In this document: in pieces, positions 1-64,000 of the stretch | Numbering within the stretch: position 1 is the stretch's first letter | Layout of the letters: each line of letters starts with the position of its first letter | Assembly (NCBI RefSeq): GCF_035984415.1 | Contig: NZ_CP130720.1 | Span: 62,001 to 126,000, forward strand | Source: Streptomyces sp. NBC_01296 | Lineage (GTDB): Bacteria > Actinomycetota > Actinomycetes > Streptomycetales > Streptomycetaceae | Reading direction: 5' to 3' | Length of the DNA stretch: 64,000 nucleotides | Program-made: the position numbers and the translations under genes | Notes under the pieces: model-generated | What the model saw: only the letters and a program-made list of their open reading frames with translations | What the model was told of the DNA's origin: nothing | The model's database searches: none

Positions 1-182
1 CCTGGATCCGCTGCACGGTCCGTCCGAAAGCACTGGCCGACTATCTCGAGCAGGCCTGTGGCTGGACCAAGGTCCGTGAGGTCAGCAGTCCTTACGGAGA
101 CTCCCACCATCTGCTTCAACGTGCTCCTCGGCGAGCCGAGCACACGACGCTCCTCGTCCGCGCTGAAGGCGGGTTGGCGTGA
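1..182 (+). CDS. 3' end of an unidentified protein (partial)
   Basis: An open frame with codons starting at position 3 runs from the window edge to a TGA at 180-182, giving about 59 residues rich in Arg, Ala and Leu. Its stop overlaps the GTG start at 179 of the next gene (GTGA), the translational-coupling pattern used throughout this window, and this is the main reason to believe it. No family could be recognised from this C-terminal piece. The protein probably shares an operon with the GntR-like regulator that follows. Confidence 0.55.
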   Translation, partial: WIRCTVRPKALADYLEQACGWTKVREVSSPYGDSHHLLQRAPRRAEHTTLLVRAEGGLA

Positions 183-1021
183 TGTCGACAGTTGCGCCGG
201 ACACCGGCGCCGTTGAGGCAGCGGAGCGGGAAGCGACTGTGGCGGAGTTATGCGAGGAGATCACCCGCCGCATCACCATCGGCCGATACGCGCCCGGGAT
301 GGCCCTGCCAGCCAAGGTCCTCGCTGCCGATCTCGGGGTGCCCGCCCCCCTGCTGCCGCGCGCATTGCGGGACCTGGCAGAGGCCGGGACACTGGCCCGG
401 GCCGGCGACCGCATCGCGGTACCTCATCCGTCGGATGAGCGGGCCTGGCGGGCGCGCCACCTGGCCGACCGGGCTCTCGATCAGATCGCGGCCCGGCTCT
501 ACCTTCCCGAGGTGCCGCTGCCGGGAATCGCCGAGCTCGCCCGCGACCGCGTCACCGAACCAACGGTCATGCGCCAGGCCCTCAATGTCCTGGAAGACGA
601 GGGATGGATCGGCCGAAAGCCGGGGCAGGGCCGCGTGGTCCTGCCCTCAGGGTGGCTGCTCGCTCCGCCCCGGACTGTGGCCCTTCCAGCGCGAGCCACC
701 GGCACGGCCAGGCTGACCGAGCACGAAATCCGGGACGCCGTCAGGTTGGCGTATACCCGCTGGCGCAGCCGGCAGTTCCTGCCACCCGAGGACGTCGAGA
801 CGGCATGGCAGGAGATGCGCGTCATCGCCGTGCAAGTCCTGCCGCCCACGCCGCCCGGAAGCCTCCATCCGATCCGCCGCGGGGAACGCGCGGCGGCCCT
901 GGTACGCGAAGCCGCATCGGCCCCGCTGCCCGATACCGCCTTGCTCGGCCTATGGCACACCGCCTGCCTCGCCATGGCCATCAGGGGCCTTCTGGCCTAC
1001 TCCTGCCGGAGAACTCCATGA
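179..1021 (+). CDS. GntR-like winged-helix regulator
   Basis: A 280-residue DNA-binding protein. Residues about 18-80 form a GntR-type winged helix (EITRRITIGRYAPGMALPA, then LAADLGV and a helix-turn-helix). A second, weaker winged-helix-like half lies around residues 95-160, with VMRQALNVLEDEGWIGRKPG matching the GntR pattern of recognition helix followed by wing. The C-terminal 110 residues show no obvious UTRA or FCD effector domain, so the ligand cannot be guessed. GTG at 179 is directly followed by ATG at 182; either could start translation. It overlaps the gene before it and the small gene after it by four bases each, so the three are probably one transcript. Confidence 0.8.
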   Translation: MMSTVAPDTGAVEAAEREATVAELCEEITRRITIGRYAPGMALPAKVLAADLGVPAPLLPRALRDLAEAGTLARAGDRIAVPHPSDERAWRARHLADRALDQIAARLYLPEVPLPGIAELARDRVTEPTVMRQALNVLEDEGWIGRKPGQGRVVLPSGWLLAPPRTVALPARATGTARLTEHEIRDAVRLAYTRWRSRQFLPPEDVETAWQEMRVIAVQVLPPTPPGSLHPIRRGERAAALVREAASAPLPDTALLGLWHTACLAMAIRGLLAYSCRRTP

Positions 1022-1221
1022 CCGTACCCCGCTCCGACCGACTGCTACGCGCTCTTGGTCCGCTAACCGGTACTCCCCTCGTCGGGCCGATCGCGGGGGC
1101 CATCACTGTGGCGATCCACCGGCGCCGGGTTCGGCGCCACGTCCAGGCGATGCTCGGCCGCGCCCTACTCACGGACGCCCGGCCTGGCCGCGGCGAGGGA
1201 CCTCCGTTGACGCCTCGCTGA
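1018..1221 (+). CDS. small basic protein coupled to the GntR-like regulator
   Basis: A 67-residue ORF whose ATG at 1018 overlaps the TGA of the regulator (ATGA), so translation is probably coupled. The product has a short hydrophobic centre (GTPLVGPIAGAITVAIH) followed by an Arg-rich stretch (RRRVRRHVQAMLGRALL). A membrane-associated or DNA-associated small protein would fit, but no family was recognised. Only position and coupling support it as a real gene. Confidence 0.6.
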   Translation: MTVPRSDRLLRALGPLTGTPLVGPIAGAITVAIHRRRVRRHVQAMLGRALLTDARPGRGEGPPLTPR

Positions 1222-1475
1222 CCGCGCCTCGTTTGACCTGCCGTCACACCATCCGAGGAACGACCGCCCTAGTACCGAATCACCGTGTTCTTGCTGTTCC
1301 TCGCGGTCTTCGTCACCGCCTCCGAGGTACCCCGTTGACCGCTCCGCCGCTGGCACAGCCCACGGCGGATACCGCCCGGCGCCTATCCGCCCCAGCCGCA
1401 CCACTGCCCGAACGTTCGCTCGCGTCGACCCGAGCCTTCAGGGCCCGGTCGGCGCTCCGCAGAAGGACTGCTCAT

Positions 1476-3296
1476 ATGCCCGCGCGTATCGAGGACTACG
1501 CACTGATTGGCGACATGCAGACAGCGGCGCTGGTCAGCCGTGACGGGTCCATCGACTCGATGTGCCTGCCCCGATTCGACTCCAGCGCAGTCTTCACACA
1601 CCTCCTTGGGACGGAGGATCACGGCTTCTGGCGCATCGGCACCGCCCACCCGAGTCACAGGACCGCGCCATCGGCGGCCCGGCGCCGCTACCTGCCCGGC
1701 ACCCTGATCCTCGAATCCAAATGGGACACCCCCACCGGGCGAGTCCGCGTCACCGACTGCATGCCGCCCCGCGACGGCACCCCCCAGACGGTCCGCATCG
1801 TCGAAGGCACCGCCGGCACGGTCGCGATGCGCAGCACCCTTCGGATGCGGTTCGATTACGGGCGCATCGTGCCCTGGGTGACCACCACCGACGAAGGCCG
1901 CCTCCACGCCGTCGCGGGCCCCGACTCCCTGTGGCTGGACACCTCGGCCACCACGTACGGCCAGGACGAGACGTCGTACGCCGACTTCACCGTCCGCGCG
2001 GGCGAGCGCGTCGCCTTCGTCCTCAGCTGGCATCCCTCCCACCAGGCACCGCCCCCGGTGCCCGACGCCGGCGAGGCCCTGGAGGCGACGGAGAAGTTCT
2101 GGTCGCGGTGGAGCTTGCTCTGCACCTACGACGGGCCCTACCGCGACGCGCTCCTGCGCTCCCTGATCACCCTCAAGGCCCTCACATACGCGCCCACCGG
2201 CGGGATCGTCGCCGCGCCCACCGCGTCGCTGCCGGAGGAGATCGGCGGGGGACGGAACTGGGACTACCGCTACACCTGGCTGCGCGACGCCGCGATCACC
2301 CTGTCCTCCCTGCTGCGCACCGGCTACCGCGAGGAGGCCCGCGCCTGGTCCGCCTGGCTGGTGCGCGCGGTGGCCGGCGACGCGGAGAACTTGCAGATCA
2401 TGTACGGCATCGCCGGTGCGAGGTCGCTCGGCGAGGTCGAGTTCGACTGGCTACCCGGCTACGAGCGTTCACGTCCAGTCCGGGTCGGGAACGGGGCCGC
2501 CCACCAGCTGCAGGTCGACGTATACGGCGAGGTCGCCATGACCCTGCACGCGGCGCGTGAGGCCGGCCTGGGCCCGGCCGAGACCGCAGCCCACCTCCAG
2601 GTGAAGCTGGTCGAATACCTGGAGAGGGTCCGGGACCAGCCGGACGACGGCATCTGGGAGATCCGCGGCCCGCGCCGCCACTTCGTCCACTCCAAGGGCA
2701 TGGCCTGGGCCGCCATGGACCGCACCATCACGCTCGTCGAGTCCGGCGGTACCACTGTCGACCCCGGCGTCCTGGACCGCTGGTGGGAATTGCGAGACAC
2801 CATCCACGCCCAGGTCTGCGAGCACGGCTTCGACTCCGCGCGGGGCACCTTCACCCAGTCGTACGGATCGCCGGAGCTGGACGCTTCGCTCCTCCTCCTG
2901 CCCCAGACGAGCTTCCTTCCTCCCACTGACCCGCGGGTCATCGGCACGATCCGGGCGATCCAGCACGAGCTGTCCACCCCCGACGGTTTCCTCCTGCGCT
3001 ACCCCTCGGCCGGCTCCGCGGTGGGAGTGGACGGGCTGGAGGGCGACGAGGGAGCGTTCCTCGCCTGCTCGTTCTGGCTGGTTGACGCCCTCTCCATGAT
3101 CGGTTGCACGGGCGAGGCCCGTACCCTCCTGGAGAAGCTGCTGGCCCTCGGCAACGACCTGGGGCTCCTGTCCGAAGAGTGGGACCCCGTCCGGCAGCAC
3201 CTGGTCGGGAACTTCCCACAGGCATTCAGTCACGTGGCGATGTGCGACTCGATTCTCCGGCTCGCCGCCGAGGACACGGCGGTAAGGGTCCTGTGA
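1476..3296 (+). CDS. glycoside hydrolase family 15 protein (trehalase/glucoamylase-like)
   Basis: A 606-residue GH15-type (alpha/alpha)6-barrel glycosidase. The N-terminus (IEDYALIGDMQTAALVSRDG followed by SIDSMCLPRFDS) is the conserved opening of the bacterial GH15 trehalase/glucoamylase-like group. GGRNWDYRYTWLRDA at about residues 260-275 is the family signature, followed by barrel helices rich in Trp and Arg to the C-terminus (NFPQAFSHVAM). These enzymes release glucose from alpha-glucosides, with trehalose the usual actinobacterial substrate. The frame is open further upstream, but ATG 1476 is chosen because homology begins there and AGAAGGAC precedes it. No signal peptide is visible, so it should be cytoplasmic. 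Confidence 0.92.
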   Translation: MPARIEDYALIGDMQTAALVSRDGSIDSMCLPRFDSSAVFTHLLGTEDHGFWRIGTAHPSHRTAPSAARRRYLPGTLILESKWDTPTGRVRVTDCMPPRDGTPQTVRIVEGTAGTVAMRSTLRMRFDYGRIVPWVTTTDEGRLHAVAGPDSLWLDTSATTYGQDETSYADFTVRAGERVAFVLSWHPSHQAPPPVPDAGEALEATEKFWSRWSLLCTYDGPYRDALLRSLITLKALTYAPTGGIVAAPTASLPEEIGGGRNWDYRYTWLRDAAITLSSLLRTGYREEARAWSAWLVRAVAGDAENLQIMYGIAGARSLGEVEFDWLPGYERSRPVRVGNGAAHQLQVDVYGEVAMTLHAAREAGLGPAETAAHLQVKLVEYLERVRDQPDDGIWEIRGPRRHFVHSKGMAWAAMDRTITLVESGGTTVDPGVLDRWWELRDTIHAQVCEHGFDSARGTFTQSYGSPELDASLLLLPQTSFLPPTDPRVIGTIRAIQHELSTPDGFLLRYPSAGSAVGVDGLEGDEGAFLACSFWLVDALSMIGCTGEARTLLEKLLALGNDLGLLSEEWDPVRQHLVGNFPQAFSHVAMCDSILRLAAEDTAVRVL

Positions 3297-3457
3297 TGCC
3301 CAGCCCACTGACCGAGGTCCTGTGCGCCCTGTATCTGCTCGCCTCGGCAATGCCGTTGGTGAGCGCCGCCGCGCATCAGCAGCGGACGGCGGTACGGGCG
3401 GCAGCCAGGTTCCGCACCAGGGAAAGCCTCGCCGTGCACCGCGGGAGCAGGCTATGA
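3296..3457 (+). CDS. small hypothetical protein downstream of GH15
   Basis: A 53-residue ORF overlapping the GH15 stop (TGATG, or a GTG start at 3293). It has one hydrophobic stretch (LTEVLCALYLLASAMPLVSAA) and a basic tail, so it may be a small single-pass membrane protein. No homologous family is recognised. Overlap with the previous gene is the main support. Confidence 0.45.
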   Translation: MPSPLTEVLCALYLLASAMPLVSAAAHQQRTAVRAAARFRTRESLAVHRGSRL

Positions 3458-3519
3458 GGCGGGCGGCCCCCGGCTCGGCATCGTGGTGCAGGAGATCCAC
3501 GCCCCGGCGGTCGGCGCGA

Positions 3520-3709
3520 ATGCGCGACCGGGAGATGTTCAAGCAGGCGGTCATCGCCGCGTACACCGACCAGCGGCAGGGGACCATACGGCAAATTTCC
3601 GAGGAGATTGGGGCGCGCCTTCGCCACGATCCACCGGATCCTCGCCGACGCGAAGGTGCCCCTGCGCCCCCGCAGCGGCACGCGTACCCCATCCAGGACC
3701 CAGGCGTGA
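3520..3709 (+). pseudogene. small helix-turn-helix protein, frameshifted by one G
   Basis: The frame starting at ATG 3520 (or ATG 3535) encodes MRDREMFKQAVIAAYTDQ and then RQISEEIG, the first part of a short Streptomyces helix-turn-helix protein. After a GGGG run at 3610-3613 the matching recognition helix (RAFATIHRILADAKVPLRPR) continues in another frame and ends at TGA 3707-3709. Removing one G joins the halves into an intact protein of about 62 residues, a common size for this HTH family. It is either a recent pseudogene or a homopolymer sequencing error. An upstream ATG at 3454 overlaps the previous stop and could extend the N-terminus. Confidence 0.75.
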
Positions 3710-3905
3710 GCGGACGAACCGGGACGCCCCGTTTGCGCCACGATGGTCGGGCTCCGGTCGCTCGTCCCCGCCGGCACGGCTTCGCCCTGTGGGCATCTTC
3801 TGTCCGTCACCTCGCGGGCATGCCTGACGACGTCACGGAGAGTGCCTTATGAAGCCCCGGGTCGGAAGCCATAGCCCCCTCGGGCCTGCGGGAGCGGTGA
3901 CGTCG

Positions 3906-5384
3906 TTACCGATACGTCCAGTTATGTCCGGTGCCTCGGTACTCCTCGACTGGGATCGGTGTCGTGCCGGGGAGCATCCGGTCCCGGTAGAGCGTGCCGT
4001 GCAGGTGGTCGACCTCGTGGAGGACCAGGCGAGCGAGTCCGTGCTCGTAGCGGATGAGGCGGCGGGTGCCGTCCAGGTCGGTGTGGGCGATGACGGCGTA
4101 CAAGGGCCTGGGGACCAGACCTCGGACGTCGAAAAAACTCAGGCATCCCTCGTACTGCTCGTCCGAGTCGGCGGCGGTCTCGGCGATGTCCGGGTTGAGG
4201 AGGACGATCGGGTCGGCTTCCAGATCCGGGGGGATGACGACCGCGGCGGCACGGTCGATCCCGATCTGGCAGGCGGCGATTCCCATGCCCTTGCCGAACG
4301 TGTGCAGTTGACGGACACGCGCGATAGCTTCGAAGAGGGTGCCCACCACGCGCCTTGCTTCCTCGGCTTCAGCAGGGAGGTCGAAGGGGCGTGCGACGGC
4401 GTGCAGCAGCGGGTCGCCGTCCTGGACGATGCCCGCGCCGGCCATGGCGGCGCTCGGGGAGGTGGGGTTCACGGGCTCGGACTCGCTCTCTGCGGTGTGC
4501 GGGGTGGTGAGTCGCCATTCCAGGCGGTAGCGGGCGTGAAGCTGAGGGTCCCGGGTGCTCCACGAGAAGATCGTCTGGTCCCCCTCGATGTGCCGCGTGG
4601 GAGGCGTGCGGAGGGGGGCGAAGTCCGCGGTGAGGGACGTCTCGGTGCCCCAGACGGTGGGTTTGAGGGCGCTTGGGAAGGCGAGGGTCACGCTGAGCTC
4701 GCGGGTAGGTACGCGCACTGCCCGCTGGAACCACGGCCCCCATTTGTCGCCACTGACCGTGTACGAGTAGGTGATCTCGGCCTCTTGGCCCGGGTAGAGC
4801 GGGAAGCGGGCCTGATCGTTGGCGAACGTCAGCCATATCTCCTTGAACGCGTCCCGGTCGTGCTTGACCGTCCAGCCCATGGCTTCGTCCCCGCACTGCG
4901 CCTCGAGCCGCAGTTCGTCCCAGGTCAGCGGACGCAGCCGGTACAGGGCGTTGGAGCGCTCGGGCTCCCCGGGGTAGCGGTCAACGGCGATCCGGACGAG
5001 GTAGCGGGTGACCGGAACAGAGCCGACGTTGCGCACGAGCCTGCGCATCCGCAGCTGGTAGCGGGTGCCGTCGTACGTCAGGCGCGCCTCGTCCTCCAGG
5101 ACGAGGACCCCGGTGGATGTGGGCGTCTCCTCCGGCGTCTCGGCGGGAACGGGTTCGCCTTCGTCCTCCTGCCAGGCATGCCAGAGGGCTCCGGCGGCCT
5201 CGAGTTCCTTGTCCATGCGGCGGACCAGGTCGGAGCTTCCTCGCTCACGGCCGGCTTCCAGATGACTGACGTAGGAGGGATCGATTCCGAGCCTCCTGGC
5301 CAGTGCTGCTGCGGAGTAGCCGCGGATCGTGCGGAAGTGCTTGAGCGTTGCCGCGAAGGTCCCGCGCTCGGATCGGTCCCCCAT
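3906..5384 (-). CDS. XRE regulator fused to a peptide-deformylase-like domain
   Basis: A 492-residue fusion. Residues about 5-60 are an XRE helix-turn-helix (LARRLGIDPSYVSHLEAG). Residues about 95-300 form a beta-rich middle region of unknown fold. The last 170 residues carry all three peptide-deformylase motifs: GMGIAACQ, EGCLS and HEVDH (metal ligands Cys plus two His). Deformylases remove the formyl group from N-terminal Met. Fused to a DNA-binding domain the module may sense formylated peptides or metal, or act as a resistance determinant; that is inference. ATG 5384 is preferred because GGGAG lies five bases upstream; a GTG at 5399 would add five residues. It is divergent from queC. Confidence 0.85.
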   Translation of the reverse strand: MGDRSERGTFAATLKHFRTIRGYSAAALARRLGIDPSYVSHLEAGRERGSSDLVRRMDKELEAAGALWHAWQEDEGEPVPAETPEETPTSTGVLVLEDEARLTYDGTRYQLRMRRLVRNVGSVPVTRYLVRIAVDRYPGEPERSNALYRLRPLTWDELRLEAQCGDEAMGWTVKHDRDAFKEIWLTFANDQARFPLYPGQEAEITYSYTVSGDKWGPWFQRAVRVPTRELSVTLAFPSALKPTVWGTETSLTADFAPLRTPPTRHIEGDQTIFSWSTRDPQLHARYRLEWRLTTPHTAESESEPVNPTSPSAAMAGAGIVQDGDPLLHAVARPFDLPAEAEEARRVVGTLFEAIARVRQLHTFGKGMGIAACQIGIDRAAAVVIPPDLEADPIVLLNPDIAETAADSDEQYEGCLSFFDVRGLVPRPLYAVIAHTDLDGTRRLIRYEHGLARLVLHEVDHLHGTLYRDRMLPGTTPIPVEEYRGTGHNWTYR

Positions 5385-5409
5385 GTTGGCTCCCGGCACG
5401 TTGAGTTGA

Positions 5410-5449
5410 GGATGAGCGTGAGTGAGTGCGACTCACGGATGCCTCATCC
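5410..5449. promoter_or_regulatory. dyad-symmetric operator candidate between xre-PDF and queC
   Basis: GGATGAG at 5410-5416 and CGTGAGT at 5417-5423 pair with ACTCACG at 5431-5437 and CTCATCC at 5443-5449, giving a 14+14 dyad with a 7-base centre and a 5-base interruption. It also contains GTGAGT-GCG-ACTCAC. It lies just upstream of the XRE-deformylase start and about 160 bp before queC, where an autoregulatory operator would be expected. Binding by the XRE protein is inference. Confidence 0.5.
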
Positions 5450-5608
5450 TGCCCGGTTGGGGCTCACTGATGCCAGGCGGCCGACGCGTATGCACGCGAC
5501 CGCGCCACGTCCGCCGCCCCGCCTCGCGTCCACACGCCAAGGCCACGCGCCCGGACTCACTCCACTCCCCGGCATGTTCGTCCGGGGACCTTTGAAGGGC
5601 ATCAGGAG

Positions 5609-6316
5609 ATGACTGGACCCGCGCCGCGCACAGCGGTGCTCATCAGCTCGGGCGGCATGGACAGTGCCGTCACCGCGTACGACCTCGCCGACCAGGGCAC
5701 CGCCCTGATCCTGCTCTCGTTCGACTACGGGCAGCGCCACGTCAAGGAGCTCACCTACGCCACGAAGACCGCCGACCGGCTCGGCGCCGCGCACCGCACC
5801 GTCGACTTGCGGAGCGTGGGCGCGCTCTTGACCGGCTCCGCGCTCACCGACGCCTCCGTGGCCGTCCCGGACGGCCACTATAGCGACGCGACGATGGCAT
5901 CGACGGTCGTCCCCAACCGCAACGCGATCATGCTGAACATCGCAGCGGCCGTCGCGATCAGCGAGAAGGCCGACGCCATCGCCTTCGGCGCCCACGCCGG
6001 CGACCACAGCGTCTACCCAGACTGCCGACCCCTGTTCTTCGACAAAGTCACCCAGTCCATCAAGGCGGGCAACGAGGGCCTGCTCGTCACGGACTTCCGC
6101 GTCCTGGCCCCGTTCCTGCACATGACGAAGGCGGACATCGCCCGACGCGGCGCCGAGCTGAAAGTGCCGTTCCAGGAGACATGGTCCTGCTACAAGGGCG
6201 GCGAACTCCACTGCGGGGTGTGCGGAACGTGCGTCGAGCGGCGCGAAGCGTTCACCCTGGCGGGCGTGCCGGACCCGACCGCGTACGAGACGGTGTCCGA
6301 GGAGGCTGGCCGATGA
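5609..6316 (+). CDS. queC: QueC, 7-cyano-7-deazaguanine (preQ0) synthase
   Basis: A 235-residue ATP-dependent enzyme that converts 7-carboxy-7-deazaguanine (CDG) and ammonia to preQ0. The N-terminal PP-loop is SGGMDSA (residues 13-19), followed by SFDYGQRH, as in the family. The zinc site near the C-terminus is C-x8-C-x2-C-x2-C (CYKGGELHCGVCGTC). GAAGGG at 5594 and AGGAG just before the ATG are the possible ribosome binding sites. It is the first gene of a 14-gene operon and overlaps queD by four bases. No tRNA-guanine transglycosylase is present here, so preQ0 is more likely a building block for a secondary metabolite than for tRNA. Confidence 0.95.
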   Translation: MTGPAPRTAVLISSGGMDSAVTAYDLADQGTALILLSFDYGQRHVKELTYATKTADRLGAAHRTVDLRSVGALLTGSALTDASVAVPDGHYSDATMASTVVPNRNAIMLNIAAAVAISEKADAIAFGAHAGDHSVYPDCRPLFFDKVTQSIKAGNEGLLVTDFRVLAPFLHMTKADIARRGAELKVPFQETWSCYKGGELHCGVCGTCVERREAFTLAGVPDPTAYETVSEEAGR

Positions 6317-6708
6317 GCGCGGTGACGGGCTGGACCCGGATCGGCAAGCAGTTCACCTTCCACGCCGCGCACCAGCTGCTGAGCCTGCCGGAGGGCCACA
6401 AGTGCAGGCGCGAGCACGGGCACACCTACACCGTCGAGGTCGTCTGGACCGCCCACGTTCTGACCGGGCCCGGGTTCGTGACGGACTTCGCGAACTTCGG
6501 GCCGTTCAGGCAGTTCATCGACGACCACCTGGACCACCAGAACCTGAACAGGGTCCTGGAGATCGAGCCGACGTCGGAGAACCTGGCCCGGCTCCTCGCC
6601 GAGTGGCTCATCGAACACCTGGAGCCGGCCGTCGAGGGTCAGCTCGTGAGCGTGAGCGTGTCAGAGTCCCCGTCCTCGTGGGCGACGTTCGAGGTGGCAC
6701 GCGGATGA
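6313..6708 (+). CDS. queD: QueD, 6-carboxy-5,6,7,8-tetrahydropterin synthase
   Basis: A 131-residue member of the PTPS/QueD family, which turns dihydroneopterin triphosphate into 6-carboxy-tetrahydropterin, the substrate of QueE. The zinc ligands are visible as FHAAHQL (His) and HGHTY (two His), with the catalytic Cys in KCRREHGH. Length and motifs match active enzymes. ATG 6313 overlaps the queC stop (ATGA), and the queE start overlaps its own stop in the same way. No GTP cyclohydrolase I gene (folE) is seen in the window, so the first step would depend on the host enzyme. Confidence 0.93.
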   Translation: MSAVTGWTRIGKQFTFHAAHQLLSLPEGHKCRREHGHTYTVEVVWTAHVLTGPGFVTDFANFGPFRQFIDDHLDHQNLNRVLEIEPTSENLARLLAEWLIEHLEPAVEGQLVSVSVSESPSSWATFEVARG

Positions 6709-7466
6709 ACGCTGGCGCGCTCCACCTCCTGTCGAGCTCTGCGGCCGACGACCGGCAGTTATCGGTCGCGGAGACCTTCGGGCCCACCTTCCAGGGGGAA
6801 GGCCCCTCCACTGGCAGGCAGGCCCTGTTCATACGACTCTCGCGCTGCAACCTGTCGTGCGGGCACGGCAAGCAGGCCCGGTGGGCATGCGACACCCCCG
6901 AGACGTGGGACTTCAAGCGGTATGACCCGCGGGACCCGGCGGTCGCGCGCCGGCAGAGCGTGGAGTCCCTCACCGAGTGGGCGCTGAGCTTCCGTACGCC
7001 GCTGGTCGTGATCACCGGCGGGGAGCCGATGATCCAGATGACCGGTCTGACCCGGTTGGCCCGTGCCCTGCACAGGGCGGGCCGGGAGATCGAGATCGAG
7101 ACGAACGGGACGTTCATCCCCAGCGGGGAGCTGGTGGAGAGCGTGCGCGCGTTCAACGTGTCACCGAAGCTGTCCTCCGCCGGCGGGCGGGCGTCGGCCC
7201 GTATCGTCCCGGCCGCGCTGCGCGCGCTGGCCAAGAGCGGCAAGGCCCGCTTCAAGTTCGTCATCAGCCACGCCGACGACCTCGTCGAAACGGCCGACCT
7301 CGTCGAGCGGTTCGCTCTGCACGAGGTGTGGGTGATGCCCGAGGGCGTGTCCTCGAAGGCCGTCCTGGACGGGATGCGGGAGATGGCCGACGGCGCACTC
7401 CGTCTGGGCTTCAACCTGAGCCCACGGCTTCACACGCTGCTGTGGGAGGACGAGCGTGGCCGGTAG
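6705..7466 (+). CDS. queE: QueE-like radical SAM 7-carboxy-7-deazaguanine synthase
   Basis: A 253-residue radical SAM protein. It has the QueE N-terminus (FGPTFQGEGPSTGRQALFIR), the glycine motif ITGGEP, and NVSPKLSSAG typical of the family. QueE rearranges 6-carboxy-tetrahydropterin to CDG. Unusually the cluster cysteines are spaced C-x3-C-x9-C (codons at 6846, 6858, 6888) instead of the usual C-x3-C-x2-C, with HGKQARWA inserted before the conserved CDTPETW. It sits between queD (4-base overlap) and the reverse transcriptase (11-base overlap), which ties preQ0 synthesis to the rest of the operon. Confidence 0.9.
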   Translation: MNAGALHLLSSSAADDRQLSVAETFGPTFQGEGPSTGRQALFIRLSRCNLSCGHGKQARWACDTPETWDFKRYDPRDPAVARRQSVESLTEWALSFRTPLVVITGGEPMIQMTGLTRLARALHRAGREIEIETNGTFIPSGELVESVRAFNVSPKLSSAGGRASARIVPAALRALAKSGKARFKFVISHADDLVETADLVERFALHEVWVMPEGVSSKAVLDGMREMADGALRLGFNLSPRLHTLLWEDERGR

Positions 7467-8406
7467 CCCGGACAACACAAAGCCTGAGTGGGGCCGTCGT
7501 TCCCGCTCTCTCCAGCCGCGTGTGTGGGATAGCGGCCAATCAGCAGAGGAGGGGATCGTTCCTGCCACTCAGGCAGGAGCCACTGTAGCGCGCAACTCCC
7601 TTGCTCTGTCTACCCATTCGTTGATGCCGTTCCTTGTCGAACCGCGTCACCTGAAGCGTGCCGCCCGGCTGTGTATGCGACGGGCCTCGGCGCCCGGCGC
7701 CGATGGACAGTCATGGGCGGCCTTCCGGACGGGTATGCGTGAGCGCCTCGATCGGCTCGGCGAAGACCTCCGCCTGGGGCAGTGGCAGCCCGGGCCGGTC
7801 AAGGCGTCGCACGTCATCGCCTACACCGGCAAACGGATCGACATGGTGATCCCGACGGTGGGCGACCGCATCGTCCACCGGGCGATGCGCCGCGCCATCG
7901 AGCCGGTCCTGGAGGCACACGCGTTCGCGCCGTGGGTCTCCGGCTTCCGACCGGGACGCAACCGGCTCACCTCGCTCCGGCAGGCCGCCCAACACCTGCA
8001 AGCCGGCTGGGTATGGGTCGCCGATGTCGACGTGAAGCAGGCGTCGGCCGGCTCCAGTACCGATGAGGTCATAGGCTGGCTCGCCGAACACATCCAGGAC
8101 GGGTCCTTCCTGGACAGGGTCCGCACCGCCCTGGAGGCTCTGCCCGACCCGATCGCTCCCGGGTGCGGGCTGAGCCCGATGCTCCTGAACCTGCGCCTTT
8201 CCCGTGTCGACTCCGCGCTTCGCGGCCTCCACGTCGTGAGGTTCGCCGACAACTACTGCCTGTTCGCGCCCAGCCAGGCGCAAGCCGAGACAGCGAATGA
8301 GGCCCTGACCGCCGCACTCGGCAAAGCAGGGCTGCAGCCCCACCCCGGCAAGAGCCGGATCCGGCCGGCGGCCAACGCCGAAGACCTCTTCCTGATCAGC
8401 GGATGA
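7456..8406 (+). CDS. stand-alone reverse transcriptase-like protein with ADN active site
   Basis: A 316-residue RT-fold protein resembling group II intron RTs, but without maturase or endonuclease domains. From residue about 57, RT blocks follow in order: GADG, VGDRIVHRAM, GFRPGRN, the motif A region (VADVDVK), the block 4 equivalent (APGCGLSPMLLNL), VVRFADNYCLF for YxDD, and AGLQPHPGKSRIRP. The second metal-binding Asp is replaced by Asn at residue 266 (codon 8251-8253), and the PQG of block 4 is absent, so ordinary polymerase activity is doubtful. GTG 7456 lies inside queE; the first 55 residues are outside the RT fold, and ATG 7624 is a possible shorter start. It overlaps the FGE-like gene by four bases. 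Confidence 0.85.
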   Translation: MAGSPDNTKPEWGRRSRSLQPRVWDSGQSAEEGIVPATQAGATVARNSLALSTHSLMPFLVEPRHLKRAARLCMRRASAPGADGQSWAAFRTGMRERLDRLGEDLRLGQWQPGPVKASHVIAYTGKRIDMVIPTVGDRIVHRAMRRAIEPVLEAHAFAPWVSGFRPGRNRLTSLRQAAQHLQAGWVWVADVDVKQASAGSSTDEVIGWLAEHIQDGSFLDRVRTALEALPDPIAPGCGLSPMLLNLRLSRVDSALRGLHVVRFADNYCLFAPSQAQAETANEALTAALGKAGLQPHPGKSRIRPAANAEDLFLISG

Positions 8407-8990
8407 CGCCCATGACGCCCACCATCACCCCCGCCGCGCCGCCCGGGCAGGACATCTGCTGGGTCCCGGTCCCCTCCGGCGTCTGCCTCTTCGGAGACCG
8501 CGGCCGGCCGATCACGGTCCGGGCTCTGGAATGGACCCGGACCCCCATCACCCCTGCCCAGCTCGGCGCGGGAGTCAGCACGGCGCCGATGACCGGAGTG
8601 TCCCAGCCCGAGGCCGCCGAGATCGCACGCCGACTCGGCGGGCGCCTGCCTCGCTCCGTGGAGTGGGAGTACGCCGCCTCAGGCCCTGGCCGGCGCACCT
8701 TTCCGTGGGGGGAAGCGGCCCCGGAGGCCGGTCTCGCGAACCTGCGCGGCGGACCCGGCACCACCACCGAGGTCGGCTCCCACCCCGATGGCGCGACCCC
8801 GGAAGGGCTGCTGGACATGGCGGGGAACTGCTGGGAGTGGACCTCCAGCCCAGTACTGGGCGACGGGTTCATCCTGCGGGGCGCCTCATACGCCTCCCCG
8901 GGCCTCTACGCGAAGTGCACGTTCCTCAACGCCGCGCCGGCCGAACTGGCTTCGGCGGGGATCGGCTTCCGGGTGGTGAGGGAGACGTGA
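8403..8990 (+). CDS. FGE/SUMF1-type (C-type-lectin-fold) protein
   Basis: A 195-residue protein with a compact formylglycine-generating-enzyme-like fold. Seen are GGRLPRSVEWEYAA, FPWGE, LLDMAGNCWEWTSS and the closing GIGFRVVRET, all family signatures. Members oxidise cysteine, act as non-haem iron sulfoxide synthases, or serve as ligand-binding C-type-lectin scaffolds. This one is shorter than true FGE enzymes and lacks their usual N-terminal part, so catalysis is uncertain. It directly follows the reverse transcriptase (ATGA overlap). FGE-fold proteins are known variable proteins of diversity-generating retroelements, which makes the pairing notable. Confidence 0.85.
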   Translation: MTPMTPTITPAAPPGQDICWVPVPSGVCLFGDRGRPITVRALEWTRTPITPAQLGAGVSTAPMTGVSQPEAAEIARRLGGRLPRSVEWEYAASGPGRRTFPWGEAAPEAGLANLRGGPGTTTEVGSHPDGATPEGLLDMAGNCWEWTSSPVLGDGFILRGASYASPGLYAKCTFLNAAPAELASAGIGFRVVRET

Positions 8991-9451
8991 ACGCCCCCAT
9001 CCCGCTGCCGGGCACTCTGGTCATGGCCGGATGCTCCCGGCGCAAGGCGGCTGCGGCGACCCCGGTGCCCGCGCTCGACCTGTACCAGGGCGGCATCGTC
9101 CCGCAGTTACGCGGTCGGCTGGCCGGACAGCCGCAGGTACTGGAGCGGGTGTGCTTCCTGTCGGCCGAGCACGGTCTCCTCGCAGCCTGCTCCAGGGTCC
9201 TGCCCTACGAGCGGCCGCTGACCGACGCACGCGCCCGCCTGCTGCGGCCCGCGGTCTGCGCCGCCGTCCGTGAACGCCTTGACGCTCTGGAGCACCACCC
9301 CGCGCAGATCCTCCTCGTCGCCGAGCCGGCCTACCTGTCGCTGCTGGCCGATGTCCTCGGTGACGAGGACCGGCCACGCATCCGGTGGATCACCGACCCC
9401 CGCGGCTGGGACGAAGCCTCTGCCGTACTCGACGATTGGAACTGGCCGTGA
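8987..9451 (+). CDS. DUF6884-like protein
   Basis: A 154-residue protein starting at GTG 8987, overlapping the preceding stop. It opens with a CSRRK motif (LVMAGCSRRKA), then ALDLYQG, and later CFLSAEHGLLA, PYERPL and RWITDPRGW. This pattern matches the DUF6884 group of small proteins, which is seen near nucleic-acid-processing and deazaguanine-related genes. The CS-x-x-K element recalls a motif in archaeosine-synthesis lyases, but that link is weak. Its reaction is unknown. Four-base overlaps on both sides make it an integral part of the operon. Confidence 0.65.
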   Translation: MNAPIPLPGTLVMAGCSRRKAAAATPVPALDLYQGGIVPQLRGRLAGQPQVLERVCFLSAEHGLLAACSRVLPYERPLTDARARLLRPAVCAAVRERLDALEHHPAQILLVAEPAYLSLLADVLGDEDRPRIRWITDPRGWDEASAVLDDWNWP

Positions 9452-10482
9452 ACGACACCCTGGCCTACGCCTTGGGAGAGCAGCCCAACGACCACAGCAG
9501 GCTGCGGGCCGACTTCGAAGGCGCCACCGGGATCGGCTGGCATACGCCGACACCGCCGGGCCTCGCCGCTGGCCGCGCCGTGTCGGTGGTGATCCCCGCC
9601 CGGAACACCGGCTACGCACTCAAGGCCGTCCTTGACTCCCTCGCCGCCCAGGACACCCAGGGCCCCGTCGAGGTGATCGTGGTCGACGACGGATCCACCG
9701 ACAACACCCACCTCATCGCCGCCCGGCATCCCGCCGTGGACACATGGGTGCGCCTCGCCCAGCCGCAGGGGGCCGCTGCTGCCCGGAACGTCGGCACCTA
9801 CCTGGCGAGTGCCGACACCGTCCTGTACCTCGACTCCGACATGGTGCTGCCGCGCCATGCGCTGGCCGACTTCGCCGCCCGCGCTCTGCCGGACACCGTC
9901 CTCACAGGCTTCCGCCACAACGTGCCCTTCCAGCCCGGCCCGGGCGGTCAGGCCCTGGTCCCCGAAGGACCGGCCGATCTCGCGGCCGACCATCGGGTCA
10001 CCTGGCGCAGCGAGGGAGGCACCCTCTTCTACTCTGGCCATGTCCTGCCCGGCCCCGCCACGGGCAGCCCCCTCAACGACACGGACGACTTCCAGAAGCT
10101 GGGCCACGGCGCCTTCTACCTCGACTGGGACCTGGCCCGCACCGTCGTGACGGCCATGGTCGCCGTGCCCCGGGCCGCGGTCGTCGACGTCGGCGGCTTC
10201 GACGAGACGTTCGGCCGCATCGGCTGGGGTATGGAGGACACCCACCTCGGCGCCGCTCTCATCGCAGCAGGCTGTCTCGTCGTCCCGCTGCGCCAGGCGG
10301 TCGGCTACCACCTCGACCCCCCGGACGCCGACACGCAGTGGCAGACCAAGCTCCAGGGCTGGCCGGCCACGCTCGCCCACTACCGCGGCAGGCTGGCCGG
10401 GGCGGCGCCCACCGGCCGTGGCCGGACCTTCGCGGCCGCCGCACACCGGCTGCTGGTGCGGGCGGAGGTGAACGCCCGATGA
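9448..10482 (+). CDS. GT2 family glycosyltransferase
   Basis: A 344-residue GT-A-fold glycosyltransferase. VSVVIPARN, VIVVDDGSTDNT and YLDSDM (DxD-type metal and nucleotide-sugar site) lie in the first 140 residues. FGRIGWGMEDTHLG near residue 260 matches the acceptor/base region of GT2 and GT27 enzymes. No membrane segment is seen, so it should be a soluble enzyme that adds a sugar to a small molecule or peptide. The GTG start overlaps the DUF6884-like gene, and the end overlaps the radical SAM gene. With the GT4 enzyme it provides two glycosyl transfers within this operon. Confidence 0.87.
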   Translation: MNDTLAYALGEQPNDHSRLRADFEGATGIGWHTPTPPGLAAGRAVSVVIPARNTGYALKAVLDSLAAQDTQGPVEVIVVDDGSTDNTHLIAARHPAVDTWVRLAQPQGAAAARNVGTYLASADTVLYLDSDMVLPRHALADFAARALPDTVLTGFRHNVPFQPGPGGQALVPEGPADLAADHRVTWRSEGGTLFYSGHVLPGPATGSPLNDTDDFQKLGHGAFYLDWDLARTVVTAMVAVPRAAVVDVGGFDETFGRIGWGMEDTHLGAALIAAGCLVVPLRQAVGYHLDPPDADTQWQTKLQGWPATLAHYRGRLAGAAPTGRGRTFAAAAHRLLVRAEVNAR

Positions 10483-11435
10483 CCGTTCGCGCCTTCTCGA
10501 CCCGCGTCCTGGGCGGCCGGAGCCTGGTGTACGACCCGGCCACCGAACTGACCCATCTCGCACCGCAGGTACTGCCGCCTGGACGCTGCTGGCTCGACGA
10601 CACACAGGTCACGGCGTGGATGGCCGTCTTCCAGCGGCAGGTCGCCACAGCCGTGCCGTTCAACGTCTGCTGGTCGCCGCTCGTCCGGTGCAACCTCACG
10701 TGCCCGCAGTGCCTGGACGACAAGACCGTCAAAGAGCTGCGAGGTACTGAACGGGCGAGGATCGCCAAGATCCTTGCCACCAGCGGCACCCTCGGTCTGG
10801 ACATTTCCGGAGGTGAGCCGCTGCTCCTGAGGGATCTGACGGCGCTCGGCCGGACCCTGCGCTCAGCGGGTGCCGTCGTGAGCTGCACCACCAACGGCTG
10901 GCACCTCGCGCGGCGCGCACCCGAACTCGTCGGGATCTTCGACGCGATCCGCGTCAGCCTGGACGGACCCACCGCGGCGACGCACGACCACTGGCGCGGC
11001 GCGGGAAGTTTCGAGCGTGCCTGCGAGGGAGTTCGGGTCGCCGCCCGGGCCGGCCTTCCGGTGCAGCTCCACTACGTCGTGATGCGGTCCACGGCCGACG
11101 GCATGCAGCAGATCTCGGACCTCGCCAGCCGGCTCGGAGCCGGCGGGGTCACCTTCCTGCAGATGCTGCCCATCGGCGACGGCCGGGCCCTGCGCGACAC
11201 GCAGATGCTCTCCGACGCCCAGGCCCGAACCCGGCTCGACGCCGTGACGCCGCCACCCGGAATGCGGGTACGGCTGCGGACCAGGGAGATCGCCGACGCG
11301 TTCACCGTCGTCCGCGCCGACGGCAGGGTCTGGCGCAACACGGATCAGGCCAACGAGATCAGCGCGCTGCGCCGACTGATCCGGGCCGAGGACCTCCACC
11401 TGCCCGTGCCTGTCCTGCAAGGGAGTGCCCCGTGA
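10479..11435 (+). CDS. radical SAM protein
   Basis: A 318-residue radical SAM enzyme with canonical cluster motif CNLTCPQC (C-x3-C-x2-C, residues about 72-79), SGGEPLLL, and SLDGPTAATHD. This arrangement resembles the MoaA/PqqE/anaerobic-sulfatase-maturase group. A C-terminal SPASM cysteine set is not visible, so auxiliary clusters are unlikely. Substrate cannot be inferred from sequence. Neighbours suggest a nucleoside or sugar substrate, or a peptide such as the FGE-fold protein. It overlaps both flanking genes (ATGA, GTGA). Confidence 0.88.
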   Translation: MTVRAFSTRVLGGRSLVYDPATELTHLAPQVLPPGRCWLDDTQVTAWMAVFQRQVATAVPFNVCWSPLVRCNLTCPQCLDDKTVKELRGTERARIAKILATSGTLGLDISGGEPLLLRDLTALGRTLRSAGAVVSCTTNGWHLARRAPELVGIFDAIRVSLDGPTAATHDHWRGAGSFERACEGVRVAARAGLPVQLHYVVMRSTADGMQQISDLASRLGAGGVTFLQMLPIGDGRALRDTQMLSDAQARTRLDAVTPPPGMRVRLRTREIADAFTVVRADGRVWRNTDQANEISALRRLIRAEDLHLPVPVLQGSAP

Positions 11436-11989
11436 GCGGCCCCACGGCCCGTCGCCTCTTCCGCGGCACCGGCCCCTTCGAGTTGACCGAGCCCATGCTG
11501 GAGCGCGTTCTCGACGAGCTGGCCGCGGCCATCGCGCCGGACGGCGAGGTCAGCATCGTCCTCGCGGTGGCCAACGGCGGCACCATCCCGGGTGCCGGGC
11601 TCGCCGGACGCCTCGCGGTACCCCTCGCCCACGTCCACGCCAAGCACAACCACACTGACGCCATCCACACCCAGGCCACCGGGAACGTGGCCGTAGCCTT
11701 CCCCGGCGGCTTCCCGGACACGCTGTCCGGGCGGGTGCTACTCGTGGACGACATCTGCGGCAGCGGCGCCACCTTCGCCGCCCTCACCACCGCACTCGAG
11801 CCTCTGCTCACGCCCGACGGCCGCATCGAGACCGTGGCCCTGTGCCGCAACGAGGGCTCGGACCGGGCACCCGACTGGGCCGCATACACGGTCGACGACT
11901 GGGTCGTCTTCCCCTGGGAAGCCCCGCCCGGCGGTATCGAACTCGTAGCCCTGAGCTCCCCCTCTCCCCTGAAGGGACAAACCCCGTGA
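11432..11989 (+). CDS. phosphoribosyltransferase
   Basis: A 185-residue type I phosphoribosyltransferase. The PRPP-binding loop VLLVDDICGSGAT is intact, with two acidic residues before the Gly-rich loop, and VANGGTIPGAGLA fits the pyrophosphate-binding loop. Such enzymes join a base to ribose-5-phosphate using PRPP. Next to queCDE the natural guess is preQ0 or a derivative as acceptor, as in other 7-deazapurine pathways; this is inference. It starts at GTG 11432, overlapping the radical SAM gene, and its end overlaps the GT4 gene. Confidence 0.87.
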   Translation: MSGPTARRLFRGTGPFELTEPMLERVLDELAAAIAPDGEVSIVLAVANGGTIPGAGLAGRLAVPLAHVHAKHNHTDAIHTQATGNVAVAFPGGFPDTLSGRVLLVDDICGSGATFAALTTALEPLLTPDGRIETVALCRNEGSDRAPDWAAYTVDDWVVFPWEAPPGGIELVALSSPSPLKGQTP

Positions 11990-13122
11990 ACCTCACCCCC
12001 TGGCGCAGCGTGCTGCTGGTGCTCGCCTCCTGGCAGGTGGACGCTCCCGCCGGAATCGAGCGGGCGACCGCGGCACTCGCCACGGGCCTGGCGGAGGCCG
12101 GCCACCACGTCGTGATCGCCACCGCCGCGCCCCAGCCGATGGGCCGGTCCCTGCCCGGCGTGACAGTGGAGCCCCTCGACCTCGGCGTCACCTTCCCGTG
12201 CAGCGACACCACCCTGCGGGACGCGATCGATGGCGCCACCGACAAACTCCAGGCCCGCCTCCTCGACATCACCGAGCGGCACCGCACCGACACCGTCGTC
12301 TTCACCGACGCCCTGTGGGGCCTCGGCCGCCTGGAGTTGAACTTGCCGGCAGGCGTCCGCCGGATCCTCGCCGTGCACGTCATGCCCCACGCCGAGGACA
12401 TGCACCCGGCCCTGGCTCTCGCCGATACCGTCATCGCCCCCTCCGAGTTCGTACGGTCCGAGGCCCGGCGAGCGGGCTGGGCCGCCAGCAGCTGGCACGT
12501 CCTGCCCAACGCCCTGCTCCGCGAGATCGACCCACTGCCGGCGACCGAGCGACGTGCCCTGCGCGAAAGCGGACCCATTCGCGTCCTTGCTCGCCTGGGA
12601 ACCGAGAAGGGAGTCCTGCCGCTGCTCACCGCCGCAGCCTGTCTTCCCTCCCGCCGGCCGCTGCACGTTCAGCTCGCCACAGCCGCCTTCGAGAGCGCCG
12701 ACGGCTCGCAGGAGAAGCTGCTCGGCCGCTGCCGCACCATCGCCGACAAGGCCGACCACATCACGCTCAGCACCGGCACGCTGCCCTGGGACGAGGTTCC
12801 CCTCTGGCTCTCCGAGGCAGCGCTGGTGATCGTTCCCTCGCTGCGGGAGACCTTCGGGCTCGTGGCCCTGGAAGCCATGAGCGTCGGAACGCCGGTCATC
12901 GCCTACCGGACCGGAAATCTGCCGACCCTGCTCCAAGACGGCACCGCCACGCCGGGGTTGCTGGCCGAACTGATGCACGGCCCGAACGCGCTGCTTCGAC
13001 TGGCCCAGCGCCTCCTCGCCGATCCGATAGCCTACGAGCGAACTTCGAAGGCCATGTACCACCTCTCGCAGGACTACAGGCCTGTCCGTATCGCCCAGCA
13101 ATTCGTGAAGGCGGTGTCGTGA
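11986..13122 (+). CDS. GT4 family glycosyltransferase
   Basis: A 378-residue GT-B-fold glycosyltransferase. The N-terminal half has a WQVDAPAGIERATAALA opening similar to retaining GT4 enzymes. The C-terminal half has RVLARLGTEKGVLPLL and then PSLRETFGLVALEAMSVGTP, the nucleotide-sugar-binding E-x7-E motif. It is soluble, with no signal peptide. Donor and acceptor are unknown; neighbouring aminotransferase, oxidoreductase and deacetylase genes point to an amino sugar. Start GTG 11986 overlaps the phosphoribosyltransferase stop. Confidence 0.87.
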   Translation: MNLTPWRSVLLVLASWQVDAPAGIERATAALATGLAEAGHHVVIATAAPQPMGRSLPGVTVEPLDLGVTFPCSDTTLRDAIDGATDKLQARLLDITERHRTDTVVFTDALWGLGRLELNLPAGVRRILAVHVMPHAEDMHPALALADTVIAPSEFVRSEARRAGWAASSWHVLPNALLREIDPLPATERRALRESGPIRVLARLGTEKGVLPLLTAAACLPSRRPLHVQLATAAFESADGSQEKLLGRCRTIADKADHITLSTGTLPWDEVPLWLSEAALVIVPSLRETFGLVALEAMSVGTPVIAYRTGNLPTLLQDGTATPGLLAELMHGPNALLRLAQRLLADPIAYERTSKAMYHLSQDYRPVRIAQQFVKAVS

Positions 13123-13994
13123 TGGGTAACCCTGCCCGTCTGCGCTCCCAGGTCGCCCCCCTGCTCCTCGTCGACGGCTTCAACGTGCTGTGGCGTGGGC
13201 ATTTCGGGTTCCCCGCCCCGGTGTTCTCCCGGGACAAGACCCGCAACCTGACGGGCCTCTTCGCGTTCTTCGCGCTCTTGCGGGCCAGCGTCCGCGACGA
13301 CCTGGACACCGAACCGGTGGAGATCTGCGTCGTCCTGGACGGCGAGAACGGCAGCGCGGACCGCAAGGACGCCGACGCCGACTACAAAGCCAACCGGGAA
13401 TCCACCCCAGCTGCTCTGGAGCCGATCCAGTTCCTCGCCCCGATCAAGGAAGCCCTCGACGGATACGGCATCGGCTGGGTCGAGATCGACAACGCCGAAG
13501 CCGACGACGTCATCGCCACCCTCACCGCCCGCTACCCGGACCGGCCCGTGCGGATCATGTCCGCCGACCAGGACTACTACCAGCTCCTGGACGGCGAACA
13601 CGTCAAGATCATCAACCGCTCCCGGAAGGCGTCCGCGCGGATCATCACCGCCACCGAGATCGTCGAGCGGTACGGCGTCACCCCGGCCCAGTGGCCCGAC
13701 TACCGGGCGCTGACCGGCGACACGTCGGACAACATTCCCGGGGTCAAGGGCATCGGCGCCAAGACGGCCGGCGCGCTCCTGGCCGGCGGGCTCACCCTTG
13801 AGGACCTGCCCGACTCCGGGCGCCTGACCGGAGCGAAGGGCGCGGCTATCACTGCGGGTTGGAGCGATGTGCTGCGGTGGCGCGAGCTCAGCCGGATGCG
13901 GCGGGACGTGCCCGTCACCTGGCAGGCCACCGGCACCGTCAGCCCGCTCCTGCCCAAGCCCGCCGACGTCGTCGAGAAGCTGGGTCTGTGGTGA
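13122..13994 (+). CDS. 5'-3' exonuclease (PolA N-terminal/FEN type)
   Basis: A 290-residue nuclease like the 5'-3' exonuclease domain of DNA polymerase I, without polymerase. Metal-binding acids are visible in LLLVDGFNVLWRG, NAEADDVIATL and IMSADQDYYQL. The helix-three-turn-helix DNA-binding region is LTGDTSDNIPGVKGIGAKT. All key acidic positions appear intact, so it should cleave 5' flaps or 5' ends of DNA or RNA. Finding it inside a sugar/nucleoside operon next to a reverse transcriptase is unexpected. GTG 13119 is an alternative start overlapping the GT4 stop; ATG 13122 is used here. Confidence 0.9.
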   Translation: MGNPARLRSQVAPLLLVDGFNVLWRGHFGFPAPVFSRDKTRNLTGLFAFFALLRASVRDDLDTEPVEICVVLDGENGSADRKDADADYKANRESTPAALEPIQFLAPIKEALDGYGIGWVEIDNAEADDVIATLTARYPDRPVRIMSADQDYYQLLDGEHVKIINRSRKASARIITATEIVERYGVTPAQWPDYRALTGDTSDNIPGVKGIGAKTAGALLAGGLTLEDLPDSGRLTGAKGAAITAGWSDVLRWRELSRMRRDVPVTWQATGTVSPLLPKPADVVEKLGLW

Positions 13995-14602
13995 GCCGCG
14001 TCGGATCCGTCTTAGCCGTCATGGCGCACCCCGACGACCCGGAACTGTGGGCCGGCGGGACCCTCGCCCTGCATGCCCGCACCGCCCCGGTCATCGCCGC
14101 CGTCCAGGCCCACGACGCCGTACGCAACGCCGAGGCTCTCGCCGGCGGGAAGGCCCTGGGCGCCGAGGTCGTGCTCGCCGAGGCGCTCGACGCGGCCGTC
14201 GTCACGGAACTGATCCTCCGCCACCGCCCCGAGATCCTCATCACCCACCCCATCGACGACGTCCATCCCGACCACCGGCGCATCGCGGCCGCCGTCATGG
14301 AAGGGCTCGTGGACGCCGTCATAGCCACCGGCCACCCCAAGAAGCTCTACGCCTGCGACAGCTACAACTCCCTGACCCTCAGCGGGCCCGTCGCCGGGTC
14401 CGTGATCGTTGACGTCACCGCCACCTTCGAGCAGAAGATGACGGCCCTGCGCGAACACCGCTCTCAGCCCATCACCGATCACTTCGGGCCCATGGCCGAG
14501 AACCTCGGCGCGCTGTGGGGGGCGCGGATCGGGGCCTCGCGGGCCGAAGCGTTCACCGCGCTACCGATCCTCGGCCGGCTCCCCGGCACCGCTCACCTGT
14601 AG
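13991..14602 (+). CDS. PIG-L family deacetylase
   Basis: A 203-residue LmbE/PIG-L zinc deacetylase. MAHPDDPELWAGGT gives the zinc-binding and catalytic Asp motif; a Pro stands where the usual Glu follows HPDD. HPIDDVHPDHRR supplies the third ligand region. Family members deacetylate N-acetylglucosaminyl groups in mycothiol, teicoplanin and similar pathways, so an N-acetyl sugar on the product is likely. GTG 13991 overlaps the exonuclease stop. A gap of 47 bp follows, the only clear gap in the operon. Confidence 0.88.
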   Translation: MSRVGSVLAVMAHPDDPELWAGGTLALHARTAPVIAAVQAHDAVRNAEALAGGKALGAEVVLAEALDAAVVTELILRHRPEILITHPIDDVHPDHRRIAAAVMEGLVDAVIATGHPKKLYACDSYNSLTLSGPVAGSVIVDVTATFEQKMTALREHRSQPITDHFGPMAENLGALWGARIGASRAEAFTALPILGRLPGTAHL

Positions 14603-14649
14603 CCCAGGCACGAAGACCTGCTCACTTCCCGTGGAGGGGATACACCGTC

Positions 14650-15762
14650 ATGCCCCAGCACCCTGCTCCGGTCTACCAGTACAGCCAGCTCACGGCCGAT
14701 GCCCAGAACGCCCTGGTCGGCGGCGGGATACTGACCGGCCAGATCGCCACGTTCAACGGGGAGCTGATCCCCGACCTCGAAGAGCGCGTCGCTGGCCTCA
14801 CCGGCCGCGCCCAGGCCCTCGCCGTCGACTCCGGGTCCTCCGCGCTGCGCATGGCCATGCGCGGTCTGGAGATCCGCGCCGGCCAAGAGGTGATCATCCC
14901 CGAGATCGGCTGGGTGTCCATCGGCGCGGCAGCCGACATGCTCGGCGCCACCGTGCGCATCGCACCCGCCACCGAATCCCTCACGCCCACGTGGGCCGAG
15001 ATCGCCCCGCTCATCGGCCCGGACACCGCTGCCGTCGTCCTGGTCCATCTCCGAGGACGTCCCGCCCCCGGCACCGCCGAGATCGCCCGCCACCTCACCG
15101 ACCTCGGCATCCCGCTCATCGAGGACTGCGCGCAGGCGTGGGGCGTCGAAGCCGAAGGCCGCCCGGCTGGCTGCTGGGGCACCCTGGCGACCTTCTCCAC
15201 CCACTCCATGAAGATCATTGCCACGGGTGAGGGCGGACTCGTCGTCGGCGACGACCCCGACATGATGGCCCTGATGCGGGCCATAGCGGGAGATACGCGG
15301 CAGAGGACCCCGCGCGCAGTCTGGCGGTCCAAGGCCCGGATGACCGAACTCGCCGCAGGTCTAGCCCTGCCCCAGGTGGAGCACCTTCCCGTGCTCGTGG
15401 AGGACCTGCGCGCACTCCAGAGGGAAGTCCACCTCCAGCTCGCGGCGCTGGAGGGGCTCCAGCTCGTGCCCGGCTCCACCGAGCCGACCGGAAACGGGTC
15501 GCTCGTCGGCGTCCGCGCCCTCGATCCAGCCACTGCCGCGCGTATCTCCGGAGCTCTCTTCCAGCACGGCTACCGCAGCTGGTGGCCCGGTCCCGGTGAC
15601 CTTCACACCGCCGAAGCCTGGCCCGTCCAGCCGGAGCGGCAGCTCGCCGACCACCGGACCTATTTCGACATCCAGATCCCCTGGCTCCCCGCGGACACCC
15701 ACAAGCAGTGGGCCTGCACCCTTGCCGACCTCATACAGCAGAGCCTGGAGAGCGGCCGATGA
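14650..15762 (+). CDS. DegT/DnrJ/EryC1/StrS-family PLP aminotransferase
   Basis: A 370-residue sugar aminotransferase-like protein. AVDSGSSALRMAMRGL binds the cofactor phosphate, LIEDCAQAWG supplies the Asp that contacts the PLP ring, and STHSMKIIATGEGG contains the Schiff-base Lys. Enzymes of this family aminate keto-sugars or keto-cyclitols. AGTGGAGGGG lies upstream of ATG 14650, giving a strong ribosome binding site after the 47-bp gap. It is coupled by ATGA to the oxidoreductase, the usual partner that makes the keto substrate. Confidence 0.92.
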   Translation: MPQHPAPVYQYSQLTADAQNALVGGGILTGQIATFNGELIPDLEERVAGLTGRAQALAVDSGSSALRMAMRGLEIRAGQEVIIPEIGWVSIGAAADMLGATVRIAPATESLTPTWAEIAPLIGPDTAAVVLVHLRGRPAPGTAEIARHLTDLGIPLIEDCAQAWGVEAEGRPAGCWGTLATFSTHSMKIIATGEGGLVVGDDPDMMALMRAIAGDTRQRTPRAVWRSKARMTELAAGLALPQVEHLPVLVEDLRALQREVHLQLAALEGLQLVPGSTEPTGNGSLVGVRALDPATAARISGALFQHGYRSWWPGPGDLHTAEAWPVQPERQLADHRTYFDIQIPWLPADTHKQWACTLADLIQQSLESGR

Positions 15763-16871
15763 CCGCGATAGTCCGGGTCGGCATCATCGGCTGCGGAATG
15801 GTCGCCGAGGAGTACGCGACCACACTTGCCGCCTCCCCGCTGGTCCGCCTCACCACCTGCGCCGACGCCGACCCGGCCCGGGCCGACGCCTTCGGTGGCC
15901 GGCACGGCATCCCGGCCACCGAACCAGGCTCCGTCCTCGACCCGAACATCATCGACCTCGCGGTCATCCTCACCCCTCCCCACACCCACCACGCCCTGGC
16001 TCTGGAGGCCATCGCCGCGCGCGTCCCTGGCGTGTGGAGCGAGAAACCCCTTGCTCTCACACCAGGCGACGTCGCCCAGGTGGTTGCCGAAGCCGACACC
16101 GCCGGGATCCTGCTGGGGGCCGCGCCCGACACGACCTTGGGCCCGGCGTTCGTGACCGCGCACGAGGCGGTCAGGACGGGCCGGATCGGCACCGTGCTGT
16201 CCGCGACGGCCACACTCATGAGCACTGGGCTCAAGCGCTGGCACCCTTCCCCCGAACCCTTCTACGCTCAAGGCGCGGGCCCGCTGGGCGACATGGGCCC
16301 GTACTACCTCGCGGCCCTCGACGAGTTGCTCGGTCCACTGCAGGTCCACGCAGCGACCGCGCACACCCGGAAAGTACGCACCATCCGCTCCGGCCCCGCC
16401 GCAGGCAAGCACTTCACGGCCCAGGCCCCGATCCATATCGGCGCCCTCCTCACTTCCGCCGACGGCGTGCCCGTCACTCTGACCGCCAGCTTCGATGCCG
16501 CAGCCACCCGCACACCCCGCATCGAGCTCCAGGGAACGCGTGGGGCCCTCGTCCTGCCCGACCCCAACTTCCACACCGGCGACGTCCTCTTCGCCGAGTA
16601 CGGCACCTTCACCTGGGAACCGCTACCGCCCACGAGCGGGGCCCCACGGATGACCGGCCGGGGGATGGGCGTCATCGACCTGGCCACAGCACTCACCCAG
16701 GGCACCGCACCTGCCTGCACCGGCGCACGGGCCGCCCGCGTCGCCGCAGTCAGCGACGCCATCCTCCGAGCCGCAGCCCGCCCTCACCGCGCGCTGCTCA
16801 CACCACCCCACCAACACGGCACCGCCCACGCCGAGGGCACCACCACCATCGCCAAGGAGTCGACACGATGA
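15759..16871 (+). CDS. Gfo/Idh/MocA family oxidoreductase
   Basis: A 370-residue NAD(P)-dependent dehydrogenase. VGIIGCGMVAEEY is the Rossmann nucleotide-binding motif; VWSEKPLAL carries the EKP motif typical of the family. The C-terminal domain includes GPLGDMGPYYLAALDELLG, the conserved substrate-site region. Such enzymes oxidise a hydroxyl of a sugar or cyclitol to a ketone, which the adjacent aminotransferase could aminate. It overlaps both neighbours by four bases. Substrate is unknown. Confidence 0.92.
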   Translation: MTAIVRVGIIGCGMVAEEYATTLAASPLVRLTTCADADPARADAFGGRHGIPATEPGSVLDPNIIDLAVILTPPHTHHALALEAIAARVPGVWSEKPLALTPGDVAQVVAEADTAGILLGAAPDTTLGPAFVTAHEAVRTGRIGTVLSATATLMSTGLKRWHPSPEPFYAQGAGPLGDMGPYYLAALDELLGPLQVHAATAHTRKVRTIRSGPAAGKHFTAQAPIHIGALLTSADGVPVTLTASFDAAATRTPRIELQGTRGALVLPDPNFHTGDVLFAEYGTFTWEPLPPTSGAPRMTGRGMGVIDLATALTQGTAPACTGARAARVAAVSDAILRAAARPHRALLTPPHQHGTAHAEGTTTIAKESTR

Positions 16872-17500
16872 GCCGTACCCAGCAGACCTTCAAGGCCGTG
16901 ATCTTCGACTTCGGCGGCGTCCTGACCAACCCCATGGACGACACTGCCGTCGCGTTCGCCCAAGAGATAGGCCTGTCGACGTTCGCATACCGCGACACCG
17001 TCGCCTTCGACCCCGCTGGCCGCGCGCTCTACGCCCAGCTGGAACGTGGAGACATCAGCCAGACAGAGTGGAACCAGGGGATCGCCGGCATCCTGGGCAT
17101 CGATGCCAACAACCTGATGGGCCGGGCCCTGGCCACACTGGCCCCTGAAAAGCTCGTGGTGAACGCCGCACAGTCAATCCGCGCCGCCGGTCTCAAGACA
17201 GCCATCCTGTCCAACAGCATGGGCCTGGAACCCTTCAACCCGTACACGCCGTGGGACCTGGAAGCCAACCATGACGTGATCGTCTTTTCCGAGCAGCACC
17301 GGATCCGCAAGCCGGATGCCGCGATCTACCAGCTCACCCTCGACAAGCTGGGCCTGCCCGGCTCGGCCTGCATCTTCGTCGACGACAACCCGAGCAACCT
17401 CATCCCCGCCCAGCACCTCGGCATGGCCACGGTCCACGCCACCACCCCCGTGGAGACCGTCGCCAAGCTCCAGCAACTCCTGGGGATCCCGCTCGACTGA
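16868..17500 (+). CDS. HAD family hydrolase (probable phosphatase)
   Basis: A 210-residue haloacid-dehalogenase-like protein. Motif I is VIFDFGGVLT (nucleophile Asp; Gly at the +2 position, as in the DFGG subgroup), motif II is AILSNS, and motif III/IV are RKPDAAIY and IFVDDNPSN. The family mostly dephosphorylates sugar phosphates or nucleotides, and some members are dehalogenases. It is the last gene of the operon, overlapping the oxidoreductase by four bases and followed after about 26 bp by a strong palindrome. Confidence 0.9.
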   Translation: MSRTQQTFKAVIFDFGGVLTNPMDDTAVAFAQEIGLSTFAYRDTVAFDPAGRALYAQLERGDISQTEWNQGIAGILGIDANNLMGRALATLAPEKLVVNAAQSIRAAGLKTAILSNSMGLEPFNPYTPWDLEANHDVIVFSEQHRIRKPDAAIYQLTLDKLGLPGSACIFVDDNPSNLIPAQHLGMATVHATTPVETVAKLQQLLGIPLD

Positions 17501-17526
17501 GCCGGCACACCTGACGGCTCCAGAAG

Positions 17527-17564
17527 GCCCGGGGTGCGACGGCTCGAGCCGTCGCACCCCGGGC
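17527..17564. terminator. 38-bp perfect palindrome after the operon
   Basis: A perfect inverted repeat centred at 17545/17546; the left half begins GCCCGGGGTGCGACGGCTC and the right half is its exact complement. As RNA it forms a very stable stem. There is no U tract, which is usual for Streptomyces terminators. Its place just after the HAD gene and before the separately started S66 gene supports termination of the 14-gene operon. Confidence 0.75.
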
Positions 17565-17812
17565 TCGCCGCCGTCCTTCCCCGGCCGAACCTGCAGCCCG
17601 AACCTGACGCACGCACCCCCACCACCGCCCTCAACGCCCATGTCCCGACGCCGGTAGTCGCAGCCCCAATTCCCCAAGCTCCAGTACCGGTGCTCCGCGC
17701 GTGCACCGGCTCCAGCAGCCCGCTGCGGAAACGAACTTCCTTGGCCGTCGCAGCGGTGCACCAAGGCGTTCAGGCCCGCTCGTCCAGGCACCAAGCGAAT
17801 GGAGCACCCACC

Positions 17813-18754
17813 ATGAGTACGACACCCCGCCTCGCGGCGCCCGTGTCCCAGGGTGACCGGATCGGCATCGTCACCGTCTCCGCCCCGGAGCCCGCCGCCC
17901 TTCCGGACGACTTCTCCCGCGGCGTCCAGGCGCTTACCGGGCTCGGTTTCGAAGTCGTCGTGGGCGCCCACGCCACCGGCCGGTCCGGATACCGCGCCGG
18001 CACCACCGACGAGCTCCTGGACGACTTCCACCAGATGATCGCCGACCCATCGATCGCCGCCGTGGTCTGCGCGGGCGGCGGAAGGAACTCCAACCGTCTC
18101 CTGTCCGGACTCGACCTCCCCTTGATTGCCGCCAACCCGAAGCTGATCGTCGGCGTGAGAGATCCCAGCCTCCTCCTCAACGCGATCACCTCGCGAACCG
18201 GCCTCGTCACCCTCCACGGGCCCTCGGTGATGTGGGACTTCGGGGACCCGGAGTCGCCATGCGAGACGGCCGAGCACTTCGCCGAGATGCTCGCCGGCCA
18301 GAGTGCCGCCGCCCGGATCGACGCACCCCTGACCTGGACCCGACCGGGCTCCGCCGAAGGCCACTTGATCGCGGGGTGTCTTTCGTCGCTGCGTTGCCTG
18401 CTTGGCAGGCCATGGGAGCCGCGCTGGGACGGAGCGATCCTGGCGGTCGAGGACGCCTTCAAGCCGACGGACGTCCTTGATCAGGCCTTCACCCACCTGC
18501 GGGACGTGGGGGTCCTCGACAAGATCGCGGGCCTGATCGTCGGGGAGAGCGTCGGCTGCGAGGCGACCGCGGGCATCACGGTCACCGCCATGGTCGACGA
18601 GCTGTGCCGCGAGTACGCCTGGCCCTTCGCCCACGGCCTGCCGTACGGGCACACCCCGCGCAAGTACACCCTCCCCATCGGCGCCACCCTGCGCGTGGAC
18701 TCAGCCGCCGAGCACCCGCTCACCTTCGTCTCACCCTGGGTATCCGCAGCATGA
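17813..18754 (+). CDS. S66 peptidase (MccF/LD-carboxypeptidase-like) with substituted nucleophile
   Basis: A 313-residue S66-family protein. VVCAGGGRNSNRLLSGLD, NPKLIVG, TGLVTLHGPSVMWD, LAVEDAF (Glu) and LPYGHTPRKYTLPIGA (His) match LdcA/MccF enzymes, which cleave muramyl peptides or inactivate peptidyl-nucleotide antibiotics. The catalytic Ser expected in G-[YF]-S-D is Arg 116 (AGA, 18158-18160), so hydrolysis should be lost or altered. AGA is a rare Streptomyces codon and one base from the Ser codon AGC. It starts at ATG 17813 with GGAG ahead, after the operon terminator. Self-immunity for the operon product is an attractive but unproven role. Confidence 0.88.
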   Translation: MSTTPRLAAPVSQGDRIGIVTVSAPEPAALPDDFSRGVQALTGLGFEVVVGAHATGRSGYRAGTTDELLDDFHQMIADPSIAAVVCAGGGRNSNRLLSGLDLPLIAANPKLIVGVRDPSLLLNAITSRTGLVTLHGPSVMWDFGDPESPCETAEHFAEMLAGQSAAARIDAPLTWTRPGSAEGHLIAGCLSSLRCLLGRPWEPRWDGAILAVEDAFKPTDVLDQAFTHLRDVGVLDKIAGLIVGESVGCEATAGITVTAMVDELCREYAWPFAHGLPYGHTPRKYTLPIGATLRVDSAAEHPLTFVSPWVSAA

Positions 18755-19223
18755 AGCACCTGGCCAAAGCCCTGCAGCTTCAGCCCCTAGGGTGCCGGCG
18801 GCTAGCAAGGTCCGCAGGGTGTAGGTTCTCAATCTCCGCGTCATACGTCGAGCCTGTGAGCTGCGTGTTCTTCCTGTGTCTCACGCCATGTCATTCCCTG
18901 GCTGTCTCAGATCCGTGTCATTTCCTCGGCCCGCCAGTCAGGACGCAAGGGCGCGGTAGACGTCGTCGCAGTACAGCCGGCGTGCCAGGACATCCCTCGG
19001 CAGCCGGGCCCAGCAGGAGGTGCAGAAGCGAATCCGCGGCCATGCCTCCAGAGTCCCGCTCGCCCAAGATCCTCGCGATCCCCAGGGCGTCCCCGATACG
19101 GGCGCACAGCAGGAGCGAGACCGGACTCACCGCGCGTCCCCCGTCCGACCCGGGAGCGACTGGCCCTGTGAGATCCCTCCGCAGCATGACGGGCCGTTCT
19201 GCCGCGCAGGGAGTAGGCTCGAT
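18755..19223. other. 469-bp non-coding stretch
   Basis: No frame here has Streptomyces-like codon bias joined to a recognisable start or family. The first 150 bases are AT-richer than the surroundings. Nothing else could be identified. Confidence 0.5.
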
Positions 19224-19244
19224 ACCCAATAGATTTTGTTGGGT
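19224..19244. promoter_or_regulatory. inverted repeat upstream of the Xre-RES genes
   Basis: ACCCAA (19224-19229) and TTGGGT (19239-19244) form a perfect 6-bp inverted repeat with a 9-bp AT-rich spacer. It lies 11 bp before the antitoxin start and overlaps the ribosome-binding region, as expected of an operator for an autoregulating Xre antitoxin. Confidence 0.5.
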
Positions 19245-19255
19245 AAGGAGTCGTG

Positions 19256-19804
19256 ATGGCGAAGCCAACGGATGCCTTCATCACGCTCCCGGGCGGTCAG
19301 CGCATCGAGGTGTCGGTCGGAGACGCTGGCGACGTCAGGTTGCCCAAGAACTACGCCGTGGTGGACGCTACGCGCGTTCGGGCACTGGAGCGCCCCTCCC
19401 GGCTTCGGTCGGTCGCAGGTCGTGCCACAGTCCCCGCAAAGAGCATCGCGCTTAGGTACAAGCCGGCCGCCAGTGCATACCAGCCCAAACAGGCGTTGGA
19501 GCGCGTTCTCGGCGTACTGGGTAATAACGGGGCGGCGGCGTTGCTCGGCGTTTCATCTTCTCAGCCGACTAGGTGGAAATCTGGTCGAGAGCGAATGAGT
19601 CCGGCCAGCGTTAGCGCCGTCGTTAATCTGGACGCGTTTTTGTCTCTTCTCTTCACTGTTTTCACGCCAGAACAAGCCGAACTCTGGCTTAGCGGTCAAG
19701 AGCCGTTGCTCGGTGGCGCGCGTCCGGCCGATGTCTTTCGCTCGAAAGGGCTAGCAGCTCTCGCGCCGATACTGCAGGCGATTGAACAAGGTGCCTATGC
19801 TTGA
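19256..19804 (+). CDS. Xre/MbcA/ParS-type antitoxin (DUF2384)
   Basis: A 182-residue antitoxin of a type II system. The first 70 residues are unassigned. Residues about 80-130 form an Xre-like helix-turn-helix (AALLGVSSSQPTRWKSGRE). The C-terminus has LWLSGQEPLLGGARPADVF followed by AIEQGAYA, the DUF2384 toxin-binding region. AAGGAG precedes ATG 19256 (a GTG lies just before). Codon use is less GC-rich than in the neighbours, suggesting horizontal gain. Its stop overlaps the toxin start. Confidence 0.87.
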   Translation: MAKPTDAFITLPGGQRIEVSVGDAGDVRLPKNYAVVDATRVRALERPSRLRSVAGRATVPAKSIALRYKPAASAYQPKQALERVLGVLGNNGAAALLGVSSSQPTRWKSGRERMSPASVSAVVNLDAFLSLLFTVFTPEQAELWLSGQEPLLGGARPADVFRSKGLAALAPILQAIEQGAYA

Positions 19805-20373
19805 GCATGCCCCAGTACTATCGCGTCTGCGTGTATGACGCTTCCGCTCGGCCAGGACAGAATGGGCATCCACTCTACCGGTGGCCAGCGCAGGGTTATG
19901 GTCGTATTGACGATCCAGTGGGTGAGTACTTGGTTTTGTATCTCGCCGATACACCTCAAGGTGCGGTCGCGGAGACGCTGGGTCGTTACCAAAGTTGGGC
20001 ACGTGCAGTGCTTGCCCCGCCCCCCAAGGCGCCACCTGGAAGTGTGCTGGCCCTTGCGACGTACGCGGGTGACCCCGCTGTATGTGACCTTGACGACGGG
20101 CCTCGACTTGTGGAATTGGGGCTGCGGCCATCAAATGTGATCACGCGAGATCGCGCCGTGACCCAGTCGTGGGCCCGTGCCCTGTTTGAGCGTCCCGACG
20201 GAAAAGGCGGCAGGGAATTCTCAGGCGCTTCATGGTGGTCTTATTACAAACCTGAGTGGTCCTCTATCGGCCTTTGGGATCTGAATTTGTCGGTGGAAGA
20301 CATTGAGCCGCTCGAATTGAAACATCCCTCTGTGGTGGAGGCGGCAGATGAATTGAATAAGCTCATCAGCTGA
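19801..20373 (+). CDS. RES-domain toxin
   Basis: A 190-residue RES-domain protein. YYRVCVYD and LYRWPAQGYGRIDDP contain the Arg and aromatic residues of the RES fold; EYLVLYLADTPQGAVAE carries the conserved Tyr and Glu; FSGASWWSYYKPEWSSIGLW is the later RES region. RES toxins degrade or ADP-ribosylate NAD-linked targets and stop growth. The gene starts at TTG 19801, overlapping the antitoxin stop, or at ATG 19807. With the Xre gene it forms a complete toxin-antitoxin pair of lower GC than the window average. Confidence 0.88.
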   Translation: MSMPQYYRVCVYDASARPGQNGHPLYRWPAQGYGRIDDPVGEYLVLYLADTPQGAVAETLGRYQSWARAVLAPPPKAPPGSVLALATYAGDPAVCDLDDGPRLVELGLRPSNVITRDRAVTQSWARALFERPDGKGGREFSGASWWSYYKPEWSSIGLWDLNLSVEDIEPLELKHPSVVEAADELNKLIS

Positions 20374-20487
20374 TGCGTTGTTGGATCTCGCGGCACAGCC
20401 ACGGCGCCAGCACACTGTTCGCGAGGCCCGCACCGCAGTCGCATCACTCAAATGGGTGAGCGCCCTCACCAGCCAGTCTCAGGATCG

Positions 20488-20512
20488 TGTCCTATCTGCC
20501 AGCGATAGGACA
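20488..20512. terminator. 9-bp inverted repeat between convergent genes
   Basis: TGTCCTATC (20488-20496) and GATAGGACA (20504-20512) are exact complements separated by 7 bases. It lies between the toxin gene and the convergent GFA gene, so a bidirectional terminator is likely; a protein-binding site is also possible. Confidence 0.55.
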
Positions 20513-20565
20513 TCGATCGTGGGATTAGGACACGGGATTTGGGACCCTACACAGGGGGTCTGGGG

Positions 20566-21000
20566 TTAGCCGACGGTGCTGTGCTGCGTGTCCTCGACTT
20601 GGCCCAGCCAGGGCACCGCCTCGCCGCGGCAGGACTGGTTGACGGGAGTGAGACCCTCGCCGTCGGGCTCGTCGAGCGCCGGAATGGTGACGCCCATCCA
20701 GGCGTCTCCGTAGTCGTACGCCGCGATATGGGTGCCGCACGTGCCGCAGAATCCCCGCCGGGTCTTACCCGGGTACGTGTCGTACCAGGTCGGCTCGCCT
20801 CCCTCCCCGGTCCACTCGAATCCGTCGAGGGGGAACGCCACCCACGACATCATCGGCGCCCCGCCGCGCTTCTTGCAGTCCCGACAGCTACAGGTGTGGG
20901 GGTAGTCCGGGTCCCCCTTCGCTTCGAACCGGATCCGACCGCAGTCCGGGTGGCACCCACCGGAACGGGTCGCGCCGGTTGTGTCGGAGGTGGCGTTCAA
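20566..21000 (-). CDS. GFA/CENP-V family zinc protein
   Basis: A 144-residue glutathione-dependent-formaldehyde-activating (GFA)-like protein. Zinc-binding groups are GGCHPDCGRIRF, HTCSCRDCKKRGG and GFCGTCGTHIAAYD. In most relatives the first group is GGCHCG; here two residues separate the cysteines further, which may alter the first zinc site. The start looks like TTG 21000; an ATG with GGGGAG ahead at about 21013 lies in another frame, so the 5' end may have shifted. Function in the family is poorly defined. It converges on the toxin-antitoxin genes. Confidence 0.8.
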   Translation of the reverse strand: MNATSDTTGATRSGGCHPDCGRIRFEAKGDPDYPHTCSCRDCKKRGGAPMMSWVAFPLDGFEWTGEGGEPTWYDTYPGKTRRGFCGTCGTHIAAYDYGDAWMGVTIPALDEPDGEGLTPVNQSCRGEAVPWLGQVEDTQHSTVG

Positions 21001-21760
21001 GTTCGTTCATCTCCCCTGTATGGCAATCGAGTTCAGTGCGAGAGCTTGCCATCCGGGTGTGGCCGGCAGTGGTCCGCGCCGCCTCCCGTCGAAGGGGAAC
21101 ATACATCCGGCACTCGACACGGCGTTGAAGGCAGCAAGCGGTTTTCGGTGACCTGCCCCTGCAGCGGCCACTTCCGGCCAACCTCGCACGGCCGTCGTCC
21201 CGGGAAGCCCGGCGGCAGCCGGAAACGATCACGGGTGGCGCCTGGGAGGCGGGCTCGCCGAGGTAGGCCAGAACCCGCTGCTCCGACTCGGCGCCTGCCC
21301 TCTACTGGCTCCTCCAGTTCCAGCACCTCCCAACCCGCCTCAGCCCGTCACGCAGACGGGCCTCCTCGCCGTGCGCGGGAATCTGGCTGAACTGGGTTTT
21401 CCACACGTCGAGTTGAAGGAGGGGTCACCGTGCCGAGCAGTAGCCCGGGCGCCAAGGTCCGGGTACAGCGACCGCGGCGACGCCGATCAAGCGCCGCCGG
21501 GGCACGCGCCAGGCCAAGCCGTGGCACCACCTCCGGCACGCGGACCCCCTGGTCGATGTCCGAGGATCGCGCAAGCCCCTGATCGGGTGCCGCGCCGCGA
21601 CGGCCACTCGAACGCGTGAGTTCAAAAGCCACCAGGTAGGCCGCTACTGCCCAACGTGCAAGATCCGCATTCACGTTCGAGATATTCGCCCGTCCGGGGC
21701 CGTTACGGCCGCGGAACCGGAGCGTTCTTAGAGCACCAGTGCCAACCTGCCGCCCAGATG
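21001..21760. other. about 760 bp without a confident gene
   Basis: GC-rich, with several long antisense frames but no recognisable protein or convincing start. It probably holds the upstream region of the ABC exporter unit and possibly decayed sequence. Confidence 0.4.
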
Positions 21761-21916
21761 GAGGACATCGTGAACGCCGAGCCCGCCCCCGTCCATCGGT
21801 CCCTCGAATTCGAACAGTGGCGGCGGTCCCCGCTCGCCGTCCGGTTCCGGGGACCCCGTCAATCCGGCGTCTGCGTGCGCGGCGCGGCACGACGGGATGC
21901 GAGGTGGTCGGCGTGA
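21761..21916 (+). CDS. possible small protein coupled to the ABC exporter
   Basis: A candidate 51-residue ORF beginning ATG 21761 (MEDIVNAEPAPVHRSLEFEQ) whose TGA overlaps the GTG of the exporter. The acidic start and basic, single-Cys C-terminal part would suit a precursor peptide next to an exporter, but no RiPP family signature was recognised and it may be spurious. Coupling is the only support. Confidence 0.3.
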   Translation, partial: EDIVNAEPAPVHRSLEFEQWRRSPLAVRFRGPRQSGVCVRGAARRDARWSA

Positions 21917-23913
21917 GCGGGATCGGCGATACAGCGGCCGGGAATGTACCCGGCCCGCGTGCCACCGAGCTGCCGCTCCCTCCGGCGGCAATGCCGGCCG
22001 GGCCGGAGGACGGGGACATGACCGAGGGCCTGGAGGAGGCGTACTGGTCGGTTCATGACGGCGCCGCCGCGAGCGCCACCGTGTACCAGGTCCTGGCTCG
22101 GCTGCCCAAGATCACCGCCGTCATCGGCCGGCTCGCCTGGCAAGCGGACCGCCGCTCCACCCTCGCGGCCATCGTCTGCCAGCTGGCCTCGGCGGCCATG
22201 GCCGCCTTCGGGCTGATCGCTTCGGTCAAAGTCCTCCAGCACCTCTTCGCGGAGGGCCCCACGCCCGACCGTGTGCGTGCTGCGATCCCCCAGATCCTGA
22301 TCGTGGCGGGCTTCCTCGCGGCGCGGGCCCTGCTGGAGGCTGCGGTCGCGGTGGCCCAGGCCCGCGTCACACCCAAGATCCGCACCGCCCTCGAATGCGA
22401 GTTCCTCCACCTCACCGCGCACGTGCGCCTCGAGGCAGTCGAGGATCCCGACTGGCACGACGAGGTCCACCGTGCCAACGACCGTGGGCTCTTCTACGCG
22501 AGGATGATCGTCGGACAGGTCGTCTCCCTCGCCTCCGCGACCCTCGGGCTGATCGGTACGGCCGGCGTGCTCGGTGTCCTGCACCCAGCTCTTTTACCTC
22601 TCCTGCTGCTGTCGGTCCTGCCGGTGGGCGCGGCCGCCGTGCGCAGCGCACGGGCCCGGTTCAAGTCCTTCAAGCGGTGGAACGCGCTGCAGCGCCGAGT
22701 CCGGGTGTTCTCCTGGCTGCTGCTCGACGTGGACGCGGCCGCCGAACTGCGCTCCGACACGGCCCAGGGAGCGCTACTAGACGAGCACCGCCGCCTGACC
22801 ACCAGAATCGCCGAGGAGGACACCCGCCTCGGCGTGAGCTCCGCCGTGCTCAACCTCACCGGCCGGACCGTTGGTGGGATCGGCACCGGCATCACGTACG
22901 CGGCGCTGGCCGGCATGCTGATCGCCGGCTGGCTGCCGCTGGCGGCGGGGGCCGGGGCCGTCCTGGCGATCCAGGCGGGCCGCGCCTCCCTGACCCAGCT
23001 CATCGAGGTGGGACACCTCGTGTACGAGCACGCCCTGTGGGTCGATGATCTCCTCGCGGTCCAGGAGCGGAGCCGCCGCCTCCTGCCGCGGACATCCAAG
23101 GTGCGTGCTCCGGACAAGGTGAAGGAAATCGTCGTCCAGGACGTCCACTTCAGCTACCCCGGCAAGGACACCCCGGCCCTGAACGGCGTCTCCTTCACCC
23201 TGCGCGCCGGGGAGACCGTGGCATTCGTCGGTTTCAACGGGTCCGGGAAATCAACAATGTCGAAGGTCCTGGCAGGCCTATACGAGGCTCAGCAAGGAAG
23301 CGTGAGCTGGGACGGCGTCGACGTTCGGGACATGGACACCCAGTCCCTGCACGAGCGGGTTGCCTGTGTCCTGCAGGACCCGGTCCGCTACCCCTTCAGC
23401 GCTCTGTCGAACATCACCGTCGGCGCCGGCAGCCTGACCGAGGCATATCCGGAGCGGGTCATGGCCGCCGCTCGGGCTTCCGGAGCCGACAAGGTGATCG
23501 CCGCGCTCCCCGGCCAGTGGCAGGCGACGCTGTCCAAGCGGTTCAAGAAGGGACGCCAGCTCTCCGGCGGAGAGTGGGCGAAGATCGCCGTGGCCCGCGG
23601 CCTCTACCAGCTTGCGGTTCTGCTTCTCCTGGATGAGCCGACCGCGAGCATGGACCCGCCGTCCGAGCACGCCGTGTACGAGGCCGTGCTGCGAGGCCGA
23701 CTGCGACCGGACCAGATCACGGTGCTCATCTCCCACCGGCTCGCGAGCGTCGTCGACTGCGACCGAATCCTGGTCTTCGACAGCGGCCGCATCGTCGAGT
23801 CCGGATCTCACCAGGAACTCATGGCCCTGGGCGGGGATTACGCCTCGATGTTCACCCTTCAAGCCAGCGGCTACCACCCCGGCACGCCCACCACCGAGGA
23901 CGCAGCCCGGTGA
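21913..23913 (+). CDS. ABC exporter, fused membrane and ATPase domains
   Basis: A 666-residue half-transporter. Hydrophobic helices between residues about 70 and 380 form the membrane domain. The ATPase domain follows with Walker A GFNGSGKS, Q-loop VLQDP, signature LSGGEW, Walker B LLLLDEPTASMD and the H-loop ISHRL. The order TMD-NBD and the Walker motifs indicate an exporter of the lipid/peptide/drug type acting as a homodimer. GTG 21913 is used; about 60 residues precede the first helix. It may export a product of this region. Confidence 0.92.
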   Translation: MSGIGDTAAGNVPGPRATELPLPPAAMPAGPEDGDMTEGLEEAYWSVHDGAAASATVYQVLARLPKITAVIGRLAWQADRRSTLAAIVCQLASAAMAAFGLIASVKVLQHLFAEGPTPDRVRAAIPQILIVAGFLAARALLEAAVAVAQARVTPKIRTALECEFLHLTAHVRLEAVEDPDWHDEVHRANDRGLFYARMIVGQVVSLASATLGLIGTAGVLGVLHPALLPLLLLSVLPVGAAAVRSARARFKSFKRWNALQRRVRVFSWLLLDVDAAAELRSDTAQGALLDEHRRLTTRIAEEDTRLGVSSAVLNLTGRTVGGIGTGITYAALAGMLIAGWLPLAAGAGAVLAIQAGRASLTQLIEVGHLVYEHALWVDDLLAVQERSRRLLPRTSKVRAPDKVKEIVVQDVHFSYPGKDTPALNGVSFTLRAGETVAFVGFNGSGKSTMSKVLAGLYEAQQGSVSWDGVDVRDMDTQSLHERVACVLQDPVRYPFSALSNITVGAGSLTEAYPERVMAAARASGADKVIAALPGQWQATLSKRFKKGRQLSGGEWAKIAVARGLYQLAVLLLLDEPTASMDPPSEHAVYEAVLRGRLRPDQITVLISHRLASVVDCDRILVFDSGRIVESGSHQELMALGGDYASMFTLQASGYHPGTPTTEDAAR

Positions 23914-23962
23914 CCCCCTCCCGCATCGCCACCACTAGAGAGACGCGGTGCCCCGCGGACGC

Positions 23963-25489
23963 ATGACGCCGACCCCCCGATCCGGATACAGGCCCCCCAC
24001 CGAAGGCGAGAAGTACGCCGTGCCGCCCAGCCACACCCATATCCGCAAGACCGTCGAGGCCTACCTCGGCCACCACCCTGCCGAGCGCGACACCTTGGCC
24101 GACCTCCTGACCGCTCTCGACCAGCCCTATGACGCGACCAGCCGGAGCACTCTGCCCGGCCACGTCACGTGCAGCGCCATCGTCATCGACCGAAACGCCA
24201 ATGTTCTCCATATTTCACACCGGGTGACAGGGCTCCTTCTGGCTCCGGGCGGCCACATCGAGGCCGGTGACCGTTCCCTGCTCGGCGCGGCCCTGCGCGA
24301 GCTGGCGGAGGAAGCCGGGATCCCGGCCGACGCCCTCACCCTGACGCCTCAGGCCCTCGGCACGCCGATCGATATTGACGTTCACGACATCGACGAGAAC
24401 CCCGACAAGGGCGAACCCCCACACCGGCACTACGACATCCGCTACGCCTTTTACCTCGCCAACAAGGACCGGCCGGAGATCGTGCTACAGGACCAGGAGG
24501 TGTCCGGCGCCCAGTGGGTACCCATCACCGCCATCACCTCGCCGACACTGCGCGCCAAACTCCTGGAAGCGGGGCTCGACGGCCGGCCAGAACCGGTGAA
24601 CGCCTCCGCGCTCATCCACGACGGGGCCGGGTCCTACCTGCTGCATCTTCGCGACGAACGGCCCGAAATTTGGCAGCCATGGACGATGGCGCTGGTTGGG
24701 GGCGGGCGTAGGCGGGGCGACCGGAGCCTGGAGGACACCCTGCTGCGTGAACTGTCCGAGGAGGTCCCCGGGCTGCACCTGGAGGGCCTTGCGCCGTACG
24801 CCGTGGAGGAGGCCACCAGCGTGGATGGCCTCCGCGTCCCTATTCGCGTCTTCGCCGGCCGGTGGAACGGGGACCCTGACCAACTCGAGCTGCGGGAGGG
24901 GGTTCTCCTGCACTGGGTCACTCCGGACCAGCTGGATCGGCTGCGCCTGAGCCGCGGACTCGGCAACTTGATCCGCCGCCACGCAGCAGATCACCCGCCG
25001 CAGGCAGAGCAGGACGAGGCGCCGCCAGCGTCGGACGGAGGCCGCCGGCCCGTGCTCAACGGCATCGGCGTGCATCTCCACCTGGAGGACGAGCACGGAC
25101 GCGTACTCCTCGGACTGCGCCACCCGGACGTCGCGTACGCGGGGAACACCTGGCACTTCCTCGCCGGGAAGTGCGAACGGGAGTCCGCGGTCACCTGCCT
25201 GGTCCGCGAAGCCCGGGAGGAAGCGGGGCTGGTCATCGACCCGGCGGACCTGGAGCTGGTGCACGTCGTGCACATCGTCGACACCCCCGGCGGCCTCCCC
25301 CTGCTGCAGATGATCTTCCAGGCCAGCCGGTGGGAGGGGGTTCCCGAGGTCCTCGAACTCGACAAGTGCCTGGCCTGGCAGTGGTTTGAGCCGACGGGCC
25401 TGCCCAAGCAGCTCGTCCCGTACACCCGCGCGGCCATCGAGGGAATCTCCGCCGGCCACCGCTACACGGAGCTCGGGTGGGACCGATGA
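23963..25489 (+). CDS. triple Nudix-domain protein
   Basis: A 508-residue protein with three Nudix-like domains in tandem. Domain 1 (about residues 70-200) has GGHIEAGDRSLLGAALREL then EEAGI. Domain 2 (about 215-330) has GGGRRRGDRSLEDTLLREL then SEEVPGL. Domain 3 (about 355-500) has GKCERESAVTCLVREAREEA and is nearest to the Nudix box consensus. Domains 1 and 2 deviate in spacing, so not all three may hydrolyse. Nudix enzymes cleave nucleoside diphosphate derivatives. GTG 23948 would add five residues. It lies between the ABC and MFS exporters. Confidence 0.85.
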   Translation: MTPTPRSGYRPPTEGEKYAVPPSHTHIRKTVEAYLGHHPAERDTLADLLTALDQPYDATSRSTLPGHVTCSAIVIDRNANVLHISHRVTGLLLAPGGHIEAGDRSLLGAALRELAEEAGIPADALTLTPQALGTPIDIDVHDIDENPDKGEPPHRHYDIRYAFYLANKDRPEIVLQDQEVSGAQWVPITAITSPTLRAKLLEAGLDGRPEPVNASALIHDGAGSYLLHLRDERPEIWQPWTMALVGGGRRRGDRSLEDTLLRELSEEVPGLHLEGLAPYAVEEATSVDGLRVPIRVFAGRWNGDPDQLELREGVLLHWVTPDQLDRLRLSRGLGNLIRRHAADHPPQAEQDEAPPASDGGRRPVLNGIGVHLHLEDEHGRVLLGLRHPDVAYAGNTWHFLAGKCERESAVTCLVREAREEAGLVIDPADLELVHVVHIVDTPGGLPLLQMIFQASRWEGVPEVLELDKCLAWQWFEPTGLPKQLVPYTRAAIEGISAGHRYTELGWDR

Positions 25490-25627
25490 CCGCGGGCCTG
25501 CGCGGCCTCCGCATCCGGGGCTGTTGGGTACCGAGCCCGTCCGCCCGCTGGAGGCGGTCGCCCAGGAGGAACCGGTTCCCGCGCCCGGCCTCGCGCGTAC
25601 TCGCGGATGACTCAGAGGGGGTGTTCC

Positions 25628-26980
25628 GTGAGCAGCCCTGACTCCGGCGCCGCCTCCGCGTCGTTGTGGCGGCACCAAGATTTCCGTCGGTACATGACCG
25701 GCCAGACCTGCAGCGTCGCCGGTAGCTCGATCAGCTCCATGGTCCTGCCGGTACTCGCTGTCATCGATCTGGACGCCACGGCCGGGCAGGTCTCCGTCCT
25801 GGCGGTTCTCGGACAGCTGCCGCCGGCTCTGCTCGCTCTGCACGCCGGGGCGGCTGCGGACAGGTACTCCAAGCGGCGGCAAATGATCACCGGGGACCTG
25901 GTGAGCGCCGCGGCGCTCGCGACGGTCCCGGTGGCCGCGGCGCTGGGCACCTTGACCCTGGCGCACCTCATGGTCGTCTCCGCTGTTCGGAGCGCCGCCG
26001 CGGTGGTGCACGACGCGGCGTCGATCAGCCTGCTCCCCGGGTTGGTCGACCGGTCGCTGATCCAGCGGAGCAACTCCCGCATCGGCGCGCTGTTCGCGAT
26101 CGCCGCGACCGGTGGCAGCAACGCCGGCGCCGCGTTGACCGCGCTGCTCGGCCCGGCCCGCGCACTGCTCGGCGACGTCGCCTCCTACCTCGTCAGCGCG
26201 TGGTGCACCTACCGGATCCAGGCCCGCGAGAGCACCCCCGCACCGGCCGAGGGGCGCCGGCTGTGGACGGAGATCGTCGAGGGTCTGCGGTACGTGCACG
26301 GTGATCCCCGGCTGAGCGTTCTGACCTGGGTCAACGCGACGACCTCCTTCGCGCTGGCGCTGCTCAACACCCTGTGGGCGCTGTACCTCCTGCGGTTCTT
26401 GGCGATGAGCCCGACCGCGTTCGGCGTGCTGCTGGGGCTCGGCGCCTTGGGCGCTGCCGCCGGGGCGCTGGCCGCTCCAGCGGTTGCGCGGCGGTACGGG
26501 CCCGGGCCGATGATGCTGACCGCGCTCGCCCTCACACCGCTCACCCAGATCCCTCTGCTGATCGCGTCCCCAGGCCTGACCTGGGAAGTCGTGATCGGGA
26601 GCGCGCTGTTTCTCCAGTTGGCGTGTGCTGGGGCCGCCGGAACGACGCAGCGTTCGATCCGGCAGATCGTCACCTCGGCCGGGATGCAGGCCCGGATGCA
26701 GGCCGTGAGTACCTGGCTGACCTGCGCGGCCAAGCCGCTGGGCGCGCTGCTGGCCGGCGGACTCGGCACCTGGGCCGGCGTCCGGCCGGCCCTGGTCGTG
26801 GGCTCCTGCCTCCTGGTCGTGCCGTTCGTGGTCCTGGCCCGGTCTCCGCTGCGCGGCCTGCGGCAGATGCCGGCCACCCCTGGGAGGCCCGGGACGCCCT
26901 GCCCGGTCGTTCCCGCCCCGGGGGCGGCGTGCGCCCAGGACACCAGCCGAGAGGGCTCCATGGACGGAGGGACATCGTGA
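25628..26980 (+). CDS. MFS transporter (MFS_3-like exporter)
   Basis: A 450-residue integral membrane protein with about 12 hydrophobic segments. The N-terminus SLWRHQDFRRYMTGQTCSVA and AAADRYSKRRQM (cytoplasmic loop 2-3 motif) match the MFS_3 group that includes enterobactin and macrolide exporters. GAGGGGG lies before GTG 25628; ATG 25607 is an alternative. The long C-terminal tail is Pro-rich and probably cytoplasmic. It is coupled (GTGA) to the methyltransferase gene. Confidence 0.87.
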   Translation: MSSPDSGAASASLWRHQDFRRYMTGQTCSVAGSSISSMVLPVLAVIDLDATAGQVSVLAVLGQLPPALLALHAGAAADRYSKRRQMITGDLVSAAALATVPVAAALGTLTLAHLMVVSAVRSAAAVVHDAASISLLPGLVDRSLIQRSNSRIGALFAIAATGGSNAGAALTALLGPARALLGDVASYLVSAWCTYRIQARESTPAPAEGRRLWTEIVEGLRYVHGDPRLSVLTWVNATTSFALALLNTLWALYLLRFLAMSPTAFGVLLGLGALGAAAGALAAPAVARRYGPGPMMLTALALTPLTQIPLLIASPGLTWEVVIGSALFLQLACAGAAGTTQRSIRQIVTSAGMQARMQAVSTWLTCAAKPLGALLAGGLGTWAGVRPALVVGSCLLVVPFVVLARSPLRGLRQMPATPGRPGTPCPVVPAPGAACAQDTSREGSMDGGTS

Positions 26981-28311
26981 ACCATTTGAACGCTGGGGCG
27001 GCCACCGACGCCGGGTCCAAGGCCTCCCCACTGCCTGAGCCGCGGTTCCCGGCAGACACGAGCCCCGCGTCGTCCGCGGGTGGCGTGGTCGTGGCGTCCG
27101 CCGATCCCGATACCGCGGCTGCCCGGGCGGAGATGGTGGCCCGCCTGGAAGAATCCGGCGACTTGGGTGCGGGCCCGGTGCGGGATGCACTTCTCGCCCT
27201 GCGGCGCGAGCTCCTGATTCGTCAGGCGTACGTACGCCGCTCGGCTCCCGACGAGCTTCCACCGCGGTGGGAGCTGCTCGACTGGGCGCGCCCCGACGAC
27301 CGGGACGAGCTGTGCCACCTGCTGCACAGAGGAGACAGCGTCCCTGTTCAGCACGCGGGCGAGCCCATCCTCGGCCGGATCCCGGGCGTGCGCAGCGGGG
27401 GGACCATGACGGCGATGTCGAGCACGATGGGCATGACCTCCGGCCTCTTGGACGCACTGGACCTGCGGCCGGGTCAGCGGGTTCTGGACGTCGGCTCCGG
27501 CGCCGGGGTCACTGCTGGCGTGATGTGCTTCGTGTGCGGGGACGAAGGCGTCGTCACGCTCGACGTCGACCGACACGTCAGCGAAGCCATGCGAGCGCAC
27601 CTGGCCGTCCTCGGGTACCGGCCCACCGTGGTGACCGGCGACGGACGGGTCGGCTGGCCCGCCAGAGCGGCGTACGACCGGATCTTCGTCTCCTTCGCCG
27701 TGCCCAGCATCCCCACGGCCCTGGTGGACCAGCTCGCCCCGGGCGGCCTCGCCCTGATGACGGTGGCCACCTCGTCACCGTCCTGGCCGGGCCTCGCCGT
27801 GATCACCAAATCCTCGATGGGACAGGTCCAGGCCGAGCTGCGCGCGGTGGAGTTCGGCCACCGCGCCGGCACGGGCATCGACGGCTTCGAGCAGGTCTTC
27901 CTGTCCGCCAAGTTCCGCAAGCAGATCGCCGCGGGCGGTGGCCGCTGGACCCGGCGCAGCCGGCTAGTGCCTCCAGCAGTCACCGACCGCGGCGCGTGGC
28001 TGGCGCTCGGGGCACTGCGGCCCGGGCTCGTCCGGGACTACGGAGCGGAGGACCTGACCCTCGGCGCCCCCAGCTGCGGATCCTGGATGCGGGCCCGCCC
28101 AGCCGGGAGCCGCTGGACGGTCACCGCCGACGGGCCGCGTGACATCTGGGCGGAACTCCACGAAGTCGCCGCCCTGTGGCGGGCGGCCGGCTCCCCGTCC
28201 GCCTACCGCATCGAAATCGACTCCGGCGGCACCCAGCAGGCGACCACCAGCTGCGGCACCCTCTCCTGGCCGCTCCCCGCCCCGTCCCTCACTCCCGGAG
28301 AAGCCCCATGA
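26977..28311 (+). CDS. PIMT-like methyltransferase with extra C-terminal domain
   Basis: A 444-residue SAM-dependent methyltransferase. Residues about 125-300 resemble protein-L-isoaspartate O-methyltransferase, with GTMTAMSSTMGMTSGLL and SAM-binding VLDVGSGAGVTAG. It has extended N-terminal (about 120) and C-terminal (about 140) regions not found in housekeeping PIMT. PIMT-like enzymes with extra domains modify Asp residues in some lanthipeptides and related peptides; other substrates are possible. GTG 26977, with GGAGGG ahead, overlaps the MFS stop. Confidence 0.83.
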   Translation: MNHLNAGAATDAGSKASPLPEPRFPADTSPASSAGGVVVASADPDTAAARAEMVARLEESGDLGAGPVRDALLALRRELLIRQAYVRRSAPDELPPRWELLDWARPDDRDELCHLLHRGDSVPVQHAGEPILGRIPGVRSGGTMTAMSSTMGMTSGLLDALDLRPGQRVLDVGSGAGVTAGVMCFVCGDEGVVTLDVDRHVSEAMRAHLAVLGYRPTVVTGDGRVGWPARAAYDRIFVSFAVPSIPTALVDQLAPGGLALMTVATSSPSWPGLAVITKSSMGQVQAELRAVEFGHRAGTGIDGFEQVFLSAKFRKQIAAGGGRWTRRSRLVPPAVTDRGAWLALGALRPGLVRDYGAEDLTLGAPSCGSWMRARPAGSRWTVTADGPRDIWAELHEVAALWRAAGSPSAYRIEIDSGGTQQATTSCGTLSWPLPAPSLTPGEAP

Positions 28312-28475
28312 CCATGCATCCCGGCGCACCCGCCATCGACGACACCCCCAGGGCCGGGGAGGCACTGTTCGGTACCACGGCCGCCGACTATGCCCGCTAC
28401 CGTCCCGGAGTACCCGACGCCGCCGTGCGGCTCCTCGCCGCAACCCTGCACGGCGTGCCCGCACCGGTCCTCCCC
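28308..28475 (+). pseudogene. 5' part of a class I methyltransferase gene, split by insertion
   Basis: ATG 28308 overlaps the PIMT-like gene (ATGA). The first 56 codons read MTMHPGAPAIDDTPRAGEAL, then FGTTAADYARYRPGVPDAAV and LPAPVLP-type sequence, the start of a SAM methyltransferase (type 11). The SAM-binding motif expected next (NLGAGTG) is found 1,476 bp further on, in the same frame. The gene was therefore interrupted by the segment 28476-29951. Confidence 0.8.
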
Positions 28476-29951
28476 TCGACCTTGATAGGACTCTTTGAAA
28501 TCGGCCACCCCCTGCTTGGGCTGGCCTCAGAGTTGCTCGCTCTGATTCCCCACCCGGATAACGGCTGCACCGATGTTCCTGCCGGTCCCCTATTCGCCCC
28601 CGTCTTGCCCATTGATCTTGAGGCGGATGAGCTTGCGGAAGTCATGCCGGAATCCGACCGCCGCCACCCATGCCAGACTCAAGATGATAATGGCCTCGGA
28701 CCAAAAGAAGGCAAGGTAGTCCATCATCGATCCGATCGGTGGGGAGCCGGGTGCAGCGTTTCGGAAGCCGACAAGGGCAAACAAGGTCGCGGCCATCCAG
28801 CCCAGAGCTGGCCAGGTCAATCCTTCCTTCTTATGCACCAGGATGACCGCGCCCGCTAGCACGGCAAAGGCTAGCCCCCACATGGCCAACATCATGAACA
28901 CGGTAAAAATCCAGGTGCTTCGAGACCTGTGGATGCTCAGCTCAAGGCCAGCAGACTCGGGGTTTGAGACATATCTGGTCGGATTCATGACGAAGAATGG
29001 GTCGGCATTCACGAAACTCATCCGGACGGGAATGTAGGATCCGTTTGACGTGGTTGCGTTCCAAGAGATGCTTGTTGAGTAGAAATCCCAGGGGTAGTGG
29101 GTAGCCCGACCGCCGTCCAAGATAAACCGAAGCTGCTGCAATCTGGGGACGGTGTTCTTGGAAAGGCGAATACTCCCGGGAATGAGGTGGGAGGAAGCGA
29201 GCTGTACGTCCTCAGTGAAGGACAACCCTTCACGAGCGCCCTCCCTTAGGGACTCCTGAGGCAAGGGCAGGACGCTCAGCACCACCTCGTTGGCTACGGG
29301 GTCAACCCTCTGAGCCGTGACTTTGAGGTGCAGCGCCATGCCCACTGTCACCGGTGCGGAACTGGATACCCGTCTCTCCTGATGACTGGCGTGCCACTCG
29401 TCAAGGTAGAGGCTGAGCCCTACCACAGGGGGCCCCAGAAGGACTAATGCGATTCCAACGTAGATGAAAGCCGTCGCACCCCTCGGCCGTAGTCGAGGTT
29501 CTCGTGATTTCCTTGGCTCTTCGGATGCCTCGTCGGGGGTATGGGGGGACTCAGCCATCTGCTCAGCCTGGCTAAGTTCCTCACGAGAGCGGGGAGCGCC
29601 GCGCCAATCAAAGTGCAATCACTCTTTGTGACCAGCATCGAACAGCCCGCGAATACGCGACAGGTGAACATGCGGCTCTACCAGGCTCAAGCCCGTGATC
29701 TGCGGAGAGACGCCACAGCGGATGGGCCCGATGGCCAGCCAGATCCAGGTGCGGGTCGAGCTGTCCAGGGTGGGCGAAGCCCAGCGTGAAGCGCTGCCGC
29801 AGGCGCCCATGACCGTTCGGCGCGGCCCGCACACTGCACGATCGGGCGGCCCGGCTCCACCATCTTGACCACGCTCGCGCTCGCTCCCCACTTGGCTGAG
29901 GTGCGGACCTAGCGAGGCGACGAGCGGCCCTGGCCGAATCCAGAGATCCCC
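28476..29951. mobile_element. 1,476-bp insertion in a methyltransferase gene
   Basis: The segment has lower GC than its flanks and separates the two halves of a methyltransferase gene. TCCCC occurs at both junctions (28471-28475 and 29947-29951); removing one copy plus the segment restores the methyltransferase frame. No transposase gene or clear terminal inverted repeat was seen. It carries the DUF4436-like gene (minus strand) and about 330 bp (29619-29946) with no recognised gene. The mechanism of insertion is unknown. Confidence 0.6.
28590..29558 (-). CDS. DUF4436-like membrane protein
   Basis: A 322-residue membrane protein inside the inserted segment. An Arg-rich cytoplasmic N-terminus precedes one hydrophobic helix (FIYVGIALVLLGPPVVGLSL). 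An extracytoplasmic beta-rich domain of about 150 residues follows, containing YPWDFYSTSI. At least three more helices close the protein (WIFTVFMMLAMWGLAFAVL onward). This layout matches DUF4436. Function is unknown. The start is uncertain: ATG 29558 is used and TTG 29618 is possible. Codon use is clearly less GC-rich than in neighbours, so it was probably acquired recently. Confidence 0.8.
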   Translation of the reverse strand: MAESPHTPDEASEEPRKSREPRLRPRGATAFIYVGIALVLLGPPVVGLSLYLDEWHASHQERRVSSSAPVTVGMALHLKVTAQRVDPVANEVVLSVLPLPQESLREGAREGLSFTEDVQLASSHLIPGSIRLSKNTVPRLQQLRFILDGGRATHYPWDFYSTSISWNATTSNGSYIPVRMSFVNADPFFVMNPTRYVSNPESAGLELSIHRSRSTWIFTVFMMLAMWGLAFAVLAGAVILVHKKEGLTWPALGWMAATLFALVGFRNAAPGSPPIGSMMDYLAFFWSEAIIILSLAWVAAVGFRHDFRKLIRLKINGQDGGE

Positions 29952-30644
29952 ATCAACCTCGGCGCCGGGACAGGACAGGTACCCCGCGCGCTGCTGGCAG
30001 TCGTGCCCCGGCTGGCCCACATCGACCTCGTAGACGTCAACCAAGGGATGCTCGCCCAGGCGATGGCGGACCTCCGTCCCGTCCTCGGCACGACCACGGC
30101 CTCGGCATTCGCGGGCGAAGCCCACACCTACGGGCCGCAGCGGCCCGGCCAGGGACCTGATCTGGTCACCTGCTGCCGGGCGTTCCACTGGATGGACCGG
30201 CCGGCGGTGCTGGCCATGGCCGACCAGGTGACCACACGTACGGCGGCGTTCGCACTCATGGGCGACGGAAGTCTGTGGACCCACCAGGCAGGCTGGACGG
30301 CCGCGCTGAAGGAGCTGATCCAAACGCACCTCGGCGAAGGCCGCCGCGCGGGCACCACCGGCGCCTACTCGGGGCCCGGCCGCCGGTACGAGGACGACCT
30401 GGCCGACTCCGCGTTCAGCGACATCACCGAGCAGCGCTTCCCGCATACCCGGACCTGTACCCCGACCGGTGTGGTCGGGTAGCTGCGCTCCACCAGCTTC
30501 GCCCGTCCCGACCTCTTTTCCGACCACGCCCGATTCGAGGAGCAGGCCCTGGAACTCCTCGAGGAGCATGCCCAAGACGGCCTGCTGAACGAGGAGTCCG
30601 TCTTCACCGTGCTCGTCGCCCGCCGGCCCCAGGCCGCACGGTGA
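29952..30644 (+). pseudogene. 3' part of the split methyltransferase, with a nonsense codon
   Basis: The continuation of the interrupted methyltransferase: INLGAGTGQVPRALL (SAM site), DLVDVNQGML, TCCRAFHWMDRP (methyltransferase post II region). At 30480-30482 a TAG interrupts the conserved VVGYLRSTSFA region where Tyr is expected (TAC or TAT to TAG). The frame continues to TGA 30642-30644, overlapping the Nudix-APH start. The gene is thus disabled twice. Originally it was coupled to genes on both sides, placing it in one operon with MFS, PIMT-like and Nudix-APH genes. Confidence 0.8.
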
Positions 30645-32026
30645 GCGGCGGCCTGCGGCACACCGTGCCGGTCGACGTCCACCTCATCCTGCGCCGCGAC
30701 GGCAAGGACGGCCCGGAGGTACTGCTGTCGCGCCGCGCTGGCCCCGTGTACGCGACAGGGCTCTACCACTGCCCGTCCGGTCATCTCGACCCCGAGGAGG
30801 ACATGGTCGAAGCCGTCATCCGGGAGGCCCGCGAGGAGACCGGCGTCCTCATCGATCCCGAGGACGTCACCGTGGCCGTCACCGTCCACCACCGTCCCCC
30901 CGTCGGTGCCGGAAGCCGCATCGGCGTGTTCTTCGAAGTCCGCCGGTGGTCGGGACAGCCGGCTGTGATGGAGCCGGACCGGTGCGACGACATGGGCTGG
31001 TACCCGCTGGAGGGCGGGCTGCCGGAGCCGATGGTGGCGTACTGCCGGGCCGGCCTGGACGCCTACCGTGCCGGGCTGCCCGCGGCCGTCCACTTCCAGG
31101 AACCGGGCGACCCAATCCCCTACGCAGCAGAGGGCCCCGACCGCACTCTCCTCCTGCCCGGCCCGCCGGTCGACGGACCCGGACTCCCGCACCACCTGCA
31201 GGTGTTCGCCGAGCCGGCCGTGGGCCGGATCACCGGAGCCGAGGACGTCTCCTGGGTACGGACCGGGAGCAGGGTCTGGCGGATCACCGGCGCCGGTGGC
31301 GGTACCTGGTACCTCAAACGGCACCGCGGGGCCAAGTTCCATGACAGGGAGGTGGCCGCGCTCCGGTCGTGGGCGCCGGTACTCGGCGCGAAGGCCCCGC
31401 GGCTGGTCGCAGCCGACAGCCAGGCGCGGGCCGTGGTGATCACCGCACTCACCGGCCGGCCGCTGCACGGCATGGCCCTGGACCCTGCGACCGAGGCACA
31501 GGTCCAGCACGGTCTGGGCCAGCTGGCCGCCGCCCTGCACCGCGCCGCCCCCGAGCAGCCCGCCGGCCCCTCCCCGGCCCTGGGCAAGATCGAGCGGCAC
31601 CTGAAAGCGGCCGGACCGTACCTGGCCGTCGGCGACGAGGACCTGGTCCTCGCCCTGGCCCGCGCGTACGCGGACCTGCCCGCGCCTCCCGCAGTGCCGA
31701 CACACGGGGACCTGCAGTACCGCAACGTCCTGATCGGCGACGACGGCGGGCCACGACTGCTGGATTTCGAGCGCTCCGAATATGCCAGCGCCACCAGGGA
31801 CATGGTGCGGCTCTCCGACACCTGGACCGGCAGAGACGACCTTCGGGCCGCGTTCCTGAACGGGTACGGCCGGCCACTCGACCCGGACGAGGAGCTACGC
31901 CTGGACTGCGAGGCGGCCTTCGACGCAGTCTCCGGCATCGCCTACGGCATGTCCCACGGCGACCCCGAGGTCACCGAACGCGGCCGCCGCACCCTGCTGC
32001 GCCTCCACACCGACCGCCACCGCTAA
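30641..32026 (+). CDS. Nudix hydrolase fused to an APH-type phosphotransferase
   Basis: A 461-residue two-domain protein. The N-terminal 160 residues form a Nudix domain with SGHLDPEEDMVEAVIREARE then ETGVLI, a good Nudix box. From residue about 200, an aminoglycoside-phosphotransferase/choline-kinase fold follows: WYLKRH (ATP-binding Lys), THGDLQYRNVLI (catalytic HGD-x4-N) and RLLDFERSE (metal site). The combination suggests processing of a phosphorylated or nucleotide-linked metabolite. Start GTG 30641 overlaps the broken methyltransferase. Substrate is unknown. Confidence 0.87.
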   Translation: MSGGLRHTVPVDVHLILRRDGKDGPEVLLSRRAGPVYATGLYHCPSGHLDPEEDMVEAVIREAREETGVLIDPEDVTVAVTVHHRPPVGAGSRIGVFFEVRRWSGQPAVMEPDRCDDMGWYPLEGGLPEPMVAYCRAGLDAYRAGLPAAVHFQEPGDPIPYAAEGPDRTLLLPGPPVDGPGLPHHLQVFAEPAVGRITGAEDVSWVRTGSRVWRITGAGGGTWYLKRHRGAKFHDREVAALRSWAPVLGAKAPRLVAADSQARAVVITALTGRPLHGMALDPATEAQVQHGLGQLAAALHRAAPEQPAGPSPALGKIERHLKAAGPYLAVGDEDLVLALARAYADLPAPPAVPTHGDLQYRNVLIGDDGGPRLLDFERSEYASATRDMVRLSDTWTGRDDLRAAFLNGYGRPLDPDEELRLDCEAAFDAVSGIAYGMSHGDPEVTERGRRTLLRLHTDRHR

Positions 32027-32059
32027 CCCCCGCCACAGCACCGATTTAAGGAGCACGGT

Positions 32060-32539
32060 ATGGCCCAGCCCCGCCTGGCCACCCCCGCCGACGCTGCGGA
32101 GATCTCCCGCCTGCGCTCGGAGAACATCCTGTCCGAGCCCCTGGATACGCTCTGGCTGGACCGGTGCACCGACCAGCTCGCCGTACGCCTCGTTCCCGGA
32201 GGCGACGCACGCGCCTACGTCATCGACGCACCCGACGGCCGCCTTGCCAGCTGCGCCCTCGGCCTCGTCCACGCTGTCCTGCCCGCCCCCAAGTACCCCC
32301 AAGGGCTGGCCGTACGGATCCACGCGGTGGCCACCGACCCCGATCACCGGCGCCGCGGCCACGCCAAGGCCGCGCTCACCGCACTCCTGGACCACCTGGA
32401 AGCCGACGGGGTCACCCTCTACGAGCTGTACGCGAGCGAGGGCTCCGCCCCTCTCTACGAAGGGCTCGGCTTCGGATCCGATCCGGCGCTGATGCGGATG
32501 ACCCGCTTCCCCGCCCCGCTCGACGGGAGGACGCCGTGA
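32060..32539 (+). CDS. GNAT family acetyltransferase
   Basis: A 159-residue GNAT. The acetyl-CoA-binding element is IHAVATDPDHRRRGHAKAAL (Q/R-x-x-G-x-G/A), and the C-terminal part LYEGLGFGSDPALMRM is characteristic. AAGGAG lies 8 bases before ATG 32060. It is preceded by the Nudix-APH gene and overlaps the decayed Nudix gene by four bases. The acceptor is unknown; an amino group on a metabolite made nearby would fit. Confidence 0.88.
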   Translation: MAQPRLATPADAAEISRLRSENILSEPLDTLWLDRCTDQLAVRLVPGGDARAYVIDAPDGRLASCALGLVHAVLPAPKYPQGLAVRIHAVATDPDHRRRGHAKAALTALLDHLEADGVTLYELYASEGSAPLYEGLGFGSDPALMRMTRFPAPLDGRTP

Positions 32540-32905
32540 GCCGGACATGGCTGCCTCCAGAGGAGCTCGCCGCGACGCTCGCCAAGGCCACGGTCTTCGG
32601 CGCGATCTTCTTCACCGACGAGGCTGACCGCCCCGTCCATCTCCGCGCCACCTACACCACCACCCATCCGTGGCTGTGGCCGGGCGGGATCGCGGAAGCC
32701 GGAGAGCGGCCGTGGCAGACCGCGGTGCGCGAATGCCGTGAGGAGACCGGGCTGGAGGTGGCGGGGCTGCCGCGGTTGCTCGCTGCCCCGTGTTCGGACT
32801 GCCCGTAGCCGCATGGCCACTGAACACGGTCGGCTTCGTGTTCGACGGGGGCGGCTCACGGGGGCGCAGCTGGACGGGATCACGTTGGATACGGCCGGGC
32901 CTTGC
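32536..32905 (+). pseudogene. decayed Nudix hydrolase gene
   Basis: The GTG at 32536 overlaps the GNAT stop. The frame encodes a Nudix domain (WLWPGGIAEAGERPWQTAVR, then ECREETGLEV) but stops at TAG 32806-32808. The expected continuation FGLPVAAWPLNTVGFVFDGG is in another frame just after a break near 32788, and LTGAQLDGITLD in a third frame near 32860. At least two frameshifts and loss of the C-terminus are therefore needed. The Nudix box itself is intact, so a truncated 90-residue product may still be made. Confidence 0.72.
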
Positions 32906-33202
32906 GGCAACCACTCTTGCCACCCTCCACCACCACAACGAGGCATTGCGTTCAGAGCTCACCACCCGCACCGGCACCATCATGCCGCTCACGAGGCGCT
33001 GACGACCTCCGACGAGGCGAGGACGCCGCAACGACAGGGCGATAGGGCGATACGCAAGTTGAGTAACCATGTCCGCGGCCAGCGGTTCTCAGTCGGTCGG
33101 AACACCCCGTTCAACCCCCGGCGCCACCCGAGCAACTGATCTTGTCAACGGCCAGTGGAGTCTCCCCGTAGCTCCGTGGACTCCACCGGCGATTGAGGCT
33201 TC
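32906..33202. other. about 300-bp spacer
   Basis: It follows the decayed Nudix gene and precedes convergent genes on the minus strand. No gene or strong hairpin was recognised. Confidence 0.4.
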
Positions 33203-34150
33203 CTACGGCGTCTCATCGAAGGCAGGTACCGGGACCGCGGCATGCTGAGGGCGGGTGAGACGTTGGGTGATGGCACGTCCGATCTCAAGGGCCGACAGGG
33301 TCGCGGCGGGAATGCCAAGTCTGCCCGCAAGGTCAACCAGGTGCAGATCGCTGGCGGTGTCGATGAGATCAGCCAACACATTGGCCGCAGTACGGGCTCT
33401 CGCGGCGGCGACGACAACCATGATGGAGCCGAGCAGAACAGCAGGCCACCAAACAATCGCCAGAACGGCGTACATCAGGCCCCAGCCCGCGAGACGGGCG
33501 GCCGAGGCGTACGAATCGCGCGCAGCGGTGACGTCGGCGCGCAGTGCGTCTGGCAGGACACTCCAAAGCCGGGGCCACGCCATGTTCAGGTCCAAGCCGT
33601 ATAGCGTGCCCGCTCGACTGGCACTGGCATGGAAGCGTTCGGCGGTGCGCGTCGGCCGTTGCGGCAGCTGCGACTGCCCCGCCAGGCGACGGCGCTGGGC
33701 CCGACGGGCCGCCGCCTGGGCGCGGGCGAGTGCGGCGCCAGTACGGCTCGGGTCGTTGGCTTCGGCGATCCTGCGGCGGGCCGATTCGCGCACCGCGGTC
33801 CATCGCCGCTGGCGGGCGTGCACGATCCAGGCCAGCGGCGGGCGGGTTCCCGGGGCGGCCCAGAGGTTTTCCAGGACGGTGCCGAGGCCGCCGGCCGCGA
33901 GGCCCGCTCCCGCGGAGGCCAGGACGCTGACGACGGCGGCCACGGCCAGCCAGGTGGTGCGGTGTGCCGTCGGCTGTGCGGCGATGTCGCCGAGCCAGTC
34001 GACCAGTGGCCGTGGGTCGAAGGGGTCGGCCTGTCCCACCCGGTAGGCGGCGGCTGCGGCGGCGGCCCACAGCACGCCGGGCAGGACCAGCAGGGCCAAC
34101 CACCGTTCCGCCAGGCTCGTGCCCAGTTTCGCCAGGAAGCCGGTCATCAC
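33203..34150 (-). CDS. multi-pass membrane protein paired with the CHAT protein
   Basis: A 315-residue protein with hydrophobic segments near residues 15-37 and 66-90, and a hydrophobic pair near 215-250. Between them is a long Arg/Ala-rich cytoplasmic-looking region (RRRIAEAND, AAARRAQRRRL). No enzymatic motif is seen. Its GTG start overlaps the stop of the upstream 131-residue gene (GTGATG), so they are co-transcribed, divergently from the TPR-CHAT gene. It may be the membrane effector or anchor of a CHAT-linked system; this is inference. Confidence 0.75.
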   Translation of the reverse strand: MMTGFLAKLGTSLAERWLALLVLPGVLWAAAAAAAYRVGQADPFDPRPLVDWLGDIAAQPTAHRTTWLAVAAVVSVLASAGAGLAAGGLGTVLENLWAAPGTRPPLAWIVHARQRRWTAVRESARRRIAEANDPSRTGAALARAQAAARRAQRRRLAGQSQLPQRPTRTAERFHASASRAGTLYGLDLNMAWPRLWSVLPDALRADVTAARDSYASAARLAGWGLMYAVLAIVWWPAVLLGSIMVVVAAARARTAANVLADLIDTASDLHLVDLAGRLGIPAATLSALEIGRAITQRLTRPQHAAVPVPAFDETP

Positions 34151-34542
34151 AGGATTCGGATCGCGGCCATCGGCGTTCCGGCTGCGGCGCAGGACGGAGG
34201 TGTCGCGACCTCATCGTCGAAGACGGTCCGGTTGCAGCGGCGCAGCGGGCAGGTCCAGGTGAGCGGCTCGTCCGGGCTGGACTCCGAGAAGCCTGCGGGC
34301 AGGGGGGTGTACTGCTTTGAGGATGTGGTGATCCCGGCCAGGCCGTCCCGGCTGCAGGCCTCCTCGATCTCGTCCAGCAACACGAGCAGGCGGCCCTGGT
34401 CAGGCGTCTGCTCGGCGGTGACGGCGTCGAGGAGTTCAGCCAGTTGAGGTCCGGCGTCGGCGTCGCCGATGGCCTGACGCATCTCGCTGTGCCTGGCGAT
34501 CTGGTCGCACAGGGCGGCCAGGCGTTCTCGAACCACGCTCAC
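34147..34542 (-). CDS. 131-residue Cys-containing protein next to the CHAT gene
   Basis: The N-terminal half is helical (ERLAALCDQIARHSEMRQAI) and the C-terminal half has WTCPLRRCNRTVFDDE and PPSCAAAG, a possible zinc-binding group. A GTG start at 34542 and overlap with the membrane-protein gene support it. No named family was recognised. The intergenic space to the divergent CHAT gene is about 200 bp and would hold both promoters. Confidence 0.7.
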   Translation of the reverse strand: MSVVRERLAALCDQIARHSEMRQAIGDADAGPQLAELLDAVTAEQTPDQGRLLVLLDEIEEACSRDGLAGITTSSKQYTPLPAGFSESSPDEPLTWTCPLRRCNRTVFDDEVATPPSCAAAGTPMAAIRIL

Positions 34543-34739
34543 CTGTCGTTCCTTCCCTCAGTCTCGTACCGGCGTGGCCGACCACGCGAATTCGCAGTCA
34601 TGACAGGCCTGTTGCGGAGATCCTAGGTGTGCGGCGGGCCGAAGCGGATACGATCCGCAAAGCCCGGTGTGCTGCCAGGGGCGCCGTGACGTATCGGCCC
34701 GCGGCAGTACCGTTGTGTGCGTTCGAGGGGCCGTGGACA

Positions 34740-37700
34740 GTGACTCGTGCGGTCGGATCGGACGCGTCGAAGCGCCGCATCGCCGTGGCCGCGCTGCAGC
34801 GGCGCATGCTGAAGGTGATGAACGACGGTGAGAGCGCGGCGACGCTGCTCACTGCCCAGGCCCGGCAGGAGGCCGAGGACTTGGCCGAGGTGGGCAGTCC
34901 CGACGAGGACCTGCCCGTTGCCCATCTGCTGGGCATGTTCCACTGGTACCGGTATCTGGTGCTGCCCGATGAGGAGGACCAGGAAGCGCTCGACGCGGCC
35001 GTGCGATTCCTGTACCCCGTGTACCGCGCTCGTCCGGAGGCCGTTCCGGACGCACTGCGCGCCGTGTTCGCCAGGGCCGGAACACCCGCCCGCCACGTGA
35101 CGACAGCCGCATCGGCCGTCCCGGCCGCAGGAAGGCTGTTCCAGGCCTACCAGCGGAGCAGGAGTCTGCCGCAACTGGACGAAGCCGTCGCCTTGTTGCG
35201 CGAAGCCGTGGCCGGCACTCCGCACGACGACCCCGACTACCCGGCGTGCCTGAGCAATCTGGCCCTGTTGTTGCGGGCGCAGTCCGAACACACCGGCGAC
35301 GTCGCCCTGTTGGCGGAGGCGGTCGAGCTAGGCCGCCGGGTCGTCGCCGCCACCTCGGACGACCGCCTCGACCACGCCAAGTACCTGACCATGCTCGGTC
35401 TCGCGCTCCGCGCCCTCTTCGAACGGACCGGCGACGCCGCGGTGTTGGCCGAGGCGGTGGAGGTGGGCCGCCGGGCGGTCGTCACGGCCCCGGCCGACCA
35501 TCCCGATCACAGGTCCTGTCTGAGCAACCTCGGTATCACGCTGCGGTTCCAGGCCACGCTGACCAGGGACACCGATCTGTTCGCCGAAGCGGTGGAGGTC
35601 AGCCGACAGGCCGTCACGGGCGGGCAGCGAGGCAGGCCGGAGCGCGTCGGCCATCTGGTCAACCTCGGCATCGCCCTGCAGGAACTGTTCGAACAGACCG
35701 GGAACGTCGCCCTGCCAGCCGAAGCCGTGCCCGTCTGCCGCGAGGCCGTCGCCCTGGCCTCGCACGACCACCCGCACCACACGGACGTCCTGCGGGCGCT
35801 CTCCGCTGTGCTGCAGTCGCTGTCCGAGCGGTCCGGGGCCGCCGGTCCGCTGGCCGAGGCCGTGGAGGTCGCCCGCCGGGCCGTCGCCGCTGTGCCGGAC
35901 GGCCACCGGCATCGCGCCGACCTGCTGAGCATTCTGGGCCTTGCGCTGCAGGCCCTCTGCGAACGGACTGGAGAGCCCCGTCTGCTGGCCGAGGCCGTAA
36001 AGGTCTGCCGCGAAGCCGTCGCCGCCACGCCGGACGACAGCCCCGACCTCGCCTCGTACGTGGGCAACCTCTCCGTGGTGCTGCGCTCGCGGTCGGAGCA
36101 GAACGGGGACATCCGCCAGCTCACCGAGGCCGTGGAGGTCAGCCGCCGAGCCGTCGCCGCCACGCCGGACGACAGCCCCAAGCGCGCGCGACGGATGAGC
36201 AACCTCGGCCTGGCCCTGCGGACGCTCGCCAAGCGTACCGGGGACGTCGCCCCACTGGCCGAAGCGGTCGAGGTCTCCCGCCAGGTGGTCGCCATCGCGC
36301 GGGACGACGACTCCTACCTCCCCTCGTACCTGAGCAACCTCAGCCTCGCCCTGCAGGCCCTCTCCGAACGGACCGGCGACACGACCCCACTGGCCGAGGC
36401 GGCGGCGGTCGGCCGCCGGGCCGTTCTCGCGTCGGCGGCGGACCACCCGCACCGGGCCGGGCACCTGAGCTACCTCGGGATCGTGCTGCTGGCACTCGCC
36501 AGGCGCACCGGGAACGCCGAACTCCTCCTCGAGGCGATGGACGTCGGTTCCCAGGCCGTCGCTGCGCTGCCGGAGGAGCATCCCGACCGCGCTGGGTACC
36601 TGAACAACCTCAGTGGCCTGCTCCGGTCCGGCACACCGGACATGCTCGCCTGGGCGGTCGAACTGAGCCGCGAGGCCGTTGCCATCACACCGAACGACGA
36701 CCCCTACTACGCACGACGCGTCAGCAACCTGGGCGGCTTTCTCCAGGAACTCGCCGAACAGAACGGCGACCTGAGCCTGCTCGCGGAAGCAGTGGAGATC
36801 GGCCGCCGGGCCGTCGTCAGCACGCCGGAGGACCATCCCCACCACGCTTTGTTCCTGAACAACCTCGGCTACGCGCTGCGAGCCCTGGCCGAACGAACTC
36901 AGGACGCGACGCTGTCGGCCGAAGCCCTGGAGCGGTTCCGGTCGTCCGGACGGAACACCGCCACCGAGGCACTCGTCCGGGTCCAGGCCCTGCGGGAGGT
37001 CGCCGTCCTGGCCGGCTCGACGCCCTCCGGCACCGCGGAAGCACTGGCCGCGGTGGAAACCGCCGTCGGCATGCTTCCGTGGATCAGCCCCCGGACCCTG
37101 GCCCGTGACGACCAGCGTCACCAGGTGCGCCGCCTGGGGTCGCTGGCGGGAGTGGCAGCGGCGGCCGCGCTGGACGCGGGTCGTCCCCGGCGCGCGGTGG
37201 AACTCCTGGAGGCGACCCGCGGGACACTCGCAGCCGGCACCATCGACGCCCGCAGCGACGACCTCACCAGGCTGGGCGAACACCACGAGGGGCTGGCACG
37301 GGACTTCAAAGATCTGCGGGACCGCCTCGACGCTCTCGACAACCCCGCCTTCGGTCACGTGACGGCCCTCGACGCCGGGCCCCACCGGACCGACGGGACA
37401 CCGGACACCGTCCAAGGCGCCGCTGATATCGCCCTCTCTCGCCGGCTGGCTCACGACGAATGGGAGCGCCTCGTCGACCGGATCCGGGCGGTGGACGGCT
37501 TTTCGGGCTTCCTGCACCCACCGCAGCTCGCAGAACTCACCGAGCACGGCGACCAGGGCCCGATCGTGTTCCTCACCGCCGGGCCGGGCCGCTGCGATGC
37601 GCTGATCCTCAGCGGCGCCGACCCCGATGCGGTGCGCACCGTCAGGCTGCACCAACTCACCGCACACGACGCCGCCGCCCGGGTCGAGCAGCTCGCCAGC

Positions 37701-38648
37701 GCCCGTCGGGCGGCCACCGACTCCAACCAACCGCCCACGACGCGCAAGGACGCTCAGCACGAGATCCTCGACATCCTGGCGTGGCTGTGGGACACCGTCG
37801 CCGACCCGGTGCTGACCGCCATCGGTTACACCGGCACGCCGGCCGACGGAGCGTCGTTCCCGCGGATTTGGTGGTGCCCAGTCGGTGTGATGTGCTACCT
37901 GCCCGTCCACGCGGCAGGCCACCATCGCGACCTCAACAGCGCCGATCCACTCCTCGTGGCCGCCCCTCGCACGGTCCTGAACCGGGCGATCTCGTCCTAC
38001 ACCCCGACGGCACGCGCTCTGAAATACGCTCGCTCCCACCAATCACCAGCCGCAGAACGCGCGTTGATCATCGCAGTTCCCGACGCACCCGGCACGCGCC
38101 CACTGAGCGGCGCAGGCGTCGAAGCCGACACTGTCAACGCGCTGATGCCCGACGCACTGCGGCCCGACCGCCCAGTACGCACCGACGTCCTGGCCGCACT
38201 CCCCACGCACCCGTTGGTGCACTTCTCCTGCCACGGCCTGGCCGACGCACAGGATCCGGCGACAAGCCGTCTGATCCTGCACGACCACGAAACCGCTCCG
38301 CTGACCGTCAGCGACATCAGCGCCCTGCGGCTGACCGGGTCACTGGCCTTCCTGTCGGCCTGCGACACCTCCGCCACCAGCCTCCAACTGGCCGATGAAG
38401 CCGTGCATCTGACCGGGGCGTTCCACCTGGCCGGATACCGGAACGTCATCGGCACGCTGTGGCCAGTCAACGAGCACACCGCCACCGATATTGCTGCCGA
38501 CTTCTACGCCCACCTCACTGCGGACGGCACCACCACCCCCGACACCGCTGACTCGGCCCGGGCCCTGCACCACGCCGTCCACACACTGCGCGCCCGCTTC
38601 CTGCTCTCACCGACCCACTGGGCAGCACACACTCACACCGGCCCTTGA
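34740..38648 (+). CDS. TPR-repeat CHAT protease-like protein
   Basis: A 1,302-residue protein. Residues about 165-740 hold 13 tetratricopeptide-like repeats of about 47 residues (consensus LSNLGLALRALSERTGD, then LAEAVEVGRRAV). The last 330 residues are a CHAT domain, a caspase/separase-like fold, with the His in HFSCHG and the Cys in LSACDTS. GTLWPVNEHTATDIAADFY closes it. CHAT-TPR proteins act as activated proteases in several bacterial immunity and regulated-death systems. GTG 34740 with GAGGGG ahead is preferred; GTG 34629 would add 37 residues. Two divergent partner genes lie upstream. Confidence 0.9.
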   Translation: MTRAVGSDASKRRIAVAALQRRMLKVMNDGESAATLLTAQARQEAEDLAEVGSPDEDLPVAHLLGMFHWYRYLVLPDEEDQEALDAAVRFLYPVYRARPEAVPDALRAVFARAGTPARHVTTAASAVPAAGRLFQAYQRSRSLPQLDEAVALLREAVAGTPHDDPDYPACLSNLALLLRAQSEHTGDVALLAEAVELGRRVVAATSDDRLDHAKYLTMLGLALRALFERTGDAAVLAEAVEVGRRAVVTAPADHPDHRSCLSNLGITLRFQATLTRDTDLFAEAVEVSRQAVTGGQRGRPERVGHLVNLGIALQELFEQTGNVALPAEAVPVCREAVALASHDHPHHTDVLRALSAVLQSLSERSGAAGPLAEAVEVARRAVAAVPDGHRHRADLLSILGLALQALCERTGEPRLLAEAVKVCREAVAATPDDSPDLASYVGNLSVVLRSRSEQNGDIRQLTEAVEVSRRAVAATPDDSPKRARRMSNLGLALRTLAKRTGDVAPLAEAVEVSRQVVAIARDDDSYLPSYLSNLSLALQALSERTGDTTPLAEAAAVGRRAVLASAADHPHRAGHLSYLGIVLLALARRTGNAELLLEAMDVGSQAVAALPEEHPDRAGYLNNLSGLLRSGTPDMLAWAVELSREAVAITPNDDPYYARRVSNLGGFLQELAEQNGDLSLLAEAVEIGRRAVVSTPEDHPHHALFLNNLGYALRALAERTQDATLSAEALERFRSSGRNTATEALVRVQALREVAVLAGSTPSGTAEALAAVETAVGMLPWISPRTLARDDQRHQVRRLGSLAGVAAAAALDAGRPRRAVELLEATRGTLAAGTIDARSDDLTRLGEHHEGLARDFKDLRDRLDALDNPAFGHVTALDAGPHRTDGTPDTVQGAADIALSRRLAHDEWERLVDRIRAVDGFSGFLHPPQLAELTEHGDQGPIVFLTAGPGRCDALILSGADPDAVRTVRLHQLTAHDAAARVEQLASARRAATDSNQPPTTRKDAQHEILDILAWLWDTVADPVLTAIGYTGTPADGASFPRIWWCPVGVMCYLPVHAAGHHRDLNSADPLLVAAPRTVLNRAISSYTPTARALKYARSHQSPAAERALIIAVPDAPGTRPLSGAGVEADTVNALMPDALRPDRPVRTDVLAALPTHPLVHFSCHGLADAQDPATSRLILHDHETAPLTVSDISALRLTGSLAFLSACDTSATSLQLADEAVHLTGAFHLAGYRNVIGTLWPVNEHTATDIAADFYAHLTADGTTTPDTADSARALHHAVHTLRARFLLSPTHWAAHTHTGP

Positions 38649-39107
38649 GACGCTCCAGTCGAACACGGCTTCGCCCACCTAAACGCTTGGCGGATCCCCA
38701 CCAAGCTCCGCACCGACCCCGCGCTGCCACCGCTCTCCGGCGCGCCGTGCTCGCCCTGACCAACCTCGAGGCCAGTCGCCGACGCAAGATCAAGGCCGCA
38801 GACTCCCGCCCACCACCAGCACGATCATTGACCGTCACGCCAGCCTCGCTGACCTGCCCGTTCGAAGATGGCGACACTTCAGTGCAACCCGGTGCCCTGA
38901 CCTCAGGCGCCGAGGAACGGAGGCGTGCCAGCCGCTGTACGTGCCAGTCCGGCCCGGGGCTCAAGGCGTGGCCCTGGCCGGTGACCACCAGATACTCTCC
39001 CGCGCCCGGCTCCGGATCGAGCCGGAGAGTGCTGGGGGTACACGCCCCGGCCCTTCGCGGCCCCGGCCTCGGGAGTGGTCGGCGCCGACGGCTGGCGCCG
39101 TGTGCAT
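38649..39107. other. 459-bp spacer between convergent genes
   Basis: No convincing gene on either strand; it separates the CHAT gene from the convergent XRE regulator gene. Several long frames are GC-bias shadows. Confidence 0.4.
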
Positions 39108-40550
39108 CTACTTGCGTGGTTCTCGGGACGGGACTGGGGACGCTTGCGTCCGGGGGGTCCTGCCGGGCTCTTGGGTCCGTGGGTGGCTGATGGCGTTCCG
39201 GTCGGCCCGCTTCTGCAGCAGCCGGGCGCGCTGGGACTCGACGATGCTGGGGTGGTTGAGCGTGCGGCTGAAGGTGGCGATGACTTCGTTGAGTGCGGTT
39301 GGGGCGGGCTGCTTTGTTGGCGGTTGGGCGGGTGACGGAGTGGTGCGGTCGCTGGTCGGCCTGGATGTCAGGACGGCTGGGCTTGCACCGTGTTCGGCGG
39401 TGGCTTGGTCGAGAAGGCGGCGGAAGTGGGTGGCATCGCCGCCAAGGAGGTCGACGAACAGCTTCAAGACGCGCCAGGCGGGAAGCTGGGTGCCCTCGAT
39501 GAGGTGCGCGACCTCGTCGGTGGTGAGAGTCCAGCGGCTGGCGACGGCGATGTCCTGGGCCGCTGGCTGGCCGGCTCGTGAGTGGAGGGTGTGGATGGCT
39601 TTGTGGAGCGCGTCGGCCGCAGGAACGGGTGATTCTTCGTCTTCGGTGAGGGTGATGTCGCGGGTTCGTTCGCTGCACCGCTCGGTTACCCATACGGTCC
39701 GCAACACGCCGGGGTCGGCTCCGCAGGCGTGCGCGAACTTCTCGGTCATGGCCCAGGTCGGTAGGCGCTCACCGGAGAGAATCCGTGACAGAAATGAGGG
39801 AGAGCAGCCGATCTTGGCGCTGACCTCTGTGTTGGTCTGCTTGGACGTCCGCACCAACATCGAAAGGACGGGGGCCAGCCGGTTGTACGCAGCCCCCGAC
39901 GGCGCGGGCGTGGTGGTGGGAGCGGGTTGACTGTCGGGGGATGCGGTGGTCTGCGGGGCTCGTGGGGCGGAGGTGCGGTGTGGCCTGGGGCTGGCCGGCG
40001 GGGAGTTCTTGGGTGACGTTCGTGGGGCGAGTGCCGGGGTGGGATTGCCGGTCAGGCGGGCGAGGCGGCGCTTGATGAAGTCCTCGGAGTAGCGGTGGCG
40101 GGCGGTGTCCTGGCTGATGCCGAGTACTTCGCTGACACGACCCCAGGTGACCTGGTGGTAGCGGGCACGTCCGACGAGGCCGGCGGTGAGTCCGTCGAGT
40201 TGCTGCTGCATCTGCGCCGCGAGTTTGAGCGGCTCCTCACCGTCGGCGTCGGGGAGCAGCCTGAGGAGTTCTCGGGCGGACTCCCTCAGGTCATGGGCGA
40301 TCTCGGTGACCGGGTCCTCGGTGGGGTTGCCTTCCACGACGGGTGCAGGCGCGGCCTGGCGTCGAGGGGCGTCGGCCGGTTGGGGTGAGGCCGGGTCGGT
40401 GCTGACCAGCTCGGGGTGGTTCTTGCGGGCCCGGTGGGCGGCCTGTCGGCAGGCGGCGCCGCAGTACTTCTGAGGGCGCCCTGCCCTCACGCCGGGGTTG
40501 GTGAGCGGGGTGCCGCAGTGGTCGCAAGTCATGGCGTCCGTCCGTGTCAC
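39108..40550 (-). CDS. multi-HTH XRE-type regulator with N-terminal zinc-binding motif
   Basis: A 480-residue regulator. MTCDHCGTPL and QKYCGAACRQAAH form a small zinc-ribbon-like motif at the N-terminus. A first HTH lies near residues 130-165 (WGRVSEVLGISQDTARHRYS). A second, XRE-like, lies near 235-270 (EVSAKIGCSPSFLSRILSG). A third, weaker, lies near 320-360. Pro/Thr/Ser-rich linkers join the parts. The start is GTG 40550, with an internal ATG at 40532. Streptomyces proteins of this layout often regulate mobile or developmental genes; the target here is unknown. Confidence 0.75.
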   Translation of the reverse strand: MTRTDAMTCDHCGTPLTNPGVRAGRPQKYCGAACRQAAHRARKNHPELVSTDPASPQPADAPRRQAAPAPVVEGNPTEDPVTEIAHDLRESARELLRLLPDADGEEPLKLAAQMQQQLDGLTAGLVGRARYHQVTWGRVSEVLGISQDTARHRYSEDFIKRRLARLTGNPTPALAPRTSPKNSPPASPRPHRTSAPRAPQTTASPDSQPAPTTTPAPSGAAYNRLAPVLSMLVRTSKQTNTEVSAKIGCSPSFLSRILSGERLPTWAMTEKFAHACGADPGVLRTVWVTERCSERTRDITLTEDEESPVPAADALHKAIHTLHSRAGQPAAQDIAVASRWTLTTDEVAHLIEGTQLPAWRVLKLFVDLLGGDATHFRRLLDQATAEHGASPAVLTSRPTSDRTTPSPAQPPTKQPAPTALNEVIATFSRTLNHPSIVESQRARLLQKRADRNAISHPRTQEPGRTPRTQASPVPSREPRK

Positions 40551-40703
40551 GAAAAGGGTTCAAGTCAGCGGCGTGCAAGCGCAGGGTGTGGAAGATTCGC
40601 CGGATTTCGTGACGTCTCCCGGGCCGCGGGAGCGGCCGGGAAGACGTTCTTGCGGTTGCACGTGGGTACGCGGGCGGGGGCGGCGCCCCCGCCCGCGGTT
40701 GGG

Positions 40704-40976
40704 CTAGCGGCGGCGCCTGCGAGCCTGGTGGACCCCGGCGAACGCGCCGGTCATGGCAGCAGCGACTGAGTAGAGGGCCCCTGCCGGAACGGTGACTTGA
40801 ACGGACGTCTGGTTGATCAGGATGAGTCCCAGAACAGGAATCGCGAGAAACGCGGAAGTCGCGCCCTTGCCAATCCAGTTCATGGAACGAAATGTTTCGT
40901 GACGGTAGATACGCTGGCTTCCAGCCGAGCGACCAATGGACGGTTTCGTTCGGCGGCGCCGACGGGTACGTGCCAT
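40704..40976 (-). CDS. small two-helix membrane protein
   Basis: A 90-residue protein. The start ATG 40976 has AAAGGAC about 8 bases upstream. A basic N-terminus (ARTRRRRRTKPS) is followed by two hydrophobic helices, GATSAFLAIPVLGLILIN and VPAGALYSVAAAMTGAFAGV, and a poly-Arg end. The positive ends suggest both termini are cytoplasmic. No family was recognised. It lies upstream of the XRE gene, same strand, 150 bp away. Confidence 0.6.
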   Translation of the reverse strand: MARTRRRRRTKPSIGRSAGSQRIYRHETFRSMNWIGKGATSAFLAIPVLGLILINQTSVQVTVPAGALYSVAAAMTGAFAGVHQARRRRR

Positions 40977-41388
40977 GTGCACAGTCCTTTCGGTGTTGCG
41001 TGGAAGGCGTGCGGGGCTCCGAACAGAGGTTTCCAGGCCATGTGGTGAAGCCCCGCACGCACCTGCGAGTGACCGTACAGACACGATGCGCTAGCCGGGA
41101 AATCTACCCATATGAGACGGCAGCACTTTTTTTGCGCGTTGCTGCAGGACAGGTTGACGTTTCGTCACCAGGCTGGCCGAAATCTTCCCGAAGTCGAGCA
41201 AACGCGCCCCGCGCGCGCCCGCGCACTGGTAGAGGCACCCAATCCGCCGGAGAGTCCAAGGGTGTCCGGAAGGCAAGAGGCAGATGCATCTACGGCCGCT
41301 GCACGGCTTCAACCCGTGGCCGGAGGACGACGCCGACATCTCACGCTGCGGTGCCGATGGAGTGATCCGGGGCAGCCTCCAACCGCCC
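40977..41388. other. about 410 bp without a confident gene
   Basis: It contains the upstream region of the small membrane protein. A long frame enters the repeat and the sigma factor gene downstream, but its protein is low-complexity and not convincing. Confidence 0.4.
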
Positions 41389-41484
41389 GGCTGCTCGGCT
41401 GCTCGGCTGCTCGGCTGCTCGGCTGCTCGGCTGCTCGGCTGCTCGGCTGCTCGGCTGCTCGGCTGCTCGGCTGCTCGGCTGCTC
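41389..41484 (+). repeat. octanucleotide tandem repeat, 12 copies
   Basis: GGCTGCTC is repeated 12 times without error. An AT-richer stretch follows with palindromes GATCATGATC (41485-41494) and ATCAGT-C-ACTGAT (41492-41504). Because 8 is not a multiple of 3, gain or loss of a copy would shift any frame crossing it. A frame open through the repeat is in phase with the sigma factor gene 250 bp downstream. Confidence 0.95.
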
Positions 41485-41736
41485 GATCATGATCAGTCAC
41501 TGATTGATCCAAAATCATACACAAGCCATCTCTTATGGTCTTCTGCCGTGTGTCCCCCTGCGTTGCTCCGAGGATGGAGCGGTGCTTCGCCGTTCGGGCG
41601 GAGCCGAACTCTCCTGACGAAGGGGAACCCATGCAGCGGTGCACTGGGATCCGGACTGCGCCCGCAGCCAGCCATCGCGTGCAGCGGCGGGCGTCGGCCC
41701 GCCGTTCGCGCCGCTCGACCACGTCTAGGCCGTCCG

Positions 41737-42315
41737 ATGAGCGACGTCACTGACGAGGCTGACGGCACGGTCCGTTTGCCCGAGCCGCCGGCAACGCACC
41801 GGTGGACACCCGAGGAGTGGGACCGGTTCCTGGCCTTCGACCAGACGCACCGGGCACGCTTCACCCGATACGCGTGGATGGACCTGGACTCCCAGGTCGA
41901 TGCCGAAGAGGCAGTGGAGCGGACTTGGGACGAGTTGATCGAGGACTGGCCGATCCTGGTCCTTGGATTGAACCTCAACCACCGTGCCTGGCAAGTCCTC
42001 AAGCGCCAGGTTGCCATCCAGACGCGCCTGCGCCATGACAGGTACCCGGTCGACCCTCAACTCCTCCACGCCGTCGCCCGCGAAGGCTCGGATCTTCTGG
42101 ACCAGGTCCGGCTGGCCATTGCTCGCCTGCCGGAACGGCAGCGCATCACCCTGCGCATGCGCTACCTCCTGGACTACAGCAACGACGAGATCGCCGACAT
42201 GATGTCCATCCCCGCGGCAACCGTGCGCTCAAATCTGCGCCATGCCCACAGACGGCTGGCGCGGATCCTCGATCTGCCCACTGAATACAACAGGAAAGGC
42301 AAGGCCAGGCCATGA
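41737..42315 (+). CDS. ECF-type RNA polymerase sigma factor
   Basis: A 192-residue sigma-70-family protein. The N-terminal part (DRFLAFDQTHRARFTRYAWM, DAEEAVERTWDELIEDW) resembles region 2 but is divergent. The C-terminal region 4 is clear: RLPERQRITLRMRYLLDYSN, then DEIADMMSIPAATVRSNLRH. ATG 41737 lies just after an in-frame-free spacer; the frame is open further upstream through the 8-bp repeat, so a longer form is possible. It overlaps the IclR-like gene by four bases (ATGA), suggesting that gene encodes its regulator. Confidence 0.85.
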   Translation: MSDVTDEADGTVRLPEPPATHRWTPEEWDRFLAFDQTHRARFTRYAWMDLDSQVDAEEAVERTWDELIEDWPILVLGLNLNHRAWQVLKRQVAIQTRLRHDRYPVDPQLLHAVAREGSDLLDQVRLAIARLPERQRITLRMRYLLDYSNDEIADMMSIPAATVRSNLRHAHRRLARILDLPTEYNRKGKARP

Positions 42316-44327
42316 GCGAGACCCACGGGAGCTACGGAACCGTGGAGGAGCTTCTCGCTGTCGCGCTGAAACCAAGCCTGTTCGACGGCGAGGAGACCCT
42401 CTCCCCGCCCCTAGTTGCCCGAACGCCGGACCGGGCATGCCAGATCCGTCTCGCAGCGGCCAAGGCCCAGCTTCGCCAGGCGCGCCACGCATACGGGTTC
42501 GCCGGACAGGCGTGGCAGCAGCTCGTCCACAACGAGGAAGCCGGAGAGGAGTTGGAGGCGCTGTGTGCCGAGACCGTCTCCCACCCGAGCGCCGGCCCCA
42601 GCATTGCCGTGTTTATCAGCAGCCACCACACGGACGGGGCTGGAGCGCAGGTCTTCGCGTGCCTCTTGCACGCGGCCGGGGACAGCGAAGGAGCCCGCTT
42701 CTGGTGGCAGTATGCAGCCGGTTTGGGTGTCGACAAGGCCGCCTACTGCCTGGTTCTGGATCACTCCCGGCGTGGTGAGTACGAGGATGCCCAGTTGTGG
42801 GCAGACGTGCTGGCTCACTCCGACTTCACCCCCGACCCTCGCTGGCATCACCGCCCGCTCTCCCCTGGCGTACGGGACGTGCTCGCGGGCCTCCTCGCGT
42901 GTATCCGGCAGGAGTCTCACGAGGATCTGGGCTTGATCCCGCTGCCGGCAACGAAGTTCGCAAAGGCAGTGTTCGCCCTCGCCCATCACCCCCAGCATCG
43001 CCAGCCCGGCTACTGGATGATCCGCCCGACCAGCGCCCCTAGCCCGACGTCCCCGGGCGCCGAGGCACCCAAACGGCTTGCATACGAGGAAGACCGCGCC
43101 TTCAGCCCCAGCCCCGAAGCAAACGTCCGACCGGCCCAAATCGCTGCGGTGGCTCCATCCGAACCAGAGGTACCCGGTTGGGCGATGGGCGCGCCGCGCC
43201 TGCTGCTCAGGAGTAGAAGGCAAGCCTCGGCGGACGACAGCGCCGCCATGCGCCAGGCAAGACACGCCCACAACGTCGTTGGGGTCCTGCAGAAGCACCC
43301 CCTCGGGATCAGTGCGCGCCAGATCGCCATGAAGACCGGCCTGGACGATGCCGCACTCGCCCCGCTGCTCGAGATGCTGTGCGAGGAGGACTTCGCGGAG
43401 TCCGTCCACGACGCCGTAGGCGTTTACGCACCCGGGCTGGCACTGGACCGTCTCGCCCTGCCCGGCGGAAGCGGCATCGGAGCTCAGCTCCAGCGCACCC
43501 TTGCCATCGCCCGCGACCACATCGGCGCCGCGATCTACCTGTCCAGGTACAGCGATGGCGACGTCCTCGTCACCCAGGCATCCACCAGCACCAACGCCCC
43601 ACCCGTCGAGGAACACACCCCCTTCCACCAGGCTCCGCACGCCAGCGCCCTCGGCAAATGCCTCATCGGCCAGCTCCGCCACGACCAGCAGGCCGAACAC
43701 ATCACCCGCTACACGATGGAAAGCTTCACGGCACGGACCTGCAAAGACCCCCGTACCTTCCTTGAGCGCCTCAGCCGAACCCGCCCTGGCAACCCCGCTT
43801 ACGACATTCGCGAGTACGACCAACTCGTCGTCTGCTCAGCCGTACCCGCCAGTCTCAGTAGTCAAATCGGGGGCCTCGCCCTGTCCCTGCCCTCCCACCA
43901 CGCCCACCGCCTGCCAGAAGCAACGAAGGCCCTCCAACGCAAAGCAGTCCCCATCCTCCTCGTCCTCCTCCTCACCGGCGCCATCCCCACTGGCACCTCT
44001 GCGAAGGATCTCCACACAGCAGATCTCCTCAGCACGACAAGCGACGTCCCGCTCAACGAACGCGGCGTCAACCATCTACGCCGTATGTTCGCCACCCCCC
44101 TCAACAGCCCGGCTGCGATCCGCAACGCCGCCGACATCACCGCGCCCCACCTCGTGTCCGACACTACCTCCAACACCCTGTACCTCTTCGACGCCGCGTC
44201 CCCCGAATCCGTCACCGCCCTCGCCCTCCCCCGCCTCATCGCCGCTCCCCTCCCCAGCGCCCCGCTACTCGACACAGCCACCACCCTCCCAAGCCCACCA
44301 GGAGACCTCCTCGTCTACGGCACATGA
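42312..44327 (+). CDS. large protein with IclR-type effector domain, coupled to the sigma factor
   Basis: A 671-residue protein. Residues about 1-240 are helical, TPR- or Sel1-like (WWQYAAGLGVDKAAYCLVLD). Residues about 310-370 form a winged helix (LQKHPLGISARQIAMKTGLD). Residues about 380-560 resemble the IclR ligand-binding domain (HASALGKCLIGQL). A hydrophobic stretch (VPILLVLLLTGAIPTGTS) and about 110 further residues follow. This order is unusual for IclR regulators. Coupling to the sigma factor suggests a control protein. Residue ranges are approximate. Confidence 0.72.
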   Translation: MSETHGSYGTVEELLAVALKPSLFDGEETLSPPLVARTPDRACQIRLAAAKAQLRQARHAYGFAGQAWQQLVHNEEAGEELEALCAETVSHPSAGPSIAVFISSHHTDGAGAQVFACLLHAAGDSEGARFWWQYAAGLGVDKAAYCLVLDHSRRGEYEDAQLWADVLAHSDFTPDPRWHHRPLSPGVRDVLAGLLACIRQESHEDLGLIPLPATKFAKAVFALAHHPQHRQPGYWMIRPTSAPSPTSPGAEAPKRLAYEEDRAFSPSPEANVRPAQIAAVAPSEPEVPGWAMGAPRLLLRSRRQASADDSAAMRQARHAHNVVGVLQKHPLGISARQIAMKTGLDDAALAPLLEMLCEEDFAESVHDAVGVYAPGLALDRLALPGGSGIGAQLQRTLAIARDHIGAAIYLSRYSDGDVLVTQASTSTNAPPVEEHTPFHQAPHASALGKCLIGQLRHDQQAEHITRYTMESFTARTCKDPRTFLERLSRTRPGNPAYDIREYDQLVVCSAVPASLSSQIGGLALSLPSHHAHRLPEATKALQRKAVPILLVLLLTGAIPTGTSAKDLHTADLLSTTSDVPLNERGVNHLRRMFATPLNSPAAIRNAADITAPHLVSDTTSNTLYLFDAASPESVTALALPRLIAAPLPSAPLLDTATTLPSPPGDLLVYGT

Positions 44328-44665
44328 CCCTGTGCACCACCAAACGTGCACTCCAAGCGCGCGACATATGTGGCGGGGCGCGCCTTCGATCACCTACAAG
44401 CGACGCTATTGGACATGACAATCAGCTAAACCGGAGCTGCGCCCTATCTGCTGGGCAAGCTGCGGACGAAACACGTGCCTACCAATGGGTGCACAGCCGT
44501 GATCGCGGGTGGCAAGGAGGGCCAGGTGCTGTTGACTGCACTGGGAAGAACGCTGGGCAACCTCGGGCATCGTCGCCATGCACCGGGATCCCGGCGAGCC
44601 AGGAGTGCGGGCCCGGGTCTACGCCGACGTCCTGCGCCCGGGGTGGGAGGGGCTGTAGCCAGAAG

Positions 44666-44702
44666 CCTGGGCAAGCCGCCTCTGGCGGGTGGCTTGCCCA
44701 GG
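44666..44702. terminator. strong stem-loop
   Basis: CCTGGGCAAGCC (44666-44677) pairs perfectly with GGCTTGCCCAGG (44691-44702), with an inner CCGCC/GGCGG pairing. A third copy of the CTTGCCCAGG core lies at 44714-44723. It follows the IclR-like gene by about 340 bp and may end that transcript or the decayed gene on the other strand. Confidence 0.5.
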
Positions 44703-44839
44703 GTCGCCTTGGGCTTGCCCAGGCGATCAGGCTTGCCCGGCGGCCAGCTCCCGCAGCGGGCGGGCACTGCCGGTGCCGTCGCAGTGAAGCACCGGCCGCC
44801 CCCGGCCGTGCTGCGGGCACCGATGGTGCCAACAGACTG

Positions 44840-45540
44840 ACGCAGAAGTCGGGTGAGGCCGTGGACGTGGGCCGGATGCAGCGCGAGTTCGTGGCGTTTG
44901 CCGACCAGGACCTCGAGCGCGACCCCGGGCCCTGCGTAGCCGAGTTCCGTGATGACGCCGTGGGTGACCGTGCGGATGAGGTCGTGGAGGTGGCCCATCG
45001 CCTCTGCCCCGGACAGCTCCACCCATGCGGTGAAGAGGAGGTCGTCCGGCTCAATGAGGGAAAGCAGCGCTGCCGTTCGCTCGAACGGCACGAGGCGGCC
45101 GACCGGTCCGGGGTGGAACGCGTGGGCCCTGCTGCCAGGCGGTGTCGTCCAGCAGCCCTGCCTTCAACCGTTCACGCAGGCCCCGCTCGCCCTCCGGGCC
45201 GCGGGCAATACCCGCCATACGGGCCGCGGGCAATACCCGCCATACGGGCCGCGAGCAGCGGCCACGCCCTGGGGCTGACCAACAGGGCCGTCTCCCGGTC
45301 AGCGCCGATGTAGTCCTTCAAAGTCGCTACGAGCCGGATGTTCGCCGCCGCCCCGACGCCGAGCTGCGCGAGGAAGGCCTGCCGTCCCGCGCTCGGCAGA
45401 CCGGCCGGGAGCTGCAGGCCCCCCGCTGGCCCTGGCACGACGGCAGGCGCCTCGTGTTGGATATTTCCTCTGCGAACCGTTCACCATCTTCCGTATGTGG
45501 GCCGCGTACGTCGTTCCCGCAAGCGATAAGTTCAAACGAT
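44840..45540 (-). pseudogene. decayed gene of unknown function
   Basis: Three overlapping minus-strand frames carry Streptomyces-like protein sequence that reads on from one to the next. The first has RLVATLKDYIGADRETALLV, the second EGERGLRERLKAGLLDDTAW, and the third PFERTAALLSLIEPDDLLFT. The first two join if one copy of a 25-bp tandem duplication (45196-45245) is removed. The third needs another frameshift near 45090-45120. No start, stop or family could be fixed. Intact relatives elsewhere would reveal its function. Confidence 0.55.
45196..45253. repeat. 25-bp tandem duplication
   Basis: Two exact 25-bp copies (45196-45220 and 45221-45245) beginning GGGCCGCGGGCAATACCC, then 8 bases of a third. 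The length breaks the frame of the decayed minus-strand gene; one copy would leave it open. Confidence 0.95.
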
Positions 45541-45725
45541 GCCCTGGTCAGCGCCATGAAGGGCATCACGAACGTCTCGTTCCATCTTGCCCATAACGAT
45601 TCCACATGTATGTGAGACGTAAAGACTATCTAGAGTCCGAATTGGCCGAAAGAAGCTCTTTTCTGCGCGGATACGGTTCTGCCGAGTTGGCCCGACTCCT
45701 GGGCCGGCAAGAGCTGTAGGGATTC

Positions 45726-48700
45726 ATGAGAGCAACAAGAACGCGGGCTTGGCGAGGGCGCACCTGGCCCAACCCCCGCGACGTTTGGACCCGGCGCATG
45801 GCCACCTCCATCGCCCTGGCCATGTCCGTCACGCTGCTGTATGGCACCACCGCGACGGGCGCCCCGCAGCAGGCCCCGCAGCAGAAGACGGGCCGGTATC
45901 CGACTGCGGCCGCCGACATCGCGTCAGCCCGTGTAACCGCGCGGCTGTCCGGCAAGCAGGTTGAGGCACTGTCGGAGCGTTCGGAGACTTCGACGACGTG
46001 GGTAAACAAGGACGGGTCGTTGACCACTGAGGTGGCTGCCGGACCGATCCGTTTTAAGGACCCGGCCAGCGGCGAGTGGCGCGACGTCGATGTGGACTTC
46101 GCCGCTGCCCCGGATGGTTCGGTCGCCTCGAAGGCACATCCGCAGGGCCTGCGGCTGTCCGGCAAGGCGGGCACGAAGGCCGCTTCGCTGAGGGATGCTC
46201 AGTCTGCCGCGCCCACCGATCTGGTGAGCGTGGGCTCGGGCGACGAGGCGATTACCCTGCAGTGGCGTGGCGGGCTGCCGACGCCGACGCTGAACGGCCC
46301 CCGGGCTACATACACCGATGCAGTGCCGGGCGCGGATGTGGTCGTCGAGGCGACGCGTACCGGCTTCGAGCAGTTCGTCGAGGTGAAGGCCAAGCCGGAG
46401 GCCGGTTTCTCGTACACGCTGCCGCTGAGGGCCAAGGGCTTGAAGGTCGAGCAGCAGCCGGACGGCGGTGTTCTCTTCACGGATAAGAAGTCGAAGAAGA
46501 CGGCCATGATGCCCGCTCCGGTGATGTGGGACGCGAGCATCGATCCGGTCTCGGGTGAGCACAACCGCCGGGTAAAGGCGGCGATGAAGGTCGTCAAGAC
46601 GAAGGACGGCGCCGACCTCGTCATCACCCCGGACGCCGCCTTCCTCTCGGATACGGCGACGAAGTACCCGGTCACGGTCGACCCTTCGACCGCGTCGCTG
46701 AGCAGCGTGTTCGACACGTACGTCCAGCAGGGCGAGACTGTCGACTGGTCGGCGGACACCGAGCTGGACCTAGGCAACCCGGGCACTCAGAACGCCGACG
46801 GCACTTACCGGGTTGCGCGTTCGTTCATCACCTGGAACACGGCACCGATCTCGGATGCGCTGGTCTCCGATGCCAAAGTGAGCCTGTGGAACTTCCACTC
46901 GGGCAACACCGACTGCGTGGCCTACCCGTGGGAAGTGTGGGACGCGGGCAAGGCCGCGACGTCTTCGCGTTGGACCGCGCAGCCGGCCTGGAACACCAAG
47001 TACGCCACCTCCACCGAGACCAAGGGAAACCCGGCCTGCACGGCCGCTCCGGACGGGTGGATCAACGCGGACGTCACTACGCTCGCCCAGGCCTGGGCCT
47101 CGGCGAAGAACGCCACCTCGGGCATGGGCCTGCGCGCTGCGAGCGAGACGGTCGTCCCGCAGTGGAAGCGGGTGAACTCCGCGAATGCCGCCGCGAATCC
47201 GCCGAAGCTGGTGGTGACGTACAACTACCGGCCGCGCACCGGCACCGATCAGCAGGCCGGTCCGCCGTTCTTCAAGGACACCACTGGCACGTGGTTCGTG
47301 AACACCACGACGCCGACGCTGCGCGACACGTTCGCCGACCCGAACAACGACAAGGTCGACGGCACCTACCAGATCTTCGACGACGTTACTGGCACGCAGG
47401 TCGGCAATGTCCTGGTGTCACCGTTCGTGCCGTCCGGCCAGCCCACGTCGGTGACCGTGCCGGCGGGTGTGCTGACGAACGGGAAGACGTACAAGTTCCG
47501 TACCTCACCGTATGACGGAACGAACTACAACACTGGCTGGTCGGCGTACGCGAAGTTCACCGTGGACACCTCTGCCCCTTCCACCCCGGCGTCCGTGACC
47601 TCGACGGACTACCCGGGCAATGCCTGGGTCAAGGGCGCAGGGCAGTCCGGCACATTCACGGTGACCCCGCCCACGGGTGACCAGAACGGCGTCGAGTGGT
47701 CGCTCGACGGCACGACCTGGACCAAGGTGGCCACTGGCGGCACCAGCACCGCCGTGAACATCACCGTCACCCCCGCCAAGGCCGGCACCAACACCCTCCA
47801 GGTCCGTGCCACGGACAAGGCGGAGAACAAGTCCGAGCCGGTCTCGTACACCTTCCACGTAGGACCGGGCGGTGTCACGCTCCCGGACGACGGTACCCGC
47901 ACCGCCGCGCGCGTCCCACTGTCCGGTGAGGCCGACGGCACCAAGTACGACAACGTCACCTTCTCCTGGCGCCGCGGTGACGCCGACGCCTGGACCACCA
48001 TCCCGGCCGGCGACGTCATCCTGGGCGGCCAGGCTCTCACCGCGTGGCCGGCCGGCCTTACGGCGGGCAAGAGCCCTGCGCTGACCTGGAACGCCACGTC
48101 CACCGTCAACCCTGACGGCACCGTGCAGGTCCGCGCGGACTTCACCGGCCCGGGCAGCGCCACCGCCTCCTCCGGCCCTGTCACGGTCGTCGTGGACCGG
48201 AACGCCGATGGAGCCGCGTCGCAGGACATCGGCCCCGGCTCGGTGAACCTGCTGACCGGCGACCACACCCTCACGAGCACCGACGCCTCCTTCTTCGGCA
48301 TGTCGGTCACCCGCACCGCCTCCTCCCGCTCCCCGCAGGCGGCGGACCAAGCGGGACAGGCAGCCGTCTTCGGCAAGGAATGGCTGTCCGGCACCGTCGC
48401 CGAAACGGTCCACTCCGCCTACACCGAGATCCGCAAGACGTCCGCAACATCACTCGACGTCGTCACCGCCGAGGGCTCGGCGACCACCTTCACCGCGAAC
48501 TCGGCTAGCAACGGCTGGGTTCCGGAGCCCGGTTCCCAGGGCCTGACGCTCAAGGGCTCCTTCGCCTCGGGTGACTTCACGCTGTCCGACACCGCCGGCA
48601 CCGTGACGACCTTCGCCAAGGTCGCTCCCGCCGCGACCACCTGGACCGTGACCAGCTCACTCGCCGACGGCCTGGCGAACTCCACCACCAAGGTCGTCTC

Positions 48701-51700
48701 CGAAGCGGTCACCGTGGGCGGCAAGACCCTGGCCCGCCCCAAGCGGGTCATCGCCGCCACCAGCGCGACCACCCTGGCCACCTGCGAGGCCACCCCGTCC
48801 ACCAAGGGCTGCAGGACACTGGAGTTCGGCTACGCAACCTTCACCACTGCCACGGCATTCGTGCTCGGTGACGTAGCCGGCCAAGCCAGCGAGATCAAGC
48901 TGTGGGCGACCGCTCCCGGCGCCTCGGCCGCCACCGCGACATCCGTCGCCCGCTACGTCTACGACGACAGCGGACGTCTCCGGGAAACCTGGGACCCGAG
49001 GATCTCGCCCGCGCTGAAGACGGCGTACGCCTACGACAGCTCAGGCCGCGTCACCTCGCTCACCCCGCCCGGACAACTGCCCTGGACGTACACCTACGGC
49101 CAGACCGGTTCCAACCCCGCCTCCGGGCCCGGAATGCTGCTCAAGGCATCCCGCGCCACCCTCGCCCCGGGCACCGCGGGCCAGACCAACGGCACCGCGG
49201 CCACCACTGTTGTCTACGGCGTCCCGCTGACCGGCAGCGCCGCCCCGAACGACCTCGGGACCACGGCCACCGGCTCATGGGGCCAGAGCGACATCCCGAC
49301 CGACGGGACCGCGGTCTTCCCCGCCGATCAGCTGCCCACCTCCAACGACGGCGCGTCCATGGGCGCGGCCGACTACCAGCGGGCAGCCATCCACTACCTG
49401 GACGCCTCCGGCCGCAAGGTCAACGAGGCCACCCCCGGCAACCACCTGTCCGTCACCGAGTACGACAGGTCCGGCAACACCGTACGGTCGCTGACCGCGG
49501 GCAACCGGGAACTGGCCCTGGGCACCACCACCGCCCAGCGCAGCAGACTGACCGACCTGGGCATTAACGCCCTGCCCTCCGGCGAGCGCGCCCAGCTTCT
49601 CTCTGACACCTCGGTCTACGACGCCACAGGCACCCGCCTCACCGACGTGTACGGCCCGCTGCACGAGGTCACCCTCGCGGGCGCGCTGACCAGCGGCGCC
49701 ACCACCGTTGCCACTGCCGGCCAACAGCTCATGGCCCGGCAGCACACGGTCAAGACGTACGACCAGGGGCGCCCCACCGACGGCACCGCCGTCGTCAAGG
49801 ACCAGGTCACCCAGCAGACCGTCGGTGCCCAGCCACGGTCCTGGCCTGACCTGCTCGCCGACCCGCGTGTCACCGCATCCGCGTACGACTGGGCCAAGGG
49901 ACTGCCCACCAGCAGCACTACGGACCCGGGCGGCCTGGCAATCACCAGGGTGACCGATTACGACAGCCAGGGACGGGTCACCAAGTCCGTCCAGCCGGCC
50001 TCCGACGGCACTGATGCCGGGGCCACCCTCACGAGCTATTACACCGCCGACGGCACCGGCACCTGTGGCGGAAAGCCGGAATGGGCCGACGAGATCTGCC
50101 AGACCGGTCCCGCTGCCGCCATCACCGGCGGCGGCACCAACCCCAGCCAACTGCCGACCAAGACTGCCGAGTACGAGCAGTTCGGTCAGATCGCCAAGGT
50201 CACCGAGACCGCCAACAGCGTCACCCGAACCGTCACCACCGGCTACGACAGTGCCGGCCGACAGACCACGAACACCGTCACGGGCGGCGTCGGTGCGGCC
50301 GTACCCGCAGTGACCACCAGTTATGACCCTGCCACCGGTCAGTCCTTCAAGCAGACCTCCACGGCTGGCAGCCCCATCACCAAGGCGTACGACCAGCTCG
50401 GCCGCCTCATGTCTTACACGGACGCGGACGGAGGCGTTACCTCCACCCAGTACGACGCGCTCGACCGGCCCACCACGGTCACCGACTCCGTGCCATCGAC
50501 CACCACCTACGCCTACAACACGGCTGTTGATCCTCGCGGACTGACCACGTCGGTCACCGACTCAGTGGCCGGTACCTTCAGTGCCCGCTATGACGCAGAC
50601 GGCAGGCTTGTCTCCCAGGGCCTGCCCGGTGGCTACACGATGACGGACGTCCAAGACCCGGCCGGTCAGGCTGTCGCCCGCACCTACACACGCGACAGCG
50701 ATGCCACCGTGCTGCTCTCCGACAGCGTCACTGACACCGTGCACGGCCAGGTAGCCACCCACACCGGAACCCCCGGCGTCACCGCGTCCCAGGCCCACGC
50801 CTACGACAAGGCGGGCCGTCTCACCCAGACGCAGGACACCAGCACCGACGCCATCTGCACCACCCGCACCTACACCTTCGACAAGAACACCAACCGCAGG
50901 TCGTTGGGCACCGCCAGTGCCGCGGTGAACGCCGACTGCACGACCACCGGCGGGACGACCACCAACTACGCCTACGACAGCGCCGACCGGCTGGTGAACA
51001 CCGGCTACACCTACGACGCCTTCGGCCGCACCACCGCCAAGCCGGGCACCACCCTGGCGTACTACGCCAACGATCTGGCTCAACAGCAGACCGCCGGCAC
51101 GCAGCGCCAGACCTGGGCACTCGACTCCGCCCTGCGGATCCGCTCGTGGACCGTGGAATCCAACGCGTCCGGCACATGGTCCCAGACCGCCTCCCGGCTC
51201 AACCACTACGACTCCGAGGGTGACTCTCCGCGCTGGACCGTGGAGGACACCGCCACCGGATCACTCACCCGCACCATCCGCGGCATCGACGGCAACCTTG
51301 CCGCCACCACCGCAAAGACGGGCGGCACCATCCTGCAACTGGTGAACCTGCACGGCGACGTGGCTCTGGCCCTTCCGGCCGACACCGCCCTGGCACCCAC
51401 CGTCCTGGACTCCGACGAGTACGGCAACGCCCGTACCGGACAGGCGGCGGCCCGCTACAGCTGGCTCGGCGGTAGGCAGCGCTCCGACGAGACCCTGACC
51501 GGCCTCACCCTCATGGGCGTGCGCCTCTACGACCCGAGCACCGGTCGTTTCCTGCAGACCGACCCGGTCGTCGGCGGAAACGAGAACAGCTACGTCTATC
51601 CGGCCGATCCGATCCGAATGTACGATCTGACCGGCATGTACCGGGTCTACTGGGGCTGGTCGTGGGTGACGATCACCCTCAACTCACGTGAGAATAACAA

Positions 51701-51899
51701 CCTTGCGGCTGGTGGTGGTTGGGCTGTCGCCGCGCTCGGTGGACTCAAGAACATGGGCTTCGTGGGACGAGTCGCCTACTGGTCGTTCATGTTCTACGGA
51801 ACGGGAGCCTGGGTGGCCAGCCTCTACAACCGGTGCCTGGCCATCCACGTCGTGTACTGGACCGGATCGAACTGGTTCACCTTCGCCCGGTGCGCGTAA
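45726..51899 (+). CDS. secreted Rhs/YD-repeat protein with hydrophobic toxin-like tip
   Basis: A 2,057-residue polymorphic-toxin-like protein. An Arg-rich N-terminus and hydrophobic segment (MATSIALAMSVTLLYGTTAT) form a signal peptide. Residues about 315-500 hold a DNRLRE-type domain, followed by Ig/Fn3-like repeats (about 510-830). YD repeats run from about 1080 to 1900. The Rhs-associated core (GVRLYDPSTGRFLQTDPV, then YVYPADPIRMYDLTG) ends near residue 1980. The last 75 residues are Gly/Trp-rich and hydrophobic with two Cys (LAAGGGWAVAALGGLKNM, VYWTGSNWFTFARCA) and have no nuclease motif. The tip may act on membranes. A small membrane gene follows 11 bp later. Confidence 0.9.
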   Translation: MRATRTRAWRGRTWPNPRDVWTRRMATSIALAMSVTLLYGTTATGAPQQAPQQKTGRYPTAAADIASARVTARLSGKQVEALSERSETSTTWVNKDGSLTTEVAAGPIRFKDPASGEWRDVDVDFAAAPDGSVASKAHPQGLRLSGKAGTKAASLRDAQSAAPTDLVSVGSGDEAITLQWRGGLPTPTLNGPRATYTDAVPGADVVVEATRTGFEQFVEVKAKPEAGFSYTLPLRAKGLKVEQQPDGGVLFTDKKSKKTAMMPAPVMWDASIDPVSGEHNRRVKAAMKVVKTKDGADLVITPDAAFLSDTATKYPVTVDPSTASLSSVFDTYVQQGETVDWSADTELDLGNPGTQNADGTYRVARSFITWNTAPISDALVSDAKVSLWNFHSGNTDCVAYPWEVWDAGKAATSSRWTAQPAWNTKYATSTETKGNPACTAAPDGWINADVTTLAQAWASAKNATSGMGLRAASETVVPQWKRVNSANAAANPPKLVVTYNYRPRTGTDQQAGPPFFKDTTGTWFVNTTTPTLRDTFADPNNDKVDGTYQIFDDVTGTQVGNVLVSPFVPSGQPTSVTVPAGVLTNGKTYKFRTSPYDGTNYNTGWSAYAKFTVDTSAPSTPASVTSTDYPGNAWVKGAGQSGTFTVTPPTGDQNGVEWSLDGTTWTKVATGGTSTAVNITVTPAKAGTNTLQVRATDKAENKSEPVSYTFHVGPGGVTLPDDGTRTAARVPLSGEADGTKYDNVTFSWRRGDADAWTTIPAGDVILGGQALTAWPAGLTAGKSPALTWNATSTVNPDGTVQVRADFTGPGSATASSGPVTVVVDRNADGAASQDIGPGSVNLLTGDHTLTSTDASFFGMSVTRTASSRSPQAADQAGQAAVFGKEWLSGTVAETVHSAYTEIRKTSATSLDVVTAEGSATTFTANSASNGWVPEPGSQGLTLKGSFASGDFTLSDTAGTVTTFAKVAPAATTWTVTSSLADGLANSTTKVVSEAVTVGGKTLARPKRVIAATSATTLATCEATPSTKGCRTLEFGYATFTTATAFVLGDVAGQASEIKLWATAPGASAATATSVARYVYDDSGRLRETWDPRISPALKTAYAYDSSGRVTSLTPPGQLPWTYTYGQTGSNPASGPGMLLKASRATLAPGTAGQTNGTAATTVVYGVPLTGSAAPNDLGTTATGSWGQSDIPTDGTAVFPADQLPTSNDGASMGAADYQRAAIHYLDASGRKVNEATPGNHLSVTEYDRSGNTVRSLTAGNRELALGTTTAQRSRLTDLGINALPSGERAQLLSDTSVYDATGTRLTDVYGPLHEVTLAGALTSGATTVATAGQQLMARQHTVKTYDQGRPTDGTAVVKDQVTQQTVGAQPRSWPDLLADPRVTASAYDWAKGLPTSSTTDPGGLAITRVTDYDSQGRVTKSVQPASDGTDAGATLTSYYTADGTGTCGGKPEWADEICQTGPAAAITGGGTNPSQLPTKTAEYEQFGQIAKVTETANSVTRTVTTGYDSAGRQTTNTVTGGVGAAVPAVTTSYDPATGQSFKQTSTAGSPITKAYDQLGRLMSYTDADGGVTSTQYDALDRPTTVTDSVPSTTTYAYNTAVDPRGLTTSVTDSVAGTFSARYDADGRLVSQGLPGGYTMTDVQDPAGQAVARTYTRDSDATVLLSDSVTDTVHGQVATHTGTPGVTASQAHAYDKAGRLTQTQDTSTDAICTTRTYTFDKNTNRRSLGTASAAVNADCTTTGGTTTNYAYDSADRLVNTGYTYDAFGRTTAKPGTTLAYYANDLAQQQTAGTQRQTWALDSALRIRSWTVESNASGTWSQTASRLNHYDSEGDSPRWTVEDTATGSLTRTIRGIDGNLAATTAKTGGTILQLVNLHGDVALALPADTALAPTVLDSDEYGNARTGQAAARYSWLGGRQRSDETLTGLTLMGVRLYDPSTGRFLQTDPVVGGNENSYVYPADPIRMYDLTGMYRVYWGWSWVTITLNSRENNNLAAGGGWAVAALGGLKNMGFVGRVAYWSFMFYGTGAWVASLYNRCLAIHVVYWTGSNWFTFARCA

Positions 51900-51910
51900 G
51901 AGAGGGAACG

Positions 51911-52102
51911 ATGAAGAACCCACTTGGGGACAACGGAATCTTGACGCGGGCGATCCCCTGGACATCAATCCTCGTGGTGATAATTCTTGCCGAAGAGACA
52001 ATCACAGGTGACGTGTCGGTGACCCTCAAGATACTGGCCGCAGTGGCGGCTCTTGCTGTGATCGCACGCTCGATCCAGCAGATCGTGAACCAGTCCAAGT
52101 AG
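51911..52102 (+). CDS. small membrane protein, candidate immunity to the Rhs tip
   Basis: A 63-residue protein with two hydrophobic segments (TSILVVIILAE and LKILAAVAALAVIARSI). AGAGGGA lies before ATG 51911, 11 bp after the Rhs stop, so the two are co-transcribed. Small membrane proteins directly downstream of polymorphic toxins are commonly immunity proteins, and a membrane location would fit a membrane-active tip. No homologous family was recognised, so the role is inferred from position. Confidence 0.65.
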   Translation: MKNPLGDNGILTRAIPWTSILVVIILAEETITGDVSVTLKILAAVAALAVIARSIQQIVNQSK

Positions 52103-52130
52103 TCGCCGACGACCAGTCGGGACACTGACG

Positions 52131-52164
52131 CAGGGGTGCGGCGCGCATACGCGCCGCACCCCTG
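52131..52164. terminator. 15-bp stem with CATA loop after the Rhs operon
   Basis: CAGGGGTGCGGCGCG (52131-52145), loop CATA, and CGCGCCGCACCCCTG (52150-52164) form a perfect hairpin 28 bp after the small membrane gene. It fits an intrinsic terminator without U tract. Confidence 0.8.
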
Positions 52165-52379
52165 TGTGCGTTCCCCGGCGCTCGCCGTCAGCTCTTGTCC
52201 TGTGCACGGGCCCGAGGCAAGCAAGTGTTGTGATCACCGTCCTTGCCTCTCAGAAGGCTTCCGCTTTTCGAACGAAGTCGCCGAGTTTCTGCTGGTCAGG
52301 CATGGTTCCGGCTACTTGGCGGGAGAAACGACGCATCGTCTTGTCTGTCTGGTGGGAGGCTGCGGGGTGCCGTCGGGGA

Positions 52380-52830
52380 CAGGGCTGCTGGAGGCGTGGG
52401 AGAAGAAGGTGCGGGAAGAGGCCAAGCGGGTGCAGTCCGCGCCCGGTGTGGCGGAACGCGCTCTGGAGCGGTTGAGCTGGCGCGGGTGACGGTCGCGGAA
52501 GTGCCGGCCGAGGAGCCTTCGGCCGGGGTGGCGGGACTGGTGCGGACCTCGGTGGCGGGCTCCATCGCGCCGCATCGAGCCGAGGGTATCCGCGTGGAAG
52601 TGCTCGCGCCGGGGTACCAGCAAATCCTGGCGGTGCTCGCCGCACCGGAAGCCGCCTACGGGATCCGGGCGAAGCAGCTCACGGTCCAGTTGGGGTGGCA
52701 GACGACTGCCACGGGGGTGGAAGGAGTGCGCTCGCAGGTGAAACGGCTGACAGCCCGGGGCTGGGCCGCAGAGCCCCGGCCGAACGTGTTCGGCGCGGTC
52801 AGGCCGTCGTGTCGGCTGCCGTGGGATGAA
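52380..52830 (+). pseudogene. relic of an IS-associated accessory gene
   Basis: Two frames together resemble the small accessory proteins that accompany Streptomyces IS elements. One reads EAWEKKVREEAKRVQSAPGV, and the next reads APGYQQILAVLAAPEAAYGI followed by EGVRSQVKRLTARGWAAEPR. The C-terminal winged-helix-like part is well kept. A frameshift near 52485 separates the halves. The 52166-52379 stretch before it shows nothing recognisable. Confidence 0.5.
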
Positions 52831-52844
52831 AGCGTGCCGGCGGC

Positions 52845-53225
52845 GTCCGCTCATGATCATGGTCATCGACCACAGCACCATCGCCTCGTGCATGGCCGCC
52901 AGGGTCTCGTAGTCGCGGACCAGGCGGCATGAGCGCATCAGCCAGCTCAGGGTGCGGTGCGCTCCACTACTTACCTGCGCGGTAGCACCACGAACCCGCT
53001 GGTGTCATCGGAGCGTTTGACGATCTCGATGGCGAGGCCGAGTTTCTCGGCGGCCCAGTCGACGAGCCGGCCCGCGTGGCCGCCGTCCACCCACACCAGC
53101 CGGATCAAGAAGTGCAGCGTGCACAGCCGCTCCGGCAGCGGGACGGCGGCGTCGCGGTGCTGCACGCTCGCCGCGGTGACCAGCACCGCCAGCACCAGGC
53201 CGAGGCAGTCGACCGATTCAATCCG
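52845..53225 (-). pseudogene. IS5-family transposase fragment
   Basis: Minus-strand sequence contains SVDCLGLVLAVLVTAASVQH, IRLVWVDGGHAGRLVDWAAE, KRSDDTSGFVVLPRR, then a TAA where Trp of WVVERT is expected. After a small indel it continues SWLMRSCRLVRDYETLAAMH and EAMVLWSMTMIM. This is the C-terminal half of an IS5-type DDE transposase with nonsense and frameshift lesions. The N-terminal half is missing; an ISL3 fragment abuts instead. Confidence 0.75.
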
Positions 53226-53488
53226 CGAGGAGAATTTGACGTCGGAGTAGGTCGAATCCGGCCCGGCCACACCCATCCCTTTTGATCCGTTTCACCCTGT
53301 TGACGTTGCCCTCGACCCTGCTGGAGCTCCATTCCAGGGTGAGTCCGGAGGGTGACGGCATCGAAGTCCTGCCGTAGGCCGCGGGCCAGGCTCCGCAGCG
53401 GCTTGAGCCCGGCGCTTTCGGCACCGGTGAGCCATTTTTCGAGATTGGATTGGCGGCACCCGAGGTCTTGGAGGAGCGCGTCAGTCAC
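53218..53488 (-). pseudogene. ISL3-family transposase C-terminal fragment
   Basis: Two minus-strand frames give LKPLRSLARGLRQDFDAVT and then LTLEWSSSRVEGNVNRVKRI and GRAGFDLLRRQILLAD with a stop. This is the end of an ISL3-type transposase, broken by a frameshift near 53345. It meets the IS5 fragment at about 53218-53225, so one element was probably inserted next to, or replaced part of, the other. Confidence 0.7.
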
Positions 53489-53747
53489 GATGGTTCATGA
53501 TCCCGGTATCGGTGACCTCCGTGGTCCTGGCACGGAAAGTGATCCAGAACCCGAGTTCAACCGAGGCCGAGAGCAGATCGATGCGGAGCCGTATCGAAAG
53601 CCCGTAGATGCGGCACCGCCTCTGGGGGCTACGATCACCTCGCCCGACAGCAGCAGGCGTCAACCCCCGTATGCCCGCGGGTTGGCCTCGCCGTACGGCG
53701 CGGTCTTTTATAGCAACGAATCATCCGCATCCCGTGGAGGGACATTC

Positions 53748-54602
53748 ATGTCCAAGCACCGTAGGTCCAGACGCGCCCGCATCCTGACCTGGACTGCCGC
53801 GGGAGTGGCCCTTGCCTTGGCGGGGGCGGTCAGCGCCAACGCAGTCACCTTCAATTTCAATACCTCCACCGTCGGCCGGGGTCGGCCGGCGCCCTCTCTG
53901 TACGAGGGGCGAGTGTTCGACACCTGCACCGCGCCGTCCCTGGCCGCGATGAAGGCGTGGAAGTCTGGGCAGTTCTACGGTGGTGCGGCCGTATATATAG
54001 GAGGGAAGAACCGCGGTTGCGCCCAGCCGCAGCTGACCCCGGCCTGGGTGAAGTCGGTTGACGCGGCTGGCTGGAAGCTCGTGCCGCTCTACGTGGGCGC
54101 CCAGCCGCCGTGCCAGACCAGCAGCAACCCGGAGCGTTTCACCGCGGACGACGCCGCCTCAGTTGGTGCCGCCAACGGCGCCGACGCCGTGGCCAAGGCC
54201 TCGGCCCTGGGTATGAGGACGGGCAGCGCCCTCTATCTGGACATGGAACCGTTCAACCTCTCCGACGCCTCCTGCCTCAACGCCGTACTCACCTATGTCC
54301 GCTCCTGGGACCAGGCCGTACGTGTCAAGGGCTACTGGGCAGGCATGTACGGCTTCACGAGCAGCAGCGCCGCGGCAGTGGCAACCGCCGAGGACCGCAG
54401 AAACCTCCCGAACATCCTCTGGTACGCGCTGTGGGACAAAGACAAGACCACCACCCGCGACTGGCCCTGGAACCCGAACCTGTACACCGACCACCGCCGC
54501 GCCCATCAGTACTGGGTCAACAGCACAGAGACCTGGGGCGGCGTTACCCTCACTGTCGACCGCAACGACTGGGACGCCCCGGTCGCCGTGATCGCCAAAT
54601 AG
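53748..54602 (+). CDS. secreted DUF1906 (glycoside-hydrolase-like) protein
   Basis: A 284-residue exported protein. MSKHRRSRRARILTWTAAGV and then ALALAGAVSANA is a signal peptide with twin Arg residues. The mature part matches DUF1906/Rv2525c-like TIM-barrel proteins: FDTCTAPSLAAMKAW, GGAAVYIGG, LVPLYVGAQ, ALYLDMEPF, GYWAGMYGF and YWVNSTETWGG. Rv2525c-like proteins are linked to cell-wall sugars, but activity is unproven. GTGGAGGG lies before ATG 53748, and an AT-rich TATAGC upstream could be part of a promoter. It stands alone between IS relics and an IS5 element. Confidence 0.87.
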   Translation: MSKHRRSRRARILTWTAAGVALALAGAVSANAVTFNFNTSTVGRGRPAPSLYEGRVFDTCTAPSLAAMKAWKSGQFYGGAAVYIGGKNRGCAQPQLTPAWVKSVDAAGWKLVPLYVGAQPPCQTSSNPERFTADDAASVGAANGADAVAKASALGMRTGSALYLDMEPFNLSDASCLNAVLTYVRSWDQAVRVKGYWAGMYGFTSSSAAAVATAEDRRNLPNILWYALWDKDKTTTRDWPWNPNLYTDHRRAHQYWVNSTETWGGVTLTVDRNDWDAPVAVIAK

Positions 54603-55029
54603 CACCGCCCTTACCACTCCGTACCTCGGGCTCGCCCAGGAGCATTTCACCTGCTCCGGACCTGTGAGCACAGTGTCATACGCATTACGGACGGCCAGCT
54701 CCGCCGGGGCGAGCGCGGAACCCTGCGGACTGCCGGTGCTGAGCTCGAGGACTCAGCACGCCAGTCTTCGCCAGCCAGGGCGGGGCCGTGACGTCCGAGA
54801 GCCAGCACCGATCTGGGCCGGTTCGGTTCTCCGGAACGCGGTGGTCATCACGTGACCGCTGGCCATGGTGAAGGCCTGAGTGTCCTACAGCGGAAAGGGC
54901 GGCGTGAACCGGGGTTGATGATCACGCACCGTCTCAGTGGGCGTTAAGTCCGGTCTTCCTCAGTTCGTGATCGCTCGATCGTGGGACTGGTCGCTGTCCG
55001 GGCCGCCTGGTGGGCATGTCCATGCTGAG
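54603..55029. other. about 430 bp before the IS5 transposase
   Basis: No confident gene. The last 100 bases probably contain the left end of the IS5-type element, but its terminal repeat could not be fixed by eye. A minus-strand STGSPQGSALAP sequence near 54680 looks like an RT block but stands alone. Confidence 0.4.
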
Positions 55030-55893
55030 ATGCGGGGCGTGAAGAGAGAGCCGTACCTCAGCGACTTGTCGGATGAGCAGTGGGCATTGATCGAGCCGAT
55101 GATCACGGCCTGGAAACTGGACCGGGTGGCGCGGTCGGCGACCGGGGATCCCGGGTCCTGCGACCTGAGGGAGGTCGTGAACGCGATCTTCTATCAGAAC
55201 CGGACGGGCTGTCAGTGGCGACTGCTGCCGCATGACTTCCCTGCCTGGTCGGCGGTGTTCTACTACTTCGGCCTGTGGCGCCAAGACGGGCTTGACCAGC
55301 GGATCCAGGAACTCCTGCGCTGCCAGGTTCGGGAGAAGGCCCGCCGATTAGAGGACCCGTCCCTCGTGATCATCGACACCCAGTCCGTCCGCGCCGCGGC
55401 GGGTGTCCCCAGGACCACGACGGGGCTGGACGCGAACAAGAAGGTCTCGGGGCGCAAGCGGGGACTGGCTGTCGACGTTCTGGGACTGATCATCGGCGTC
55501 GTCGTCATGGCTGCCTCCGCGCACGACAACGCCGCCGGCATCGCCCTGCTCGACCAGGCCGCCGAGCGGTGCGGGCTGCGCCTGGAGAAGGTCCTGGTGG
55601 ACCAGGGCTTCAAGGACGAAGTCATTGTCCACGGCGCCCTGCTGGACATCGACGTCGAGGTTGTCCGCCGCAACCCTGCCGACCAGGGCAAAGGGTTTGT
55701 CCCGCAGCCCAAGCGGTGGGTGGTCGAGCAGACGAACGGCACCTTGATGCTGCACCGGCGGCTGGCCCGCGAGTACGACCACCGGCCCGAGACCTCCGCC
55801 TCACGCGTCTACTGGGCCTCCACCGCGAACATGGCCCGCCGGCTCACCACTCCCGCCCAGGCCTGGCGGGACGCCGTCGGGCTGGCCGCGTGA
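55030..55893 (+). CDS. IS5-family transposase
   Basis: A 287-residue DDE transposase that appears intact. YLSDLSDEQWALIEPMI is the N-terminal DUF4096-like region; GCQWRLLPHDFPAWSAVFYY follows. The catalytic triad is visible as VIIDTQSV (Asp), VLVDQGFKDE (Asp) and WVVEQTNGTL (Glu). ATG 55030 or GTG 55039 can start it; the frame is open from 54937. Its stop overlaps an accessory ORF (GTGA). This copy may still be mobile. Confidence 0.9.
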   Translation: MRGVKREPYLSDLSDEQWALIEPMITAWKLDRVARSATGDPGSCDLREVVNAIFYQNRTGCQWRLLPHDFPAWSAVFYYFGLWRQDGLDQRIQELLRCQVREKARRLEDPSLVIIDTQSVRAAAGVPRTTTGLDANKKVSGRKRGLAVDVLGLIIGVVVMAASAHDNAAGIALLDQAAERCGLRLEKVLVDQGFKDEVIVHGALLDIDVEVVRRNPADQGKGFVPQPKRWVVEQTNGTLMLHRRLAREYDHRPETSASRVYWASTANMARRLTTPAQAWRDAVGLAA

Positions 55894-56288
55894 ACATCAC
55901 CGAACTCCTGGTGGACCTTCACATCCGGGTGAATGAGGCCACGGCCCGGGCGGACGAACTCCGCAATCAGATCGCGCACTTCAATGCCGCTCTCACCGAG
56001 ACCGAAGCCCATCTTGCCGACCTGGCCACCACCCGCAAGATCGTCGCCGAACTCGCACCAACCGGGACCGAACCCGATCCGCCCGAGTCGAGCACCAGCT
56101 ACCAGGCCGTCGTGAACGCCTTCAACCAGCACCCCGCCCGGGTATTCCGGGCCCGCGAGCTGCACGAACTCCTCGGCATGCCCACCGACGAAGCATCCGT
56201 CAACATCACCCGCAGCCGCCTCGGACGCCTGACCCGCCAAGGCTTCCTCACCCAACCCGGACGAGGCCGCTACCAGAAACGGACTTAA
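55890..56288 (+). CDS. IS-associated accessory protein
   Basis: A 132-residue protein overlapping the transposase stop. The N-terminal 55 residues form a coiled coil (VNEATARADELRNQIAHFNA). The C-terminal 70 residues form a winged helix (QHPARVFRARELHELLGMPT then ITRSRLGRLTRQGFL). Similar small genes follow IS5-type transposases in Streptomyces. Its role in transposition is not established. Confidence 0.75.
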   Translation: MNITELLVDLHIRVNEATARADELRNQIAHFNAALTETEAHLADLATTRKIVAELAPTGTEPDPPESSTSYQAVVNAFNQHPARVFRARELHELLGMPTDEASVNITRSRLGRLTRQGFLTQPGRGRYQKRT

Positions 56289-56643
56289 CGACCTCTCATC
56301 GGACGCGAAGACAACCGCTGGATCTGCGGACCCTGCTCCGGCCATCCCGACCCCTACGCCTGCCCCCGCGGGCCGCGGAGCGGCTCCAGGCCATCCACAC
56401 CATCGCGGCACGCGGGGTCGGCCGCGATCGGACGCTGGGCGTCGGCGAGCCGTGTTGCCGGGCCGAGAGCGGTGGGGGCGGTCCAGGGGTGAACCGGTGG
56501 CCGTGACCGGCAGACGATCCCGTGCCTCGTGCCTGCGCCCGGCGTCACGCGGGCACCCTTCTCCGCGGAAGTCCGGGCGCGGACACCGGCCGTCGGGCTA
56601 CCGTGGTGGGGGAAGGACCTGGCTTCGGGAGGGGGCGGCAGGG
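56289..56643. other. 355-bp stretch with a zinc-ribbon protein fragment
   Basis: At 56290-56380 (+) the frame reads RPLIGREDNRWICGPCSGHP then DPYACPR, which resembles the zinc-ribbon N-terminus of some Streptomyces integrase-like proteins. It is cut off by the IS5 element on the left and fades on the right. The rest is upstream sequence of the next gene, with GGGAGG at about 56628 near its start. Confidence 0.4.
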
Positions 56644-57111
56644 ATGCTGGAGCAGGCGCTGGTCGCGCTGGCAGCGGCGGGGGGCGCGGCGGTCGTACAG
56701 GCCGCGGGTACGGACGCATGGCGTGGGCTGCGGAGCGCGCTGGCCCGGTGGTTCGGGCGCGGCGACGAGCAGCGCGAGCAGGACGCGCTGGAGCACCTGG
56801 ACGGAACGGAGGCGGAGCTACAGACCGCCGAGGAGGGCACACGCCGCGATCAGGCCGTGATGTGGCAGACGCGCATCACTGCCCGGCTGGAGGACCTGCG
56901 GGGAGACGAACGGGCCTCCGCTGCCCAGGAGCTGGACGCCCTGCTGCGCGGGCGGGCACCGCAAGGCGGAGCGACGGCAGGGCAGGGCGGAGTCGCCGTG
57001 TCCGGGGGCCAGGTCAGTGTCAGCTCCACCCAGAACTCGATCGCCGCTTTCACGATCAACGGAGGTGCCAGCGTCAGCCACCCTCCGGAGCCGGATCCGT
57101 CCCGGGGCTGA
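56644..57111 (+). CDS. small partner protein of the STAND gene
   Basis: A 155-residue protein. A hydrophobic Ala-rich N-terminus (LEQALVALAAAGGAAVVQAA) is followed by a helical charged region (REQDALEHLDGTEAEL) and a C-terminal Gly/Ser/Val repeat-like end (VSGGQVSVSSTQNSIAAFTI). The last part resembles the N-terminus of the next protein (HNSISLGSIGDGAQFTFYG). A purine-rich GGGAGG precedes ATG 56644. Small genes like this often precede STAND/TPR genes in Streptomyces. It overlaps the downstream frame. Confidence 0.7.
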   Translation: MLEQALVALAAAGGAAVVQAAGTDAWRGLRSALARWFGRGDEQREQDALEHLDGTEAELQTAEEGTRRDQAVMWQTRITARLEDLRGDERASAAQELDALLRGRAPQGGATAGQGGVAVSGGQVSVSSTQNSIAAFTINGGASVSHPPEPDPSRG

Positions 57112-60100
57112 ACGGACCGGCATGGCAGAGCCCACCTGCGCCCCGGTCCCCTGGGGCCGCCCAGCCACGATCCGGGACGGAGGAGTTCACTGGCCGCTCC
57201 GTCCGGGCGGACCACAACAGCATCTCCCTCGGTTCCATCGGTGACGGAGCCCAGTTCACCTTCTACGGCGTGCCGCCGGTGTGGGACCCGGGTCCCGACC
57301 CGCTCGGGTCCGCCACGACCCGCGTTGCCGCCTGGCCGTCGCCGGCGGAGGCGACCCTGCCCCTCGCGCTTCCGCACCGCAGGGTCACCCCGGACCGGCT
57401 GCGGGGGCGCGAGGCGCTCGTGGCCGAGCTGACCGCCGCGGTGAGGCGGCGTGCCGAGGGCGACACCGATCCGGCGCTGCCGGGGGTATGGGTGCTGTCC
57501 GGCATGGGCGGGTGCGGCAAGACCACGGTCGCCCTGGAAGCGGCCCACCGGCTCGCGGATGCGTCGACGCAGGTGTGGTGGGTGCCGGAGGCCTCGGAAG
57601 CCGGGGACGGGTCGCTGTACTCGGCCCTGCGGTCGGTGGCGTTTGCCGCCGGGGCCCAACCCGCCGACTTCATCGGCGCCCACCCCGCGCAGGTGCTGTG
57701 GGAGCGCCTGGACGCCCTCTCCACGCCGTGGCTCCTCGTCCTGGACAACATCGACGACCCCGCCGTCCTGTCCGTCCGGCCCACGCCCACGGCCCGTGGC
57801 ACCGGATGGCTGCGCAAGCCCGCGCAGCCCTGGGGCTCCGTGCTGATCACCAGCCGTGAGTCCCGTGGTACGCGGTGGGGCAGCGGCTGGGTGGGCATGG
57901 TCGGCGTCGACGTGCTGTCGCCCGGGGACGGAGCCCAGGTGCTGTGCGATCTGGCGCCTGAAGCCGGAACCACGGCGGAGGCGAGGGAACGGGAGGCGCA
58001 GGAGCTGGCCGTTCACCTCGGAGGGCTCCCGCTCGCGCTCGACCTCGCCGGTTCCTATCTGGCCCGCGCACTGGACAGCACGCTGCCGTCGCCGTTGGTG
58101 CCGGACACGTTCGTCGGCTATCGCCGCAGTCTCGACGCGCGCCTGGGCGACATGGCCGCCGACCCGGACATCGACCTCGAACCGCATGAGCGCACCCGGC
58201 GGGCGCTCGTGAGCACCTGGGAACTCTCCCTCGACCTCCTGCACCGTCAGGGGATAGCGCTGGCACGTCCGCTGCTGCGGCTGCTGTGTGCCTTCGGACC
58301 AGCGCCCCTGCCCTATCTGGAACTCCTGGATTCCGAGATCCTCGCCCAGAGCCCTCTCTTCGACGACCCGGATCATCCCCGGCTGCTCGCCGCCCTCGAC
58401 GGGCTGGCCGGACTGAGGCTGATCACCGTCGAGGTGGTCCGGGGCGCCGTCGGCACTCCGGGCGAAGCCGTCCGCCGACGACTCACCATCCACCCCATGG
58501 TCCGAGCCGCCGGCCGGGCCCATCCCGACTTCGCCGAGCTGACCCCGCACCTGCTCGGCCTGATCACCGCCCTCCTGCTGCGGGTCACCGGTCCGCTGCA
58601 GCCGGCCAGCCCCCCGGACTGGCCCATGTGGCGGGCGCTCGCACCGCATTGCGGCGCCGGCCTACCTCTGTTGTCGGACTGCGTGGACCGGCTGGGCGAG
58701 GCGATGGACCCCCGCCTCGCCGCGGCGGCGACGGAGCCGTCGACCGGCGCCGCGCAATACCTCAACACCGTGGGACTGTACGGCGAGGCGATCGCCGAGC
58801 TCGACGTCGTCTGCGCGCTCAGGGCACGCCTCCTCGGCGATGGGTCCCCCGCCACCATCGCCGCCCGCCTCCACCTTGCCTGGGCACTGCGCGACAACGG
58901 AGATCTCACCGCGGCGGACCGGCTGTACCAGGAGCTCGCACGAGTCGGCGCGGACTCGCTCCCGCCCGACCATCCGTACCTGCAGTCGGTACGCACCGGG
59001 CGGGCCCGCGTGCTCCGCGAACAGGGCAGGTACGAACAGGCGGAGGCGGAGATGAACGCGGCACTTGCCATGCGCCGCCGGAACCCGCAGGGCAGCCCGC
59101 TGGGCATCCTGCGCGTCCGGCACGACTTGGCGGGACTGGCGAACATGCGTGGCCGGCACGAGGAGGCGGTCGTCGAACTGCGGGACGTGGTCCGGGGGGT
59201 CAGGGCGCTGGGCGTGGCGGCCGAGCTCAACGTGCCGGCCATGGAGATCAGCCTCGCCCGCGCCCTGCGTGACGCAGGTCATCCCGCTGAGGCGGCGCAG
59301 ACCGCCGAGCGGGCGGTACGGGAGTACTTGCGCGTGCTGGCTCCCGACCATCCTGATGTGCTCCTGGCTCGCCATGAGCGTGCCCGCATTCTGCGGGACC
59401 ACGAGACGGAACCCGCACTCCTGGAGCGGGCGAGGGACGAGTTCGCCGACATCTGGCGGACCACCGAGCGCCGGCTGGGCCCCGAGCACCCTGACGTCCT
59501 CGCCGCCCGGCACGAACTGGCGACCGTCTGCGACCTTCTCGGCCGACCGGACCTTGCCGCCGAGCACTTCCGCGAAGTCCTGGCGGGTGCCGTGCGACGG
59601 CTCGGCAAGAACCATCCCCACGTTGCCGTCTACGAACGAAACCTTGCCGCCGTACTCCTTGCCGACCAGGGGCCCGGCGCACCCTCGGAGCCCGGCCCGC
59701 CGGAGGCCTCGCCGTCCCCGGCACCCCAGTCGTCCCGCGGAGGTATCACCATGGACCAGGAATCCGACGCCGTGAAGTCGCCACAGGCCACTCCCGCGAA
59801 CCCGCCCGCGTCGCTCCGGTTGGCGGACGTCCTCTCCACGGAGCGCGACGGCGCCGCAGCAGCGCCGGGCACGGACCGGGCCCTGTCCCGGTTCGTCCAC
59901 CCCCGGCACAGCCGTGGCCACTCGAACCCGATGGGGGGAGGAGTCTCGCAGGGGAGCCCGGCACCACAACGGTCCCAGGAGCCGTACGGGTCCCCGCACC
60001 GCACCTATCGCCCGGCTGCAGAGGTCAGCAGGGAGCGCGTCCCCTCGGAGGACTTCCCCAGCAAGGCCGACTTGCGCATGCTGGCGACCGGCCAGGAGGA

Positions 60101-61853
60101 CCTCGTCCTGATGGGGCAGCTCAAGGCACAGGTGTGGGCCACGCGGCTGAGGGCTCTGGAGGACCTCCTGCGCCTCGCGTACCTGCCCCGGCAGGTACGC
60201 GATCTGTTGTCGGAGGCCGGGCGCGCCGACCCCGAGGCAGTCACCGCCGTTCTGCTCCATCCGTCCGTCGGCCGCTGGCTGAGCCAGGCCCTGCGAGCGC
60301 TCTACGCCGCGTCCGGAAGCTCCTGCGGCGCCGTGCCGGGCGGTTCGTCCGGGCCGGGGTCCGCAGATCTCCCGCACCTGCATGCCGTAGCGGCCGCGGC
60401 CGGCGTCAGGGCCGGTCTCGCGTTCAGCCTTCAGCTCCCGGTCCGCGACAGGTTCGTCTCGCTGCCCACGCTGGGCAGCGTCGACCTGCGTACGGCCGGA
60501 AGCACCACGGCGCGCATCGTGGCGTCAGCGCACAAGGTGGAGGTGAAGTGTGGGCCCACCACGGTCCGGTTGCCCCAGCCTGGCGCGAGCGCTCCCCGGG
60601 GATGGATCCCCGCGGACCGCGTGAGTGCACCGGCCGGGTCCGCCGCCTTCGACCTGGTCTTGGACGACACGGACCCCTACCGAGGGATCGAAGGCCCGAC
60701 CGTGCCCTCCCCTTTGAGCGTGCAGGAGTCAGCCCACTGGCGGCGTACGACCGCCGAAGCGGCGGCGCTGCTGGCCGAGACCGTGCCGCGGCAGGCCGAA
60801 GCCATGGCATCGGCCCTGACGGCCCTGACCCCCCTCCCCTCGGCGCGGGGCGCGGTGATGACGTCCGTCTCGGGCACCGACGCGTTCGGCGGAGCCGTCC
60901 TTACCAGTCCGCCGGACGCAGTGGAACTGGCCGCGACCCTGGTCCACGAGTTCCGGCACATGAAGCTGAACGCCGTTCTGGACTCCGTCGACCTGTACGT
61001 CGAGGACCAGGCAGAAGGGGCGGACGGTCCGCTGTACTATGCGCCGTGGCGGGACGACCCACGCCCCCTGCCCGGTTTCCTCCACGGCGTGTTTGCCTTC
61101 TTCGGCGTGGTCGAGTTCTGGCGGCGGCTCGCACGCCGCGCGGAGGGGGACTTGCTCCGCCGGTGCCAGTTCCAGCTGACCTACTGGCGGCGCCAGACCC
61201 TCGACGCCTACGCGGTTCTGTGTTCCGCCCCTCATCTCACGGCGTCCGGGAGGGAGTTCACCCGCATGATGCGCGAGACGGCGGACACCTGGACCGACCA
61301 CGCCGTCGTACCCGACGGGCTGGCTGCGATGGCCGATGATGCCGTGCTGGCCCATCGCGTGCGCTGGCGCATGCACCACCTGCGCCCGGAGGCCGGGGTC
61401 GTCACCGAGTTCGCCGATGCCTGGCTGGCCGGTGCGCCGCGCCCGCCGCACCGTACGCGCGGGCGTCACACCGTGGCCACAGTCACGGTGCGGCCGGACC
61501 CTGACGTCCCCTCGCTCAACGAGTACACGGCGCTGCTGTACCGGGCGGCGGCCGGTCCGTCGCCCCGGGGCTCGGGCGACGGCGTGCCGCCCCGGCCGCT
61601 GCCGGCAGACCCCTGGACCCGGCTCCTGCTCACCGTGCGCGGCGCCGACATCATGCCAGGCGCTGCGGCGGCGGACAGGTCGGCGGCCCTGCGGTCGCTC
61701 ACCCACTGCCCGGAGGTGGTCCGGGCTGTCCACGCCCGCGCGAATACGCTCTCGGGCTCTGCACCGGATTCGGTCGCACTGGCCGCGTGGATCGGTGCCC
61801 GGGTCGAGGAGACGGGCGACACGTCAGGCCTGCCGTTCATGGGCCTGCGCTGA
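57108..61853 (+). CDS. STAND (NB-ARC)-TPR protein fused to a HExxH domain
   Basis: About 1,581 residues. A short N-terminal region (NSISLGSIGDGAQFTFYG) precedes an NB-ARC-type ATPase: P-loop GMGGCGKTT, LLVLDNIDDP and GGLPLALDLAG. TPR-like repeats (AIAELDVVCALRARLLGD, later HPDVLAARHELATV) run from about 58740 to 59660. After a Pro-rich linker the C-terminal 700 residues include LVHEFRHMK (HExxH, 60945-60959). That half resembles the HExxH peptide-modifying proteins of FxSxx-type loci. No ATG or GTG fits the N-terminus; CTG 57108 is a guess and GTG 57270 is possible. An internal ribosome binding site and ATG lie at 59739-59753. Confidence 0.8.
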   Translation: MNGPAWQSPPAPRSPGAAQPRSGTEEFTGRSVRADHNSISLGSIGDGAQFTFYGVPPVWDPGPDPLGSATTRVAAWPSPAEATLPLALPHRRVTPDRLRGREALVAELTAAVRRRAEGDTDPALPGVWVLSGMGGCGKTTVALEAAHRLADASTQVWWVPEASEAGDGSLYSALRSVAFAAGAQPADFIGAHPAQVLWERLDALSTPWLLVLDNIDDPAVLSVRPTPTARGTGWLRKPAQPWGSVLITSRESRGTRWGSGWVGMVGVDVLSPGDGAQVLCDLAPEAGTTAEAREREAQELAVHLGGLPLALDLAGSYLARALDSTLPSPLVPDTFVGYRRSLDARLGDMAADPDIDLEPHERTRRALVSTWELSLDLLHRQGIALARPLLRLLCAFGPAPLPYLELLDSEILAQSPLFDDPDHPRLLAALDGLAGLRLITVEVVRGAVGTPGEAVRRRLTIHPMVRAAGRAHPDFAELTPHLLGLITALLLRVTGPLQPASPPDWPMWRALAPHCGAGLPLLSDCVDRLGEAMDPRLAAAATEPSTGAAQYLNTVGLYGEAIAELDVVCALRARLLGDGSPATIAARLHLAWALRDNGDLTAADRLYQELARVGADSLPPDHPYLQSVRTGRARVLREQGRYEQAEAEMNAALAMRRRNPQGSPLGILRVRHDLAGLANMRGRHEEAVVELRDVVRGVRALGVAAELNVPAMEISLARALRDAGHPAEAAQTAERAVREYLRVLAPDHPDVLLARHERARILRDHETEPALLERARDEFADIWRTTERRLGPEHPDVLAARHELATVCDLLGRPDLAAEHFREVLAGAVRRLGKNHPHVAVYERNLAAVLLADQGPGAPSEPGPPEASPSPAPQSSRGGITMDQESDAVKSPQATPANPPASLRLADVLSTERDGAAAAPGTDRALSRFVHPRHSRGHSNPMGGGVSQGSPAPQRSQEPYGSPHRTYRPAAEVSRERVPSEDFPSKADLRMLATGQEDLVLMGQLKAQVWATRLRALEDLLRLAYLPRQVRDLLSEAGRADPEAVTAVLLHPSVGRWLSQALRALYAASGSSCGAVPGGSSGPGSADLPHLHAVAAAAGVRAGLAFSLQLPVRDRFVSLPTLGSVDLRTAGSTTARIVASAHKVEVKCGPTTVRLPQPGASAPRGWIPADRVSAPAGSAAFDLVLDDTDPYRGIEGPTVPSPLSVQESAHWRRTTAEAAALLAETVPRQAEAMASALTALTPLPSARGAVMTSVSGTDAFGGAVLTSPPDAVELAATLVHEFRHMKLNAVLDSVDLYVEDQAEGADGPLYYAPWRDDPRPLPGFLHGVFAFFGVVEFWRRLARRAEGDLLRRCQFQLTYWRRQTLDAYAVLCSAPHLTASGREFTRMMRETADTWTDHAVVPDGLAAMADDAVLAHRVRWRMHHLRPEAGVVTEFADAWLAGAPRPPHRTRGRHTVATVTVRPDPDVPSLNEYTALLYRAAAGPSPRGSGDGVPPRPLPADPWTRLLLTVRGADIMPGAAAADRSAALRSLTHCPEVVRAVHARANTLSGSAPDSVALAAWIGARVEETGDTSGLPFMGLR
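59739..59753 (+). promoter_or_regulatory. internal ribosome binding site and in-frame ATG
   Basis: GGAGGT at 59739-59744 lies six bases before ATG 59751, in frame with the large STAND gene and exactly at the domain boundary before the HExxH half. Starting here would give a separate 700-residue HExxH protein. It implies either a fusion of two formerly separate genes or production of two proteins from one frame. Confidence 0.7.
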
Positions 61854-62036
61854 TCGCTGCCGTAGCGGGACGGGTGCCTCCGCCTTCGTGCTCAGCATCA
61901 CGGTGACCGTCCGGATCCGACGGGTCCGGGCCGGCACCTGGGTACCGCCTATCTCGCCCAGGCCGCGACACCAACGCGTGCCCAGAGGCACGTTAGAGAC
62001 GCCAGTCCTGGACTGCCTGGTGGGCGGAGGCAATGC

Positions 62037-62243
62037 CTACTTGAACGCGGTAAGCACGAGCCCGATCAGACCACCGATCAGGGTCAGCGTGCCGCCGAAG
62101 GCGACGAAACCACGGGTGATCGCGGCAGGCACCGTACGGCTGTCCCAGCGGGCGAGAGCAATCGTGCCGGCTGCCACCGCGAGGGAGAGCAGCCCGGCAA
62201 CCACGATGACGATGAGAAACATGATGGTCTGGGTGTGGTTCAC
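62037..62243 (-). CDS. small two-helix membrane protein
   Basis: A 68-residue protein with two clear hydrophobic helices, TIMFLIVIVVAGLLSLAVAA and AFGGTLTLIGGLIGLVLTAF, joined by a short basic loop. Similar small proteins occur widely in Streptomyces; function is unknown. It converges with the STAND gene, leaving 180 bp between them without recognisable features. Confidence 0.7.
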   Translation of the reverse strand: MNHTQTIMFLIVIVVAGLLSLAVAAGTIALARWDSRTVPAAITRGFVAFGGTLTLIGGLIGLVLTAFK

Positions 62244-62352
62244 AGCAAGATCACCGATTTCTGTTCGATAGGGATGGCGGCTGTCCGACTGGGACGTGAG
62301 GACGTGAAAAGAACCTTCGCGCTGCGCGGCGTTACGCTCGACCGGTTTGATG

Positions 62353-62389
62353 TTGTCCCGGGCACAACACTGGGTTGTGCCCGGGACAA
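62353..62389. promoter_or_regulatory. perfect 16-bp inverted repeat, operator candidate
   Basis: TTGTCCCGGGCACAAC (62353-62368) and its exact complement GTTGTGCCCGGGACAA (62374-62389) are separated by five bases. It ends 12 bp before the ATG of the frameshifted regulator gene, so a bound protein would block transcription or translation. Each arm is itself nearly palindromic. Confidence 0.7.
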
Positions 62390-62401
62390 AGAGGGGCGGG
62401 G

Positions 62402-63174
62402 ATGGGAGAGCCTCCGAAGCGCGCGGGTCGGCCGTGGGCTGAACCGAAGGGGCCGAGTGCGGAGGTGAACGAGCTGGTACGGCTGATCCGTGGCTGGATC
62501 GACGAGTCGCCGCTCAACGTCGCCGCGTTATACGCCGGTCTGAATGCCGAGCACTTCACCGACCGGGTTGTACCGGACATCAAGCGGGTCCGCGCCCAGC
62601 TGGGGGGTGAGGGCTTGACCTGGGATCTCGTTGAAGCCGTCGCCGACGTCTGCTTCTCTGGGGAATCGGCTGAGGCGGCAGAGGTTCGGGTCGCGCCCGC
62701 GAAGGAGCTTTGGAAGCGTGCCGACTCCAACCCCACGCTCCATCAGCCGGTCTCCAGTCAGGCGCTGATCGACGCTCAGGCTCGCACAACCCAGGTGTAC
62801 GAGGAGCTTGCCCGTCCCACCAGGCCCTGGAGGTCTCCGAGCAAGCCCGCCATGAGGCACTGCGTATCGGAACCGTGCTGTTTGCCCAGCTGGGTCAGTC
62901 GCGGGACGAGGTTGCCTCGCTCACTCGGCGTCTTCGGGCCGCCAACGCCCACCAGATGCAACCCTCGCAGGAGTCCCCGGTGCGGACGCAGTTGGTCCGT
63001 GCGCAAGAGGTGGTGGAAGAACTCCGTGGCGAGCTTGCGCGTGCGGAGGCACAGCGTGACCGCTATGAGCAGGTCGTGGACGCGTTGGCCTTGATGATCG
63101 AAGGGCTGGAGGCAGAGCTCGTTGCCCTAAGACATCGTTTCTTATGGCGTGATCGTTCGTTGAACCGTGCATGA
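62402..63174 (+). pseudogene. frameshifted regulator with coiled-coil C-terminus
   Basis: ATG 62402 starts MGEPPKRAGRPWAEPKGPSA followed by a helix-turn-helix-like region (VNELVRLIRGWIDESPLNVA, then LTWDLVEAVADVC). After VYEELAR at about 62815 the expected helix (HQALEVSEQARHEALRIGTV) continues in another frame, so one base is missing near 62817-62820. The coiled coil then runs to about 63130, where the IS5 element begins, so the natural C-terminus is probably lost. The upstream perfect inverted repeat suggests autoregulation before the damage. Confidence 0.7.
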
Positions 63175-63981
63175 CGGATCTGGTTGAGCGGTTGGTGCCG
63201 GACGAGTTGTGGGTGCTGTTCAGGCGGGTCGTCCCGCCGACGGAGGTCATACGTCCGCAGGGTGGCGGCCGGCGTCGTGCGGGTGATCGCGAGGCGTTGG
63301 CCGCGATCATCTTCGTGGCGGCCTCGGGCTGCACGTGGCGGCAGCTGCCGCCGGTGTTCGGCCCGAGCTGGCAGACGGTCTACCGGCGCTTCGCCCAGTG
63401 GAGCCGGGCCCGGGTCTGGGCCCGGCTCCACCGCGTCATCCTCGACGAACTCGGGGCCCGCGGGGAACTGGACTGGTCGCGCTGCGCGATCGATTCGGTC
63501 AGCATGCGGGCTGCAAAAGGGGGCCTCTGACGGGACCGAATCCGACCGACCGTGGCAAGCCTGGATCGAAAATCCACCTGATCACCGACCGGAACGGACT
63601 GCTGCTCTCGCTGGGCATTTCCGGCGCGAACATGCACGACAGCCTCGGCCTTGAAACGCTGGTACGGGGCATCCCGCCGATCCGGTCCCGGCGAGGACCT
63701 CGCAGGCGGCGGCCCGCCAAGCTCCACGCAGACAAGGGCTACGACTACGACCACCTGCGTCGATGGCTCCGCAAACGCGGCATCCGCCACCGCAAGGAAT
63801 CGAGTCCTCCGGGCGGCTCGGCCGCCACCGATGGGTCGTCGAACGGACCGTGTCCTGGCTCGCCGGCTGCCGTCGGCTCCACCGCCGATACGAGCGCAAG
63901 GCCGAACACTTCCTCGCCTTCGTCGGCATAGCCGCAGCCCTCATCTGCCACTGCCGATTGGCCACCCTGCTCAGGGCCTGA
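63171..63981 (+). pseudogene. IS5-family transposase, two-phase with a further lesion
   Basis: The first frame (MTDLVERLVPDELWVLFRRV, CTWRQLPPVFGPSWQTVYRR, CAIDSVSMRAAKGGL) stops at 63530. A -1 slip at AAAAGGGGG (63515-63523) leads into PLTGPNPTDRGKPGSKIHLI and LHADKGYDYDHLRRWL, giving DDE residues. IS5-type elements often use such programmed frameshifting. After RGIRHR the expected IARKGIESS is damaged: about 9 bases and one G are missing near 63788, and RWVVERTVSWLAGCRRLHRR continues in a third frame to TGA 63979-63981. It overlaps the preceding frame by four bases (ATGA), probably by chance. Confidence 0.8.
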
Positions 63982-64000
63982 GCCGGTTCTCCTGCACGTC

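Follow-up and report, generated by a model that had tools for sequence, protein, structure and literature searches.

In the 64,000-nucleotide window analysed from Streptomyces sp. NBC_01296 (NZ_CP130720.1, positions 62,001–126,000, forward strand; all coordinates are positions in the window), 15 co-directional genes at 5609–17500 form, by their reading-frame layout, an operon that joins preQ0 synthesis to a reverse transcriptase (RT), an FGE-fold protein and a 5′ nuclease. This joining is not due to chance, as the cassette recurs elsewhere; it belongs to Streptomyces and related soil bacteria and is apparently sometimes prophage-borne (two loci). It is a conserved unit with a covarying RNA and conserved atypical RT residues, and no TGT-family protein was found in the 22 genomes searched. 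Our best reading, which we hold tentatively and would not yet call probable, is a 7-deazaguanine nucleotide-sugar pathway to which an RT–RNA particle and a flap nuclease are coupled, with the chemistry inferred from families and the role of the RT conjectural. An earlier note on this DNA had described a 14-gene operon. The overlapping, co-directional arrangement stands, but the count is 15; the overlaps of 1–11 bases and the single 47-bp gap (before the DegT gene) that it reported are present, with 13 overlaps among 14 junctions.

All operon genes lie on the forward strand, and the family of each is backed by Pfam, for queE by sub-threshold matches only. The operon opens with queC (7-cyano-7-deazaguanine synthase, 5609–6316; PF06508, 2.1e-60; TIGR00364, 178.5 bits, cut-off 150.3), queD (6-carboxytetrahydropterin synthase, 6313–6708; PF01242, 1.4e-28) and queE (7-carboxy-7-deazaguanine synthase, a radical SAM enzyme, 6705–7466; NCBIfam TIGR03365, 4.2e-21, below the curated cut-off), followed by the RT (7456–8406; GTG start at 7456, GGGAGG upstream). 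Next come an FGE/C-type-lectin-fold protein (8403–8990; PF03781, 1.7e-21), a DUF6884 protein of the DpdC/YaaA-like superfamily that is a candidate nitrile hydrolase (8987–9451; PF21818, 1.1e-08), a GT2 glycosyltransferase (9448–10482; PF00535, 1.6e-19) and a radical SAM enzyme (10479–11435; PF04055, 9.8e-14), the last two being found in type A loci only (see below). These are followed by a type I phosphoribosyltransferase (PRT, 11432–11989; PF00156, 5.7e-13), a GT4 glycosyltransferase (11986–13122; PF13692, 1.5e-18), a PolI-type 5′-3′ exonuclease or flap nuclease (13122–13994, alternative start 13119; PF02739, 9.6e-32; PF01367, 9.3e-19) and a BshB1-like PIG-L deacetylase (13991–14602; PF02585, 3.2e-09; TIGR04001, 5.5e-16, below cut-off). 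The final three genes are a variable part, absent from some loci, and encode a DegT/DnrJ/EryC1 aminotransferase (14650–15762; PF01041, 4.2e-45), a Gfo/Idh/MocA oxidoreductase (15759–16871; PF01408, 6.3e-16) and an HAD hydrolase (16868–17500; PF00702, 4e-13). Codon-usage gene calling gave the identical gene set, but placed the RT start further in, at 7735.

Besides the window, 23 loci carry the cassette, and their hosts span three or more actinobacterial families. One contig (L018) ends within the RT gene and was left out of the gene-presence counts and kept in the RNA alignment. The genes for RT, QueD, QueE, the FGE-fold protein, DUF6884, GT4, the 5′ nuclease and the PIG-L deacetylase are common to all 23 non-truncated loci, and queC and PRT each occur in 22. 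L023 has no queC and a queD without its first half, while L050 is the sole locus without PRT and has a nucleoside deoxyribosyltransferase gene adjoining its cluster. The loci fall into three gene-order types: GT2 and radical SAM are each present in 16/16 full type A loci, and WbqC and a second GT4 are present in types B and C. The presence of an RT in every locus is by construction, because all loci were collected via RT similarity; independent probes with DUF6884 (199 genomes) and with the RNA model (295 genomes) found no RT-less cassette. The earlier claim that queCDE, RT, FGE fold and 5′ nuclease make one unit is supported by the 23 non-truncated loci, one of them without queC. Where a shared gene order in other genomes had been proposed as the check, the RT, FGE and nuclease genes do accompany queDE, although in three orders. 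Homologous loci without queCDE or the RT would have refuted the unit; since the cassette recurs in 23 other loci, this outcome did not occur, with L023 as a partial exception.

The spread is patchy, with the cassette in 7/392 genomes of the genus. Lower-scoring group II-like matches were not counted as members (5/12 genomes, at most 86.1 bits), nor was a second such set (19/23 genomes, at most 127.4 bits), of which the only match inspected, L083 at 127.4 bits, showed no cassette. Two of the 24 loci appear to sit among prophage head and tail genes, and one copy is on a replicon labelled as a plasmid. Matches in a viral collection were distant RTs (23–31% identity) at 21 of 22 loci, the exception being L028; for seven of those 21, gene calling (trained on high-GC genes) and annotation matched no cassette gene except the RT. 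Across 23 loci, pairwise distances of the RT correlate with those of the RNA (0.92), GT4 (0.94), FGE (0.92), DUF6884 (0.91) and the 5′ nuclease (0.91).

A structured RNA element, absent from the earlier account, lies on the forward strand at 7481–7589, within the RT reading frame near its 5′ end. The hairpin comprises P1 (7482–7491 with 7565–7574), P2 (7498–7511 with 7545–7558) and P3 (7515–7519 with 7532–7536), with a conserved 3′ tail to 7589. It is present in 24/24 loci, and an RNA-model search of the 22 cluster-bearing genomes returned a single match in each, inside the cluster; over 295 genomes, too, the model matched nowhere but in clusters. Fifteen of 28 pairs vary on both sides, and 102 compensated cells were counted against 33.9 in shuffles (0/500 as high) and 14–39 in slid controls. 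One measure ran contrary: further pair types numbered 26, whereas shuffles gave 30.1 (497/500 as high). No Rfam family was found for the element over the window cluster or around four clusters. The gene whose 5′ coding end it overlaps is RT in type A loci and FGE in the other types, so that in types B and C it is not beside the RT, an arrangement that weighs against the mechanism proposed below. It always stands behind que or folE genes, whereas the following gene differs.

An in-frame start codon 7–25 nt upstream and an open frame through the element were found in 24/24 loci; the element therefore overlaps coding sequence, and the RT start at 7456 given in the earlier note is upheld. The same two features rule out a pure ncRNA gene outside any reading frame. 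Third codon positions are invariant in 8/34 element columns, against 3–5% in five cluster genes. The synonymous-site test rests on 22 close pairs; over all 276 pairs, where far pairs are near saturation, pN/pS is 0.76 for the element and 0.62 for the RT. Despite the overlap with coding sequence, synonymous sites are constrained as RNA, and together with the third positions this rules out purely protein-level conservation. The RNA could be only a cis-acting mRNA structure that tunes translation of the first gene after the que genes, perhaps via RT binding, and no separate RNA at all; we regard this as a serious possibility, somewhat short of an even chance, and it concerns the RNA alone and is compatible with any explanation of the cassette. 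The upstream start codon and open frame fit it, as do loop lengths that differ by multiples of three and the fixed place behind que or folE. Against it, double substitutions in the pairs include amino-acid-changing ones and third positions are held beyond those of cluster genes; moreover, because the start codon precedes the element, it is not evident how the ribosome site would simply be masked.

The RT ends after the palm, with fingers and palm only and no thumb. It matched a general RT model best (1.2e-36), then group II RT (3.6e-35), with UG4 at only 3.1e-12; among RT lineages it is closest to group II, and diversity-generating retroelement (DGR) RTs rank below these; by best profile matches it is not of the UG/DRT/retron class. 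A group II intron was rejected, as the RT has no thumb/maturase domain and Rfam gave no intron match over the window cluster (two chance-level matches only) or around four clusters. The motif A Asp (8029–8031) is kept in 24/24 loci. In motif C (Asp-Asn, 8248–8253), xxDN replaces YADD in 23/23 readable loci (the frame of L105 is broken), so that the third active-site Asp is Asn and the other two are kept. The dNTP-gate position (8044–8046, Ser here) is Ser in 21 loci, Thr in two (L107, L110) and Ala in one (L050). The motif B Gln, a dNTP-contacting residue, and the RT2 Arg are not kept; with the thumb also missing, the protein may have lost catalysis and survive as a relic that only binds RNA. 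In the group II-type G2L4 RT, the second motif C Asp points away from the active site (PMC12337344), on which basis Asn there need not abolish catalysis. Of five predicted RT structures, only the best was usable (77.8; others 42–49).

Conserved residues accompany the biosynthetic families. The three cluster Cys of QueE are invariant in 24/24 loci, CxxxK and SAxxG of DUF6884 in 23/23 (with Leu before SA in at least 90%), and the PRPP loop DDIxGxGxT of PRT in 22/22. In the 5′ nuclease, central and C-terminal acidic metal-site residues are invariant in 23 loci and N-terminal ones kept in at least 90% (L106 is readable in frame only at residues 122–290). Formylglycine-generating enzyme has a copper-binding Cys pair; across 23 loci no Cys of the FGE-fold protein is conserved, and of the FGE domain only the C-terminal part is present, on which grounds classic FGE or EgtB chemistry was rejected. 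Its structure model (mean pLDDT 57.9) was too poor for searching. No particular step is assigned to FGE, GT2 or radical SAM, and no nucleotide kinase is among the core genes. DUF6884 is given as the domain of dpdC (PMC11888242), and DpdC hydrolyses dPreQ0 to dADG (PMC12839542); TubE is described as carrying out PRPP assembly on CDG, a precursor of preQ0 (PMC6112128). Genes for preQ0 and a base-to-nucleotide enzyme are present together (queD and queE in 23/23, queC and PRT in 22/23 non-truncated loci). A search for TGT (PF01702) gave 0/22 genomes (completeness of 90% or more in 19), against 14/14 for the control, which makes queuosine- or Dpd-type insertion unlikely; Dpd-like transglycosylation was rejected, no TGT-family protein (DpdA) having been found in any of the 22.

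Upstream, on the reverse strand, lies a divergent gene for an HTH and peptide-deformylase-domain protein, a likely regulator (3906–5384; PF01327, PF13560), with homologues at 69–75% identity next to four other clusters (L017, L021, L022, L025). Downstream, on the forward strand, an accessory module (21904–28311) encodes an ABC transporter, a triple-NUDIX protein, an MFS transporter and a PCMT methyltransferase. Homologues of it, in part, stand beside only 4/16 other clusters with a fetched downstream flank, and the transporters were rejected as a core part. Their presence at some Streptomyces loci fits a secreted metabolite.

A cluster of the tubercidin or huimycin kind, with a free exported amino-sugar 7-deazaguanine nucleoside and the RT and 5′ nuclease for self-protection or as target decoys, is rather unlikely in our judgement. 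The tubercidin cluster also has PRPP-type assembly, Nudix and MFS genes (PMC6112128), and GlcNAc transfer to a preQ0-derived core has been proposed for huimycin (PMC7439116); DegT, Gfo/Idh and HAD sugar genes are in the operon, and the partial module recurs at four other Streptomyces clusters. However, 12/16 other clusters with a fetched flank show no homologue of the window's transporters (the only exporters searched), two copies appear to be in prophages, and a self-protection gene is not expected to carry a conserved RNA in 24/24 loci. The prophage setting, the patchy occurrence and the plasmid-labelled copy suit instead an anti-phage or inter-phage conflict system, where an RT–RNA particle would detect invading nucleic acid or act on it, and a deazaguanine nucleotide would mark self or poison the invader's polymerase. 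RT–ncRNA defence systems do exist (PMC12596737), but the biosynthetic content here is large, there is no known effector, and the similarities that PADLOC gave for ten operon proteins were no more than general RT, QueC/QatC, viperin-like, PDC-M57A (DUF6884) and weak PRT ones; we consider this explanation doubtful.

Two further explanations were rejected. The RT adjoins the FGE-fold gene in type A loci, as would a C-type-lectin-fold target in a diversity-generating retroelement, yet no template/variable repeat pair was found in the window, similarity of the RNA region to the FGE 3′ end never exceeded the best codon shuffle (23/23, z −1.7 to 2.2), and the RT is closest to group II; this is very improbable. 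Chance joining of two unrelated operons, for which only the mixed gene content speaks, is refuted by the recurrence of the core, in three gene orders, at 23 other loci and is barely conceivable.

We return to the coupled pathway, in which a mobile cassette may make a modified 7-deazaguanine nucleotide that is handled at the nucleic-acid level by an RT–RNA particle, a possibility that we put forward with reserve. Judged from enzyme families, QueD, QueE and QueC plus FolE would make preQ0, PRT would add ribose-5-phosphate from PRPP, DUF6884 would hydrolyse the nitrile to the carboxamide, and GT4 would add an amino sugar for PIG-L to deacetylate, with putative extra GT2 and radical SAM steps in type A and WbqC and second GT4 steps in types B and C. 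A joint action of RT and RNA is conjecture: the thumbless RT, with its small gate residue and xxDN, would bind the hairpin (there are no binding data) and might add ribonucleotides, the modified one included, to a nucleic-acid end. The 5′ nuclease would remove the displaced or primer strand, and polymerisation would, again conjecturally, replace the transglycosylase of the queuosine and Dpd pathways. No experiment stands behind this mechanism and no product is known. A bolder version, a new class of RNA–protein machine, is unlikely: its RT, with a relaxed sugar gate and linked to an RNA of its own, would attach a glycosylated 7-deazaguanine nucleotide to RNA or DNA. In place of base exchange it would rely on polymerisation and on flap removal, so that a hypermodified base, or a natural product built from nucleic acid, would come from a domesticated retroelement enzyme. 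The cassette would give domesticated RTs a further role and nucleic acid a possible TGT-free source of 7-deazaguanine; with an RNA element and conserved residues already delimited, the question can be put to direct test.

The system appears undescribed, as had been claimed, no description having been found in literature limited to open-licence PMC. No tested RT class or deazapurine pathway accommodates an RT fixed in a small-molecule or nucleotide biosynthetic operon alongside a conserved RNA. The toyocamycin, tubercidin and huimycin clusters share preQ0-type genes and, with some cassette loci, nearby Nudix and MFS genes; tubercidin also shares PRPP assembly and huimycin amino-sugar transfer. 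Unlike these, the cassette has a fixed RT, RNA element, 5′ nuclease, DUF6884 and FGE protein, and at most of its loci the window's transporters have no homologue. Dpd DNA-modification islands share preQ0 supply, a DpdC-superfamily protein and presence in mobile DNA, whereas cassette genomes have no TGT-family match (0/22) and PRT in its place. G2L4 and CRISPR-associated RTs share a group II-lineage RT domain without an intron, but the cassette RT has no thumb/maturase part and carries xxDN for YADD/YIDD, and the cassette has its own RNA element and biosynthetic operon. The DRT2 and DRT9 defence systems likewise link an RT genomically to a conserved structured RNA, whereas in the cassette the RT is of another lineage, the RNA overlaps a reading frame and both belong to a large biosynthetic operon.

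Fifteen genes, all co-directional, occupy positions 5609–17500 of the window (contig positions 62,001–126,000 of a 9.38 Mb genome), with 13 overlapping junctions and a single 47-bp gap. The overlapping, co-directional unit reported in the earlier note is therefore upheld, although its number of 14 genes has to be corrected. Pfam and NCBIfam assigned the genes to queC, queD, queE, a reverse transcriptase (RT), an FGE/C-type-lectin-fold protein (FGE), DUF6884, GT2, a radical SAM enzyme (rSAM), a type I phosphoribosyltransferase (PRT), GT4, a PolI-type 5′ nuclease (EXO), a PIG-L deacetylase (PIGL), DegT, Gfo/Idh and HAD.

To follow this cassette across genomes, we searched overlapping genome samples with the RT. 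Within the genus, 7 of 392 genomes gave strong matches (at least 227 bits), with five other matches at most 86.1 bits; within the family, 9 of 249 genomes matched. Four of 394 genomes of the class matched at more than 360 bits, alongside 19 weaker matches (≤127.4 bits); a second family gave 8 of 150, a third 1 of 35, and the phylum 1 of 198, this being the window's own genome. Four of the five matches on named contigs were from Streptomyces or Kitasatospora, and the fifth is labelled Saccharothrix. Together with the named contigs, one viral contig and one Embleya copy, on a linear replicon of 5.7 Mb that is labelled a plasmid, this resulted in 24 distinct loci including the window.

Three gene orders were found among the 24 loci. 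Type A (17 loci, including the window) runs queC-queD-queE-(folE)-RT-FGE-DUF6884-GT2-rSAM-PRT-GT4-EXO-PIGL; in some loci folE is the last gene, and the presence of DegT, Gfo and HAD varies. Type B (five loci) runs queC-queD-queE-DUF6884-PRT-PIGL-WbqC-folE-FGE-GT4-RT-GT-EXO with queD doubled, and type C (two loci) queC-queD-queE-FGE-DUF6884-PRT-GT4-PIGL-WbqC-RT-GT-EXO. The same core in three orders indicates that it survives rearrangement. Gene presence was counted over 23 loci, leaving out L018, which ends in the RT gene. RT, FGE and EXO were accompanied by queD and queE in all 23, bearing out across actinobacteria the joining of preQ0 synthesis to these genes that had been proposed from the window alone; DUF6884, GT4 and PIGL were likewise present in all 23, and queC and PRT in 22 each. 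The exceptions are both of type B: L023 has neither queC nor the first half of queD, so that one queD half remains, and PRT is absent from the fetched region of L050. The RT frame of L105 is interrupted, and in L106 EXO is readable in frame only in its last part; assembly error is possible for both. Since the RT served as the query for every locus, its own presence is by construction. An independent probe of 199 genomes with the DUF6884 profile matched three strongly (≥192 bits), each of which also carries the RT; six further matches, which were not inspected, were weak (≤60.4 bits).

Pairwise protein distances of the RT correlated closely with those of GT4, FGE, DUF6884 and EXO (r = 0.91–0.94) and PRT (0.86), and more loosely with those of queE (0.79), queC (0.77) and queD (0.61). 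From this looser tracking, the preQ0 genes may have been exchanged more often than the other core genes.

The surroundings of the clusters vary. In L050, a nucleoside 2-deoxyribosyltransferase gene (PF05014, 5.1e-18; L050:18168–18668) adjoins the cluster and is perhaps a functional substitute for PRT. A weak Rv2179c-like 3′–5′ exoribonuclease match, below the family cut-off, directly follows a type C cluster (L107:13045–13602). In L019 the cassette is flanked by head genes (scaffold, major head, minor head) on one side and neck/tail genes on the other, and the flanking proteins of L028, an IMG/VR viral contig, are similar when compared by eye; in both, the whole cassette with folE appears to sit amid the head and tail genes of a Kitasatospora-type prophage, where cargo is unusual. 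In the window, an HTH fused to a peptide-deformylase domain (3906–5384, minus strand; motifs QYEGCLS and HEVDH) is divergent from queC, and proteins 69–75% identical to it adjoin four clusters of types A and B (L017, L021, L022 and L025). Directly after the operon is an S66 LD-carboxypeptidase (17534–18754) of the MccF-like family; none of the other clusters examined has a homologue next to it. A RES-domain protein behind a weak, below-cut-off Xre/MbcA/ParS match (19253–20373) likely forms a toxin–antitoxin pair with it. Positions 21904–28311 encode an ABC transporter, a triple-NUDIX protein, an MFS transporter and a PCMT methyltransferase, homologues of which adjoin, in part, 4 of the 16 other clusters with a fetched downstream flank (all Streptomyces; two type A, two type B); none were found in the fetched flanks of two further Streptomyces clusters and ten from other genera. 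A CHAT-TPR protein (34740–38648, 1302 aa) and a STAND-like AAA/TPR protein (57279–61853, 1524 aa) are possible conflict-system genes, and an RHS-repeat protein of 2033 aa lies at 45798–51899.

All 24 loci have a conserved stretch that follows the que block (or folE) and precedes the next gene, and in the window it forms a covarying hairpin (7481–7589; stems P1, P2 and P3). We drew its 28 pairs by hand from the same sequences, which biases the pairing percentage upward: pairs were formed in 85.1% of cells, compared with 32–49% when partners were slid by 1–3 columns. The compensations are stronger evidence for RNA structure. Both sides change in 15 pairs, a count reached in 6 of 500 shuffles, and there are 102 compensated cells against 33.9 (sd 5.3) in shuffles, none of the 500 reaching 102; further pair types numbered 26, below the shuffles (30.1). 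RNAalifold independently recovered P1 and the five upper P2 pairs, and 14 of its 22 pairs are compensated. Its lower P2 is shifted by one column and its apical part is folded in another way, which makes P3 and lower P2 the least certain regions. Rfam gave no match to the element, only two chance-level matches elsewhere in the operon, and none around four clusters. At E ≤ 0.1, a covariance model found exactly one match, inside the cluster, in each of the 22 cluster-bearing genomes; across the genus it matched 4 of 295 genomes, all cluster-bearing, under stricter filters that may miss weak matches.

The element is an RNA that overlaps a coding start. One frame is open through it in 24/24 loci, compared with 4 and 8 for the remaining two, with an in-frame start of the open frame 7–25 nt upstream in all 24 and a crude Shine-Dalgarno match there in 18, suggesting that the element is probably translated. 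In type A this frame continues into RT, although it is broken in L105; in types B and C it continues into FGE. The element has 34 third-codon-position columns, of which 8 are invariant, compared with 3–5% in RT, FGE, queE, EXO and PRT, and its GC3 is 0.68 compared with 0.87–0.90 in these genes; its synonymous sites differ by 0.118 across the 22 close pairs, compared with 0.333 in RT and 0.386 in queE. A separate RNA acting with the RT and a structure within the mRNA are about equally likely.

AlphaFold modelling of the RT with seven sequences gave a best model of mean pLDDT 77.8 and four others of 42–49. The best model is closest to group II intron RT domains (5hhk, E 2.6e-13; 7k9y, TM 0.82, rmsd 2.5), with the protein stopping after the palm and the thumb absent. 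The motif A Asp is present in 24/24 loci, while YADD of motif C is replaced by FADN, FVDN, MTDN, MADN, FTDN or LTDN in all 23 readable loci; natural xDN polymerases exist. The position matching the second KFF Phe of GsI-IIC RT, which is the sugar gate in RTs, is Ser in 21 loci, Thr in two and Ala in one. The motif B Gln is not retained, leaving activity uncertain.

The evidence that ties RT, RNA and flap nuclease to deazaguanine chemistry is genetic linkage only. In our proposal, an RT–RNA particle would install or polymerise the modified nucleotide, with the 5′ nuclease trimming. Insertion of the deazaguanine by base exchange is unlikely on gene content, as no TGT-family protein was found in any of the 22 cluster genomes, of which 19 are ≥90% complete, while the control was positive in 14/14. 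Serious alternatives to the RT–RNA particle are a free nucleoside antibiotic as the product and a defence system. No description of the gene combination was found in searches of the open-licence PMC literature, and to that extent the system appears to be undescribed, as the earlier note had suggested.

The product chemistry (a preQ0 nucleotide, a carboxamide and an amino sugar) is inferred from the enzyme families and remains putative. QueCDE would supply preQ0, while GT4 and the BshB-like PIG-L protein resemble the bacillithiol/mycothiol pair, presumably for hexosamine transfer and deacetylation. The PRT keeps the PRPP loop, and a PRT of the tubercidin pathway couples PRPP to CDG, the precursor of preQ0 (PMC6112128). 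The DUF6884 protein keeps CxxxK and (L)SAxxG, motifs named for this family (PMC11701544). DUF6884 is given elsewhere as the dpdC domain (PMC11888242), and DpdC, which PMC12839542 places under the distant relative PF03883, hydrolyses dPreQ0 to the carboxamide (PMC12839542).
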